Source of the DNA: Sanghuangporus weigelae
Lineage: Eukaryota; Basidiomycota; Agaricomycetes; Hymenochaetales; Hymenochaetaceae
NCBI GenBank assembly: GCA_033182465.1
Contig: CP137322.1
Location: forward strand, 2,356,001-2,420,000
Reading direction: 5' to 3'
Length of the DNA: 64,000 nucleotides
The notes under the pieces were generated by a model. It searched no databases, was not told where the DNA came from, and saw nothing but the letters and a program-made list of their open reading frames with translations. Both the position numbers and the translations under genes were made by a program. This document shows, in pieces, positions 1-64,000 of the stretch; positions within the stretch are counted from its first letter, which is position 1, and each line of letters opens with the position of its first letter.

Positions 1-1048
1 AATATCACTCACGCTGACGCTGCCTCAACTTCCCACTTATTTTTTATCGGTCTTGGATATGGTTCGCACATCCCTATTGTAGCTGCCAGTGTATTCTACG
101 TATACCTTGTCCGCCTGTGCCTGCACACTTACTTTTTTCCCTCCGTAAATGTCTGTCCTGCTTTATCGTGCATGGAATTTGCAAAAATGCAATGCGAGTA
201 TCTTTCTACGAGGTCATTTTGAAGGTCCTACATCGGTTTGTCCGTGCGTGCGAATATCTGGCTCGGAATGTGCAATCCAATATTACAGCAATCTATTATG
301 ACTTCATTACGTTGAAATTAATTCATGTGGCTCGACCTCATCCAAAGAATACGGAAAATCACTTGAACAGATAGCGCTCAGCAGTGCGGGAATAGAATAT
401 GCCTGTGCGGTATGCGAACGAGAAATTCAATCCTCATTTGAGCGTCAGGGAAAGGCGGACATCATCCTGTGAACACGCCAGTGAGAAACATGCTCCCAGT
501 TCGGGTGAACACTTCTCCTTTCTCCGCAAATAACCCCGCAGTGCCTCCAATCTAGGGCAACCTTGCTCAGAATGCGGGTCGGGGTGTGGTTAGAACCGCC
601 TTGTTATGGGTTTCTGCTTGACAGTAACTGAGTAAGTTTTCTGTTGGCTTTCCGACTCGGACTGCTGATAATCTCACAGCTTGCTCATGGTCTCATGAAA
701 GAGTCGTCGAGGACTTTACGGTGAATTTGATTTTCATGGTGCTTTCTAGGTCGAGTTAATTCAATATAAACCTAGAGATTATATAAGAGTCCCGATGCCG
801 ACACTAGTACTCCAAAACAAAACTACAAAAGTATAGCTTCTCTCAATTAAATTTACTCTGTGAACTACCCGATCTTGGCTCATCTGCGTACGGTTCTACA
901 GTTTATCTCCAGCTTGGGAAATACACTCCAGTCCAGCCTAACTCGTCCGTACTCGCACACGGTGTATCGGGTGAGTGAGGATAAAGAGATGGGATTTTAT
1001 ACGCATATCGGGATTGCGCTCGATAGCGTCATCCGTTGCACGGGACCG
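1..1048. other. Upstream intergenic region
   Basis: No gene supported. Open frames at 117-374 and 860-1153 have no recognisable protein features. A TATA-like TATATAAG lies near 780, and a second one at 1049-1056 is closer to the first gene. Confidence 0.5.
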
Positions 1049-1056
1049 TATATAAG
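1049..1056 (+). promoter_or_regulatory. TATA-box-like element of the 2OG oxygenase gene
   Basis: TATATAAG lies 87 nt upstream of the ATG at 1143, a usual TATA-to-start distance for a fungal gene with a short leader. Its role is inferred from position and sequence only. Confidence 0.4.
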
Positions 1057-1142
1057 CACGACAACATCGGGATGGGTCCCTCAGCAGTATTGGCGTTTTC
1101 TTCTGTGTCTAGTCTGGTACTACAGCTACGAGCCGCCGAGCC

Positions 1143-2484
1143 ATGGCTTCTAAGCACGACTTCACTAGCGTCCCCGTTCTCGACTACAACCTGCTCCTGA
1201 CACCGGAAGGGCGCGCTTCATTCATCCTGCAGCTCCGACATGCCCTCATCTTTGTCGGGTTCTTCTACCTCAAGAACCCGCCAGTCCCGCCTGCGCTCGT
1301 CTCTTCGCTTATTGACTATATACCGAAACTCTTCGCGCTCCCGCAGGAGAAGAAAGATGCCCTGCGGATGGCGAACTCCCCGCACTTCCTCGGATATTCG
1401 CGCTTCGGCGCGGAGCTCACGCGCGGCGCTACGGATCAGCGCGAACAGTTTGACTTTGGGACTGAGTTTAGAGGCCGACAACAGGAGGATGGGCCTGAAT
1501 ACTTGAAATTACAAGGCGAATCGCAGGTATGCAATACATTTCGTGCCGGAAATGTTACAGTCTTACCGATCATCGAATTTAGTTCCCAGATGAGCGGGAT
1601 ATTCCTGGATTCAAGGCTACTATCAGCGAATACTATGCTCGGTTGACGGACTTGAGCTATGAGCTTATTGGCCTTCTCTCCGAAGCTCTGGGTCTCCCTC
1701 CGGATGCGCTGTCAGCCTACTTCGAGTCGCCAGAAAAGATCCAGCACCGCGGCAAGATCGTGAAATACCCGGCACCCAAATCTGAATCGGATTCTTCGCA
1801 AGGCGTCGGCCCACACTTCGACGCTGGGTTCCTTACGCTCCTACTTCAGGCCTCTCCGCACCGGGGTCTGCAGGTCCAATCCCTCTCTGGTCAATGGATT
1901 GACGCGCCTCCTCTGCCCGACACGCTCGTGATTAATCTTGGGAAGGGCCTGGAAGCAGTGACGCGTGGCCTGGCTCGCGCAACAAGCCATCGTGTCTTGA
2001 GTCCGTCGGTCGGTTCACCACCTCGCTATTCAGTTCCATTCTTCCAACGTATAAACCAGAATATCATCCTTTCTGAACATATCCCAGAGTGTACGTGTCA
2101 TTTCGAATTGCTATACCTGTATTGCTTAATAAAGCTCTGGAATCTACAGTTCCGCCCGAGATCTTGAAGCTAAAGGATGAACGAGGACAGACTGGAACAA
2201 CAGACTGTGCGTTCTTCATCGCTGCTGTGTGCTCGTTGATTCTTACCATAATTCTTCAGCTGTCAATTACGGAGAATATAACACACTTCCTAGCGGTCAG
2301 GTAGAGCTTATCGGCAGAGTAAAGTACGTGACCCACAGCTTTTTTTAAAAAACAAACTTCTCCGTCTCTGACCGATGGGAATGACAACTACAGGAGTCAT
2401 CCGGATGTCGCCCAGCGACATTATCCAGACCTCTTCAAACAGTTCTTCCCGGACGGCATTCCGGAGAAGATAAACGTGTATTAG
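1143..2484 (+). CDS. 2-oxoglutarate/Fe(II) oxygenase, isopenicillin N synthase-like
   Basis: Predicted soluble non-haem iron dioxygenase that oxidises a small molecule using 2-oxoglutarate; the substrate is unknown. Exons by eye: 1143-1526, 1583-2090, 2150-2206, 2260-2323, 2394-2484, giving 367 aa, the usual family length. The N-terminal third is the DIOX_N domain. The C-terminal jelly-roll carries the full metal triad, H206 and D208 in the run GPHFDAGF plus H264 in ATSHRV. The RxS motif that binds 2-oxoglutarate is R276-Y-S278. All five exons join in frame, and the acceptor at 1583 restores the stretch before DIPGF. The start is the first ATG after a nearby TATA box. The next gene, a flavin monooxygenase, is on the same strand about 450 bp downstream, so a shared oxidative pathway is possible but unproven. 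Confidence 0.9.
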
Positions 2485-2936
2485 ATGATATGATTGCTTT
2501 TGTATATGCTTGATCTTCCGTTACTTTTCCTTGTTTTTCAACGGAGCTCCGAAAGAAAGTGTATTTATTCATGTAGGGACACTCACCACGACGGCAAAGC
2601 CAAGTCGATGTCCAGAATAGAGCGATGGACTCGTCATGCACGACGAAGTCTTTCCAGATGCGGATGATACGCAGGCTTAGGAGGAGAAGCTGAGAATGTA
2701 CTTTGATCCTTGACCTGCTTCAAAAAAACGAACTGATGTTGACTTGACGAATGCGAGGTCACGTGTCCGCGATTCTTGATTTCGGTCAAACCTCAAGGCG
2801 GTCAAAGGGCGGACTCGGACTTGGCCAGCGGAGATATTTCACCAGGCAATCATCAGAATGTGATCTCAATCTCTCTTGCATCCCCCCAAACACGCCCTCT
2901 TTCACCTTCGTGTTGGAGGATATATCGCCCCTCGAG

Positions 2937-5028
2937 ATGGCGGAAGTCAACGCGAAATCTGTTGCAGAAGAATGGCTCTCAGCATTCGCCAGTTCATTGT
3001 CGCCAGGCAGTAGCGGCGGAATTCCCTCATTATTTACTTCAGGCGGATACTTGAGAGATTCGTTGGTCTTCACCTGGGACTGCCGAACAATCCATGGCGG
3101 CAATAGCATACAGGACTTCTTGTCTACAAACCTTCCCGACCATGCCTTACATAACTTTCAGTTGGATACTAGCTCACCACACCTATCACCGGTGCTTGAC
3201 AAGTCAGACCCAAGCTGCGAGACGATCAAGGCCTTCTTCGTCTTCGAGACGGAACGCGCTCTGTGTCGTGGCGCAGTCAGTCTTATCCAAGCGCAAGGAA
3301 GCGGCGAATCCTCCTCGTGGAAGGCTCTTAGCGTCTTCACAGCTGTCGCGGATTGGAAAGGTTATGAAGAAGCTCCATACCTAGATGTTCAGAATCAGAA
3401 TGATGCGGAGGGTAATTGGTATGAACATAAATTGCAAGGCCGTGTAGTCGCAGAATCCGACCCGACCGTTCTAATCGGTTAGTCATGCATCTTTCTGTGT
3501 ACATCAGTCCCTTTACCGAGGCATTTGGTACAGTTGGTGCAGGGCAATCTGGTTTGCAGCTTGCCGCACGTCTTCGTCAGTCTGGCATCTCGTGCCTGTT
3601 GTTAGAAAAAGAAGCCAGAGTTGGTGATAACTGGAGGAAACGATACCCGTCTCTGAAACTCCATGTTCCTCGAACTTATTGTCAATGTATGTCGTCCCGC
3701 TTCGATGTAGAACACCCGACGATTGATTGACAAGCATGAACGCCACAGTGCTTTACCAGCCTTATCCTTCGAATTACCCAGAATATATTCCGAAGGACGT
3801 CGTCGCGAATCGGTTGGAAGCTTACGCCTTAGCTCAGAATTTACATGTCTGGACTTCATCCACGTTAGAGAGCGCACCATCTTACGATCTGACAGCGAGG
3901 ACGTGGACGGTCGGTGTCATTAAGGATGGCCAACGCATCATACTGCACCCGAGGCATCTCGTCATGGCTTTGGGCCCCTTCGGAGAAGGGATAACTCCAG
4001 AAGTCAAAGGCCGGGACATTTTTGAAGGTTCTCAGACTCACTCCGAGCACTTTCCTGGAGGTAGAGAATATGCCAGCAAGCGTGTACTTGTTTTCGGCGC
4101 TGGAAACTCTGCCTCAGATATCTGTGTGGATTTGGTTCAGAACGGAGCAAAATCTGTCACGCTGTTTCAGCGATCTCCAACTTGCGTCCATTCCAGAAAG
4201 TACATCCGCTCCTTGGTCAATGCGTTCTTCCCGGATAATGTGCCGATCGATGTAACGGACTTCAAGATGGATACGATGCCCGTGAAGCTGATGATAGAAT
4301 TTTTCCGCGCTCAGCAGAAGGCTGCCCGTGAGTACGACAAGGAGATGTTGAATGGACTGGAGGCGGCAGGTCTCAAGTTATGGGATGGCCCGTCCGGCGC
4401 TGGATATATTGAACTCGGATTAACAAGAGGCGGAGGTAAAGCCATATTTATCCTTAGGTCCGTTTTTGGTTCTCACTATACATTCAGGATATTGTATGCA
4501 TCATGGTTTTCACTTACACGAAGGTTTTGCTAACTGGTTCCAGTCTTTGACTCGGGCTTCGCTTCTCTTGTTTCTGATAGCATGATTAAGCTGAAGACAG
4601 ATGTCGACATCACTCGCTTTACTGAGAAGTCCGTGGTCTTCTCAGATGGGTCTGAGCTTGAGGTCGACGCCATTGTTTACGCGTAGGTACCTTTGCATTC
4701 TTCCGCGAATCAAACCTCACCAACAGTGAATACAGAACTGGGTACAGGCCGGTACGAGATACGTACAAACGCATTCTCGGGGAAAAGTTTGTTGACGAGA
4801 CTCCGGAGATCTGGGACCTCGACGAGGAAGGTGAAGTCAGAGGTGTTTATAGGCCGGCAGGTCATCCAGGATTTTGGTATGCAGCGGGAGATTTCTCTTT
4901 CTCAAGGCGCTCTTCGAAGCGTTTGGTGAGGCATCAGATACCCATTCGAAGTGGTACCTTTCTGACTGAGATAACTTTGTTAGGCACTTCTCATCAGAGC
5001 TTTCGAGCTCGGCTATTATGTGCCGTAA
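2937..5028 (+). CDS. Flavin-containing monooxygenase with N-terminal NTF2-like region
   Basis: Predicted FAD/NADPH monooxygenase of the FMO/Baeyer-Villiger group; substrate unknown. Exons 2937-3477, 3534-3686, 3749-4435, 4544-4682, 4736-4925 and 4984-5028 give 584 aa. Residues 1 to about 175 resemble a SnoaL/NTF2-like fold, as in many fungal FMO-like proteins. The FAD Rossmann motif GAGQSG is at 182-187. The FMO identifying motif FxGxxxHxxxF is at 323-333 (FEGSQTHSEHF). The NADPH Rossmann motif GAGNSA is at 348-353. The acceptor at 3749 restores the family-typical run after HVPRTYCQ. The start at 2937 gives the normal family N-terminus; an in-frame ATG at 2751 would add 62 residues without family features. 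The last short exon encodes the usual C-terminal helix ending GYYVP. Confidence 0.88.
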
Positions 5029-5640
5029 TGCCGCGATATCTTGTCATAACATGAATGAATATTTTAGTTGTTCCCTTCCCTTACATACACATTTAACTGG
5101 GGAGATAAGCTCACCACCGTGTGACAGTCTGTCCCGATGTCTTAGGAAGTTAGCAGATGGTCAAGAATCATGGCTCAATGCCTGCCTTGAACGAATCTTC
5201 CGCCTCTGAATCGGTTTATTAGAACATGGCCATTCTGAACGTTCCAATCCACACTTCTCGCCTCCACAAAATAGCAGTCTCAAATGCTCTGAGTCCGGGG
5301 GACGCAGCTTTTGGCATCGCTTTAATAGCTCTAGAGAGCGCCTAGTCTAGTTCTTCGTCATGACATGAACGAGTATTGTTATTGTCCAGTGTCTTGGATG
5401 AAAATAGACAACGAAGTACTGTAGCTACCAGCATGCCTGAACTTATTTACCCCCAAAGGTTCCTTTCAAGAATAGGCGATGGTACACGCATGGCCCTTTC
5501 CTAACAATGAGGCAAACCCTGCTGCTGAGCCTCTCTATCAGGCAGATGGGACACAAAGCTTTCCGAATATGCTGTGATTCTATTAATACACCAAGACATA
5601 AGAACACTAGCACTACAGTCACCCGCAGACACAGATCCTT
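5029..5640. other. Intergenic region after the FMO gene
   Basis: Contains the 3' flank of the flavin monooxygenase gene. No other gene or repeat recognised. Confidence 0.5.
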
Positions 5641-5647
5641 CTACTGC

Positions 5648-6030
5648 TCTGCAGGAGGGACATCTGCATCTCCATTAGCATAGCTACTAAAGCCTGCTTC
5701 TGTCAGGAGGTTAACGAGCTGGCCGTCATTGTGCAACTTCGCCAGATCATCGGACTCACCGATGGAGGGATTCTGTGCATCTTGTTTGCTAAACCACGCT
5801 TATATTCTGTCATGATCGAGTTTCGTGAGCACTTGCAGAATAAACGAAGCCTTCATCTATTCCTGAATGATCTAGAGACCGAGAAAAGGCTTCAATTCTC
5901 GGCTCTTTCGTGCGTACGCTCGTGCAGGGCTGTCTTTCGCTGATCTGACTGAGATCGGGACGATGTCGTTTGAAAGATCTGAGGAGCTTGATCTGGTTGC
6001 GAAATACTGCTCTTTCGAACAAATTCAAAT
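5648..6030 (-). pseudogene. Block X', unidentified coding-like fragment (copy near arm 1)
   Basis: I do not recognise the protein. On the minus strand a frame with the run DLSQISERQPC is conserved, with many silent and conservative changes, in a second copy at about 14560-14870 on the plus strand, which implies past selection on a protein. Downstream on the same strand a second open stretch, AWFSKQDAQNP to DVPPAEQ, ends at a stop near 5648. The two stretches are separated by stops and could be joined only by an implausibly short intron, so I call it a decayed gene fragment. It lies 3' of membrane/WD40 copy 1, whereas its sister lies 5' of copy 2. It could also be the 3' end of a living gene whose other exons I cannot see. 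Confidence 0.4.
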
Positions 6031-6242
6031 GAATTCGAAGAAAAAAGTCAAGGACACAGGTCTAGATGGAGATAAGGAGTGCCTTGGCCGGACGCGATAG
6101 ATTCACTTTCTGACGTGCTTAGTTCTTACATTTGCTTCCGTCGACGCAAATTCGCTGGAGTGCCCCTGTGGTGAACTCGTATACGCCGCGAATACATAAA
6201 GAACCATGCCCATTCAGTCGAAGACTAGGTCTCTAGGGTTCA

Positions 6243-9200
6243 TTAGCCACTTTCTCTACCGTTCAGAGTGAAGTGTATCCGACAATGTATCGTTTTCGTT
6301 AAGACAATCGTGAAACATCCAAGTTTAGAACGAACAAGGTCGACAACATACATACATGTATATACTTGATCGCGCGTCAAACGAGGTCTAACTTCTCCTT
6401 TCCAATTCCACTTTCTCCCGCTTCCCAGGTTCCGAGATGCGGCGATTCTAGCCAAAATTTCACGAAGGGTGCCCAGGTGTATCGACGAATGCACTTTTAA
6501 CTCTGCAGTATCGCCCTTTTCTTCATGGGCAGGCTGTGGCAATTCTGGAATTTCAGGCCTTGGAAGAGTCAAAAATCTGCCAACTGAAACCATAACATCG
6601 GACCTGTTAAATATGTCATGAACCTCGAAGAATTGTGCTCCTTCACAATGATGAAGAATAGTATTGTTTTGTATCGACCAGATCTTTACCGAACCATTGC
6701 TGTCGCCGAAGGCAAAAAGATATGGTGACGACAGACTCGAGTGCCCGACCGCGAAGCTTATTGGGCTGTCGACGATGGCCTTCCTGGAAGATGTCGTGAA
6801 TGCGTGTAATGTCTTTGTACTTGCTGAATTCGGTTCAGATGTGTGATGGAGTATGCGAATTTCCGCTGCAATACATGTCATGTAACGGACTTCGAATGCT
6901 TAAATGACGGGCTCACTGTCAACGACGATGGAGACCAGATTTTCGTCCTTTCCAAAGCAATCAACTACTCTTTCTTGTACTTCCTTCTCCAACCATCGAA
7001 ATCCGGGCACCGACTCAACCGATCCTAAGCCATCCGGTTCAATCATGTCTGGAATCTGCAGAATGTGATTAACTCGAAGTAACTCTATGTGACATTGTCA
7101 AGTACATACCCCTCCACCACGGAGGAAGATCCTTCCAGAGGCTTGTGATACAGACATAGACGTGTGTCTTCTGAAGACATCATATGCCCTGAAAACGTCA
7201 ATTATTAGGGCGGATTGTAGAGAGGGTTCGGAGGACTGACTGCTTGATAGATCCAGCCTCTCGATCAATAATTACACATAGGGTAAGTAATTGAACTCAT
7301 GACGACCTTGAAAAGACTTCGATTCATACCCATTACCCGCGTTTGGTCACTTCGTGTCCGTATAAGACACACAATCCTGTCTTTCTTGTACAACACTGCG
7401 TCCAATACAGATCCAATAAATGACACGTCCGAGAAGTCGAATGAATATAGCTCCTGATCGGGAAGGTGAGGCTACAGCAAACGACATCGGATTAAACAGC
7501 ACCTTGCAATTTTTATCTTTGGAGGGTAGTTCGTCCTTAGACAAAGAAATGCCGCTCGCGTCGAAGAAAGGAAGCTCGAACGCCTTGAGCGAATTATCCA
7601 GCAGACATGATAAACCTGACAACATTCTCAGGATGTTGCGCTTCACTTCCTTGTATTCGGACACACCAGTTAGTCCAGTATCCTTCTCGCGAATCCAGCG
7701 CACCGTTCCGAAGGCACAGTCAAGCTCCACAAGTCTATACACAGGAAATTCGACCTGGAGGTAGAAGCGTGATTAAAACTCTCGTGAGTATCCTAGGAGT
7801 AAGAGATGCTCGCCGATTGAAGAAAGACGTATACGTAGACCCCTTCGGACGATCTCACGACAAGGTCTCCTTGCCCTACTTCTCCGTACTTATAGTCCAG
7901 ATTGCTGTGCTTGTTTGGATTCCTAGTTAATGTAGTGAGCAAGGGTATTGCTCCGTTTCATTTCGAACATACCACAGTATCTGCCGTACTGGGCTCGCGT
8001 CCTGCACTACGATCGTCTTCAGAATTTCAAAGGAGTATTCCTATATTTTCGACATCAGACGAGGCGCCAGAACCCCGGATTGTCGAGCTTATACTTACGG
8101 TCTTATATATTGTCACGACTCTTGAGCTGCACAATGCAAATTCATACATAACCATATCGTCAAAGACGCAAGAGACGTACAAAGCTGATGCCAAGAAACT
8201 GCAGTCAGGGGAGAACTGCATTAGATCTTCAGGTCGGGCGCTCCAGATCTCAGCCTAATGAAAGTCAGAAATGAATGCTCAGTCTAAGTAAGGCTTACCG
8301 ATGACGAGATGCCTTCAGAACTATCGATGCGATGTGTCGGAAGCTCTGCCAAACTCAGACTTTCAGGTTCAGGAATAGCAAGTCCAGTTTCTGGAAGTGA
8401 AGAATCCATCTCTAGTCCGAAGTGCTGTTGTGTAATGCTAGGAGCAGACGGAGAACTGTGATGAGTTGAAACGTGCGATGATTGTTGATCCGGTCCTTTA
8501 GCGAAGCGTTAGATGTAACGAGCGAGCCAGACTAGAGGTACTGACCTTTCTCGACATCACCACGCGGTGTTCGATCCGTCCAGAAATAGTTGCCATTCAA
8601 AACGTTTCCGATTGACAGGGCCGCCATCTTGCTCCAGTGTCTTATCTGAGCTTTAGTCCGATCTACCATGCTTTTCCGGCCCTTCGGGTATCTCGATTTC
8701 CACTGTTCAAATAGATACCATGCTGACAGGAAAAAGATCGCGTATGCGTGGAATTCCGCGAACACAGTAGGCACAGCAGCGGAGACGTCTCGCTCCTAGA
8801 GCATACAGGAAGTTAATTGGATGTAAGCAAACGCAAAAGCCTGCTCGCCTGTTGATCGGCTATCAGGAATGCCAGAAGACACAGTCCGATCGAGAAGGTT
8901 GTTAGAGCGACGATCAAAGCAATCATTGGTGCATTCCGAAGCCAGGTATGAGCCAGCGACGGTAATGAATGGTCGGGTCGGCGACTAAAATTGACGTAAG
9001 TCTTGGGGATCTGCAAGCGATTGCAGATACAAACATAGGCGACTGTTGCCACGTCATCACCAGGAGGCTGTAGACTGCTGATGCAGTACTGAACACCAGT
9101 GAAACGAACCAAAACGAGTTCGTGGTCGCAGTAAGGACGGAGACAGGTCCATCTGCGGTGATCTGAAGCGTCGTTGCGGTGAAACGTAGCAATCGTGGTG

Positions 9201-10624
9201 AGATTAAGATATCGCTGACTGACAAATTCTTGGGATTGTCGAATCGCCGGAATCTCTGTTCATGGAATCAGAAAAGTCTATGGACGAGGCGAATGAAGCT
9301 CACCCTTTTCGGCGATGCTTGTGAGCTCTTGGATGTACGTTTCCAGACACTTGACCAACGGATTGAGCTTTAAATCAAGATACGTATCCACGTTGCAGCC
9401 CATTCCTTAGGACTAGCATGCGTGAATGAATATAATCATATTGAACAGTCCGTACCTATTTCCTTGCTATCAAATCCGAACTCGTCGTCTAGTTCTGACG
9501 CAATTCTCTGCGCGTCCCTCAACAACAGATATGAGGAATACCGGAAAAGACTCTTACCTGCGAGTCCGTATTCATGTTGCGGAGACTATCAAAAAAACCT
9601 GTGCTGAAAACACCGAACTCTTCAAACGCATCCCTCATTTCCGATATAACCTTATCCAGAGCAGACAATTCTTTCGCGAAATCATCAACATCTGAAGCTC
9701 ATCTTAGTCGGAGGCCTTTGAAAAAAGCCATGTAACTTACTCAGGTCCATTCCTTTAAGACGATTTTTTTTTCGGTGGAAGGAAGCACTAGATGCAAGGG
9801 ACGTTAGACACTAGTCATTGCTTAACCCGATCATCTCATACCACACCGTGCCAAGGCCATTCTTCATCCTCTCCAAAGCTCTCGCAGTGCGTTCACCACC
9901 TCCGAGTGTATTGAGCAATGCTTTGACATGATGCACCTGAAAGTTATGAGTGTATTAGCTCGCATCTTATTCAACCGAGCTTTCTCACCAGTGGATTATG
10001 CTTCTTAGGAAATCTATGTAGTCAAATTGTCAGCCATACGCTATTTTCATGTGATAGACGTCGCCAATTTTTCACTTAAGGAGATAAATCGCATTCGTTG
10101 GTTCAAATTTCGAGACTATTTCCTGAAGTCGTTTTTGTTCGTCTTCGGCAGCATCACCTTCCACCACAATTAGCATACAATTCCGAAATTGGAACTCATT
10201 TTGTGACGCACTCGACCCCTTGGCGTCTTCATCACCTAAATTGAACAAGTATCAGATATGTATAGACAAAGAATCAGACTCTCTATTTACGCAGTCCGGT
10301 CTCATTGTCTCGTTCCTCGAGCCAAGGCATATCATCTTTGGAGCCATCGATCCATTAGGACTTCTGCAATATAGACAATATTGGCACAAGAGATTACCGG
10401 TATCCTCTGGAAGGTCCCTCTCATCAACAACTTCTGTCAGGACACGAATAAGTTTGCGCAAAAAGTTGGTCTGTCTCCTCGACAACTTCTTGGGACGTTG
10501 ATGAGCGGTTCTGCCTGATACATAACCTGTAAACAGCGATACACATTGTAATCAGTATTTTACTTGCATCGTAGAAAACTTGATCGGTGAGTTGCTCACT
10601 TCGCCTTCCTCGAGAGGTAGTCAT
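6243..10624 (-). CDS. Multi-exon membrane + WD40-propeller protein, copy 1
   Basis: Unnamed family of roughly 1,000 aa, about 20 exons. The N-terminal third is a cytosolic helical region containing RRQTNFLRKL and EFGVFSTGFF. The middle has four hydrophobic spans, around TIATFLSSVTATTLQITA, FWFVSLVFSTASAVYSLLV, IALIVALTTFSIGLCLLAFL and YAIFFLSAWYLF. The C-terminal third is a beta-propeller with WD40-like strands such as MQFSPDCSFLA and LFAFGDSNGSVKIWSI. Role unknown; a membrane-anchored scaffold or sensor is a guess. The start ATG is at 10624-10622 and exon 1 is only 25 nt (to 10600). The frame stays open through every exon I traced, including two places where copy 2 has lost 7-8 nt. One intron, donor at 8848, uses GC. 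It forms arm 1 of a large inverted repeat. Confidence 0.7.
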
Positions 10625-10712
10625 CGTTTGTTCGAACAAAACACATTGATATTATCGACAAGGAGCTTGTGCCATCATGTTGAATTTCCAAAAGCGGACA
10701 ACGAATTGTATT
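6560..10712 (-). repeat. Inverted repeat arm 1
   Basis: Reverse complement of 15058-19226. Sampled stretches, for example around 8532-8774 against 17018-17260, differ at only a few positions per 200 nt. The match starts at an ACAATTCG just upstream of the gene start and fades after the motif VSVGRxLTL near the C-terminus, where the two copies end differently. Boundaries are by eye, within about 20 nt. Confidence 0.85.
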
Positions 10713-11525
10713 GCACGTGATTTCTGTAACGAACGCGTCGACATTGTTTGCCATTGTTTACCCTTTCGAAAATCCAAGCTATATATCTGGCATTCTCTTG
10801 CAATGTTTGATACAAGAATACAAGAACGAGGGATTCATCTGAGTAGCTAACTTATACTATGTAACGCTTATACACCATCTCAGCACGAGGAAGTATGTAT
10901 ATATAGATACTGGTGCTGAACCTTGATGAAAACAATATCAAAATTCAAAGCACCTCCAGAATAGATACCTGCTACTGGTATATTGCAATGACTGCCGCGC
11001 CGTTTCGGCAAATCTGACTCTCCAGACCTGACAAAATGATACTTGTGAATTTGAATTTGAATTTCATTCTTCTGCACCAGGCATCGGAGTCAGAGCTCAC
11101 GTGGCTGGAGTCGTAACTCCGAAATGCTCCGGAGCTGGAATGGAAATAAATTTTATTTTTAAGCGGGCAAGCCTTCTTATGCATGTATGCGCTGCGTAGT
11201 GGTAATAATAAAGAGATACCTGCGCAAGCAAGCAAGAGTACAACATGTGGAGTGTATAAGTAAAGTAAGATTGTCTTGTACTTCTGGTGTCGGCCTTTCC
11301 CGCCAAGGAAGATATGGTGTCGGTGTCGAAGACGAAGGCAAGAACGGCAAGAAATAAGTAAAATCAAATAGAGGGAGTATCAAATCAATATCCAGACCAG
11401 AAATGAAATATATATATATGTTTAAGTTCCTCTCCTTCAGCGTACACAACAAACCACTTCACAATATTTCACAAGAAGATCGTAATCGTGAGGAATAGAA
11501 ATATACTTGTGAACGTAAATATTCA
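10713..11525. other. Intergenic region 3' of the bZIP gene
   Basis: Holds the 5' flank of copy 1 (to about 10850) and the AT-rich 3' flank of the bZIP gene, including a short (AT)n run near 11410. Overlapping minus-strand open frames at 10972-11452 lack protein features and are rejected. Confidence 0.5.
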
Positions 11526-12575
11526 TCACGCAGCAACGGCAAGCTTCTTCGTTTCTTCCTTCGCATTGACGGCACTTTCATCGTTCCCCCTTTTCCTCTT
11601 CGCGCCGCTCGACGCTTGGCTCGGACTGGGACTTGGGACCACCTGAGCACCTTGACTAGCGCCTGTAACTCCCACGACAAGGCCCTTCAACCATCCGTTT
11701 TCCCTTCTCAATCCCTCGCACTCTCTTTCTAATGTATTTACACGAGCCTCGAGTTCTTGAGCGCGTCTCTCTAATGCAGCTTCCCGTTCCTTCTTCTTCA
11801 GCCTGAAGCGAGCGGATGCGGCAGTGTTCCTTCGGCGCTTGTCCTCCGCCGCGACCATAGCCTGCACCACGACTGAGCCTGATTCCGGAGATTCACCATT
11901 TTCACCGTTCGTGGGAGAAGAGGGAGAGGACGCCTTTCGAGAACGAGATGTACGCTTTGGCTGAGTCGATGGTTCGGAAATGAGTTGTGAAGGAGCAGGA
12001 CTAGATTGTCCGGTATTCGATAAGGCTGCTGGTGCAATCCCTGGCAGCTGCGCGGCTTGAGGCAAGAAAGGCGCGGCTGCGAACGGGTAGGCGGCAAGAA
12101 GCTGCGCAAGGGTGGCTGCCTGCTGAGGGGCCGGAACAGGAGGCTGGGGAGTAACTTGCGGTAACAAGTATGGATCGATGCCGAATCCCGCGAGGAAACC
12201 TCCCATGTCATACGGAACTTGTCCATGCGGCGGGACTGCAGGCTGCTGAGGGTTAGATACCGGAGTAGGATTAACAGGATTAACGTGTGCCTCGAGCGGG
12301 GCGGGGCCTTCCGCATCGGTAACATCGTCATCCTTGTCGTCGTCGCCGACTAGCGAAGGAGATGCTTGATCGTCATCCCCCGGCTTCCGAGCGACCGAAC
12401 GGTCGATAGGAGATTCGTCGGTCTGGAAGGTGAGATTAGACCACAAGTCGAGCTGGGCGGCTAAGTCCGGGAAATGCGCGTTGGCAAGCAGAGAGTCCTG
12501 GCCGTTGTCTGCATACTGGTCCGAAGCCGAGTCCGTCTGGACGATATTAAGGCCGTGGAGAGGGGACGGCGCCAT
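11526..12575 (-). CDS. bZIP transcription factor, Cys3/Met4-like
   Basis: Predicted nuclear sequence-specific activator of 349 aa in one exon. The basic region at about 244-265 has the bZIP signature N-x7-R (N250 to R258) in the run RRRNTAASARFRLKKKERE. This matches the Neurospora CYS-3 / yeast Met4-Met28 subgroup, which controls sulphur assimilation; the assignment to that subgroup is from resemblance. A leucine zipper follows to about residue 300. The N-terminal two thirds is acidic then Pro/Ala/Gln-rich, as expected for an activation region, with a patch of acidic residues at about 67-92. It is the only intact gene between the two inverted-repeat arms. APS kinase, a plausible target class, lies at 60.2 kb. 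Confidence 0.88.
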   Translation of the reverse strand: MAPSPLHGLNIVQTDSASDQYADNGQDSLLANAHFPDLAAQLDLWSNLTFQTDESPIDRSVARKPGDDDQASPSLVGDDDKDDDVTDAEGPAPLEAHVNPVNPTPVSNPQQPAVPPHGQVPYDMGGFLAGFGIDPYLLPQVTPQPPVPAPQQAATLAQLLAAYPFAAAPFLPQAAQLPGIAPAALSNTGQSSPAPSQLISEPSTQPKRTSRSRKASSPSSPTNGENGESPESGSVVVQAMVAAEDKRRRNTAASARFRLKKKEREAALERRAQELEARVNTLERECEGLRRENGWLKGLVVGVTGASQGAQVVPSPSPSQASSGAKRKRGNDESAVNAKEETKKLAVAA

Positions 12576-13420
12576 TATTTCGCAATCCCGACTTCAGCTA
12601 ATCTAAAAATTTACTGTTCTGGTTTGTCGATGGCGTGCAGTCACTTTGAGCGGGAATTGCGAGCGAGTGACGAGCGCCAGAAGTAGTCACGAGCAAGGGC
12701 ACGAGCACAGACACCTCCGACCGACGGGGGGAATCAACTGGGCACGGTGACGACGTTGACCAGAAGTAATGGATAGAAGAAGAACTGAGGATAGGAATGA
12801 ACGAACGAGTGAGGCAATGCGCTCAGTATATCTATTAGGTGCACGTGCCCGGATTTCGGCTTATAAATCCTTCTTTTTCCATCTTCTCCGAACCCGGTCC
12901 GATAAGCAACTGGCACATGCGCACTTTTCCTCTCACCGATTTTTTGATCAAGATTGTATTTCCGAGACAAGTTGCAAACATTTTTCCTATTAAAATGCAT
13001 GTACTTATTCCGAACTAGTCGGGACCACTCTTTTGTCCCGGAATTTCTGAATATTTACCCAGGGATATCCTCAGTTGCAATAGGTGTTTATTCGCCTTCC
13101 CATCCGTTCGAGTACCGCAACCATTACTAGTACGCATGCCAGCGAACGGCGATGAATACGGACCATTAGTAACCCGAGCGACTGCATATCATGTCATAGA
13201 ACTCCCATGCAATCAGTCGAGTGGGGTTGTGTACACCGTCTCTTCCGCGAGGTCAAGAGGTCATGTGTCTTGATTTCTGAGTCTGAGCTTTGAATGGTCA
13301 ATCGAGAATTTGGCGCTGATTGTTTCTATTCTAGCTCACCACAACTTAGGGAGATGTGCGCTTCAGAGATGCCTCGAGGTAAGATAAGTCCGCCCAAAGA
13401 CCCAGACAGTTTTTAGAGTA
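12576..13420. promoter_or_regulatory. bZIP gene promoter region
   Basis: Non-coding upstream region of the bZIP gene on the minus strand. A palindromic E-box CACGTG is at 12842-12847 and a TATA-like TTTATAAG on the minus strand lies near 12860-12867, about 290 nt from the ATG. CACGTG is the Cbf1-type site found at sulphur genes in yeast, but single hits are expected by chance about every 4 kb. No other gene supported. Confidence 0.35.
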
Positions 13421-13434
13421 GTAAGCCGACTCCG

Positions 13435-14870
13435 TTAGTTAGGTTGCCAACGGCGTCTGGCGGAAAGAAGTTGGTCATCTGGACAGACGGACAAATGATG
13501 ACAACAAACTTTGTATCGGATACGCTTACTGCTTGCCTGAGTAAGCTCGATGCTCCAGGTTCGGGCTTTATAAGCTTTTCTGAAGAGCGCACACCAGTGG
13601 GAATGGAGAACAATGTGGCCAGCGTCATACCGTAGCTTCGGCGGGGATGAACCACCGCGGACGTCCTTTCTCGTCAAGAGATGCACTTTGCTGCTGATGG
13701 GACCTTAGAATCCAGATAGGACGGCGTGGTTGACCCAGAACGTTGACCGAGAATAGCGAGAAATTCCTATATAGTCGACATATGAAGTTCTTCTATGTCC
13801 TTCAGTCCCTTCCTGATATGGTCGCAGCCTTCGCCTCGTCTTCGACTTGAACTACATGCAAGGAAGGAGAAGCCCTACCCACCGCATGGCAGTCACATTC
13901 TTGGACGGCAGCCCACAGGCATGTGCGCTGATTCGTATTGGAGAACCGATCGTGGAAGAAACGCTTCAGCTTCTGGAGGGGACGAGTGATCGAAGCACGA
14001 AAAATATCTCACCTATGCCGCAGGCTCCCGGTCCCAGCTGCAGCCAGCCCAACATACGGTTGCTCAGCACTGACGTATCTACTGGCAGCGATCTTCTATG
14101 TTCCTGAGGTGGCAGGTCCATCCGAGAATCCTACGAGTGTGCCTTACCAGTATCATCGCATCTTGAAGAAGGCACAAAGGACTCTCGCATAGCAAGCGTT
14201 TATACCAATGATCCTTCGTATCCATCTTGGCTGTTCGAGTACTAATGAACTGAGCGGTCCTTCAAATGAGGATAAGAGGACGCAAGGGGTTTCAGAAGTC
14301 GTTGTTACCTCGGTAGAGGAAGTGGCGAGTGAACCCTAGAGACCCAGTCTTCTACTGAAGGGGCATGGTCCTTTATGTATTCGCGTCGTATACGAGTACG
14401 CCACAGGGACAAGCTCGTCATCCCAGTTCGAATTTGCGTCGACGGAAGCAAACGAAAGAACACAGCACGTCAGGGAATGAACCTATCGCGCCATTTTATG
14501 TCCGACCAAGGCACACCTTATCTTCATCTAGACGTGTGTTCTTGCCTTTTTACTGGAATTCATTGGAATTTGTTCAGAAGACTATGATTTCGCGAGCAGT
14601 TCAAGCTTCTCAAATCTTTCGAGCGGCGTACTTTAAATGATATTCCTAATACGATTCGATCTCAGTCAAATCAGTGAAAGACAGCCCTGCATAGACGTTA
14701 AAAAGAAAGAGTCAAGCACTGAAGCCTTTTATTGGTCTCTAGATCACTCAGAAATCGATGAAGGCATCGTTTATTTTGCAAGTGCGTACAAAACTTGATC
14801 ATGACAGAGTATAAGCGTAGTTTAGCAAGCAAGATGCACGGAATCCCTGTAGAGAAGAAATTTGATCACC
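13435..14870 (+). pseudogene. Block X, unidentified decayed coding region near arm 2
   Basis: I do not recognise the product. Three successive plus-strand open stretches look coding. The first is about 13444-13635. The second is about 13847-13980, with the run TFLDGSPQACALIRIGEP. The third, in another frame, is about 13980-14192, with VIEARKISHLCRRLPVPAAA and a hydrophobic run near ALTYLLAAIFYVPE. The frame changes within a few bases near 13975 without a good intron. The final part (14560-14870) matches block X' at 5648-6030, sharing FDLSQISERQPC and the downstream DHSxIDEG. In-frame stops near the end suggest decay. It lies directly upstream of membrane/WD40 copy 2, the opposite relation to copy 1. 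Confidence 0.4.
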
Positions 14871-15057
14871 TAATCATATCAAAATCATTCTGGCAATGGA
14901 AAAAGGTCTAAAACCGATCTAGTCCAGTTCAAAGCAAGGAGAAAGTCCAGCGTAGGGCCTCCTTGATCAACCGTTTCAATGCCAGTCATATCTTGCCAGT
15001 GGGATAGGCGGATGCCACAAGGTGGAATCTGGATGTGGTTGTTGAACTGAACTGTAA

Positions 15058-18000
15058 AAAACAATTCGATGTTCGCTTTTGGAAATTCAACATGATGACA
15101 TAAGCTCTCCTAGTCGTTCACACGGACATAATATCCATGTGTTTTGTTTTTGTTCAATCAAACAATGACTACCTCTCGAGGAAGGCGTAGTGAGCATCCT
15201 CATCGGTCGATTTTTCTACAGTAAAAGTAAAATACTGACTTACAATGCGTATCACTGCCTACAGTTCTTGGAAAAGGCAGAACCGCTCGTCAGCATCCTA
15301 AGAAATTGTCGAGGAGACAGACCAACTTTTTGCGCAAGCTTATTCATGTCCTGACAGAAGTTGTTGATGAGAGGGATCTTCTAGAGGATACCGGTAATCT
15401 CTTGTGCCAATATTGTCTATATCGCGGAAGTCCTAATGGACCGATGACTGGATAGATGATATGCCTTAGCTCGAAGAACGAGACAACGAGACCGACTGCG
15501 TAAATAGAGGGACTGATTCTTTGTCTATATATATCTGATACTTGTTCAATTTTTTTAGGTTTTGAAGACGCCAAGTGCGTCACAAAATGAGTTCCTATTT
15601 GGGAATTGTATGCTAATTGTGGTGGAAGGTGATGCTGCCGAAGACGAACAAAAACGACTTCAGGAAATAGTCTCGAAATTTGAACCAACGAATGCGATTC
15701 ATCTCCTTAAGTGAAAAATTGGCGACGTCTATCACATGAAAATAGCGTATGGCTGACGACTTGACTACATAGATTTCCAGAGAAGCATAATCCACTGGTG
15801 AGAAAGCTCGGTTGAATAAGATGCGAGCTAATACACTCATAACTTTCAGGTGCATCATGCCAAAGCATTGCTCAATACACTCGGAGGTGGTGAACGCACT
15901 GCGAGAGCTTTGGAGAGGATGAAGAATGGCCTTGGCACGGTGTGGTATGAGATGATCGGGTTAAGCAATGACTAGTGTCTAACGTCCCTTGCATCTAGTG
16001 CTTCCTTCCACCGAAAAAATCGTCTTAAAGGAATGGACTTGAGTAAGTTACATGGCTTTTTTCAAAGACCTCCGACTAAGATGAGCTTCAGATGTTGATG
16101 ATTTCGCGAAAGAATTGTCTGCTCTGGATAAGGTTTTATCGGAAATGAGGGATGCGTTTGAAGAGTTCGGTGTTTTCAGCACAGGTTTTTTTGATAGTCT
16201 CCGCATCATGAATACGGACTCGCAGGTAAGAGTCTTTTCCGATATTCCTCATATCTGTCGTTAAGAGACGCGCAGAGAACTGCCTCACAACTAGACGAGT
16301 TCGGACATGATGGCAAGGAAATAGGTATGGACTGTTCAACATGATTGTCTTCATTCACTCATGCTAGTCCTAAGGAATGGATTGCAAAGTGGATACGTAT
16401 CTTGATTTAAAGCTCAGTCCATTGGTCAAGAGTCTGGAAACGTACATCCAAGAGCTCACAAGCATCGCCGAAAAGGGTGAGCTTCATTCGCCTCTTCCAT
16501 GGCCTTTTCTAATTCCATGAACAGAGATTCCAGCGATTCGACAGTCTCAGGAATTTGTCAGTCAGAGATATCTTAATCTCACCACCATTGCGACGTTTCT
16601 TTCCAGTGTCACCGCGACGACGCTACAGATCACCGCAGATGGACCTGTCTCCGTCCTTACTGCGACCACGAACTCGTTTTGGTTCGTTTCACTGGTGTTC
16701 AGTACTGCATCAGCAGTCTACAGCCTCCTGGTGATGACGTGGCGACAGTCGCCTATGTTTGTATCTGCAATCGCTTGCAGATCCCCAAGACTTACGTCAA
16801 TTTTAGTCGCCGACCCGACCATTCATTACCGTCGCTGGCTCATACTTGGCTTCGGAATGCACCAATGATTGCTTTGATCGTCGCTCTAACAACCTTCTCG
16901 ATCGGACTGTGTCTTCTGGCATTCCTGATAGCCGATCAACAGGCGAGCAGGCTTTTTGCGTTTGCTTACATCCAAATAACTTCCCGTATGCTCTAGGAGC
17001 GAGACGTCTCCGCTGCTGTGCCTACTGTGATCTCGGGATTCCACGCATACGCGATCTTTTTCCTGTCAGCATGGTATCTATTTGAACAGTGGAAATCGAG
17101 ACACCCGGAGGGCTGGAAAAGCATGGTAGATCGGACTAAAGCTCAGATAAGACACTGGAGCAAGATGGCGGCCCTGTCAATCGGAAACGTTTTGAATGGC
17201 AACTATTTCTGGACGGATCGAACACCGCGTGGTGATGTCGAGAAAGGTCAGTACCTCTAGTCTGGCTCGCTCGTTACATCTAACGCTTCGCTAAAGGACC
17301 GGATCAACAATCATCGCACGTTTCAACTCATCACAGTTCTCCGTCTGCTCCTAGCATTACACAACAGCACTAGAGATGGATTCTTCATTTCCAGAAACCG
17401 GACTTGCTATTCCTGAACCTGAAAGTCTGAGTTTGGCAGAGCTTCCGACACATCGCATCGATAGTACTGGAGGCATCTCGTCATCGGTAAGCCTTACTTA
17501 GACTGAACACTCAGTTCTAACGTTCGTTAGGCTGAGATCTGGAGCGCCCGACCTGAAGATCCAATGCAGTTCTCCCCTGACTGCAGTTTCTTGGCATCAG
17601 CTTTGTACGTCTCTTGCGTCTTTGATGATATGATTATGTATGAATTTGCGTTGTGCAGCTCAAGAGTCGTGACAATATATAAGACCGTAAGTATTAGCTC
17701 GACAATCCGGTGTTCTGGCGCCTCGTCTGACTTTGAAAATATAGAGATAAGCCTTCGAAATTTTGAAGACGATCGTAGTGCAGGACGCGAGCCCAGTACG
17801 GCAGATATTGTGGTACGTGCAATGTTAAACGGAGCAATATCCTTGCTCACTACATCAACAAGAAATCCAAACAATCACAACTATCTGGACTATGGGGACG
17901 GAGAAGTAGGGCAAGGAGACCTCGTCGTGAGAGCGTCCAAAGAGGTCTACGTATACGTTCTCGTTCAACTAGCGAGTATCTCTAATTCCTAGAATACTCA

Positions 18001-19226
18001 CGAGGGTTTAATCACGCTTCTACCTCCAGGTCAAATATCCTGTGTATAGACTTGTGGAGCTTGACTGTGCCTTCGGACCGGTGCGCTGGATTCGCGAGAA
18101 GGATACTGGACTAACTGGTGTGTCCGAATACAAGGAAGTAAAGCGCAACATTCTGAGAATGTTGTCAGGTTTATCATGTCTGCTGGACAACTCGCTCAAG
18201 GTCTTCGAGCTTCCCTTCTTCGACGCGAGCGGTGTTTCTTCATCTGAGGAAGAATTGCCATACGAAGATAAAAATTGCAAGGTGATTCTCAACCCGATGC
18301 CGTTTGCTGTAGCCTCATCTTCTCAATTAGGAGCTATATTCACTCGACTTCTCGGACCTGTTCGAAGCTGAACATGTATTAAATGCATTGTTTTATCAGA
18401 AGGACAGGATTGTATGTCTTACACGGACACAACGTGACCGAACACGGTTAATTAGTAGGAACTTCCGTTTTTTCAAGGACGTCATTAGTTCAATTGCCTA
18501 CACTATATGTAGTTATTGATCGAGAGGCCAAGTCTATCAAACAGTCAGTCCTCCGAAGCCTCTCTACAATCCGCACTAATAATTGACGTTTTCAGGACGT
18601 ATGATGTCTTCAGCAGACACACGTCTATGTCTGTATCACAAGCCTCTGGAAGGATCTTCCTCCGTGGTGGAGGGGTATGTACTCCACAGTGTTACTTCGA
18701 GTTACTCGCATTCTGCAGATTCCAGACATGATCGAACCTGACGGCTTAGCGTCGGTGGACCCAGCGCATAATGTCTTTCGCCCGTCCGAGGAGAAACTAC
18801 AAGAAAGAGCAGTTGGCTGCCTTGGAAAAAACGAAAACTTTATTTTCGTTGTCGTCGATGGTGCGTGTGTCATTGAACATTCGAAATCCGGCTAACGTCA
18901 TGCAATGTTACAGCGGAAATTGAAATATTCCATCGCTTTCTTCTGTCTGGGATCGCATTTAACGGAAGAACTACACTTTTTCACGACACCTTCTACGACG
19001 GCCATCGTTGAGAACCTCGTAAGCTTCGCGGTCGGACACTCGAATCCATATCTTTTTGCTTTTGGCAGCAGCGATGGTTCCGTGAAGATCTGGTCCATCC
19101 AAAACAATGCCATCCTGCATCATTGTGAAGGAGCACAACTCTTTGAGGTCCATGACAATCGGGATGGGTCACATGTTGAGGTTTCAGTTGGCAGAATTTT
19201 AACTCTTCCTCCGCCTGACATATCGG
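15058..19226 (+). repeat. Inverted repeat arm 2
   Basis: Reverse complement of arm 1 (6560-10712) with near identity in coding and intronic positions alike. The spacer between the inner ends is about 4.3 kb and carries the bZIP gene and block X. Confidence 0.85.
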
Positions 19227-19237
19227 GGCGGGATTAA
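15165..19237 (+). pseudogene. Membrane + WD40-propeller gene, copy 2 (degenerating)
   Basis: Same gene as copy 1, opposite strand, starting at the ATG at 15165 with a 25-nt first exon and a second exon from 15265. Three lesions separate it from copy 1. An 8-nt loss near 15575 shifts the frame just before the MLIVVEGDAAED segment. A 7-nt loss at about 17370 makes the frame run into TAG. At the junction of exon end 17812 with acceptor 17863 a G-to-A change makes TG|A, a stop, where copy 1 reads TG|G (Trp). The remaining exons, including all four membrane spans and most propeller strands, are still readable. Unless splicing differs from copy 1, this copy cannot make the full protein. The C-terminus also ends early (GRD) compared with copy 1. 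Confidence 0.65.
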
Positions 19238-20023
19238 ATTCTGTCTTGCCTTGAAGAAGGGGATGATCCCCCGGAGTAAAATGGTCTTCATCCATTTGTG
19301 GATACCGTTCGTGCAATTTCGATTAAGATGCTACTTTCTATGGCTTGTAGAAGAAGAGGGATCTAATAGGAGATAGGCTGCATTCTGATGCTCAATCAAG
19401 GATACAGTACATGCGCCGTTGAATTTGGAAAAAATCATATGCTTTGATGTTTTGCACATCATGATCATTGGATGCGAGCACAAGTCCTGCAACAGAGCTG
19501 TAGCGAGAGTGTTTACTTCACTTCATCATTAGCAAATGAACAACATGTTATCGCCCGCGAGGCATTGCATGCTCCCTACGGAATAGATACACCTTGGACT
19601 TCGCACGACGCGCTTCCACTTGGCTAACACGATCAATTGATCCAGCCTAAACATGAAATGAATAATTTCATCTAAGTGGCTTGATTAAGTGGAACAAATA
19701 GGCGCAAACAATACCCAATGGTCGATGTCACGTGGCGACGATATCCCTATAAATTTGTCCTTTCTGCTCGAGAAATACGGGCACGGCCCAGTTATATATG
19801 AATAAGGAGCAGGGAAAAGACAGGACATGACCGTACTACAGTCACGCAGATAATCAAGCAAGTAACTACTAAGACAGTCACATCTACATCTACAGATCAC
19901 CATCGTCACCACCATCGCTACAATAGTCCGCAAAGACGATGAGTACGAACATCCATAAGCACGTCTCATACTATCATCTGCAACAACATTCTAACAGGAA
20001 AATCGAGCTCGAACGCGCTGAAA
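19238..20023. other. Intergenic region
   Basis: About 790 bp between arm 2 and the converging membrane-protein gene. A minus-strand open frame at 19685-19969 has no features I trust. Nothing else seen. Confidence 0.5.
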
Positions 20024-21206
20024 TCAGACTTTAACGTCCTCGAAGTACTTGTCCTTGCCAGGTTCGGCTTGGTGGGTTGGTAAGGTACCTGCGACGCTCA
20101 TTCGTGGCAGGCCGGTTTGGCCGGGTGCGTAGGGGTAGTAGTACGCTGCGCCGGCGCCAGCGTCGACAGGTGGATTTATGTACTATAATCACAAGGAAAA
20201 TTGAATAAAGGGGAGCTTTCGTTAGAGACCGGACGAGTTACAGGGGTCAAGCAGATGGACTTACGGAAGGTATGTACGCGTTCGGGTGGAAGAGAGTTGG
20301 GCGGGCGTTTGGCGGAGTTGTGATTGTCACGACCTGTGATTATGGCACACAAACAATCAAGGCATTCCAAGCAGACTGGACTCGGCGTAGACTTACGCAG
20401 GTCGACTTGAATACTGTTGGCATCTTCGCCTTCCAAACGGGGACAAATGCAGAAGGCGGCTTGCCAGCGCGGTCGACTTTCTCCCATCCTTGTATCAACT
20501 TGCGAAGACGTCTTTTACCCTACAATCCACAACGTGCAATACACGACGTTAGCCACAAGCACTTTCTCCTGAAAGTAACAAAGCGAAATATACGCACGAG
20601 AGCCTTCCAAATAAGCATGGGCGCCCAGAATACGACGAATGTCCCGATAAAGACGGCAAACGAGACGGCTCGAGCGCGGTAAAAATGTTCGGCGGTGTGA
20701 GGCAGTTGGTTCTCGTACAACGCGTTGAAGATGACTTGATACAGCGCTATCGGGATTATAATCACGGCACTATGTTATCAAAAATACGTATAATCAAAAA
20801 ATCTTAAGTATGTAGGATTAAAATGAGGAGGGAGCAGAACTTACAGTGATGCAGCGATGAGCCACAATCGCTCGATCATTGGGTGGTAATATCGGAACGC
20901 GAGGTCCCGGATGGCCAAGATGCGCGAGTGCCAGTCATCGGGGAAAACCTATGAGCAATTTCGATATCTCATTGCTGTCTCCATTAAATCGGATGCTATT
21001 AAGCTTACATGTTCGTGCAATTCGTAGGGAACCATGTCAGGCACAGGCTGTCTGGGCGAGACGTACTACAAGAACGTAGATGATCAGTATCATAGCAAGG
21101 TGGCTTGAACATAGTACGAAATGAGGCGCACCACGACGACCTTGTCCTGGGTCCGACATGCCTGCGCTCCGTTATTGTAGCCGTTGAAGTTCGGGTAGGT
21201 GCTCAT
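20024..21206 (-). CDS. Hypothetical fungal membrane protein, 259 aa
   Basis: I do not recognise the family. Seven exons close exactly in frame: 21206-21111, 21065-21009, 20948-20845, 20769-20598, 20519-20397, 20333-20265 and 20182-20024. The order is a polar N-terminus containing VVVVRLISYY, then VPDMVPYELHEHVFPDDWHS. Two hydrophobic spans follow, LWLIAASLAVIIIPIALYQV and SFAVFIGTFVVFWAPMLIW, joined by a polar loop with NQLPHTAEHFYRAR. Next is a basic stretch KRRLRKLIQGWEKVDRAG, and the Pro/Tyr/Gly-rich tail ends KYFEDVKV. It is probably a two-span integral membrane protein with both ends on one side. The strength of the model is the perfect phase across six introns. Confidence 0.8.
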
Positions 21207-22221
21207 GCTGGACGAGAGTGTTTACAATTCACAGGGAGTACACTACAAAGGCGATAAGGCAGAATTCATAGTCAGCACTTCCCCAGGTTGAAATCAAAGA
21301 GCACGTACACAAGCTAAGCTTAACAGCAAATCAAATGAGTTTCTTCTATTTCTGGTCTCGTGTTTTCAGAAAGAGCGGTCTCGCTGAGCGTTAACGTTGA
21401 AAGAGCGTAGCGTTTACAATCGAGAATGCGGTATGAGCGAGCGAGGCCAGCCTCTGATATGTTCCGGTGTTGAGGGTTGGGGGAGAGAGACGGAGGGAGA
21501 TGAGATGGTGGTGGGAGGTCGTCTAGAGAGAAAGAGCTCGTTGTGTAGCAGTACCAGTAACGGTGATAGCCGGGAGCAACCGGGGTTACAGTTATATTTA
21601 GAAGCACTGATCATCAGATTATTTTCTTTTATCCCTGTTGATTTATGAATGAAGCGTAGTCACGGCCACCGACGGTATCATGAGAACGAGCAAACTGCAG
21701 TGCTTTTGCAACCGAAGTTACTGATTGCTGTACTGATAACTGCAACTGAGATGAAGGTTGGCTCACGCGCGGCGCGTTTGGCTACGGGCATAGCGGTGAT
21801 TCTGTCGTTAAGCGTCGAGTCCGACCTTTTCTCTCGTCGATCTTTAAGAAGAGTTCCCTGCCGAAAAGCTTCTGAATCTGTTTCAGTTTTGTATCTGGAT
21901 TGTGCTATTAATAGTGCCAGGGAAAAGAAAACTTAGCAAATAAATATGTAAGAGAGCTGCATCTAAAATACATCTAATTCATGCAAAGACTTGAATCCAT
22001 GAAAAGATAATCCGAGAATGATAGGGATGCAAAACGATGTAAACCATGAACGTAGGAACGCAAGATCAAGTAGTATCAATGATCAAATGTTATGAATTCC
22101 GAATAGAATATCCACCAATGGAATTGTCATTGATTGCTGAAGGCAACTCCCTGTCCTGTATCTACTGTACCAAGAAAGGAGACAGATAAGAAAAACCTTG
22201 CGACCCTAGTGACGACTGATT
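21207..22221. other. Intergenic region
   Basis: About 1 kb upstream of the membrane-protein gene and downstream of the LysM gene. It has purine-rich patches near 21470-21530. Minus-strand open frames at 21320-21614 lack protein features. No gene supported. Confidence 0.5.
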
Positions 22222-23747
22222 TTATCCGTCGTCCCTCTTCAGCACTTTCGGGAGCTGCATCTGCGGAGACGGCTTTAGCTGCTCCGTTTGTAGTGGGACC
22301 AGAGGGGTATCCAACGAGTCACCATCATAGATCCCGCCCGTTCTTAGCGTCTCAATCGATGCCATAGAATTTCTGTTTCTCTTTTTGGCCTTACCCTTCT
22401 CTTTGGACGACAACGCACGGACACGTCCTCCTGACAGGGTTCTTTTTCGCGAACGACTACGGGACTGTCCAAGAAGATCCATCTCGTGTTCTTGATCGCT
22501 GGAAGCCGCAGAGGACGTCTCGCTTGAATCAAGCGACAACCGGGGAAACAGTATCTCTCGCGAAGGAATAGGTAGCGTTTGGAACAAAACCGACAGGTTC
22601 GTCACACCTGACGATTCAGACTGCATCCGTAAGGGAGTTGGCGCTCGTGGAGGTGTGGGAACCACAGAGCGGAACGTAGTTCGCTTGCGATCCGAGTCGG
22701 GTGATAGAGATGGTTGAGACGGCGCTGGGAAGAAGGCTAGCTGGGATTGTGGGATACGCTGTATGACGACTGAAGAGCGTGCGGAGGTTGATGATTCTGC
22801 GGGTGATTCACCGTTTATTGTTTGGTCTTCACCATGTTCCTGACAGCATAAGAATAAATATCAATACAAGATGCTTTCTCTGGATAATGGGACAAAATAC
22901 TTACATTCATTGGATAAAAGAGATCTTTCCTACTCGACAGATGCAAGGGAATATATAGGACTTTACGAAGGTGAATTGAATCCGAAGCCCAGAGGTGGTT
23001 CGCTCGACGCAAGTCAGCCAGGGATATTCCATATTTCAGAGCAACGCCGGCTATGGAATCTAGTCGTGTAACCTAGACGGATTTCATTTAACATTCACAA
23101 CGCTTAATCAAATGTAGACCACTACTTACTTCATGAACGATCACCATAATCTCTGCTTCACGAGAGCTTTCTTGGCCATAGCTTCCCAAATCACCTTCAG
23201 ATGAATCATGTTCAGAGCCATCCAAGTTACATTCACTATAGGTCCCTAGAAGGCGCTTTAACGTCGGCCGAGTGATGACACCATCCAATGTTGGTTTCCT
23301 CGACGGAGTTTGTGTGGGGGTAGTTGGCGAATGTGATTGCAAAGGATGGGTGGAGACAGACCCATCTATAGTCGATACCCGTCTATGCGATCCCGTTCGT
23401 CGACTTCGCAAACCAGACCTTCCAGATGGCGATGGCGAAGATGAGGTCGAAGACGCAAGTGACTCAGGTGCGGAAGCATTTCTGCTTCCGTTGATCAAAC
23501 GAGTAGGGAAAGGACTGATGATGATGCTGCTGTTGTTATGGTCATCATCATCCCAAGGGTTTGCTGTGATTGTTGATGTCGCATCGCCATTTGGATGCGG
23601 CTGGAGAACGTCGTAGGCATTGGGCATCGAGCATAGGACATAGACTCCTACGACGCCGTGCAGACGTGGCCGTGGACGTGGATACTGACTGGAACTGGAA
23701 GGCGGGAGGAACGATGAGCTAGCATAGCGTCGATCACAGATCGGCAT
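22222..23747 (-). CDS. LysM-domain protein (intracellular type)
   Basis: Exons 23747-23130, 23072-22905 and 22839-22222 give 467 aa, each exon a whole number of codons. One LysM domain spans about residues 200-250, seen as VTRLDSIAGVALKYGIS, then LADLRRANHLW and IHLRKVLYIPL. LysM binds N-acetylglucosamine polymers in secreted proteins. Here there is no signal peptide or membrane span, and the domain is embedded in long Ser/Thr/Pro-rich disordered flanks. This resembles the intracellular LysM/LYSMD-type fungal proteins, whose role is poorly known. An in-frame Met at about 23627 (MPNAYDVLQ) is an alternative start that would remove a 40-residue arginine/serine-rich leader. The C-terminal part has a basic nuclear-localisation-like run KEKGKAKKRNRN. 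It is divergently paired with the zinc-knuckle gene across 126 bp. Confidence 0.82.
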
Positions 23748-23873
23748 CTTCTCCCCTTCCGCTTTTGGTAGTAGCTCAATACAATCAATCTTTGACTTTG
23801 AACTTTAAAGATACCTTCTTTCTTCAATTGATTCCACTTCCTGCCTGGCTTGGCTCTATTAGCTGTGTTTACG
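23748..23873. promoter_or_regulatory. Short divergent promoter, LysM / zinc-knuckle genes
   Basis: Only 126 bp separates the two start codons as annotated, or 246 bp if the LysM protein starts at about 23627, so the two genes probably share a bidirectional promoter. No clear TATA box. Confidence 0.4.
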
Positions 23874-25049
23874 ATGACGAGATATACCAACCTCGGACGG
23901 AAAAGGAGTTGCTTCGAGGCTGGCTTTTCAGATGACAAGATCGAACGTACACTGGACGATGTAACCGATGATAAGGTACTACTTGCGGACGTGGATGAGA
24001 AGCCTGAGAGTCATCCGAGTCAACCGCCAGCGAAGAAGCGAAAGCGGAGTAAACAGAAGAAGTCAAAGGAGATCGAAAAATCATCGGATAAACAGGAAGA
24101 GAAAGATGGAGATGAGCTGGCGAAAGATACAGAAGAGAGGGAAGAGAACCAGCAGGTGAAGCAAGCATACTCGAAGGGCAATAGGGAGAAGAATCGCAAA
24201 CGTTCGTGTCGGTTCATTCGCCTTGGGAATTTATAATGATGTTCATCTCATATTAGAGGAGGCCGTTATGGCGGCACGATCAGAGCAGCGGCGACTACAG
24301 CGAAAGCAGGAGAAGCTAGTTAACACGACATGTTTTGCGTGCCGGGAGAAGGGACATGCAGCGAAGGACTGCCCCAAAGTAAAATCTGGAGAGACCTCCG
24401 GAAATAGGGCAGGAAAATACAATCTGATCACTGGAATATGTTATCGGTATGTCTCGTGTACTTTGAGCGTCTCCTACTGGTCCTGATTTTTCTTATTTCT
24501 TTACCTCGAAAGTTGCGGATCCTCAAAACACACGCTGTCTCGATGCAAGAAACCGGAAAATCCAGACAATCCGCTCCCGTATGCATCGTGTTATGTATGC
24601 ACCGGGAAGGGGCATCTAGCTTCGTCATGCCCGAAAAATAAAGAGAAGGGCGTGTATCCGAATGGAGGATGCTGTAAGCTATGTGGCGAAACGTCTCACT
24701 TGGCAAAGAATTGTCCCACTAGGAGGCAAGGCAAGTCTTAGTGCTCAACCTATTCCTTCTGTGCGGTTCTGATCCTGATTCTTGACCAGCCAACAATTCG
24801 AACGTTCTACTCGTAGGAACGGGTATTAATGCCAGCCCGGATGAAGATGATTTCCATTCGTTCAAGCGAGTGAATGCCGAGATTGATTTGGAAGAGCAAA
24901 AGGAGGCGAAGATGAAGACAAGAAAGCGCAAGAATCAAGAACCCAAGGTGGATAGTGATGCCTCGCACAAGGCTCATATCGGCACGGTTAAGACAAATAT
25001 GATGCCATCTTCCAACTCAGCCAGCAAGAAGAAAGCCGTCGTCTTTTGA
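23874..25049 (+). CDS. Four-CCHC zinc-knuckle protein, ZCCHC9-like
   Basis: Predicted nuclear/nucleolar RNA-binding protein. Exons 23874-24201, 24257-24446, 24513-24730 and 24790-25049 give 331 aa. The N-terminal half is highly charged (KKRKRSKQKKSK and Glu-rich runs). Four CX2CX4HX4C knuckles follow: CFACREKGHAAKDC, CYRCGSSKHTLSRC, CYVCTGKGHLASSC and CKLCGETSHLAKNC, the arrangement of ZCCHC9-type proteins. The second knuckle is split by intron 2 and is complete only after splicing, which supports the model. Intron 3 begins GCAAGT instead of GT. After it the conserved C-terminal motif NNSNVLLVGTGINASPDEDD is in frame, so the GC donor is well supported. The tail is Lys-rich. Confidence 0.87.
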
Positions 25050-25401
25050 CCTCAGAGCTGAGACTTGGGCCTTGCTCTGACTCATGGCCTACTTCTTGGG
25101 AAACCTGTTATTTCCAAATATCACAGGTGCGCCTCATGTTTTCCGTGATATTTCTCCTTGTGTGCGGTGTTCATACTGACCCCTCATTTTTTTAATAAAT
25201 AAAAAAACTTGCACGCACGCTCAGCGACCGTTGCTGATCTTAAATTGGTAGATTACCAAATAAGTAGAGTAGATCATATATAGTTACATAAGCGTGGACA
25301 AAGATCCGCGCGACACGATTCACGAGCCTTTTGCGGCTCAAGCTCTTGTCAGTCACAACTCAGCGGCTGCACAGTATATACGTTCTGTACTGTACACAAC
25401 A

Positions 25402-28400
25402 ATGGAGGCCGACGATTTCGGGACTCCGCCGCCCGCACCCAACAGGTCCATAGATGTCGAGCTCAGCGGGCAAGAAATTGTTGCTATCGACTTGGACTCG
25501 CTCGACCCGGACCCGCAAGACTACATTGACTTGTTGCTTGAAGCGAAGGGCAATGCGACGGTGTCGATGTGGACGAGACTTGCTTGCGAGTACTGTAAGA
25601 CGGGGTTGTATGAATCTGCGGAGAAGATTTTGGAAAGTGCTGTTAATCGTAAGTGGTTTTATGATTACTGGCGTAGGTCATGGCGTTGATGTTTTGAGGG
25701 GGTGCAGAGTATGAGCACGATTCTACGTTGAAACGGCCGCTTGGTCCGATTTACCAGCTACTGGCTAACATAGAGCTCGCTCGTGCGCGGAAGGCACCAA
25801 AAATTATTCTGGAGAAAGCTCGTAAGTGGTCCATAACTACATTTTTATTCTCATTTATGTCGAACTTGTTATGAAGGTCAAGACAAGTTGATGAAGGAGA
25901 AGCCAAAGGAATTCTACTACACCAAGGCTGCGAGGCAAATCAACTATACTGGCATGACAAGTGAACACGACCTCAGTGCCATTCTTACGCGAGGTATGTT
26001 TGAGACTGAAATCCATTAATCTATAGCTCATTTCTCTGCTTTAAGGAATTTTCCACCTTGCAAAAGCCGAACTCGACGATGCCATGCGGTCATTTGCGCT
26101 TGTTCTCAACAAGAAGCCGACGAATGTTGTTGCTCTATTAGGCAAGGCTCGAATAGCCTATGCAAGAAAACAATATCCGTTGGCACTTCGGACGTTCCAA
26201 CGCGTGCTTGAGTTGAAACCGGATGCTCAGCCTGATCCACGAATAGGTATTGGTTTGTGCTTTTGGACTATGGGTCAGAAAGATCGGGCAAAAACGTGTT
26301 GGGAGAGGAGCTTGGAAGTGGTGAGTACCCTATCGTCTTTTGCTGTTTCCGCCTCTAAAGATTTACTATTTGTCAGCACCCCAATAATTGGACTGCTTAC
26401 CTTCTTCTTGGTTTGGAGGCGATCAATGCAAGCAAAAATCCAGACGAAGACGATGCAGACCGGACGGAGTCGTTCATCAGAGGTACTAAACATTGCGAAC
26501 GTGCTTTCAAGCTTAATAATAAAAACGCCGCGGCTGCAAACGTACTTTTCGACCTGTTCCTGCAGAGAGGTGACAAGAAGGTTTCTCTGAAGCTTGCCGA
26601 ACGAACGATTCAATTTGCGGAGACGCTAGCTTTGTTTAGTTCGGGCCATATCAATGCCGGGAGGCTCGCACAGATGGAAGGTGCAACGACGGAGGCAATG
26701 AAGCATTTCAACGCTGCATTGAAGGGAAATCCGAAGAATGTCCTGGCGGCCATTGGGCTTGCTCAGACGCAGATCAAAAGTGGTTCGTCAACATTCGCTT
26801 TTCTGCTTTATGTTCTGTCTGATTATTCCAACAGATGAGATGTCTGCTGCTATCCATACTCTCGATACTTTAATGCAGCCGCCTAACCCTCAACGATGTT
26901 TGGAAGTAACCGTCCTCCTTGCCTCCCTCCGGGCATATCCACGACCGGGATTCACGGCGTCTGAAGCTGCCGCTGAGAAGCAGAAGGCCCGAGATCTTTT
27001 TGAGAATGTCCTGAAGGCGATGGATCTTTTCAATCCACCGGGCGTGAATGGCAACTCTGAGCGAATACGCTCCAAAGAGGAATTGTATCTGCAGCGCAAA
27101 GCTCTCACGAACTTTGGGGACGATGTAGATTTGTTCATCGAATCTGCGAGGCTATGGCAAGACGAGAACCGCGAGCGAATGCGTCGGTTGCTAGAGGAAG
27201 CGGTCCGCGTCGTTCAAGAGCGAGTAAAAGCCGGAGGAGCGACTGAGCCTCGATTAGTGAACAATTTAGCTGTACTAAAGCATAATGCGGGCGAGCTTGC
27301 GGATGCTAGAGCGATGTATGAGACTGCACTTACGGAAGCGAGCGCGGTTGGAGGCACCGCGGGTGAAAGTATGGCGACCACGATATTGTTTAACCTGGCG
27401 AGAGTGTATGAGGATCAGGCAGAGACGAACCTGGCGAAGGAGGCGTATGATAAACTGCTCGGGAGGCATCCTGAGTATGCTGATGGTTATGCTTTTTACA
27501 TATCTTACGTTTTGCTTGATGCTGACGAGTATCCTGCAGCTAAAATACGGCAAGCGCGGATTCAAGAGTCCCTGGGGCGCTTTGATGAAGCGCATGAGTG
27601 GCTTAAGTCTGCGTTATCGTCACAAAAATCGAGTCTGAATTTACGCGGAGCACTGGCGCATTTCCTTATCGCACGCCAGCAAATGAAACTTGCAAAAGAC
27701 TTCACGACCGCAACGCTCAGAGAAGGCGGTAGCTCTGACACGTATAATCTTTGCGCGTCGGGATGGGTATATTTCAATCTGGCTCGTGAAAATCGGGATC
27801 CTTCATCTCCCGGAATTGCTGAACGCAGAAAGCATTTCATGCGTGCGGCAGAGATATTCGAACGCGCCTTGCAGATTGATCCGAAATGTGCTTTTGCGGC
27901 TCAAGGTTTAGCTATCATTGCTGCGGAAGATGCGCTTGGTGCTGCTGGTAAGCCTCCTGGGGCACCACACGGTGCGGATGACGCGATTCGAAGAATACAA
28001 GGCATGCGGGAGGCACTGGATATCTTCGCGAAGGTTAGGGAGAGCGCGAATGATTCGAGTGTTTATGTGAATATGGGACATTGCTATTTCTTCCGCGACG
28101 AATTTGATAGGGCTATCGAGAGTGTAAGCACTCTCGTCACACGCCTCTGCGAAGCATCATCTGATACATGTATCTTTTTAGTACGAAACAGCATTCAAAC
28201 GATGTTCGGGACCGGACATCATAGTGTTGCACTGTCTCTGTCGAGCGTGGTACTCCAAGGCCATTAAAGACCAATCATTCGTGGCTCTTCGCAATGCTCT
28301 CAAGTTCGCTCAACGAGCACTGCATGTCGCTCCTCACGAGAAGGCAAACATATACAACTTGGCTATGATTGAGCAGAAGGCTGCAGAAATGCTGATTGGT

Positions 28401-29332
28401 ATTCCTCCCGCAAAACGCACGCTTCCAGACTTGAAGCGTGCAATCGATTATGGACATCATGCACAACAGTGAGTTCATTTCTGATAAGGAGGCATTCCTA
28501 ATACTAATAGGCATTTATCGCACGCGTAGTTTGTTCGCAATGCTAGCGGGAGATAAATCACCAAGCGTCCCGTATAGCCGTGAAATCGCAGACCAGCGAC
28601 GTAAATACGGTGAAAGTATCTTGAAACGCTCAGATGAGCAAATTGCTTCGCAAGAGCAGCACGAAGCCGCACAGGAAGCTCGTCTGGCCGGGGCCCGACA
28701 AAAACGATTAGACGAAAAGCGACGAGTAGCGGAGGCTGCTGAACAACGCGCTGCAGAGATCGAGGTAGCAGCGCGCGAGCTAGCGGAGCAACGAAGAAAA
28801 GCTCGCGAGGAGATGAAGGAGTGGACGAAAAAGATTGAGGAAAGTGATGACGAGAAAGAGAAAGAGGGGAAGAAGAGTCGGAAGAGTGCGAGGAAAGTCA
28901 AACTCGAGACGACTAGTGCGATCACTAGCGAAAATGATGCGCCTGTGCCCGTGGAAGTGAAGCGAAGACGGAAGGGCAAACCTAAGAAGGGTGCGAATGG
29001 CGCTGCTGCGGGTTCGGCTCCAGTTTCAGGCGCCGAAGTGGATGGTAGTGAAGAGGAGGCGCTCTTTAGTGGCGGTGAGGACGAAGATCGACCGAAAAAG
29101 GTAATGCAGCTTGTTGCTTCTTCTTACACAGATTTCTAACGATGAACCCTCTCAGCGACTACAAAAGAAGCGAGTCGTGCGCGATGACGACGACGACGAG
29201 ACGGTGTCTGCGCCTCGTAAAAAGCAATTGTACGTCATTGAAAATCTTCTTGACTTGATATTGAGAATTGACGCTGTGTTCTTCAGTAAAAGTAAAGAGA
29301 CGATATCTGATTCGGATGAAGAGATGCCGTAG
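25402..29332 (+). CDS. CTR9: CTR9, TPR subunit of the PAF1 complex
   Basis: Scaffold subunit of the PAF1 complex, which travels with RNA polymerase II and promotes histone H2B ubiquitination and H3K4 methylation. Ten exons (25402-25648, 25708-25821, 25877-25993, 26046-26320, 26377-26782, 26835-28123, 28182-28468, 28530-29100, 29132-29229, 29287-29332) give 1,149 aa, the family's normal length. It starts with the CTR9-type N-terminus (EIVAIDLDSLDPDPQDYIDL). Tandem tetratricopeptide repeats follow, for example GIFHLAKAELDDAMRSFALV and KARIAYARKQYPLALRTFQR. It ends with a long charged coiled coil rich in Arg/Glu and an acidic/basic tail finishing SDSDEEMP. Exon phases close throughout. An upstream in-frame ATG exists, but 25402 gives the family start. 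Confidence 0.93.
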
Positions 29333-29783
29333 CAGCATCTTTCAAGTTCTATGATCGGTTTGCTTTGTGTAGTTGTTACAGTTGTATAATCATATCCTTT
29401 ACATCCTCTTTAGAAACTTCTTTCTGCATATCTTATTTTGATGCTATTTTTGAACCTCATGGAGCAGACCTCACAACGAGTGCCGACACGTATATGCATT
29501 GTCAACCAGCAACAGCATGCAGATACGATGCGAATAACAGCACAAAGTCCTTATTGGTTGTTGATCGGGAGTTTACATCACGTGCGTATATTTTCCAAAT
29601 AAAGCAATAAATTGTGAACAGAACAGGAGTAACGTGAAAGTTACCGCACGCGACGCGCTTTTGCCATTGGCACTGCCCGCTCAACGCGCTCGAAGCGTCT
29701 ACGACTGCATCCTCTCTGTCTTCAACATACACAAGCAAGAACGTCGAGCGTCTTGACGACGACTGCAAGTGCTTTTCGTCAAC

Positions 29784-32700
29784 ATGTCGATGGGTGGGAA
29801 GCCGCGAACTTCAAGCATTCCAACGCCTGGCCGTCTTCGCTCCTATTCCTCCTCAGTCTCCGCCCATGACCCACTTCCACCTGATTTGGAGGCGACGAGG
29901 GCTTTTCACGATGCAATGAAGTCGAATGATCCTGCTCGCTACTCTGCTCGTTCTGTCTCTGCGAACAATCCGCCTACTCAAAGGCCACCCTCCGCTGCTT
30001 CAGGTGCAAGCTCGCGACCAAAAACACCGAGTGCGCAATTTAGACGTATATCTCACCCGCAAACTCGCCCGGAGAGTCGACAGTCAGACCGTACGTCACA
30101 TAAGCAAAAAGACTTCGTTGTTGGTGACAGCGTACGAATCGAGAGCCTGGGTTTTGAGGGTAAGTTACGTTATGTTGGAGAAATTGCTGGAAAGCAAGGA
30201 ACATGGGCTGGCGTCGAGTTAAGTGGAGGTTTTGCTGGACTGGGCAAGAATAACGGTTCAGTTGGAACGTGAGTACATCACGAAATCATGTTTTTACTCG
30301 GGAGGCTCATTGAGTATAGTAAATCCTATTTTTCCTGTCCAGACAAATGTGGAGTTTTCATCGCATATAGTAAACTATCTGCTCCCACTGTAGCCAAAGG
30401 TTCTCATTCAAGGAGCTCGTCGGTAGCTTCGTCAAGAGCCTCTTTACCTGGTCCTGGACGTATATCCTCGTCTTCGTTGTATAACGGAAGAGTGACTCCT
30501 GTTGACAGCGGGCGCGTTACGCCTGCAAGGAGCAATGGCCGAGTGACGCCTTCGTCGAGTCTCGAGTTCTCATCATCTATGGCCACGTCACGAACTCTCC
30601 CGAGACCGTCTTTTGGTCTTCCTTCAGCTTCCAATACGCCATCAGCGACGGCGATGAGCAAGATTACTGCAGGAAGCCGAGCGAGCAAATATGTCGGCAT
30701 CACAGCCCAACAGCTCTCCGCCCGCTCACAGAAGACTAAACCTCCTGGTAGTCCCACGAAAACAGGCATTGGTCTAGGTAGCCCGGCTCGTCTACGTGGC
30801 CCTCCCAGCCCTTCTCGTCCCGACTCAAGAAGCTCGTCAGGAGGCACTGGGACAAATACCCCAGGTGGAACTCCGAAACTGAATACGCGACTCAGTTTTG
30901 GTACACCGAGAGCGTTTGGTGCAGGGAGGCCTTCGCTTACTGCGACTCCAAGGGCTCGTATTCCTTCAGCCGTTGCGATGCCTCCACCTCCTTCACCACC
31001 AAGTGGTGGCTCAGGCCAGAGAAGCATCTCGCTCAATGACAAACCCGCGACACCGACGTTCAGTACTACGAGCAATGAGACTGCAGTCGATGACGATGGG
31101 ATGGAAAGCCTGGCGAACATACAGAATAACAGCAAAGCTTTGCAAGACAAGATTCAGAGCCTTCTGTCTGGGAAACCTGGTCGTGCAGAGTCACCTAAAC
31201 GACGGTCCAGTACTACCGCTTTGCAAGAAGATCCTCTCTTCAGTCCGAAAACCGTTGCATCACGCCCGCTAGCGCAAGACCGTGTGGACAGACTCGAGCG
31301 GGAAAATGCACGACTGAAGGCGGAGCTCGACGAGGCTCGTTTAAATGCATCTAAGCCGGGAGAAACCGAGACTCTTACAACTGAACGTGATAAAGCCTTG
31401 GACAGAGTGAAGGAGCTTGAATCATCGTTGAAAACGTCCGAGCGTACGATTGACGAGCGCAATACCAAGATCGAATCACTGGAGCGTTCCGTTCAAGCAT
31501 CAAATAGCGCCTTGCAAACTCTCAGCGCAGAAGAAGATGCTCGCGTAAAGGACCTGGAAACCAAACTCGAAGATTCGCAGACGCTTATCGCTAGTCTCAA
31601 GGAAGCAATTGAGGCGAAAGCAAATGAAGCTGGACAAAACGAGGGTCTCTTACAAGCGAAGGATGCGGAGATCGCTTTGTTGGAGGGCCGTGTAAAGAAG
31701 GCAGCGACGGATCTTGAAGCGACTCGAAGGGACCTATCAGCACAGATCGAAGAGCTGCGTCATGCTGGTCAGGAGACGATCGCTCTTTACGAAGAACGGC
31801 TTGCTGCTGCTGACGGGAGACGCTATCAATTGGAAGACGTCGTCGACAAGTTGGAAGAACAGCTCAAGAGGCGCGGTTCGCTATCGAGAAGCGTCAGCAG
31901 TACCCACGACTCTGCAGAGGCAACTCGAATCGATAACGAGGCACTTCGCGAACAAGTACAGCATCTGCAAAGCAAGATTTCGACGCTTGAGGATATGCTG
32001 GAAGATGCGCGGAACAGTCTGGAAAGAGAAGAAGCGATTGCCAGGAATCGGATACAGAGGCACAAGGAGAACGAGGCGGCCTTAAGGAATGAGATTACTG
32101 AGACGAGGAAGGCTATGGAGACATTGGCGAAGAACGAGAGCTTAGCGAGAGCAAAGGCTGAGGAAGCTGAAGAAGCGCTCAGAGAGAACACGATGACGCT
32201 TGAGAATGCACAAGCGGAAATCGAGGGTCTCAGAACAGAAATCGCTGTAAGTGTCTTGTCCGTTCAATGCATAAAACTATCTCTGACTTCTCTTTAAAGT
32301 CACTCGAGAACGTCCAAGCTCGTGCCTCATCCGAGCGTTCACGAGATGACGAGTCGTCTCGAGTTCTAGCTATTGAGCGCGAACGGCATACCGAAGAAGT
32401 ATCTCAGCTTAAAGACCTTCTTGAAGCTGCTCGTAACGCACGGAAGGAGGCAGTACAGGACTTGGACTCTGCCAGGCAGGATGCCCTGAGTACCTCAAGC
32501 TCAGTATCAAGTCTCAAACAAGCAGTTGAGGGTCTCGACGCTGAGAAAGTTGAGGTGTGTCCTCTTTATACAGCGATTTATGATCTATGGTATTGACGTC
32601 ATATCGTAATTTAAAAGCTGGAGCATGTCCGTTCTGATCTAACATCCAAACTTGAGCGCGAACGGACAGCTGTTGCAGAATTGCGTCGGTCGTTAGATGA

Positions 32701-34005
32701 GAAAGCATCTGAGCTTGAGGCAGCACGCAAGACGCTCAACCGCGATCGACCGTTCAATGTTGGCTTTGGCTTGCAAGACATGCCTACTCCTACCGCTTCC
32801 TCTACTCCAACCAAACAAGATCTCAACAGCTATAAGGAGGAGATTAAAGGTCTCAAGTAAGTTCTCCGAAGTATCAGTCGTGTCCCCATGAGGATATTAA
32901 GGTGCTCATTCTGTTTGTACTTTTACAAGGCATATTGTTCAGGAGCTCCAGAAGGAGATTTCTGCCATCTCCGCAAGGAATAAGATGTTGGAGTCCGAGA
33001 ATAACATGCTCACGAAGGAGACTGATACTCTTCGTCAAGTAAGCAAACTTCTCGTGAAATCACAGTTTTTCATTTAACTTTCTGTGTGCTTAGGAATTGA
33101 AGGTGTTGGAAGAGAACGTCGAGCAGAACTTGCTCAACGAGGAACGTGCGCTTGGGTCAGCTACTGGAGAGGGAGCGAGTGACGAACCGAAGATTTCTGT
33201 ACGTTCTCCAGTCTCTTTTCCTATGTTAACCAGCTTTTGAAGATGACCAATCTCTTCAATTTTGCAGCAGGCTGAAGTAGAACGACTACGAAAGCAACTT
33301 GCTGAGGTGGAGAAGAAGAATGCTCGGACAATCCATGAGGTTAGTCAGTTTTACTTAATGCGAGAAAGATTGTCGATGATTTACGTTATTCCTTGATAGC
33401 TCAATAAAGAGGTTAGCGAGCTGGAGAGTCTTGTCGAAGCGAAGGTGTGCAGCTTCTTCCTTTCCGTGCATGACAGATAACTAACAGTCTCAATTAATAT
33501 CCCATACGTTGTGTATATCTACAGATCTATCGCGAGGTATCATCAAGCAACATCACCTCGTGGATTACTATCGCTAATGCCTTTCATTCTACAGGATGAG
33601 CTTGAACGTGAGATTGAACGTCTCCGACAAAAGTCGTCCAGGCGACCTTCGAAATCAAGTACCGAGACACTCGGGAATGCTGAGCCACGGTATCATCACT
33701 CCGCAACGAGCAGTACGGGGACAATCAGTCTGCACGTAAATGGCTCTTCTGTTAAATCAAGTGCGGACAAAGACGGAGGAAGTGCCGAGGCGGAGAATGA
33801 CTCGGAGGTGTGTGAGATTTGCGAAGCGCCAGGGCATGATATCTTCTCGTGTCCTCTGCTCAAGGATGGTTCTGCGGAGTCTGCTGTGCCTCCGAAAGGT
33901 CAGAGAGGTGGCTCTGCGCCAGTGGAGACAGAGTTGTACTGTGAGGATTGTGACGGGCGGGGCCATGTGGCTGCTGATTGTCCTTATTCTTCTGATGTGT
34001 TCTGA
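29784..34005 (+). CDS. CAP-Gly protein, CLIP-170/Tip1-like
   Basis: Predicted microtubule plus-end tracking protein. Ten exons (29784-30268, 30320-32246, 32300-32554, 32618-32856, 32930-33038, 33094-33198, 33268-33339, 33400-33444, 33525-33536, 33595-34005) give 1,219 aa. After a Ser/Pro-rich head, the CAP-Gly domain starts around VGDSVRIESLGFEGKLRYVG and contains GKNNG, a variant of the canonical GKNDG, then CPDKCGVFI. A second Ser/Pro/Arg-rich disordered basic region follows, then about 650 residues of coiled coil. The C-terminus has two zinc knuckles, CEICEAPGHDIFSC and CEDCDGRGHVAADC, the family's tail motif that binds dynactin/LIS1-type partners. It ends DVF, like the acidic-aromatic (EEY/F-type) ends of plus-end proteins. 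Exon 9 is only 12 nt. Confidence 0.92.
33525..33536 (+). other. 12-nt microexon of the CLIP-like gene
   Basis: ATCTATCGCGAG encodes IYRE. It is bounded by ACAG on the left and GTATCA on the right, between introns 33445-33524 and 33537-33594. Joined to its neighbours it gives SLVEAKIYREDELEREIER, a continuous coiled coil. Confidence 0.8.
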
Positions 34006-34933
34006 GTCCTGAAACCCCTTCTCTTGTTTTCTTTCCCCCTCGTTCAGCCACCTCTCCCTATTTACATGTGTATATACAAACATACATATGACATCGTCTC
34101 CCCCCTTCCATTCTATGCAGTCTATCTTACAACTCTTATCCGCCGCCGCTACTTTCCTTCAGTTTACCGTTTTAGTCTGTCTTTTTACTGGAAGCTCTCA
34201 AGCTATCGTCACCGCCACCACTCTCCTTTCCCACTGTGTACCCTCCTCTCTGATTCATTTCTTTTTGTTCATCCCGGAATTACATACATACATATTTGAG
34301 TTATTCGTGTACAGTATCCGGTCGTCACTCATTCCTTTCTTTTTCTTTACTGCTATTTAGTTGTTTTGCTGGATTGTGGAGACGAATACCCCCTCATAAG
34401 TTCATCCCCCTTACACTATCTCGCTCATTACGTATCAGCTGGGATTGCGTACATAGCTGCTATCGATCGTTACATTAGATTCAATTTCTTTTTATTACCT
34501 GGAATTTATTCTGTGAACGAAATGAATGGACTGGAAGGGATATGCGCACAAGTTATTGGTACAGTAAACGTACAACTGGTCTATTATATCTGAATATACG
34601 TTGTTCTACATCCAATGAAAGAGTACACATATCCAGAGAGTACAATGTTTGAACCCACCCAAATGAGAGTATAGTGTACAGTAAGTAATCCGATCGAAAT
34701 CCGAGAAAGAAAGGGGAATAAACAGACAATACAAGAAAGATGCACAAAGGGGGATAAATAGGATAAAGTGCGCGTGTATCCTTAGAAATCTAGATCTATA
34801 GGATAAGGTCATGAAAAGAAAGAGCGTGGTAGAGAGTGCGGCCGGGATAATAATAACGACAACAAGACAGGAGAAGAGAAGAATCAAGGAGAGAGTCACG
34901 AGAATCGACACATCGAGGAGTAATCTGGAGTAA
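34006..34933. other. Convergent 3' region
   Basis: Between the CLIP-like gene and the converging small basic gene. The left half is pyrimidine-rich. Open frames here are low-complexity and carry no protein features. Confidence 0.5.
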
Positions 34934-35567
34934 TCAGCGCGGGCTCCAAGTGACGTATCGTCGCAAGACCTTCTGACACCGTGCATAGAAACCTTCGTCG
35001 GCGTGCTTGCGGTCACACACGACGTAGACGGGTCGGGAGGACGATGAGCCAGGCTGGCGATGCACATGCTGTCGTCCGCCTGATGAGTTGGATGGATATT
35101 TCTGACCTGCAGAACGAGAGTGATCTGGATACATAAGGCATGATGAATAAATCAGCAAAACGTATAAGAGTTGATTTGTCAAGAATAGCACTACTACGAT
35201 AGTTTGGAAAGAAAGGCTTACGTGGGGTAGTGGAGTGCGAGGTCCTTCCGCCACTGCCAGAGCTCTTTGAATGTGGCTTGGAGTTGGAGCTGTGGCCATT
35301 TGGCCTTGGATTGGGAGCCGAACGAGATCGCGATGGCTGCGCCGATCGAGGCTTAGGCGAAGCAGCCTTTGATCTGCTGTGGTGAGCTGAGGAAGTCGAC
35401 GGACGGTGCCTCGGACTGGCTGCCGTCGTCTGTCGACGAGCCGGAGTGGGGGCACTCGCAGAGCGCTTGGGAGGCGCAGGCTTGGACGTCCGCGGCGGCG
35501 ACATGCTCGTCGACTGCTTAGAGTTGTGGAAACGCGTCGGGCGTGATGCGCCGGGTGCAGTTGGCAT
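34934..35567 (-). CDS. Small basic Ser/Pro-rich protein, 178 aa
   Basis: No family recognised. Exons 35567-35222 and 35124-34934 join in frame. The first 115 residues are disordered and rich in Ser, Pro, Arg and Ala (for example SPPRTSKPAPPKRSASAPTP). The C-terminal 40 residues look folded and could be conserved: RPVYVVCDRKHADEGFYARC, followed by QKVLRRYVTWSPR. The N-terminal half could be a shuttle or RNA-binding tail, but this is a guess. An upstream open frame to 35638 lacks a better ATG. It converges on the CLIP-like gene and is divergent from the mucin-like gene about 930 bp away. Confidence 0.65.
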
Positions 35568-36496
35568 CGAGCGAGGTGGCTCCGCAAAGGAGATGGCGGA
35601 GTGGAAGAGAAAGATGAAGAACGGAATAGAAATAACAAATATTTTTAAACTTACTGAATTTATCGGAAGGCGATCGGCTTAAATAGTAAATACACACGCT
35701 CCAGCCATGCCAAACGCGTGCACATCACGCTGTCACAGCGTGTGGTTGCAACGCGTCACTTCCGCTGTTCGCTCGTGTTCGCCACGACTTGCTTTCTTCC
35801 GGCCATCCCGACACCACGAAGGCAACACGCTTGATATGGATGTTGTCGCCGGTTAGCGTCCAAGCGACTGCGGTGCGATCTCCGAAACGTTTTCATCCCA
35901 TCAATAGCTATCAATGAGCCGATCAAAAAGTCGTAAATATCAATCTTTCTGTTGCCATTTGCGTCAATAAGACCGAGGCGAGGTCGGCGCACATTGACCT
36001 GGAAGCCTGATGATGGCGGATGCCTTCTCAATGGAGCCTCCTTCTATGCTTGCGCTGCGATTGTTGTGAGCCTCTGTTCTTACTCCCTGTGGTTTCTGCC
36101 CCGTGATCACAATCATCGAGGTCCTTCCCGACTTGGGTTCTTCTCGAGGAATGTTCGATTCTCTTTGAACCTGAACTTTGAGCTTGCTTCTCTTCCCTCT
36201 CCCGGTCAACAGAAGTCGTTGTACTTCGCTGTTTGCTCCTGTCTGGTTTGCTTTTTTTCATCTGTGTGCTGTCCTGACAGCGATCAGACGGCTTGATCTT
36301 GCTCATACTCTAGCTGGACTCCCATCGTACCCCGTGCTGGATGCCATTGCCAGACTTGGTATAGCACCTCAGCTAGTGCGACAAGAGAACGCCAACACTT
36401 GTCTATATTCATCGTAACTTATTCATTCGTTTTCTTTCCCGCTCTTGGACTTTTTTCCCTTGCGCATTCGCGTCCTTCTTTTCAACGACCACATCA
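35568..36496. promoter_or_regulatory. Divergent promoter region
   Basis: About 930 bp between divergent genes. The last 80 nt before the ATG at 36497 is strongly CT-rich, a usual fungal core-promoter/leader feature. A minus-strand frame at 35756-36031 has an EF-hand-like run (DANGNRKIDIYDF) but no further support. Confidence 0.4.
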
Positions 36497-38937
36497 ATGC
36501 ATTCTCTTCTCATTCCTTTTTTTTCCTTCTTCCTCTTCTCGCCTCGTGCCCGTGCCGCACCGACAAATGTGACCATCGACGACACGAATGGTGATGCCGT
36601 TACGGGTGCACAAATCAGCTACAGTCCTGCTCTAGCGTGGCAAGCTGGCCAGTCGTGTCAGAACTGTACCGCCAAAATGGATGGGAATCAGGCGTATGAT
36701 GGAACATGGCACGACGCGTCGTATAACCCACCTGGTGGAATTAGCAATCTCTATCCCGGAACTATCGTCAGTGCGAGCGCGGATTTTACTGGTGAGTGGC
36801 TTCTGAGCGGCCGTCCTCGTGGGAGCGCGTCGTGGATCTTCTGCAGGCGCCTTTTTCAACGGGATTTTGTACTGATTTTTTATCCGCAAACCGTCTTCCT
36901 AGGAACCGCGGTGTACATCTACTGCATACTGACGCGTTCCAGTTCTTCTCCGAACGGGAACACAGATATGACTTTCTACGTCGATGACCAAGAGGTTGGT
37001 AGTTTCTCCCGTCCTTCAGACGGCGACAAATCGTACCAGTACAATCAAGTTGTGTTTTCATGGAGCGGGCTGGATGGGAGCACGAATCATAACGTGAGGC
37101 TGGAGAGTGGTCATTCGGGCCAGCAGGCTCTCGTGTTGCTGGATCGAATTGTGTATACGTGAGTGTTTGATTGGTCCTTTTGCTCTGCGGCACGGTAGTA
37201 AGCATTGTTTCTTTTGCTCTTGTCAGGATGGACGATTCGTCGACTTCTTCGTCTGCAACGTCGGTAATACAGACCAGCTCCTCTTCTCAGCAGTCATCCA
37301 GTACAAGTTCGTCATTGGAACGCTCTACACAGGAATCATCAAGCTCACAAACCTCCACTTCATCCCCCTCCGGTTCTTCTCAAACGTTCATCTCTTCTGG
37401 AAATTCAGTTCTTACCTCCACTCCTTCGGTCTCACCTTCTTCCGATACTTCCATGGCTTTTCTCCCATCGCTTTCTGTTTCTGGCTCCTCGTCTTCTCCT
37501 TCTGGATCTCCATCGAATGATTCGGATTCTTCTGATTCAAGCAGCTTAAATACAGGAACAATTGTTGGCGCGACGGTCGGTGGTCTCGGCGGGTTATGTC
37601 TCTTTATAGGGATTTGGTGGATGTGTGCGCGACGACATAGAAGCCCGGGGGAAGACGAAGCTGCACAGGTCATACAACCTTTCTTCTCCCGAAACACTTT
37701 CGGAGGGCCGCCTGGAGGACTCGGCGGTGGTTCAGGCGTGAGAGCGGATCAAATCATCGGAGGAGGATTAGGCCTGAATGGGGAAACAAGTGCCTTCCAC
37801 GGGTCTACTTATGTGACTCTACCAGTCGTCGGCAAAACAGACGGGGCGACGAGAGCGGGTACGGGGACGAAGGGGAGTACGACGTTAATGGGCACAAATA
37901 CACCCTCGCCTGTTACGCCGACGTCCTTCGATATGCCGCATACACCTGTTTCGCTCCCCCCGCCTGGGACGATGTATGCTATTGCCAAGACTGGGCCGAA
38001 CACCGGAGCTGGAAATGACCCAGATCAGCATCCGTATGCGATCAATGTTAGGTCTGAGAAGATGCGGCAGCTTCAAGCCCGGCAATTACAGAACCAGGCC
38101 CGGGGTCAGACAAGACGCGGCGTTCAAGGTCAAGGTCAAGCGCGAAGACCGCCGAACAGAACGCTGCCGTCTCCTTTCAGCCCGATACCGCTTTACGCTC
38201 CAACCCAAGAGCAGAGCGACATCGTCTCTCCCTCTTCGGCATCTGCTACTCTCTCTGCCGTCGAGTCGAACTCACAAATACATAGTGACGGGCACACAGA
38301 GAACATGCGTGAGAATACGGAGTTGATCAGAAGGTGGAACTCTACTGGCAGACCAATCGGAACAGGCGCAGGTGTAGGAAAGGTGAGCGGAACAGATGGA
38401 TGGGACGGTGACTCAAACGCTACGCCTGAGCCTGTATCACCGTATACTCTTCTCCGACCAAATCGACGTCGCGAACCCGCTCCGTTAGATGACCGATCTG
38501 CCACGCATAAGAATCCTCCACCTCGGCCTCGACGATCTCGCGTCCGCCCATTGACGCGGATATTGGAGATCAGTCATACGGGTAACGAAGCTGATAACGA
38601 TGTCCCTGAAATGCCGCGAGGAGGGGTAGGAAACGGACGAGGGCAAGGATGGAGAGGAGGTATAATTATCGACGCTGATGCGGTTAGCGACGACGGTTCA
38701 GACGTACGCTGGCAACGGAAGCTCGCGAACCTATTCACGCCATCTAGTGCCGCTGCTACGGCTGGTGATGGTTCTGCGCAAGGTGTGGAAATAGGGAAAG
38801 AACGACAGAAAGGTTGGGAGAGGACGCCGCCTACATCTCCTGCAGAACCTGTCGTCTGTAGTCCTTCATCTAGACCGCAGATGAGAGCCGGGCCTACTCC
38901 GCCTCCGCCGTATCAATCGGCACCGGGAAGGAGTTGA
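36497..38937 (+). CDS. Mucin-like single-pass surface protein, 753 aa
   Basis: Predicted type I plasma-membrane or cell-wall-associated protein. Exons 36497-36791, 36903-37158 and 37227-38937 join in frame. An N-terminal signal peptide (MHSLLIPFFSFFLFSPRARA, likely cut before APTNV) precedes an extracellular beta-rich domain of about 170 residues. That domain has N-glycosylation sites NVT and NCT, the pair CQNC, and TDMTFYVDDQEVGSF. A Ser/Thr-rich stalk of about 110 residues follows, typical of O-mannosylated fungal sensors. One transmembrane helix (IVGATVGGLGGLCLFIGIWW) is followed by a basic stop MCARRHR, then a cytoplasmic tail of about 430 residues rich in Pro, Gly and Arg. The plan resembles Wsc/Mid2- or Axl2/Skg6-type surface sensors common in Agaricomycetes. 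Ligand and pathway unknown. Confidence 0.85.
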
Positions 38938-39269
38938 AGTTTACCTAGTTCTTTTCCATTCAAATTGTTTGGTATACCTCAACGTCTTCCTCCTTTCTTC
39001 TACATCGGGTCTCGCCGTTCCTCCCCGACGATGATCTTGTAGGATGTCTATCTTTTTCCACATGTTGATGAAGATAGCCTGCACAGTATATACCTGTTGT
39101 TCTCCTGATTGACTCCGAAAGTTCTCCTCCTGACTTCATCAACGGTGCTACTTCTCACTTCTCTTACTACTTGGGTCAGGCCGGCTATAGATTTTCACGG
39201 ACCAAAATGGGTTTCGCACCTTTATAGTAAACCCGGAGTATGGAGGCGAGCTTGCGGATCCTGCTTCTT

Positions 39270-39800
39270 CCTTCGAGGACACTGAAAGATTCGGAGGCTG
39301 AATTTTCCAAGGACTTGGAGCGTTTGCGGGTGTGACCATCCCCTGACACTCTTACTCGCTTGACCGGGTACGTGCCCAATCTCGTTATGTTTATCGAGAA
39401 AATCATCGAGAATGGCTTCGCTTATAAGAGCGAAAGCAGTGTGTATTTGGACGCCGGTGCATTTGAGCGCGTTGATGAGCAGGAAAACTTCAGCCCGGTA
39501 GTAAGGGTAAGATGGAGCCTCTCGAGGAAGGAGAGGGCATGAAGATTATCTGCATGGCACCGTACCTCTCTCTGGTGTGGTGAAGCTAGAGAGTAGGTGC
39601 ATTGGCGCCGAAGGCGATGGCCAGCGGATGTCAGTGGTCAAAGACTGCTTTCGCCTCGTGGAAGAAGTCGAAGCCAGGTGAGCCGCCTGGCCTTCCTCGC
39701 TGGGTGCGAGCCGTCCTGGCATACAGAGTGATCAGTGATGCCAAGCAGTCGTTTCGGATATGGGCATTCAATCTGGAGGCATTGACTTAGTCATTATCTC
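39270..39800 (+). pseudogene. Cysteinyl-tRNA synthetase pseudogene fragment
   Basis: Broken stretch of the class I enzyme that charges tRNA-Cys. In order: SEAEFSKDLERLRV, a TGA at 39333, PDTLTRLTGYVPN, VMFIEKIIENGFAYKSESSVY, then in a shifted frame KGKMEPLEEGEG, then WKKSKPGEP (near 39655), and shifted again GIQSGGIDLV (near 39785). This is the collinear core region of CysRS, ending at the conserved HSGGxDL signature, here QSGGIDL. At least one stop and two to three frame changes are present, and no flanking N- or C-terminal parts are visible, so it is a partial dead copy of a host gene. Whether it was copied through RNA cannot be told from the fragment. Confidence 0.75.
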
Positions 39801-40808
39801 GACAATAGAGTTCTTTTGTTATCAATCGCCGCGAGATTTTGGCCACTCGAAACTCCGAATTTCCCCGCTTAATTACTAACTTGCTGCACCGTTTGCTTTT
39901 CAAACGGCGTCTGATAGCAAAATAACTCTAATGGATTGTCTCGATCTGAAGTGAGCTGACGACCACTCATAACCTGTTACTGATTTTCGCCATACGGTTC
40001 CTTTCCTCCGAATTCAACGTATCACTATAATTAACCATCTGATACCGTTTTTCTTTACAACGCATTGTTTTCCTGCTAGACCTACTGCAAATTCAACGGG
40101 GAACTATTTCTCATACGCGGATCATCTTCACGCGGAAGGCCTGAAAATGCGGCGCAAGTTGCTCGAGAATTTCATTCCGCGAGTGAATTCAAGTTCTTAT
40201 CCAATTCTGTATCCGCCTTTCTGGAAGCATGAGATTGCACTTTCGGTGCTTTTATCCACACAGGAAATGCCTTAGAAATACCCGGCTCGAAAACTGCGGC
40301 TCGCGTGCATCGCACAGCTTTGGAATTTGAAAGTCGACTTTATCGCTAGCTTCATGACGGAGGTGCGCTACATAGAAACAACCTTCAATGCATGTGCTTC
40401 TTCTCTTCAGCGATCCAGTACAGTTCTGCAACGGCGAACTCATGCAATTCCTCCGTTATGTACGTTATGTCTCCTCGATTTCCTTGCTAGGTTTGACCTC
40501 GTTCGCTCTCCATGCCGCTTGTTTTTTTCCCAGCACGAACCTTTTACTTCTCTGTCTCCATGGACAGATCCGTAAATTTTCTTCGCTTCTATCAAAAGCA
40601 CTGTCCTGGTGCTGAGGAGAAATCAAATGACGAGCATCATGAATTCGGTCACATTCTCGAACGCGATATGCAGAACTTGTAGGTGCTTTCCCAGAACCGT
40701 GCGCACTTCTGCATTGACTCCGCTACGTACTAGAAGCATTATTGGAACTTGTCTCCGGGATAAATGTATGAAACAATTCACAGAGAAGAAACTTGGATAT
40801 CGATGTCG
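39801..40808. other. Gene-poor stretch
   Basis: About 1 kb with only short open frames and no recognisable protein, RNA gene or repeat before the first MITE. Confidence 0.5.
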
Positions 40809-40811
40809 TAA

Positions 40812-41312
40812 GGGCCTGTTCGGCTGCAGCGTGATCTGAGATATTCCCTGCCAAAAAATGCCGCGTGATTTGAGATGATGTAGAGGTGTGATCTGAGGTT
40901 GAGGTGAGCGTTCGGTGCACTTTCAGAAATCACGTTCTCACATCACTTCCCTGCCAAATGGACCTCTATCTCAAAAACAGCTCAGACCTGTTTTTCAGAT
41001 AGCGGTATCTCACATCATCTGCCACTATCTCATCCATACACAACAACTCAACCACAAAAAAATTAATTAAAAATTACAAAAATAATCTATCCATATGGGC
41101 GCACTGCTCCCCAGTTGAAATTGAATTTTTACATGCCTGCAATGTGGTGCTATGGGCTCTCAGCAAAAGTGAGGGTTTGGGACCAGCCGCGAGATGGGGA
41201 GTGCAAAAACATTCCCACGGTTGAGGTACTCAACTTGCCGCAACTTGCACACTTGCATGTTGCGATTGAGGGGAAATCACGATCTCACATCACGCTGCAG
41301 CCGAACAGGCTC
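40812..41312. mobile_element. MITE A, PIF/Harbinger-type, 501 bp
   Basis: Non-coding miniature inverted-repeat element. The left end GGGCCTGTTCGGCTGCA matches the inverted right end TGCAGCCGAACAGGCTC with one mismatch. It is flanked on both sides by TAA (40809-40811, 41313-41315), the 3-bp TWA target duplication of PIF/Harbinger elements. An inner copy of the end motif, CGTTCGGTGCA, lies at about 40909-40919. It is related throughout to MITE B, sharing for example the A-rich run around 41060-41090 and the following CCCCAGTTGAAATTG. Confidence 0.85.
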
Positions 41313-41320
41313 TAAGATAA

Positions 41321-41826
41321 GGGCCTGTTCGGCTGCACGTCAAGTTGAGATAGACCTGCCATATAAAGAAAGTGTGATGTCGCGGAAGTCATCGGAGATC
41401 ACACCAAAATCAGGCACTGTTCGGCTGCACAATCTCAAATCATGATCTCGCGTCTCCCTGCCAAACTGGACTCAACTTGAAAAAGAGGTCCGACCTGTTT
41501 TTCAAGTTGAGATCACACACCATCCGCTCTTTCTTTCCAGTATCTCTGCCACTCAACACAACACAACTACAAAAAAATAAATTAAAAATGGCAAAAATAA
41601 TCTATTCATAGGGGCCGATTGCCCTGCAGTTGAAATAATTTTTTTACAGGCGTGCAATATAGTGCAATGGGCCCTCAGCAGAAGTGAGGGTTTTGAACCT
41701 CAACTCGCGTCACAATTGTGTTGAGGTGTTGAGAGATTATCAGAAATATTCCCACGATTTGCACACTAGTCATGTAGAGATAGAGCCAAGTCGAGATCTT
41801 GTGATTTCGTGCAGCCGAACAGGCCC
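41321..41826. mobile_element. MITE B, PIF/Harbinger-type, 506 bp
   Basis: Same family as MITE A. The left end GGGCCTGTTCGGCTGCA at 41321 and the right end TGCAGCCGAACAGGCCC at 41826 are perfect inverted repeats. TAA duplications are at 41318-41320 and 41827-41829. A second, inner left end (GGCACTGTTCGGCTGCA) starts at 41413, 92 nt inside. Only TAAGATAA separates MITE B from MITE A. Confidence 0.87.
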
Positions 41827-41829
41827 TAA

Positions 41830-42879
41830 AGTACGCGATGGGTCGTGAGGATATTGCGCGTTTTCGATCTCGGCGTGCTCGCATGCCGAGATCGGCTGGA
41901 GGAACGAGCGGGAGAACGCTTCAGTGAACATAAGTCGCCCGTCTTTGAAGTACTAACTTACTCCTTAGTGTAGTGTTCATTTATTGAGTATTGAAGAATT
42001 ACTAAATTATTCCAGGAAGGAGGAGCGGTTATGCCCTACTCGCGAATCCATTGCGAGATAGGGTTAGACGACTTGCGATCGCAGGTGGAAATAGTGCGCT
42101 CAACAGTCTTCTAGACGGCAAAGTTCTTGTCAGGTTATTCGATCCTGCGCAGTTACAGAGTGCACACTATGGGAAACGGATTCGAGCCGAGGCGAAGGCT
42201 ACTTTGAAGGCACAGCAGCTGAGACAGAGACACGGAGACGCTTGGCTAGTATTGAGAGGGGACGTATGCCACCCTATGAACTATTCAGAGCTCTGAACAC
42301 CCCTGAAAACCTATGGATGCTATGATTATCAAGGTATTGCCTTTGCTGACTGCGAGGGAATAATTGAGTAGAAACGCCGTGGAGAATATTCCGAAAAAAG
42401 TACGACGCCAAGGTGAAGATACACGGGGAGTTTCTGACTTGGCAAGCAAGCGAAGGCGATCACACCGGACTAGGTCCTTGCGAGTGGCATCTATGTGTAC
42501 GTACATGCGGTTAACGCCTGGCTTTATTCAACTAGTAACACAACTTATCTGGAGAAATGCATTTGTATTACTATGCTTCTGCGGTTCCTTTCCATGCCAG
42601 GGTGGGTGATGATCATCGTTATGCATCAGAGGATACTTCCTTTTACGAGACAGGTGCAGCTAGCCAGTTTCTTGAGCAGAGATCCCGGGCCTTTTCCATG
42701 ACCAGGATGATTGTTCGCCGTGCTCAATCTTGAATGACAAGTCGCGTTCATGATCGGTTCAGAATACCAACAAAGGAGATATTCATTGATACGAAGAAGT
42801 AAACCATATCGGTGCCTTCATCACGGTTCATGGGAAAGATGTTTTACTTGAGCATCTTGTACGCCACGATCGAACACGC
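41830..42879. other. Region between MITEs B and C
   Basis: About 1 kb. A plus-strand open frame at 42051-42296 contains QQLRQRHGDAWLVLRGDVC but nothing I recognise. The sequence joining 40808 to 41830 across the two MITEs reads on in one frame for about 45 codons (through VKYAMGREDIARFRSRRARM, counting one TAA), so a host coding exon may have been split by the insertions. Unproven. Confidence 0.3.
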
Positions 42880-42882
42880 TTA

Positions 42883-43335
42883 GGGCCTGATCGGTAAAAA
42901 AAATAACGGCGGATAGCTTATCCAAAGATGAAGATCGTGCGACTCGGAGGCTACCTGTTGTGAGGTAATTTAGTCGGCAGCACTCGGCATCTGCTGATCA
43001 CTGGATTACAAACGCGATCGACACACTTGCCACATTTAGAAGTTACATGTCCCAACAGCTGATGGTGACTTAGAATTACTTGGTAATAATAAAAGTAGCT
43101 TTACTCTGTCAGCATGCAAGTCAAAGTCTACATATCCGAACTGGGTGATTTATTGCAAATGTATGATTGAGGCAGATCCCTGCCATTTTGGTACCGGAAC
43201 ATTACGGAAGTGATGATTACACTATCTGAACAAATAGGAACAAATAAAGAGGGAAAATGCCGGATCCCACGTCGTTAACTCGTTATCCAGTTATCCGCCC
43301 TTATCCACCCGTTATTTTTTTTACCGATCAGGGCC
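42883..43335. mobile_element. MITE C, PIF/Harbinger-type, 453 bp
   Basis: A different but related family. The left end GGGCCTGATCGGTAAAAAAA, continuing to about 42920, mirrors the right end ...TTTTTTTACCGATCAGGGCC with about 35 bp of near-perfect inverted repeat. It is flanked by TTA on both sides (42880-42882, 43336-43338). The interior is AT-rich and non-coding. The first seven bases, GGGCCTG, are shared with MITEs A and B. Confidence 0.87.
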
Positions 43336-43338
43336 TTA

Positions 43339-44261
43339 GCGGAGTAGAACCCAGGAACCAGAATGAATCCCTGGCTATTACATGACCCCTGTCTAGTACT
43401 GCAGAAGCCTCAGGCCAATAATCCACATATTTTTGACCGATTTTGGAAAAGGTTTGAGCATCACTTCAATTGGGCTGATGGACATGAAACCAAATTTAGA
43501 GGCCGTGAGAATTTTGTGTCTGTTTTTTCGGATCGCATTCTAGTGTTGTGCGCCACATCGCAGAATAATACTTCGTGGTGGATTTGAATGGAAATGGAAT
43601 GACAGTGGTTAACATAGTGCGGTGTTATCATTCTCATCGGCACGTTACGGGAAGAAGAGTAGACGAACGTTATAAAGGTATGCTATATTTCAGCGGACAT
43701 TTGCATAGTTGTGTCCAGGGCGGCCAACATAGTCGGTTCGCCGAGTTTGCTCATTGTCCGAGTCCGCTGTGAATCGCAAGAAATCTTGTGTCACGATATC
43801 CAATCAAGATCTGAGGTGTGTAATCTGGGCATTTATTACGCTTCTTACACGTTCTTGAAGCTGATCATTTATGTATGGCGCACGGGAAGCCGTATCAGCG
43901 GCGTCTTGCTCGCCAAAGACTGAATAATACGCACGGCCGGATTCGCAGGAGAAAAAAATTAGAATGCGGTGGGCCGATCCATAGAGCGTCTGGCTAATTG
44001 TGAATTGGATAAGCCGAACTTCTTTTGTCCCGCTGCTACTCCTGCATTTAAACCATCTGGCTAATACAAAATGAATGGGCCAAGAATTCTTGTCCTTGAG
44101 ACAAAGTTACCGGTGTTTATCCCTCCAAAAATTAATACATGTAAAAATAAAAAATCCAACCACCTTAGCTTAAATATGCGAACGATGGCTGATCAGAGGA
44201 TCTTAGATTCCTCACAACCCGAGTCGTGTACCGTCACCACTATCCATCGGCCCTACCAAGA
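43339..44261. other. Upstream region of the WOPR gene
   Basis: About 920 bp. Open frames at 43363-43587 (with FDRFWKRFEHHFNWADGHET) and 43575-43772 are not recognisable. Possible decayed coding DNA plus the WOPR promoter. Confidence 0.35.
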
Positions 44262-45353
44262 ATGCAACCTCCGACATGCTCTGGAATACGGGTGCGCTCC
44301 GTACATGATGCTCACATCCTTTTTCATGCCGTCTATCTCGAAATTCTTCCAATGGTGACTAGACGTCTTAATACTGAAGAGCGCCGTGCTGTGCGCTCTG
44401 GCAACGTTTATATCTGGGAACAGCGTGGCCGAAACTCTGAGACTACCGGAGTAAACCAATATCATTTCACTCGAGGGTTATTATTTGACTGACTTATAAT
44501 CTCTTAGTTAAAGTTAGAGCGATGGACGGACGGAATCCGATGGAGTGCATCCCGCATCCGTGATGTACGGCTGTTTGACGTTTCGATTCCTTAAATACCT
44601 CGACTGATTTGGGTGTCTGTTAGGAATTCCTTCTATATCACGAACGGGAGCCAAATACCGACTATGAATTCACAGATATGGAGCTGTTGGTTGATACATT
44701 CTGCTCGACAATTCAAAGTACTAACAGGCGTCTAGAGGAGCGAGCTATCGTCTGGTCAAGCAAACCTATTCCGTTTTCGTCGAAACGAACCAGGGAAGGT
44801 GCAAGTGGCATCTGAGTACGCTTCTGATCATCCTAGAGAGATTTTATACTCAAAGATGAATGCGATTTGCATGATGATAGCTGCATACTTTATTCCCGCG
44901 ACCGTCGGCCAGCTACGTACAATTGACGATATCCCAGCTCTTGCAAACATTCGTCCGCCCGAAGGCATATACACCAGTGCCAAGACGGGTAAAGGTCGAG
45001 CTCGCGGTGAATGTTACTCTTCCGATATCCACAGCGATATCTCCGCCGCGGCGGACTCGTCAAAGTCGGAACAGCAATACCCACCACCACCCATCTATGT
45101 CCCATATCTAGGCCCACAGCTACTTTCGCCATTACCACGCGAAAGCGCTTCGCCGGAAGGACTTCACGCACCGAACCGGCATGGATCTTCATCGTCTTCA
45201 CCTCTCTCGGCAGGCTCTGATGGACAAATGCAACCGAACGCAGCTCGCCTTCTACACCTGCCTTCGCCTAGACTGTACCCCGCTGCACTGGTATACGCGC
45301 CTCGTCATCCAATCGACAGCGAGGCTTTACGGTCACTGGGAAGGAACTTTTAG
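44262..45353 (+). CDS. Gti1/Pac2 (WOPR-domain) transcription regulator
   Basis: Fungal-specific DNA-binding regulator; relatives (Wor1, Ryp1, Gti1, Pac2) govern morphological and nutritional switches. Exons 44262-44450, 44508-44564, 44624-44689, 44728-44815 and 44881-45353 give 290 aa. The WOPR domain fills the first two thirds. Box A includes HDAHILFHAVYLEILPMVTR, RRLNTEERRAVRSGNVYIWE, LERWTDGIRWSASRIRDEF and LLYHEREP. Box B has YRLVKQTYSVFVETNQGRCK, WHLTAYF, QLRTIDDIPALANIRPPEGI and YTSAKTGKGRAR. The tail is Ser/Pro-rich. The acceptor at 44508 is preferred to 44514 because it restores the family run TGLxLERWTDG. The protein is short for the family; the tail could be longer if another intron was missed. 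Confidence 0.85.
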
Positions 45354-47054
45354 TTTGAATCCCGCATGGATCGGCTTCTCGAAGTCAGAAAGAAGAACCC
45401 CATCTTCCAAATCATTCTGTGAAGTTAAAGGAATTTCATCGCCTCGTTCGTATACCATTCAAAATGCTGTCAAGTTCTAGCTTCTTGTAAAATAGTTTCT
45501 TCCCTGATCGTGTTTTGTGATTGCCCTAGCACTGAAACGTCGAAGATGTCGAGATAGCGAAAGCTCAGAACATAACTTTGGAGGGGTATGGATCAGATCC
45601 AAGTCATCATATGATTGAGATACATAGAGCACTCACAGTCATACTCGTTCACACTAAAGAAGGCGATGTCACCAATTATCATAAGATAATGCGCGCTTGT
45701 TGCGACACAGTGGCGGACAAAAGTGTCAGACACACCCATGGCCCGCCAAAACATTGGTTCGATATTTTCTTCTCGACATGTGATGACAACAAATTATATC
45801 AACATGATACCTAGGATGTCAGCTTTCGTGTTCTGTAGTCTCAAGGTGAGAGGTTACGTCAAAAGAAATAGTCGAAAAGTCAGAATGATGCGCTTTTTTT
45901 GTCGCTTGGTGAACAGCGCAGTCGACTCACAATATCTCAACAACCGCCCGATAATTTTCCTTTTCACTGGATCACCAAAAATACATGGCATAGACCACAA
46001 TGGCATAGAAAGAAGAACACATGAGGCTCATCGTGCCACCGTCAGTCGCGATTCCGTTCGAATCGCTACGTAGATGTCCAGAGATTGGTGAGGTTCAACT
46101 TGGCGAACTCTGTTTCGCGAACGGAACCGCGACGATATAAGACTTGATAAAGAAGATACACGCTTGTGGAGATTGAATACGCGTATTCATACTTCCGTTG
46201 TGCATGCCAAACTCTAGCAATCAATTCGCAGGCTCAGTTACGCTTGAGCAGTACAAGATCACTAATGGGATTAGTTGCAGAATAAGGAAGTGGGTTACGC
46301 ACCGATATCATTCATGTTGAACATGAAAACTACCGTAGACCACAAATGGCCCACTTGATAATACTTACTAGGTCCGAGAATCGGGAACTTCCACGGGTGG
46401 AGATAGTCGATGCGAATTGACCTGAATTGCATAGAGAAAGGAGTCAGAAAATACTCAGTAGACAGGAGGCAAGCCGATAGAGTATGCAATGCAATGCAAT
46501 GCTATGAAGAAGAATGAAACGTATGGATGTGGTGACTGAGACCGACACGGAAAGAAAGGACGAAAAGTGAGGCACAACAAATGGATAGTAATTGTGTCGA
46601 GTCTGCAAGTTCGAGATCACAAATTTCATTAGTTACACTTAGACCATCGGGTGCCATGAACACATGGAACATGAAGAGGGCCTCGACTAAGATGAAGATG
46701 AACGAGATGGAAGCTGACCTTGCCGGAGTTGATTTCTCGGCAAAATCCGTCCTTTCTGTAACGTAAACGTAACAATCGAATAGAACCGTGTGCATCTTGA
46801 CCTGTCCGAATTCTGTGACTTGTAGCAAAATGAAACCTGACGAAATATGCTCATATACTCCTACCCAAGTTGGCAACGACATACGAAGATTGCAAATTGC
46901 TGTCAGGATCATTGCATCAATCGCTCGGTGCACTGGCTGGACGGGCGAACTATGAATAATCTTGTTTTTAGTAACTCTTTGCTTACTTCCGTCACCACGA
47001 CCGTTGCTACGTTATTTTTCGCGTCCAGTAAACTCGGTGATTGAGGAAGGACAT
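45354..47054. other. Gene-poor stretch
   Basis: About 1.7 kb. The longest open frame is minus-strand 46502-46933 (143 codons) with a hydrophobic run SFIFILVEALFMFHVFM. I cannot tell whether it is expressed. No repeats or RNA genes seen. Confidence 0.4.
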
Positions 47055-50000
47055 ATGAGGTCTATTTCCCAAGACAGACGCGGTGAGTCTTGGTCAAATT
47101 CTGCATCACATCGCCGCTTTTTTAGACTCATCGTTCTATAGGCCGCAGACTCAAAACATTCCAGTCAGACCAAAACTCAGAGGCAATTGTCAAACAGACA
47201 GAGAAAGTTCCTGCGAAAGCTTGTTCACGCCTTGACAGAAGTTCTTGATGAGAACAAGCTCATAAACGTGGACTGCAAGCTCCGTCTGTTATCGAAAATC
47301 GACTTAGTCTCATACTTGCTCAGGTACCAGCCCAGCCCCAAACGAAGAAGACGATAGCGGAGATGAAGTGACCAATCTTAAAGTCCACATGGCTAATGAT
47401 CGTATCTTGGGCAATGATAACATTATGCAAAAGCGTGCGTCTCTATTGCAACCTTTTCATATTGTTCAAATGTTGATTCCGATTGGGAATCCAGATATTC
47501 AGGATGAGAAGAAGCAATTACAGGTCAGGGATCCAAAGTTCGAGCCAATGAATTTTATATCGCTGAAGAAGTGGGCAATCTATTTGTGCCATGTATCGAG
47601 TGCAGCTGACAACAACGGAGGCAGATTCACAGACAGACACAATCCACTTGTGAGGCAAGATCTTAAGACAGGTCCAAACTGATATACCAGCTCCTTTCAG
47701 AAACAACATGTCCAATCTCTGCTCAATACTCTAGGTGGCGGCGGACGCACTGCAAAGGCTCTGGAGAAAATGCAGGAAGGGCTCAAGTGTTTGAGGTAAG
47801 AGTAGTAATAGCAATGGCGCATCCAAGAAAAAATCGTCTGACAATTTCTATTTTGAGCGAATCTGTTCAATGTTCTCTCCGACCCTACGAGATGAACAAA
47901 TATTACTTATGTAACGAATATGAGGCTATATGGGATGAATAAGTCTGACAATATGTAGATCCTGATGATTGCGTGAAAGCTCTACGTGCTCTGGATGACA
48001 TCATTGCTAAAATGACGAAAGCTTTACGAGAGTTCGGTGTCTTCAACACGAAAATTTTCCACATCCTCCATATAGTACAAGGGGATCTGCAGGTTTGAAT
48101 CAGTTGGTTTTCCTTTTACAGGGACTAAGGTACTACTGATAGCGCACTACTGTCCGGCTAAACGGAGAGTACGGACACCATAGTGAGCTTTCAGAAACAT
48201 CTTAAGCGTCCTCATTTTCATTGCTCACTCTACAAAGGATGCTGCGTCGAGGAGTATCTTGATTCTATATTCGAGCCATTGGTCGATGATCTTGAAATAT
48301 ATGTCAAAGAACTCACGGGTGTCGCTGAGAAAGGTAGGCTCGGTCTACTTATTTCGGGGATATTTCTGACCTATTTTGAAGAGATACCAGCAATTCGCCA
48401 GTCGCAGGAGTTCGTTACCCAACGATACTTGAACCTCACTATGATCGCGACGTTTCTATCCAGTGTCACCGCAACGACTCTGCAGATCACCGCAGGCGGA
48501 CCTGCCTCTGTTCTGAATATCATCACAAACTCCTTCTGTTTTGTCTCGCTGGTCTTCAGTTCTGCATCGGCTATTTACAGCCTTCTGGTGATGATATGGC
48601 GACAGTCGCCTATGTACGTTATCTGGGTTTACTTACACACTATCTGGACTAAACATCATTCCAGACGAAGGCCCGATCGGTCACTGCCATTATTAGCGCA
48701 TTTCTGGCTTCGAAACGGGTCTATGTTCGCTTTAATTGTTGCTCTGATGACATTCTCGGTTGGTTTGTGCCTGCTAGCGTTTCTTGTTACTGATCAAATG
48801 GTGAGTAGGCTTATGACTTACATTGTATGAGCTAATTTGATATGTGTCTCAGGGAATTGCCTCAGCTGTTGTCCCAACTGCGCTTGCCGGTTTTCACGCA
48901 CAAATCATTCTCTTCCTCTCAGCATGGTATCTTTTGAACAATGGAGAGCAAGGGATGCACACATCTGGGCCAGCGCACGAGATAAATGCATCTCTCCAGC
49001 GACGCAAAGCATGAAGAATATGTTAATACAAGCAAAAGTTTATGGATTCCGAGTTATGGATCAGATCAAGCTCACTATAACGCGAACACGAGCCGTAGGT
49101 TGGAAAAATATATCTCAGATCAGATCTTTGAGTGCTCTGTTGCATGGGCCTACTCAGAGAACGGATTCTTACACTGAAGAGGGCAAAATGTTGCACAGAG
49201 ACATTGAACTGGGTAATTATTCTTTCGCTTCTAAGCGAACTCACAGTAAACCTAATTCCGAATGTTTTATCCTAGGATCTCAATCCTTACTTGAGTTTTC
49301 TGTGTATGCTGTCCTACACACAGATGATGTACATCAGCGTTCAGAACAAGAGCGGGAAAAAAAAAACTCTAACTACCTCGAATTTTGCTGAATCAAGCTC
49401 TACATCTCCTGAGGCTCTGGATCACAAGTACGGACATCCAGTTCAATTCTCCTCAAACTACAATCTTTGGCGTCAGCTTTGTATGTTCCCTTTATCTATA
49501 TCACTAAAAGCGTACATCATCAATCATTTACCAGTTCAAGTACCGTCACAATTTACGATGTCGTAGGTTAAGCTTACGAGACCACTGATTATATACTTAT
49601 TGCATATCTCAAACACAGGGGAAGACATTCGAAATCCTGAAAACTATCGTAATACCGGATGAGGGATTAGTAAAGCAGGTTCTGTGGTGAGCACAGAGCG
49701 AACTGGTTCAAGGACTTTTACTGATTGGATGAATTTACAAAGGAACCCAAACAAGAACATAAGGGCCTATTGGAGACATGGACGCAGAGAACAAGGAGAT
49801 CTCCTAGTGAAGTCGTCCAAGGGTGTTTTCATGTATAGTCTTGCTCGGCCGGTGAAATTTATTTTCCATGGGACCGAATTCGAAGCATCAGGATGCTCAT
49901 AATGCTTTCCGCTCGTTAGGCTGAATCTCATATGATTAATATCAGGAGTCTCGACCGCGCTGCAGGAACAATACGGTGGATTTGCGAAGAGGACAATGGG

Positions 50001-51186
50001 TTGGCTGGTGAGTTCGGCTGAAAGCGATCAAATTGATGAAAGATGAACAGCCTGGGTTCACTCAAGGTCTTCGAAGCATGCTCCTTTGATACAAGACTTG
50101 TTTCTTCATCCAATAACAATTCGATGGGCAAGGATAGCAATTGCAAGGTATTCTTATCCATATCATCGTTCTGCATCATATACTAAATTAGTTGTTCAGG
50201 AGCTCGATTCCTATGACCTTTCTGAACTGGCAAATATTGAAGTCGCATTGGATGCAGCGTTCTATAAAGAGGACAGAATCATATGCCTCGCAAAGACAGA
50301 AACCCACGAGACACAACTACTAGGTGGGATGCCTTCGCATACTATTTGACGCTCGATATTCACATCCGTCTAGTAATTGATCGGTACAACATGTCCATAA
50401 CGCAGTAAGTCTTAATCACGCCTTTTTTTCTCTTTTACGTTTTTTCTTTTTCTTTCTTCAATCCAAAGACATACTTTTGTGCATGTAGGTCGTACTCCGC
50501 ACACTCCAGCCATAGATTTTTCACGGTGTCCCAGAAATCAGGGAGAATTTTGATTCTAGGTGCAGAGGTACGTGCTCTTGCTTATACCACCAAAGGTCAC
50601 CGCGAACCCGATTGTTTAACAGACGACCGATGCAATTGAACTCGAAGGCTCTGCTCGTGTTGAAACACTGTATGATGCCTTTTACTTGTCTCCTCTAGGA
50701 GACAATCCTCGAATCAGAGCAGTTGGTTGTTTCGGCAAGGATGACAACATGGTTTTCGATGTCATAGACAGTGCGTTTGTTTCACTATGATCCAGGGACG
50801 ACCATCTGATACTGAGATATGCAGGCAAACTTGCAATATTTCATCGATTATCAAAGCCACATTCAATAAGCACATCCTGGTTGCACGAGATAACCACACC
50901 TTCCCAGAATGCTAACCCCCGAAACTTCGTAAGCTTCGCGCTCGGACATCATCTTGACGTTTCGCGTCCGTATCTCTTCGCCTTCGGTAACAAGGACGGC
51001 TCTGTCAAGGTCTGGTCTATTCTGACTAATCGTGCTTTGGAAAAGTGCGAATCAGCGGAACCATTTGAGGTCCACGATCAACGGGACGAACGCACTTCGA
51101 TCTCAACCGGACGATTCTTGAACCTTTCACCGCCCGTTGCTCCGCCTCCAGCCAGATTGACAAAGACGGTTGAGGCTTCTGGGTAA
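47055..51186 (+). CDS. Membrane + WD40-propeller protein, copy 3 (diverged paralogue)
   Basis: Same architecture as copies 1 and 2 but clearly diverged in sequence. Exon 1 is 47055-47082 (MRSISQDRR) and exon 2 starts at 47149, in the run RQRKFLRKLVHALTEVLDEN. The helical part includes LREFGVFNTKIF. The spans are around MIATFLSSVTATTLQITAGG, FCFVSLVFSSASAIYSLLVM, FALIVALMTFSVGLCLLAFL and FHAQIILFLSAWYL. Propeller strands include LFAFGNKDGSVKVWSI, and the protein ends TVEASG at 51186. The exon junctions I could compare align with copy 1, including the intron between SLK and FTDRHNPL (RHNPL here, KHNPL in copy 1). The donor at 48802 is a normal GT where copies 1/2 have GC. One junction near 50050 did not resolve cleanly, so a lesion there is possible. 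Confidence 0.65.
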
Positions 51187-51620
51187 AGCGGTCAACTCTG
51201 TACTGTCAAAGTTATTCTTGGTTCGAGACTTCGATCGACAGCATCACAAAACGCTTACGAATAGTAGGCTTCCTTTGCGCGATTCAGGTTAAAAGAAGGA
51301 AGAGTACTACCCACAAGTCCGGGCGTCTTGTATTTCACCCATGCATCTTGTTCATTCGACAAAGTTACGTACCGATAATTCGTAAATCGGAACAATACTT
51401 TTTGGGGACGATTAATCTCAGAGCATCGCTAAAATCCGTTCATCCAGAAAAATGAAGTCACTCGTATATTGCATGTTGAAGAAATGTATTTTGCGCAGGA
51501 ACGAGGTGCTACTAGAGCTCCCTGCATAGTCACCACATAGGTATACATATGCATATGATCTGACTGGTCGTACAGCAATACGAGCGATGAAGGAATGACA
51601 TCCCAGCGACATAGAAAGAA
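51187..51620. other. Convergent 3' region
   Basis: About 430 bp between membrane/WD40 copy 3 and RPS18, whose 3' ends face each other. No other feature seen. Confidence 0.5.
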
Positions 51621-52263
51621 TCAGCCACGCTTCTTCGACACACCGACAGTCTTTCCGCGTCGTCCTGGAAGATACCACATTAAGTCCTCGTTCAGGTCAT
51701 TCAAGAAAAAGTACCACATACCAGTCGTCTTGGTGTGCTGGCCTCTTACACGCAGACCCCAGAAGTGTCGCAACCCCCTGTGCGCACGGATCTTCTTCAG
51801 GCGCTCCAAGTCATCACGAAGCTTCGAGTCGACGTTGTTCGAAAGGATTTGATAGTTCTTCCCATCGACAATGTCCTTTTGTCTGTTGAGGAACCACGTG
51901 GGGATCTTGTATTGCGTAGGGTTTTGGATGATGGTGACGATGCGCTCGAGTTCGTCTGAGTTGAGGTCACCGGCACTGTTCACACAACGTGAAACAAGCG
52001 CAGAAAGGACGGTGTAAAGAGAGATATAACAAGAGAACACAATCTCTCAATCAGACATCTCGAACCAAACGCGTCCACCCAAAAACTCACCGCTTGTTCA
52101 AATCAACATCCGCCTTCTTGCACACAATGTTCGAATAACGCCTCCCAACACCCTTAATCTCCGTCAGCGCATACATGATCTTGCGCTTCCCATCGACGTT
52201 CGTGTTGAGCAGACGAAGGATGTGCTGGAACTGCTGGTGCTGCTCTGGTAAGACGAGCGACAT
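51621..52263 (-). CDS. RPS18: 40S ribosomal protein S18 (uS13)
   Basis: Component of the small-subunit head that contacts tRNA and the large subunit. Exons 52263-52091, 51975-51722 and 51664-51621 give 156 aa, about the eukaryotic family's size. The sequence is highly conserved: [72 protein letters not shown] and the end [14 protein letters not shown]. The second intron splits the Gly after HTKTT; without it the frame would read into intron sequence. I looked in the first intron (115 nt) for a C/D-box snoRNA and did not find convincing boxes. Confidence 0.97.
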
Positions 52264-52847
52264 CTGGGTAAGATAGTCAGTAATCCATCCTTTCTCTTCA
52301 GAGTTTCAGGCGATTTGAAGCATGCATGGACCATCTGAGGGTCCTATTTGCATGCTCAAGGAGCAAAACTACTCACTTTTGTGGATGCTGGGCGTTGAGG
52401 ACGTCGTCAATGTTGATGAGCTCGTGTAGAGCGAGCTCAGGGTGCGGAAAGCGCCGGTGGCTGTGTCTACCGCTTTTCGATTCCGCGTCTCTGCATATGA
52501 GGATAAAGGCTTTCACGGATCACCGACGCTCCTTTGTTCGCGTCGCGACTCCCTCCAGCAATGTCGTAATAAAAAGGTATGTTATAAATTTCCATAGTAT
52601 CCAAGACATCCGTTTAATAGTTAAATAGATGAAAGAAAAGAAAACAATGCGACTTGTATGCAACCTGAAGGAAGGTAATACAAAGCAGAGAAACGTAACA
52701 GTGCAAGCATGCTACAAACACCCGATCCATGCGTCAATAAGATAGAGAACAAAAATAAATAAATAAAAGGAACACGCTCAGAAAGCAGAAAGAGAAAACC
52801 TCCTTTGCATCGACTCTATCAATAATCAAACTCGAGCCCCATTGACG
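52264..52847. promoter_or_regulatory. RPS18 promoter region and 3' flank of the CLASP-like gene
   Basis: About 580 bp. The part nearest RPS18 is its promoter (minus strand) and the AT-rich part from about 52620 is the downstream flank of the CLASP-like gene. No specific site recognised. Confidence 0.4.
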
Positions 52848-55800
52848 TTACCGATTCTCAGCCCTTGGCATGAAAGGCGCGCGAGCTTCATTGTGTCCGC
52901 GTCCTTTTGAACTTTCGGACTTGTGCTTCCTCGGACGCGTGTCGACAAAGAACGGATTCGCATCCTCTTCCTTGGCCTTGACTTCATGGCTGCGGTGACG
53001 CCGGTGGTCTTCACCTTTCGCCACTCGGGCCTCCTCAAATACGGCAGGCTCTGGTGCTGAAGAGGACGCTTGAAGAGGCTGAACGTCTCGCGATAAAGGC
53101 TCGCTTTCGTCCTCCTCCTCAATAGCGTTCTGGTCCATTTCGAATCCACGCTGGATGGAGACAAGGAGCTTTGAAATCGGCGTCGCAGGCACTTGATTCC
53201 TGCGTGCTGCGAGTGCCTGACGAAGAGGAGCTGGTGTCTCGGGCACCACTGGCTCCGGAGGCGACGGTGGGAGAGGGACGAAAGACGCGTTTATGTCCAC
53301 CACGTCGTCGTTGGAATCGACTGGGGAATTTCCGGCGGAGGCCTTGTGGATGGTTAACGGTCTCACTCCGCCGTATTCGCGAGGGCGTGAAGAATCTGCT
53401 TCTTTCGCCTTCGCGGACATGTCAGGTCCCGCAGTCTTCTCCGTTGGCGGGACTTCTTCCTTCATAGACGATCCGCCCTCAATATTTATCAGACCCTGGC
53501 TCGACCCTTCCGACCCTTCACTGTCATTCGTCGTCGCGCCAGTCGCGTCGTTTTTTATGCCTGTAGAACTCGTAGAAGACTCCGAACAAAGCGGTACGTC
53601 TTCTGACGCAGAAGCTTGGCGTTCCTTCGGCCCTTGCTGGACGATTTGCCCCGGAGCTGTCGATTCGCCCGGATTCACCAAATCGCGAGAAGGAAGCGCT
53701 TCTCGATGCTTCCTTCGTCTCTCCTCGGCTTCTTCACGCTCACCTCGCCGCTTCTTGGATGGCACCTCCTGGTCACTCCTCTCTTTGCCCCTCTTGGAAG
53801 GAGCTCGAGTAAGAGCCTCTTCCGCTTTCGCAGCTTCTGCTGCGCGCTCCGCACGGCGCCGCCTCCGCTCTTCCTTAGCCAAAACGCGGGCTAGAACTTC
53901 GGCTTCTGAGTCGACGACCTGTTGCGGCTGAACCGCAATGGACGGCTGCTCAACCGGCCTCTTCTTTCTGGGCCTCTCCGGAGCCTGTGGCTCCGAGCGA
54001 GACTCGGGCCTCGCTTGCGCTGGTCTCCCTGCTCTCGACTCAGGTCGAGAGAAAACGGGTTTTGCCTCCGCTCTCGAGGGAGGCCGGAAGACTGGCTGCC
54101 TCTCGTCCATACGTGAGGCGGGCCGAGGGTGCAACTCCCGATTCTTTGAATCAGCACGAGTATGTGACTCCTCCGCGCGAGAGGCAGGACGTGGGCGGAA
54201 GGCTTCTTCTGCCTGGTTCTCGGTTCTCTTGCGCGCCTCTCTCTCCTTCTCTTTCGCTTCCCTTCTCTCCTTTACCCGCACCCGTTGCCTGACCAGCTCC
54301 TCATCTTCGCCAGTCCCGCTGGCAGTCGACGAGGCAAGCCGAGAAGGCGAACGAGAACGAGCATGGACATCCGCGTGCATACTTCTCGATGAAGACGTCG
54401 ACGAGGCAAAGGTAGGTTTTTCTTTGTCCTTCCCCTTCTCCTCCGTCGTTTCTTTGAGGCTCTCCGCCTGCTTATGACTTGGAGCAGGCGGGCCGGAAGG
54501 AGCGGAAGTCGTACCCGGCACGGCCTCAGACTTTGGGACGCGGCGCGGTCCAGTAGTTGACCGCACTCTCGGCGGTTCTTCAGTGGCTGGGGGTGGAACA
54601 GATTGTGTAGCATCTGATGTAGACGAAGTAGAAGGCGGAGTCGGTGCCTTTTCAGGACGCTGAGCACCGCCGTGCGAAGAGGTAGGTAGACTTTTGGTAA
54701 TATCAGAGGCCATGGAGCCGGACGTCTGTAGCTTCGGACGGGAGGCAAGGCGGCCAAGCCTGGGTCGTGTCGGCGCAGCAGCGGCCGCAGCTATGGCTTG
54801 CCTCATCGAAGGAGGCGGACGGACAGGACCCGATGAAGCCTTCTTCTCTGGTGGTGGAGGCGGAGGCATCAAGACGCTATCTGAAGCGGGTGCGTTTGCA
54901 GCACTCGGTGGCTTAGAACTCGCACTCCTACTCGGTTTTTCGACTCGAGTAAAGCTAGTAGCGGTGGAAACTGCGGCGCTGGTACTGGCGCTCTTTGCGT
55001 GACCTTGGACTGGCTGGGAGCGTGACAGAGTATCGGATGATTGGGATAAGGATGGTACCGAAGGAGCAGAGGTGGATGATGATAGAAGTGGCTTGCGCTG
55101 GTTAGCCGCAGCATTCTTTACATCGAGATATTTCCTCATGGTAGGAGTAAAGGGCGCAACGAAACTATCAATACAACATCGTGTCAGAGAACCTAGATAG
55201 TATCATAAAGGAAGGTGATGAAAGACTCACGCATCCACTCGAGAAGGAAAGAGAATCTTGTAAGCCTCAAAGGCCTTTCTACTGCTCTTGCGAATATCGG
55301 CGTTCGGATCGCGAGCCGTTGCCCTGATAACCACCTCGATGTCTTCAGCCCTATTCGGAGCCTCGAGGTCAGGTGGGTTGAAGCAGTTGAGACAAGCCAC
55401 AACCAGATCAACCACAGTAAGACGAAGTGCGACGGACTTGTCCGAGATGGCATGTCGGAGAAGAGGAAGGATGGCAGGCGACTGGCAGTTCTCGACAATA
55501 GCCAGTAGGCAAGCCTTTGCCCGAGCGATGAATATCTTGTTTGATCGTGCGGCGAGAGTGAGAAGAGTAGGTACGAAGTGGGGAATGAGCGCCTCAAAGG
55601 TTCGCTGAAGATGCGTTACAAGCGACGTGAGCACGTCCGTGGCGGCGCCCGATAGTCTAGATCGCTCTGAGGTGAGAGAGTTGATGAGAGGTCTCACGAA
55701 ACCTTTGCAGGCTGCGATGAGTTGTGAGGGATGGTCAGCGGCTGAACCAATGACGATCGCATTCAATCGAAGTAACGCATTGAGGATTTTATCCCAACTG

Positions 55801-55904
55801 TCCTCCGTTTCCATTATCTCAAGACCCGCACGAACTTCGCTGAGTTCGTATTCGAGCAGTGCAGGAGACGAGCATGAAATAACGGAAGGTATTTTGGGAG
55901 CCAT
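52848..55904 (-). CDS. CLASP-type TOG-domain protein, 996 aa
   Basis: Predicted microtubule-associated protein. Exons 55904-55231 and 55164-52848 join in frame at VDAFVAPFTPTMRKYLDV. The first about 240 residues are HEAT/TOG helical repeats of the CLASP_N type (for example WDKILNALLRLNAIV, HFVPTLLTLAARSNKIFIAR, AEDIEVVIRATARDPNADIR). TOG domains of this class bind tubulin and stabilise microtubules. The remaining 750 residues are predicted disordered: Ser/Pro/Ala-rich, then a long Arg/Glu-rich stretch. An unusual run of PxSRAE/RPxSR-like repeats lies around the middle (FRPPSRAEAKPVFSRPESRA). No second TOG or C-terminal CLIP-interacting domain is obvious, so it is shorter than animal CLASPs. 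Confidence 0.78.
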
Positions 55905-56309
55905 TGTGGGGAAGTGGCTAGAGGAGATGGAAGTAGAAGGGCAAGATGATGAGGGAAGGACGAGAAGGACTCGGGAACAATTTTAAGACGCGAGCCACAA
56001 CAATTTCAACAAGTCATGTGATCGTGAGCTTCCATTTACGGAAGGCATCTTTGCTACCCACAAGAAATTCACTGATTTGCTCCGATGAACAATGAAAGAT
56101 GCGGCTGATAAGGGATCACAGTTTGCTTGAATTAATGCAAATATCTCCTTGTAACTTGGATTGTAATCCTAGAAATAAAAGCTGATCTGCATCCGAGTAA
56201 CAAATCCTATTCTGGAAGCGTCGATCTTTCGGGTTAGAGTCAAGCAACGCAACGACCCCGTCTTGAATGTTGCAACTGAGCTGAGCTCGAGCCAACGAGC
56301 CCAGCATTA
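55905..56309. promoter_or_regulatory. Divergent promoter, CLASP-like / GCK kinase
   Basis: A 405-bp non-coding region between two divergent start codons. No clear TATA box or known motif. Confidence 0.4.
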
Positions 56310-59300
56310 ATGGCCACGCCGTCAACGCAGCCCAACGTTCATCAACTTTACAAACGTCTCGAGACAGTCGGAAAGGGTGCGTATGGCAGCGTACACAAAG
56401 GCATCGAAATCGCGACCGGCAATGTCGTCGCCCTCAAGATCATCAACCTCGACACCGCTGACGACGATGTTGCCGACATCCAACGCGAGGTCGCTCTTCT
56501 CACGCATCTACGCGATGCGGTGAATATTACAAAATACTTCGGATGTTACTTGGATGGGCCTCGCGTATGGATTGTGATGGAATACGCACAAGGCGGATCA
56601 GTTCGTACGCTAATGAAGGCGTGCAAGAATAATGTCGTTCAGGAAAAGTACATCGTTATTGTTACTCGCGAACTCTTGCTCGCATTGTCTTCCTTACACA
56701 AGGCTGGTGTCATTCATCGAGACATCAAAGCAGCCAATGTCCTCATTACTGCAGCCGGGAAAGTCATGCTTTGCGATTTTGGTGTATCTGCTCTCCTTGT
56801 CACTTCACATTCAAAACGTAACACGCTCGTGGGGACACCATATTGGATGGCACCAGAGGTAGCTCAGCCGGTGCCTAACTACGACACAAAAGCGGACATA
56901 TGGAGTCTTGGTATTACCATTTACGAGATGGTCACCGGCAGTCCACCTCACTCCAACCTCGATGGACTCAAAGTCGTTCAACTTATTCCTCGCTCCAAAC
57001 CTCCTCGCTTAGCCGAGAGTGAAGGAAGCAGAGAACTGAGGGAATTCGTTACATCTTGCTTGCGCGAATCTCCTTCGGAGCGACCTACCGCCGATGAGCT
57101 CTCGCGATCGAAATGGATCAAAGCTACTGCTAAGACACCTGTCTCTATCTTGAAGGAGCTACTTGTTCAGTATGAACAGTGGCAGCAAGCCGGTGGGACA
57201 CGCGCGAGTATCGCCGAGCCTCTACCATGGGAAGAAGAGGAAGAAGAGTAAGCTAGTCTGACCTATTCAATCTTTATTATCGTCTCATGGTTCTTGTAGG
57301 GATATGGAAGGATCAACAGGACATGATCAAGAAACTTGGGAATTCGATACTGTTCGAGCGCACTCGATGGTTGAAACACAAGCGGCACCAACTGAGGATC
57401 CAGATACACATCGATCACCAACCTTAAACGCTCGAGTACCTTCGTCGCTCCGAGGTCTGTTCGGCGAAGAGGCCAACCCAAACCCACCCTTCGCGTGGTC
57501 TCGGAACAACACTCCAACTCCCCCTTTGGTCTCCGCTTTACCAGCGCAGAGTCCACCATCTGCAGCAGGAAGTCAATCAGGTCCTAATCGTGGACGACCA
57601 ACGCCGAAGCGGGGTGTCACTACGGATGACCGTACAGCAGAAGATACCGCGCGACAAGCAAACTTTGTATTCCCTGCTCGACCTGCAGCTCCTATAAGAG
57701 CAAAATCCAAACTTTCATCTTCGGTCCCTTCATCAGATAACGAGAGCGCTCTGTCTTCTTCACCTGAACGAACAACACGTCTCCTTCCCATGGGTCCTGG
57801 ACAGGGCCAGGCACACGGGCATGGTCTTGCTCATGGTCATGGCCACGGCCGAGGCATTGGCGATCTGACGATGAATGCTACGACTTTCCACACTAAACCC
57901 CCTTCGGCAAGCGGAGATGGCTTACAGGCCGGTACAAGTGGAGGCGCTGGTGGAAGTACGATCCGTCCGTCACCAGGCTATCGAGAAATTCGCAATTCCC
58001 GTGGCGTACCCAACATTTCAATCCCTCCTGCAAATTTGCAAGCGGGGCTAGGTATGTCCATCGACGCTTCCGCCTCAGCATCTTCTTCTCTGGCTGGCGG
58101 GAACGACGATGCCTCTGCATCACTCGCACCAGGGGACTCACCCACTCGCTCAACCTCGAATTCAACTCGCCCGCTTTTTGGCAGAAAACGAAGTCAGAGT
58201 AGTGCGGCTACATCAACACCTTCTACAGGTTCTTCCTCTCCTGTGAAGTTTCGAAATAACGACCGCCCAGCATTCCCACATGACTTCCATTTTCCTGCTG
58301 CCTCAGCGGCTGGAGCAAACTTCGCTGGATCGTTTTTGCCTTTTCCCGTTCTTCCGCCTTCCCGTGCCAGTAACTCATCAAATGGTAGCGGGAGCGAGCC
58401 AGGAAGGAGCCCAAGTGCACATCATACGACGTACTCACTTGATGCGTATCGAGATCGCGAGCCTTCTTCGGCTGGGTTAGCCGGAATCGGGAGGAATTAT
58501 GTTGGAGCTGGAGGAGGGCTCGAGTTGCCATCTTCGATATCAAGAGCACATAGCGCGAATGCGCTTTCTGAAAGTATTCCTTCTCCGGGTCTGACTCAGC
58601 AAGGGTCTATGCCTATGACGCGAAGGTTGAGCATCACTCGACAAGCAAGTGTCGCAGTCATGGAGTCCGTCCGGTCTGCCTTCACTGCGGGTGCTTCTCC
58701 AGAACGCGATCGGGACAGAGACAGAGATCGGGATAGAGATCGTTCGGTGGAATCAACACCCGTACCAGGTCTCAAAGACGTGTTGAAGATCCCCGCTGTC
58801 ACCTCTGAGATGCGCTTGGGGATGGGTACGGACTTACTTCCTCCGAGTCCGAGCGCTGCATCTGCCAATAGAAGATTCTTTTCTCCCGCACCGAGTAGTT
58901 TAAGTTCGAGTATCGTTGCTGGTGCTACTAATGCAGGTGAAGGAGCTGGTGGAAAATCGACATCTTTCGCACAATCGTCACGGACGGCGCCTTCTTCTCC
59001 GTCGATCGTACCGTCATCACTCACTTCATCCAGTACGAGCGCCAACTCAAAGCAAAATGGTCTTCCGTCACCTTCCCCAGGTGAACGTCAAGGAACAGAC
59101 ACCTCCGTCTCGACCGCCACGACCATCGGGACCTCAAGCACGCGTTTCACACATAAGCACTCTCATACCGCTTCCTCGTCCACTTCCGCATCGAGCATCG
59201 GTTCTGCTACAGGAATCTTTGGTGCAGGAAGGAGTGGATTTAGTATGGGCGGACCGCCCGTTCGACCACTTGACTTTGCGCCGCTGATGGCTTCGCACGA

Positions 59301-59904
59301 AGCGACTCACGCTGCTCTCGCAAGAACGGTAGACGAACTCGTCCAATGGTTAGGCGTTGTTGAGGTTGGATTGAGTGCTGTGCTTGAAAAGACTCTGCCG
59401 GGAAGCAGTGGCGGAAGCGGTGGAGGCTCAGGTGGGGTAGTTGTAAACGGCGTAGGAATAGGGCAGGACGAGACTTTCCTCGAACAAGTCCACGAAAGTG
59501 AAGAGGACGACTACGTCGACGAAGCAAAAACAACAGACCTTCCCAGTGCAAAGAGTGATACTCTAACCTTCTTAGCCGATGATGACTTAGACGCCTCAGT
59601 GGAGGACACCTATGCCGAACACGAGCTAAGCGAAGCAGGTAGTTCAGCCGATGCAAGCGCGATAGGCACCTTCGAACACTTCCTCGCTAAAGTGCGTAAG
59701 CACGAGCAGGAACTTGGAGGTGAGGACGACTGGCTTGCAGATGATGCTCTGGGCTTGCCGCCTCCGACTGGTACGAATACCAATGGATTCACGCCTGATA
59801 AGGACAAGTTTTCTTTCCCTCCTTCTCATCATTCTTCTTCTCACTCTCATTCATCTCATTCACACTCTCATCATCGGCATTTGGACGCTGTGCATGTAAC
59901 GTAG
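56310..59904 (+). CDS. Germinal-centre kinase (Sid1/Nak1/Kic1-like) with long disordered tail
   Basis: Ser/Thr kinase of the STE20/GCK-III group, which acts in septation and polarity networks in fungi. Exons 56310-57247 and 57300-59904 give 1,180 aa. All catalytic parts are present: glycine loop GKGAYG (21-26), VALK lysine K43, HRD 136-138, DFG 156-158 and the activation segment GTPYWMAPE (175-183). Intron 1 lies after an acidic run, and the following WEFDTVR is the GCK-III motif after the kinase domain, which shows the two long open frames are one gene. The tail of about 850 residues is Ser/Gly/Pro-rich with an HG repeat (HGHGHG), an Arg-Asp repeat near 58710-58745 and a His/Ser-rich end. 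Near residue 990 is a conserved-looking helix LARTVDELVQWLGVVEVGLS, perhaps a partner-binding site. Confidence 0.9.
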
Positions 59905-60201
59905 CTCTGCTCTTTCTCCTCGCTTTCTCTTTCTCTTTTTCTTTCTTTCTAGTTTTGCTTCGGACTTTGTCTTTTTTCGCTCTTTTTTGCATTTCTTGCC
60001 GTTCCTTGTCGAAGTGCTACTCTTAGAGACACTGACCAGTTACTGCCGTCATTCCCATTCTAATCTATACCCAGTTATTTTCTATACACCCATTTCTTCT
60101 CGTCAGTTTCCTGTGTCTGGACCTTGCTCCTGTCTGCGTGTACTCACTAAATCCAAAAACAAAGCATATTTGGACAACAGGTTCGAAAGCACTTGAGGCC
60201 T
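59905..60201. other. Convergent 3' region
   Basis: About 300 bp between the kinase and APS kinase genes. It begins with a pyrimidine-rich CTTT tract. No feature beyond likely 3' ends. Confidence 0.4.
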
Positions 60202-60987
60202 TTAGATATATCCTCGTTGCTGGAGGTACTCTGCGATGATTCGTACACTTCCATTTACGTCCACCTCGTCTGTCTTGATGTGGATCTCAGGGTTCAGAGG
60301 TTCTTCGTATGGTGCAGAGACGCCTGTGAAATCTATATCGCAAGTCATATAATCAGTCCAAGCAGCTTTCTGGATTGTGTAGAGTGCATACCTTTGATCT
60401 CTCCTGCTCTAGCCTTCTTGTACAACCCCTTCGGATCACGTTGCTCCACGATGCTCAAAGGGGCATCAACGAAGACCTCGATGAAGTCGATGTTACCCTG
60501 TGCGTGTAAAGCGCGTGCGGTCTCTCGGTCTACTCGATAAGGAGATATGAAAGCCGTGATGACGATGCACGCCGCGTCTGCGAACAACTTTGCTACCTGC
60601 GCACAGAAAGCGTAATTAGATAAGTTGTTTTTTAAAAAATGGAGAAGAGGATAAACAGAAACGTGCCTCCCCAATCCTCCTGATATTCTCATTTCTCGAC
60701 TTCTCATCGAAGCCCAGATCTTTGTTCAGCCCAAATCGGATGTTATCTCCATCTAATCTATATGCGAATTTCTTAATGTGGAGGAGGTGCTGCTCGAGTG
60801 CGCATGCGATGGTTGATTTGCCACTTGCACTGAGACCTGTCAGCCAGATGGTGACCCCCTTTTGTTGAAGGAGTTGGGAGCGCTCTTCGGAGGAGACTGA
60901 GCCTGGTTATGCGCGACAGTAACTATGAATGAAAATTGATACCGAAGCAGGAGACGTACCTTGGTGGAAAGTAATATTAGTCGCCAT
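60202..60987 (-). CDS. MET14: Adenylyl-sulphate (APS) kinase
   Basis: Phosphorylates adenosine 5'-phosphosulphate to PAPS using ATP in cytosolic sulphate assimilation. Exons 60987-60960, 60902-60667, 60596-60392 and 60332-60202 give 199 aa, the fungal norm. The P-loop GLSASGKST is at 32-40. Other family motifs are [78 protein letters not shown] and SAPYEEP. Intron 2 starts with GC (GGAG|GCACGT). Using it joins IGE to VAKLF exactly as in all relatives, and no GT nearby does so. It is divergently paired with alanyl-tRNA synthetase. Confidence 0.96.
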
Positions 60988-61376
60988 CTATGATGTACAG
61001 GTGAGGTCTATACACTGTCCCGTCTCGATCGAAGAGTCGACGTGGTCCTCATGAAAACTTTGTATGCCAGCAAGGGATTCGAAATCGATGGACCAGACAT
61101 AGAGCAATGATTGCGTGACGGTTGATGATTGGAAGCTGAAACCTTCAGGAAAATTTCTGCCCAGGATCAGGCACAAGTAAATAGCTGATCCTACAAGATC
61201 ATTCGCGATAGCTTTCATCAAGTAATTGAACCAAAACTTTGAAGATGTCCACAAGTTCGCCGCAACGAAAATCGAGAAAAATCCGGAACAAATTCGATTG
61301 GAGAAAATAGCAGGTCACGTGCTCTTACTGATGTGTGAGTCAGGCGCGAATCGATAGCCCAAAAAGTAACAGGTGT
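60988..61376. promoter_or_regulatory. Divergent promoter, APS kinase / alanyl-tRNA synthetase, with an E-box
   Basis: About 390 bp. A palindromic CACGTG lies at 61316-61321, 56 bp before the first AlaRS ATG and about 330 bp before the APS kinase ATG. In yeast the MET14 promoter uses CACGTG sites for Cbf1-Met4; whether that holds here is inference. Confidence 0.4.

Positions 61377-64000
<2,624 letters not shown>

Follow-up and report, generated by a model that had tools for sequence, protein, structure and literature searches.

Two arms of reverse-complementary DNA flank a bZIP regulator gene in the genome of Sanghuangporus weigelae, and their arrangement raises the question of whether this locus is a young duplication that can flip the gene between its arms or an old pair of genes with a more complicated history. 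The locus lies in a window of 64,000 nucleotides, the whole stretch of DNA analysed here (C5:2356001-2420000), within a genome of 33.87 Mb in 13 contigs. Comparison of the arms with each other and with their relatives favours the second answer. The arms are probably old, divergent paralogues of the DUF6535 family that have been patchily homogenised by ectopic gene conversion, each with a private disabling deletion.

A blastn self-comparison of the window places the left arm, L, at 6550-10712 and the right arm, R, at 15058-19221, as 4.2 kb reverse complements (E = 0). The original prediction had put the arms at 6560-10712 and 15058-19226; the inverted repeat it described is real, and its outer ends are corrected. 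Each arm holds one intron-rich gene of the DUF6535 family, in L on the minus strand and in R on the plus strand, and the two genes are read leftwards and rightwards, respectively, away from the 4.3 kb spacer between them. Over 4,210 aligned columns, the arms are 88.8 % identical, and 414 of 4,139 scored sites differ. The arms as a whole are thus not near-identical, as had been claimed, and the term suits only their core tracts, at about 98 %. Identity well below 90 %, named beforehand as evidence against the claim, characterises the outer arm regions, whereas the core lies above that level. An ungapped repeat finder divides the same arm pair into 11 pieces of 86-99 % complementarity. A twelfth pair reported by this program belongs to repeat B, which is found in the flanks.

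The differences between the arms form a mosaic. Identity per 100 bp ranges from 0.62 (6744-6842) to 1.00 in the core. At the outer (3') end of L, a two-state HMM delimits what appears to be unconverted background on the minus strand, from 6550 to 7102, which is 26.7 % diverged from R 18682-19221; five 100 bp steps at this end have identities of 0.75, 0.85, 0.62, 0.68, and 0.71. Two core tracts that appear homogenised are defined by a three-state HMM. Tract 1 spans 8284-9164 in L (minus strand) and 16627-17501 in R (plus strand), with 16 differences in 876 sites, while tract 2 spans 9534-10203 in L and 15583-16249 in R, on the same respective strands, with 14 differences in 668 sites. These main tracts have about 2 % divergence, and the three-rate HMM adds minor tracts at 7105-7206, 7601-7757, 8069-8254, 9289-9357, and 10373-10479. 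Outside the core, 200 bp steps of the arms are 5-36 % diverged. The longest exact run, 257 bp at 8421-8677, lies within core tract 1, and a second exact tract between the arms measures 159 bp.

This patchiness exceeds what evenly spread differences produce. When the differences are shuffled, under the assumption of even mutation, the longest run has a mean of 62 and a maximum of 124 in 5,000 shuffles, and a maximum of 162 in 2,000 more. The squared run lengths of the arms sum to 218,251, whereas no shuffle exceeds 87,257. HMM segmentation of the arm differences prefers two or three rates (BIC 2,476 and 2,474) over one (2,700) or four (2,523). The run-length statistic of the arms is 3.10 times the shuffle mean. 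In three controls treated like the arms, this ratio is 1.45 (an FMO-like block left of the repeat), 1.18 (one piece of about 1.6 kb from a direct duplication), and 0.91 (repeat B). The FMO block is also uneven (its value is reached in none of 2,000 shuffles, and its longest run is 88, p 0.005), as is the direct pair by the sum of squares (p 0.0065). Some unevenness is therefore ordinary in this region, and the arms lie well beyond it.

Within each zone of the mosaic, introns and exons diverge alike. In the core tracts, differences occupy 6 of 420 aligned intron columns (1.4 %) and 21 of 1,121 exon columns (1.9 %). Outside them, 81 of 592 intron columns and 272 of 1,898 exon columns differ, about 14 % in both, and at the outer end the counts are 20 of 87 (0.230) and 118 of 445 (0.265). 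These splits exclude gap columns and are approximate, with exon positions taken from a home-made model built without transcripts, in which two L exons were further split by hand. The earlier statement that the arms are alike even in introns is accurate for the core tracts and fails elsewhere. Constraint does not account for the likeness of the core, because core introns differ as little as core exons.

The genes in the arms belong to a locally expanded and clustered family. An exon of R within 16521-16868 exceeds the Pfam cut-off for PF20153 (24.7 bits versus 23.9), and the submitted L frame has no Pfam match at E 0.01. In an exon-wise search of the genome, the L and R exons score 22.0 bits each, under the cut-off; this search finds PF20153 above the cut-off at one place, on C10, and below it at six, both arms included. 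A more distant copy within the window, P4, lies at 47055-51186 on the plus strand, with borders from a home-made model. P4 (222 aa) has no Pfam match at E 0.01, and its longest open exon (48162-48827) matches 20 pieces of the genome at E 0.001. Eight of the places where these pieces lie are on C5, within 2.27-2.55 Mb, and six are on other contigs (three on C6, two on C8, one on C10). In a five-way alignment, L and R share 98.2 % identity in the core, while P4 and the copies P2 and P5 reach 51-63 % there with either arm. All 21 of the 200 bp steps that cover the arms place L and R closer to each other than to P2, P4, or P5; in the 22nd step, beyond the arm, they are no longer closest. L and R are therefore a pair, whose split is old at the outer ends. 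A WD40-like C-terminal part, suspected only by eye, has no Pfam match. The literature searched for DUF6535 or IPR045338 describes no function, and DUF6535 appears there only as a row of an expression table.

Each member of this pair has a deletion of its own, and an intact open frame is absent in both. L lacks 11 bp relative to R at 9182/9183, within its DUF6535 exon, and the protein stretch covered by this deletion is kept in R, P2, P4, and P5. R retains the DUF6535 exon; its deletion lies further on, at about 17368/17369, where the loss of 7 bp relative to L shifts the frame into a stop. At this site, L equals the copy at C5:2270 kb in length. The 7 bp loss probably postdates the last exchange between the arms, because it sits within a core tract. 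The 11 bp loss in L is placed inside a tract by the two-rate HMM and about 18 bp outside one by the three-rate HMM. The gene models, which are paralogue-guided and frameshift-tolerant with approximate exon borders, report 5 events in L and 12 in R, some of which may be missed introns; the only events counted as lesions are the two deletions above, which show up in the DNA alignment and are at odds with other copies. The third exon of R also lacks 8 bp, but this loss is not counted, since a 1 bp deletion in the preceding exon brings the net loss to nine. Codon usage alone yields no gene model of at least 60 aa. Both copies are most likely pseudogenes, a reading that draws mainly on the two deletions and to which unusual splicing may be an alternative.

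The sequences flanking the arms bear on the origin of the pair. Repeat B, at 5766-6261 on the minus strand, lies just 3' of L and is 78.1 % identical to the reversed 14311-14848. Its counterpart there, B', is on the plus strand just 5' of R, inside the spacer, and points the same way with respect to its gene as B does. The 78 % identity of B and B' resembles that of the unconverted arm ends, and a lost gene copy may have left repeat B as its tail. Because B is 3' of L and B' is 5' of R, a single palindromic duplication is an unlikely source; a shuffled head-to-tail array is the more likely origin of the arm pair. Reading the present order as an inverted isomer was considered and set aside: it fits the positions of B, since a flip would leave the left gene between B and B' in direct orientation, yet it saves hardly any events over the order as it stands. 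At mirror positions beyond the arms, the 3' flanks share only one 18 bp match (E 0.37) and the 5' flanks none at E 1. To the left of the repeat, the FMO-like monooxygenase block (2817-5766, with Pfam matches to FMO-like and Pyr_redox_3 within 3727-4533) has an inverted duplicate at C5:2266624-2269528, in pieces of 87.7 % and 77.0 % identity, and this duplicate adjoins another, apparently truncated copy of the DUF6535 family.

The spacer contains one long open frame, and this is a bZIP gene, as originally described. The single-exon regulator gene occupies the minus strand (frame 11526-12593, first ATG at 12575), and its domain scores 38 bits against a cut-off of 22.3 for bZIP_2 (PF07716). At E 0.1, its matches in the PDB are only ATF-4 (0.023) and ATF-2 (0.096), and in a search of the genome the only full-length match is the gene itself, with one further, weak match to its bZIP end. 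It is presumably Cys3/Met4-like, judging by its basic-region motif only. When the spacer was searched by tblastn for a third gene copy, using many queries and no composition correction, the matches were weak (best E about 1e-4) except at repeat B and at the edges, where they are the ends of the arm-locus sequences themselves. From the start of the bZIP gene it is about 2.5 kb to the right arm at 15058 and about 1.7 kb to B'. The idea that a flip would change the promoter context of this gene is weak, because a crossover inside the arms, which the core tracts would most probably host, would carry the 2.5 kb of upstream spacer along. The whole spacer moves with the gene, and therefore no regulatory consequence is expected from the anatomy. 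The bZIP gene is most likely a bystander with no part in the events of the arms.

The pattern in this one genome points to conversion as the maker of the mosaic and suggests that the copies are non-functional. L and R would have arisen as old, divergently transcribed paralogues of the locally expanded DUF6535 family. Non-allelic homologous recombination between the inverted copies would have transferred sequence in patches, homogenising mainly the 5' and central parts and leaving the outer ends with their older divergence of about a quarter. A disabling deletion of its own would have arisen in each copy, within or next to a homogenised tract. The original prediction offered a choice between a recent duplication and arms kept alike by gene conversion. 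The pattern supports past exchange between the arms, in line with the latter; the old outer ends beside homogenised patches speak against the former. The same process could invert the spacer by crossover, for which only the core would be a good substrate. The event appears to be of a known kind and mostly a matter of ordinary genome evolution. In the literature searched, no comparable gene conversion among inverted paralogs of Basidiomycota was recognised.

One recent inverted duplication, with mutations accumulating evenly since, would explain the large tracts at 97-100 %, but an even rate is rejected by both the shuffle test and the HMM segmentation. The placement of repeat B on the 3' side of one arm and the 5' side of the other, together with the lack of clear mirror-position homology in the flanks, also speaks against such a duplication and makes it improbable. 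Even less probable is that purifying selection on conserved DUF6535 exons keeps the core alike. The core does include the exon most alike among the aligned copies (step 9251-9052), yet its introns, with just 6 differing columns, are as similar as its exons, and frameshifting deletions are present in both copies. Equally slight is the chance of an assembly artefact in which one arm derives from misplaced or haplotype-mixed reads. One arm is unlikely to be an assembly copy of the other, because the 414 differences and the different flanks set them apart, and the assembly itself has 13 contigs for 33.87 Mb.

More weight can be given to a live flip/flop, in which crossovers between the arms recurrently invert the 4.3 kb bZIP spacer and both orientations segregate in the species, although this too is unlikely. 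The closest known system is the flip/flop region of Saccharomyces, built on Centroid gene inverted repeats. According to its published description (PMC9731477), conversion between repeats is proposed to invert a 24 kb region of chromosome XIV incidentally, and in the reference strain the arms, of 4.2 kb, have 97.6 % identity with their intergenic parts counted in. The two loci share arms of about 4.2 kb in inverted orientation, genes of a family that often duplicates, apparent conversion, and unique sequence between the arms. This precedent, the inverted geometry, the past conversion that the arms suggest, and exact tracts of 257 and 159 bp that could support homologous recombination all favour a flip/flop. 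In contrast to the yeast arms, those described here are an 88.8 % mosaic whose steps outside the core are 5-36 % diverged, and homogenisation over the whole arm length is absent, with the outer 0.55 kb diverged by 26.7 %. The yeast spacer holds 15 genes in 24 kb, whereas the present one holds a single gene in 4.3 kb. The yeast arm genes are expressed and one is essential for spore formation, whereas those in S. weigelae look dead, which leaves nothing obvious to maintain the repeat. Both orientations have been observed in Saccharomyces; here a single genome shows one orientation. Slightly more doubtful still is a fuller version, in which conversion between the dead paralogues keeps a substrate for inversion, the sulphur-regulator-like bZIP gene occurs in both orientations, and the dead copies persist only as recombination arms.

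A fungal inversion between two loci with a known role, the kind first imagined for this locus, is found in Hansenula (Ogataea) polymorpha, where, according to the published account (PMC4238957), nutrient limitation induces an inversion that switches the active MAT locus. Unlike in that system, a flip in S. weigelae would take the regulator's upstream sequence along with it, and a switch is hypothetical here.

The arms are a compact example of apparent ectopic conversion between decayed paralogues in inverted orientation, and a single region offers core tracts, ends without conversion, and pairs for comparison side by side. If both orientations were found among strains, the locus would be a further natural fungal case of inversion as a by-product of conversion, and one in which the genes of the arms need not be functional.

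Left of the inverted repeat, an FMO-like monooxygenase block (window 2817-5766) has a second copy at 2266624-2269528 of contig CP137322.1, about 90 kb away and inverted relative to the first. The two align in pieces at 87.7% and 77.0% identity, and identity along the pair is somewhat uneven. A segmental duplication of 5-6 kb, in direct orientation, links window 39237-45663 with contig positions 2310149-2315469 through seven pieces at 69-85% identity.

The window copy of this direct duplication contains a MITE-like stretch at 42877-43341. The element itself (42883-43335, about 453 bp) is flanked by TTA on either side and ends in 33-bp terminal inverted repeats (93.9% identity). Near full-length copies listed across the genome number 21, including that in the window, share 91-100% identity and are spread over many contigs. 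The element resembles a PIF/Harbinger-type MITE.

Beyond the window, a near-perfect palindrome of 1.09 kb (contig positions 2435025-2436114) sits inside another copy of the DUF6535 family. Its arms are about 522 bp long, it is 96.8% identical to its own reverse complement, and a direct repeat of 9-10 bp lies at its ends. Searched genome-wide, a single arm has at least dozens of relatives at 94-100% identity, mostly as facing pairs; 40 of 220 candidates were scored, making these counts lower bounds. The reading is a young foldback element, perhaps Mutator-like.

The DUF6535 family occupies eight places in a 280-kb span (2.27-2.55 Mb), close to one end of the 2.77-Mb contig. Under our home-made exon model, frameshifts or stops are required in all five modelled copies, namely the two repeat arms (L and R) and the further copies P2, P4 and P5. 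The copy at 2.548 Mb looks comparatively whole across its matched exons; its matched stretch holds five stops, which would be intronic if the copy is whole.
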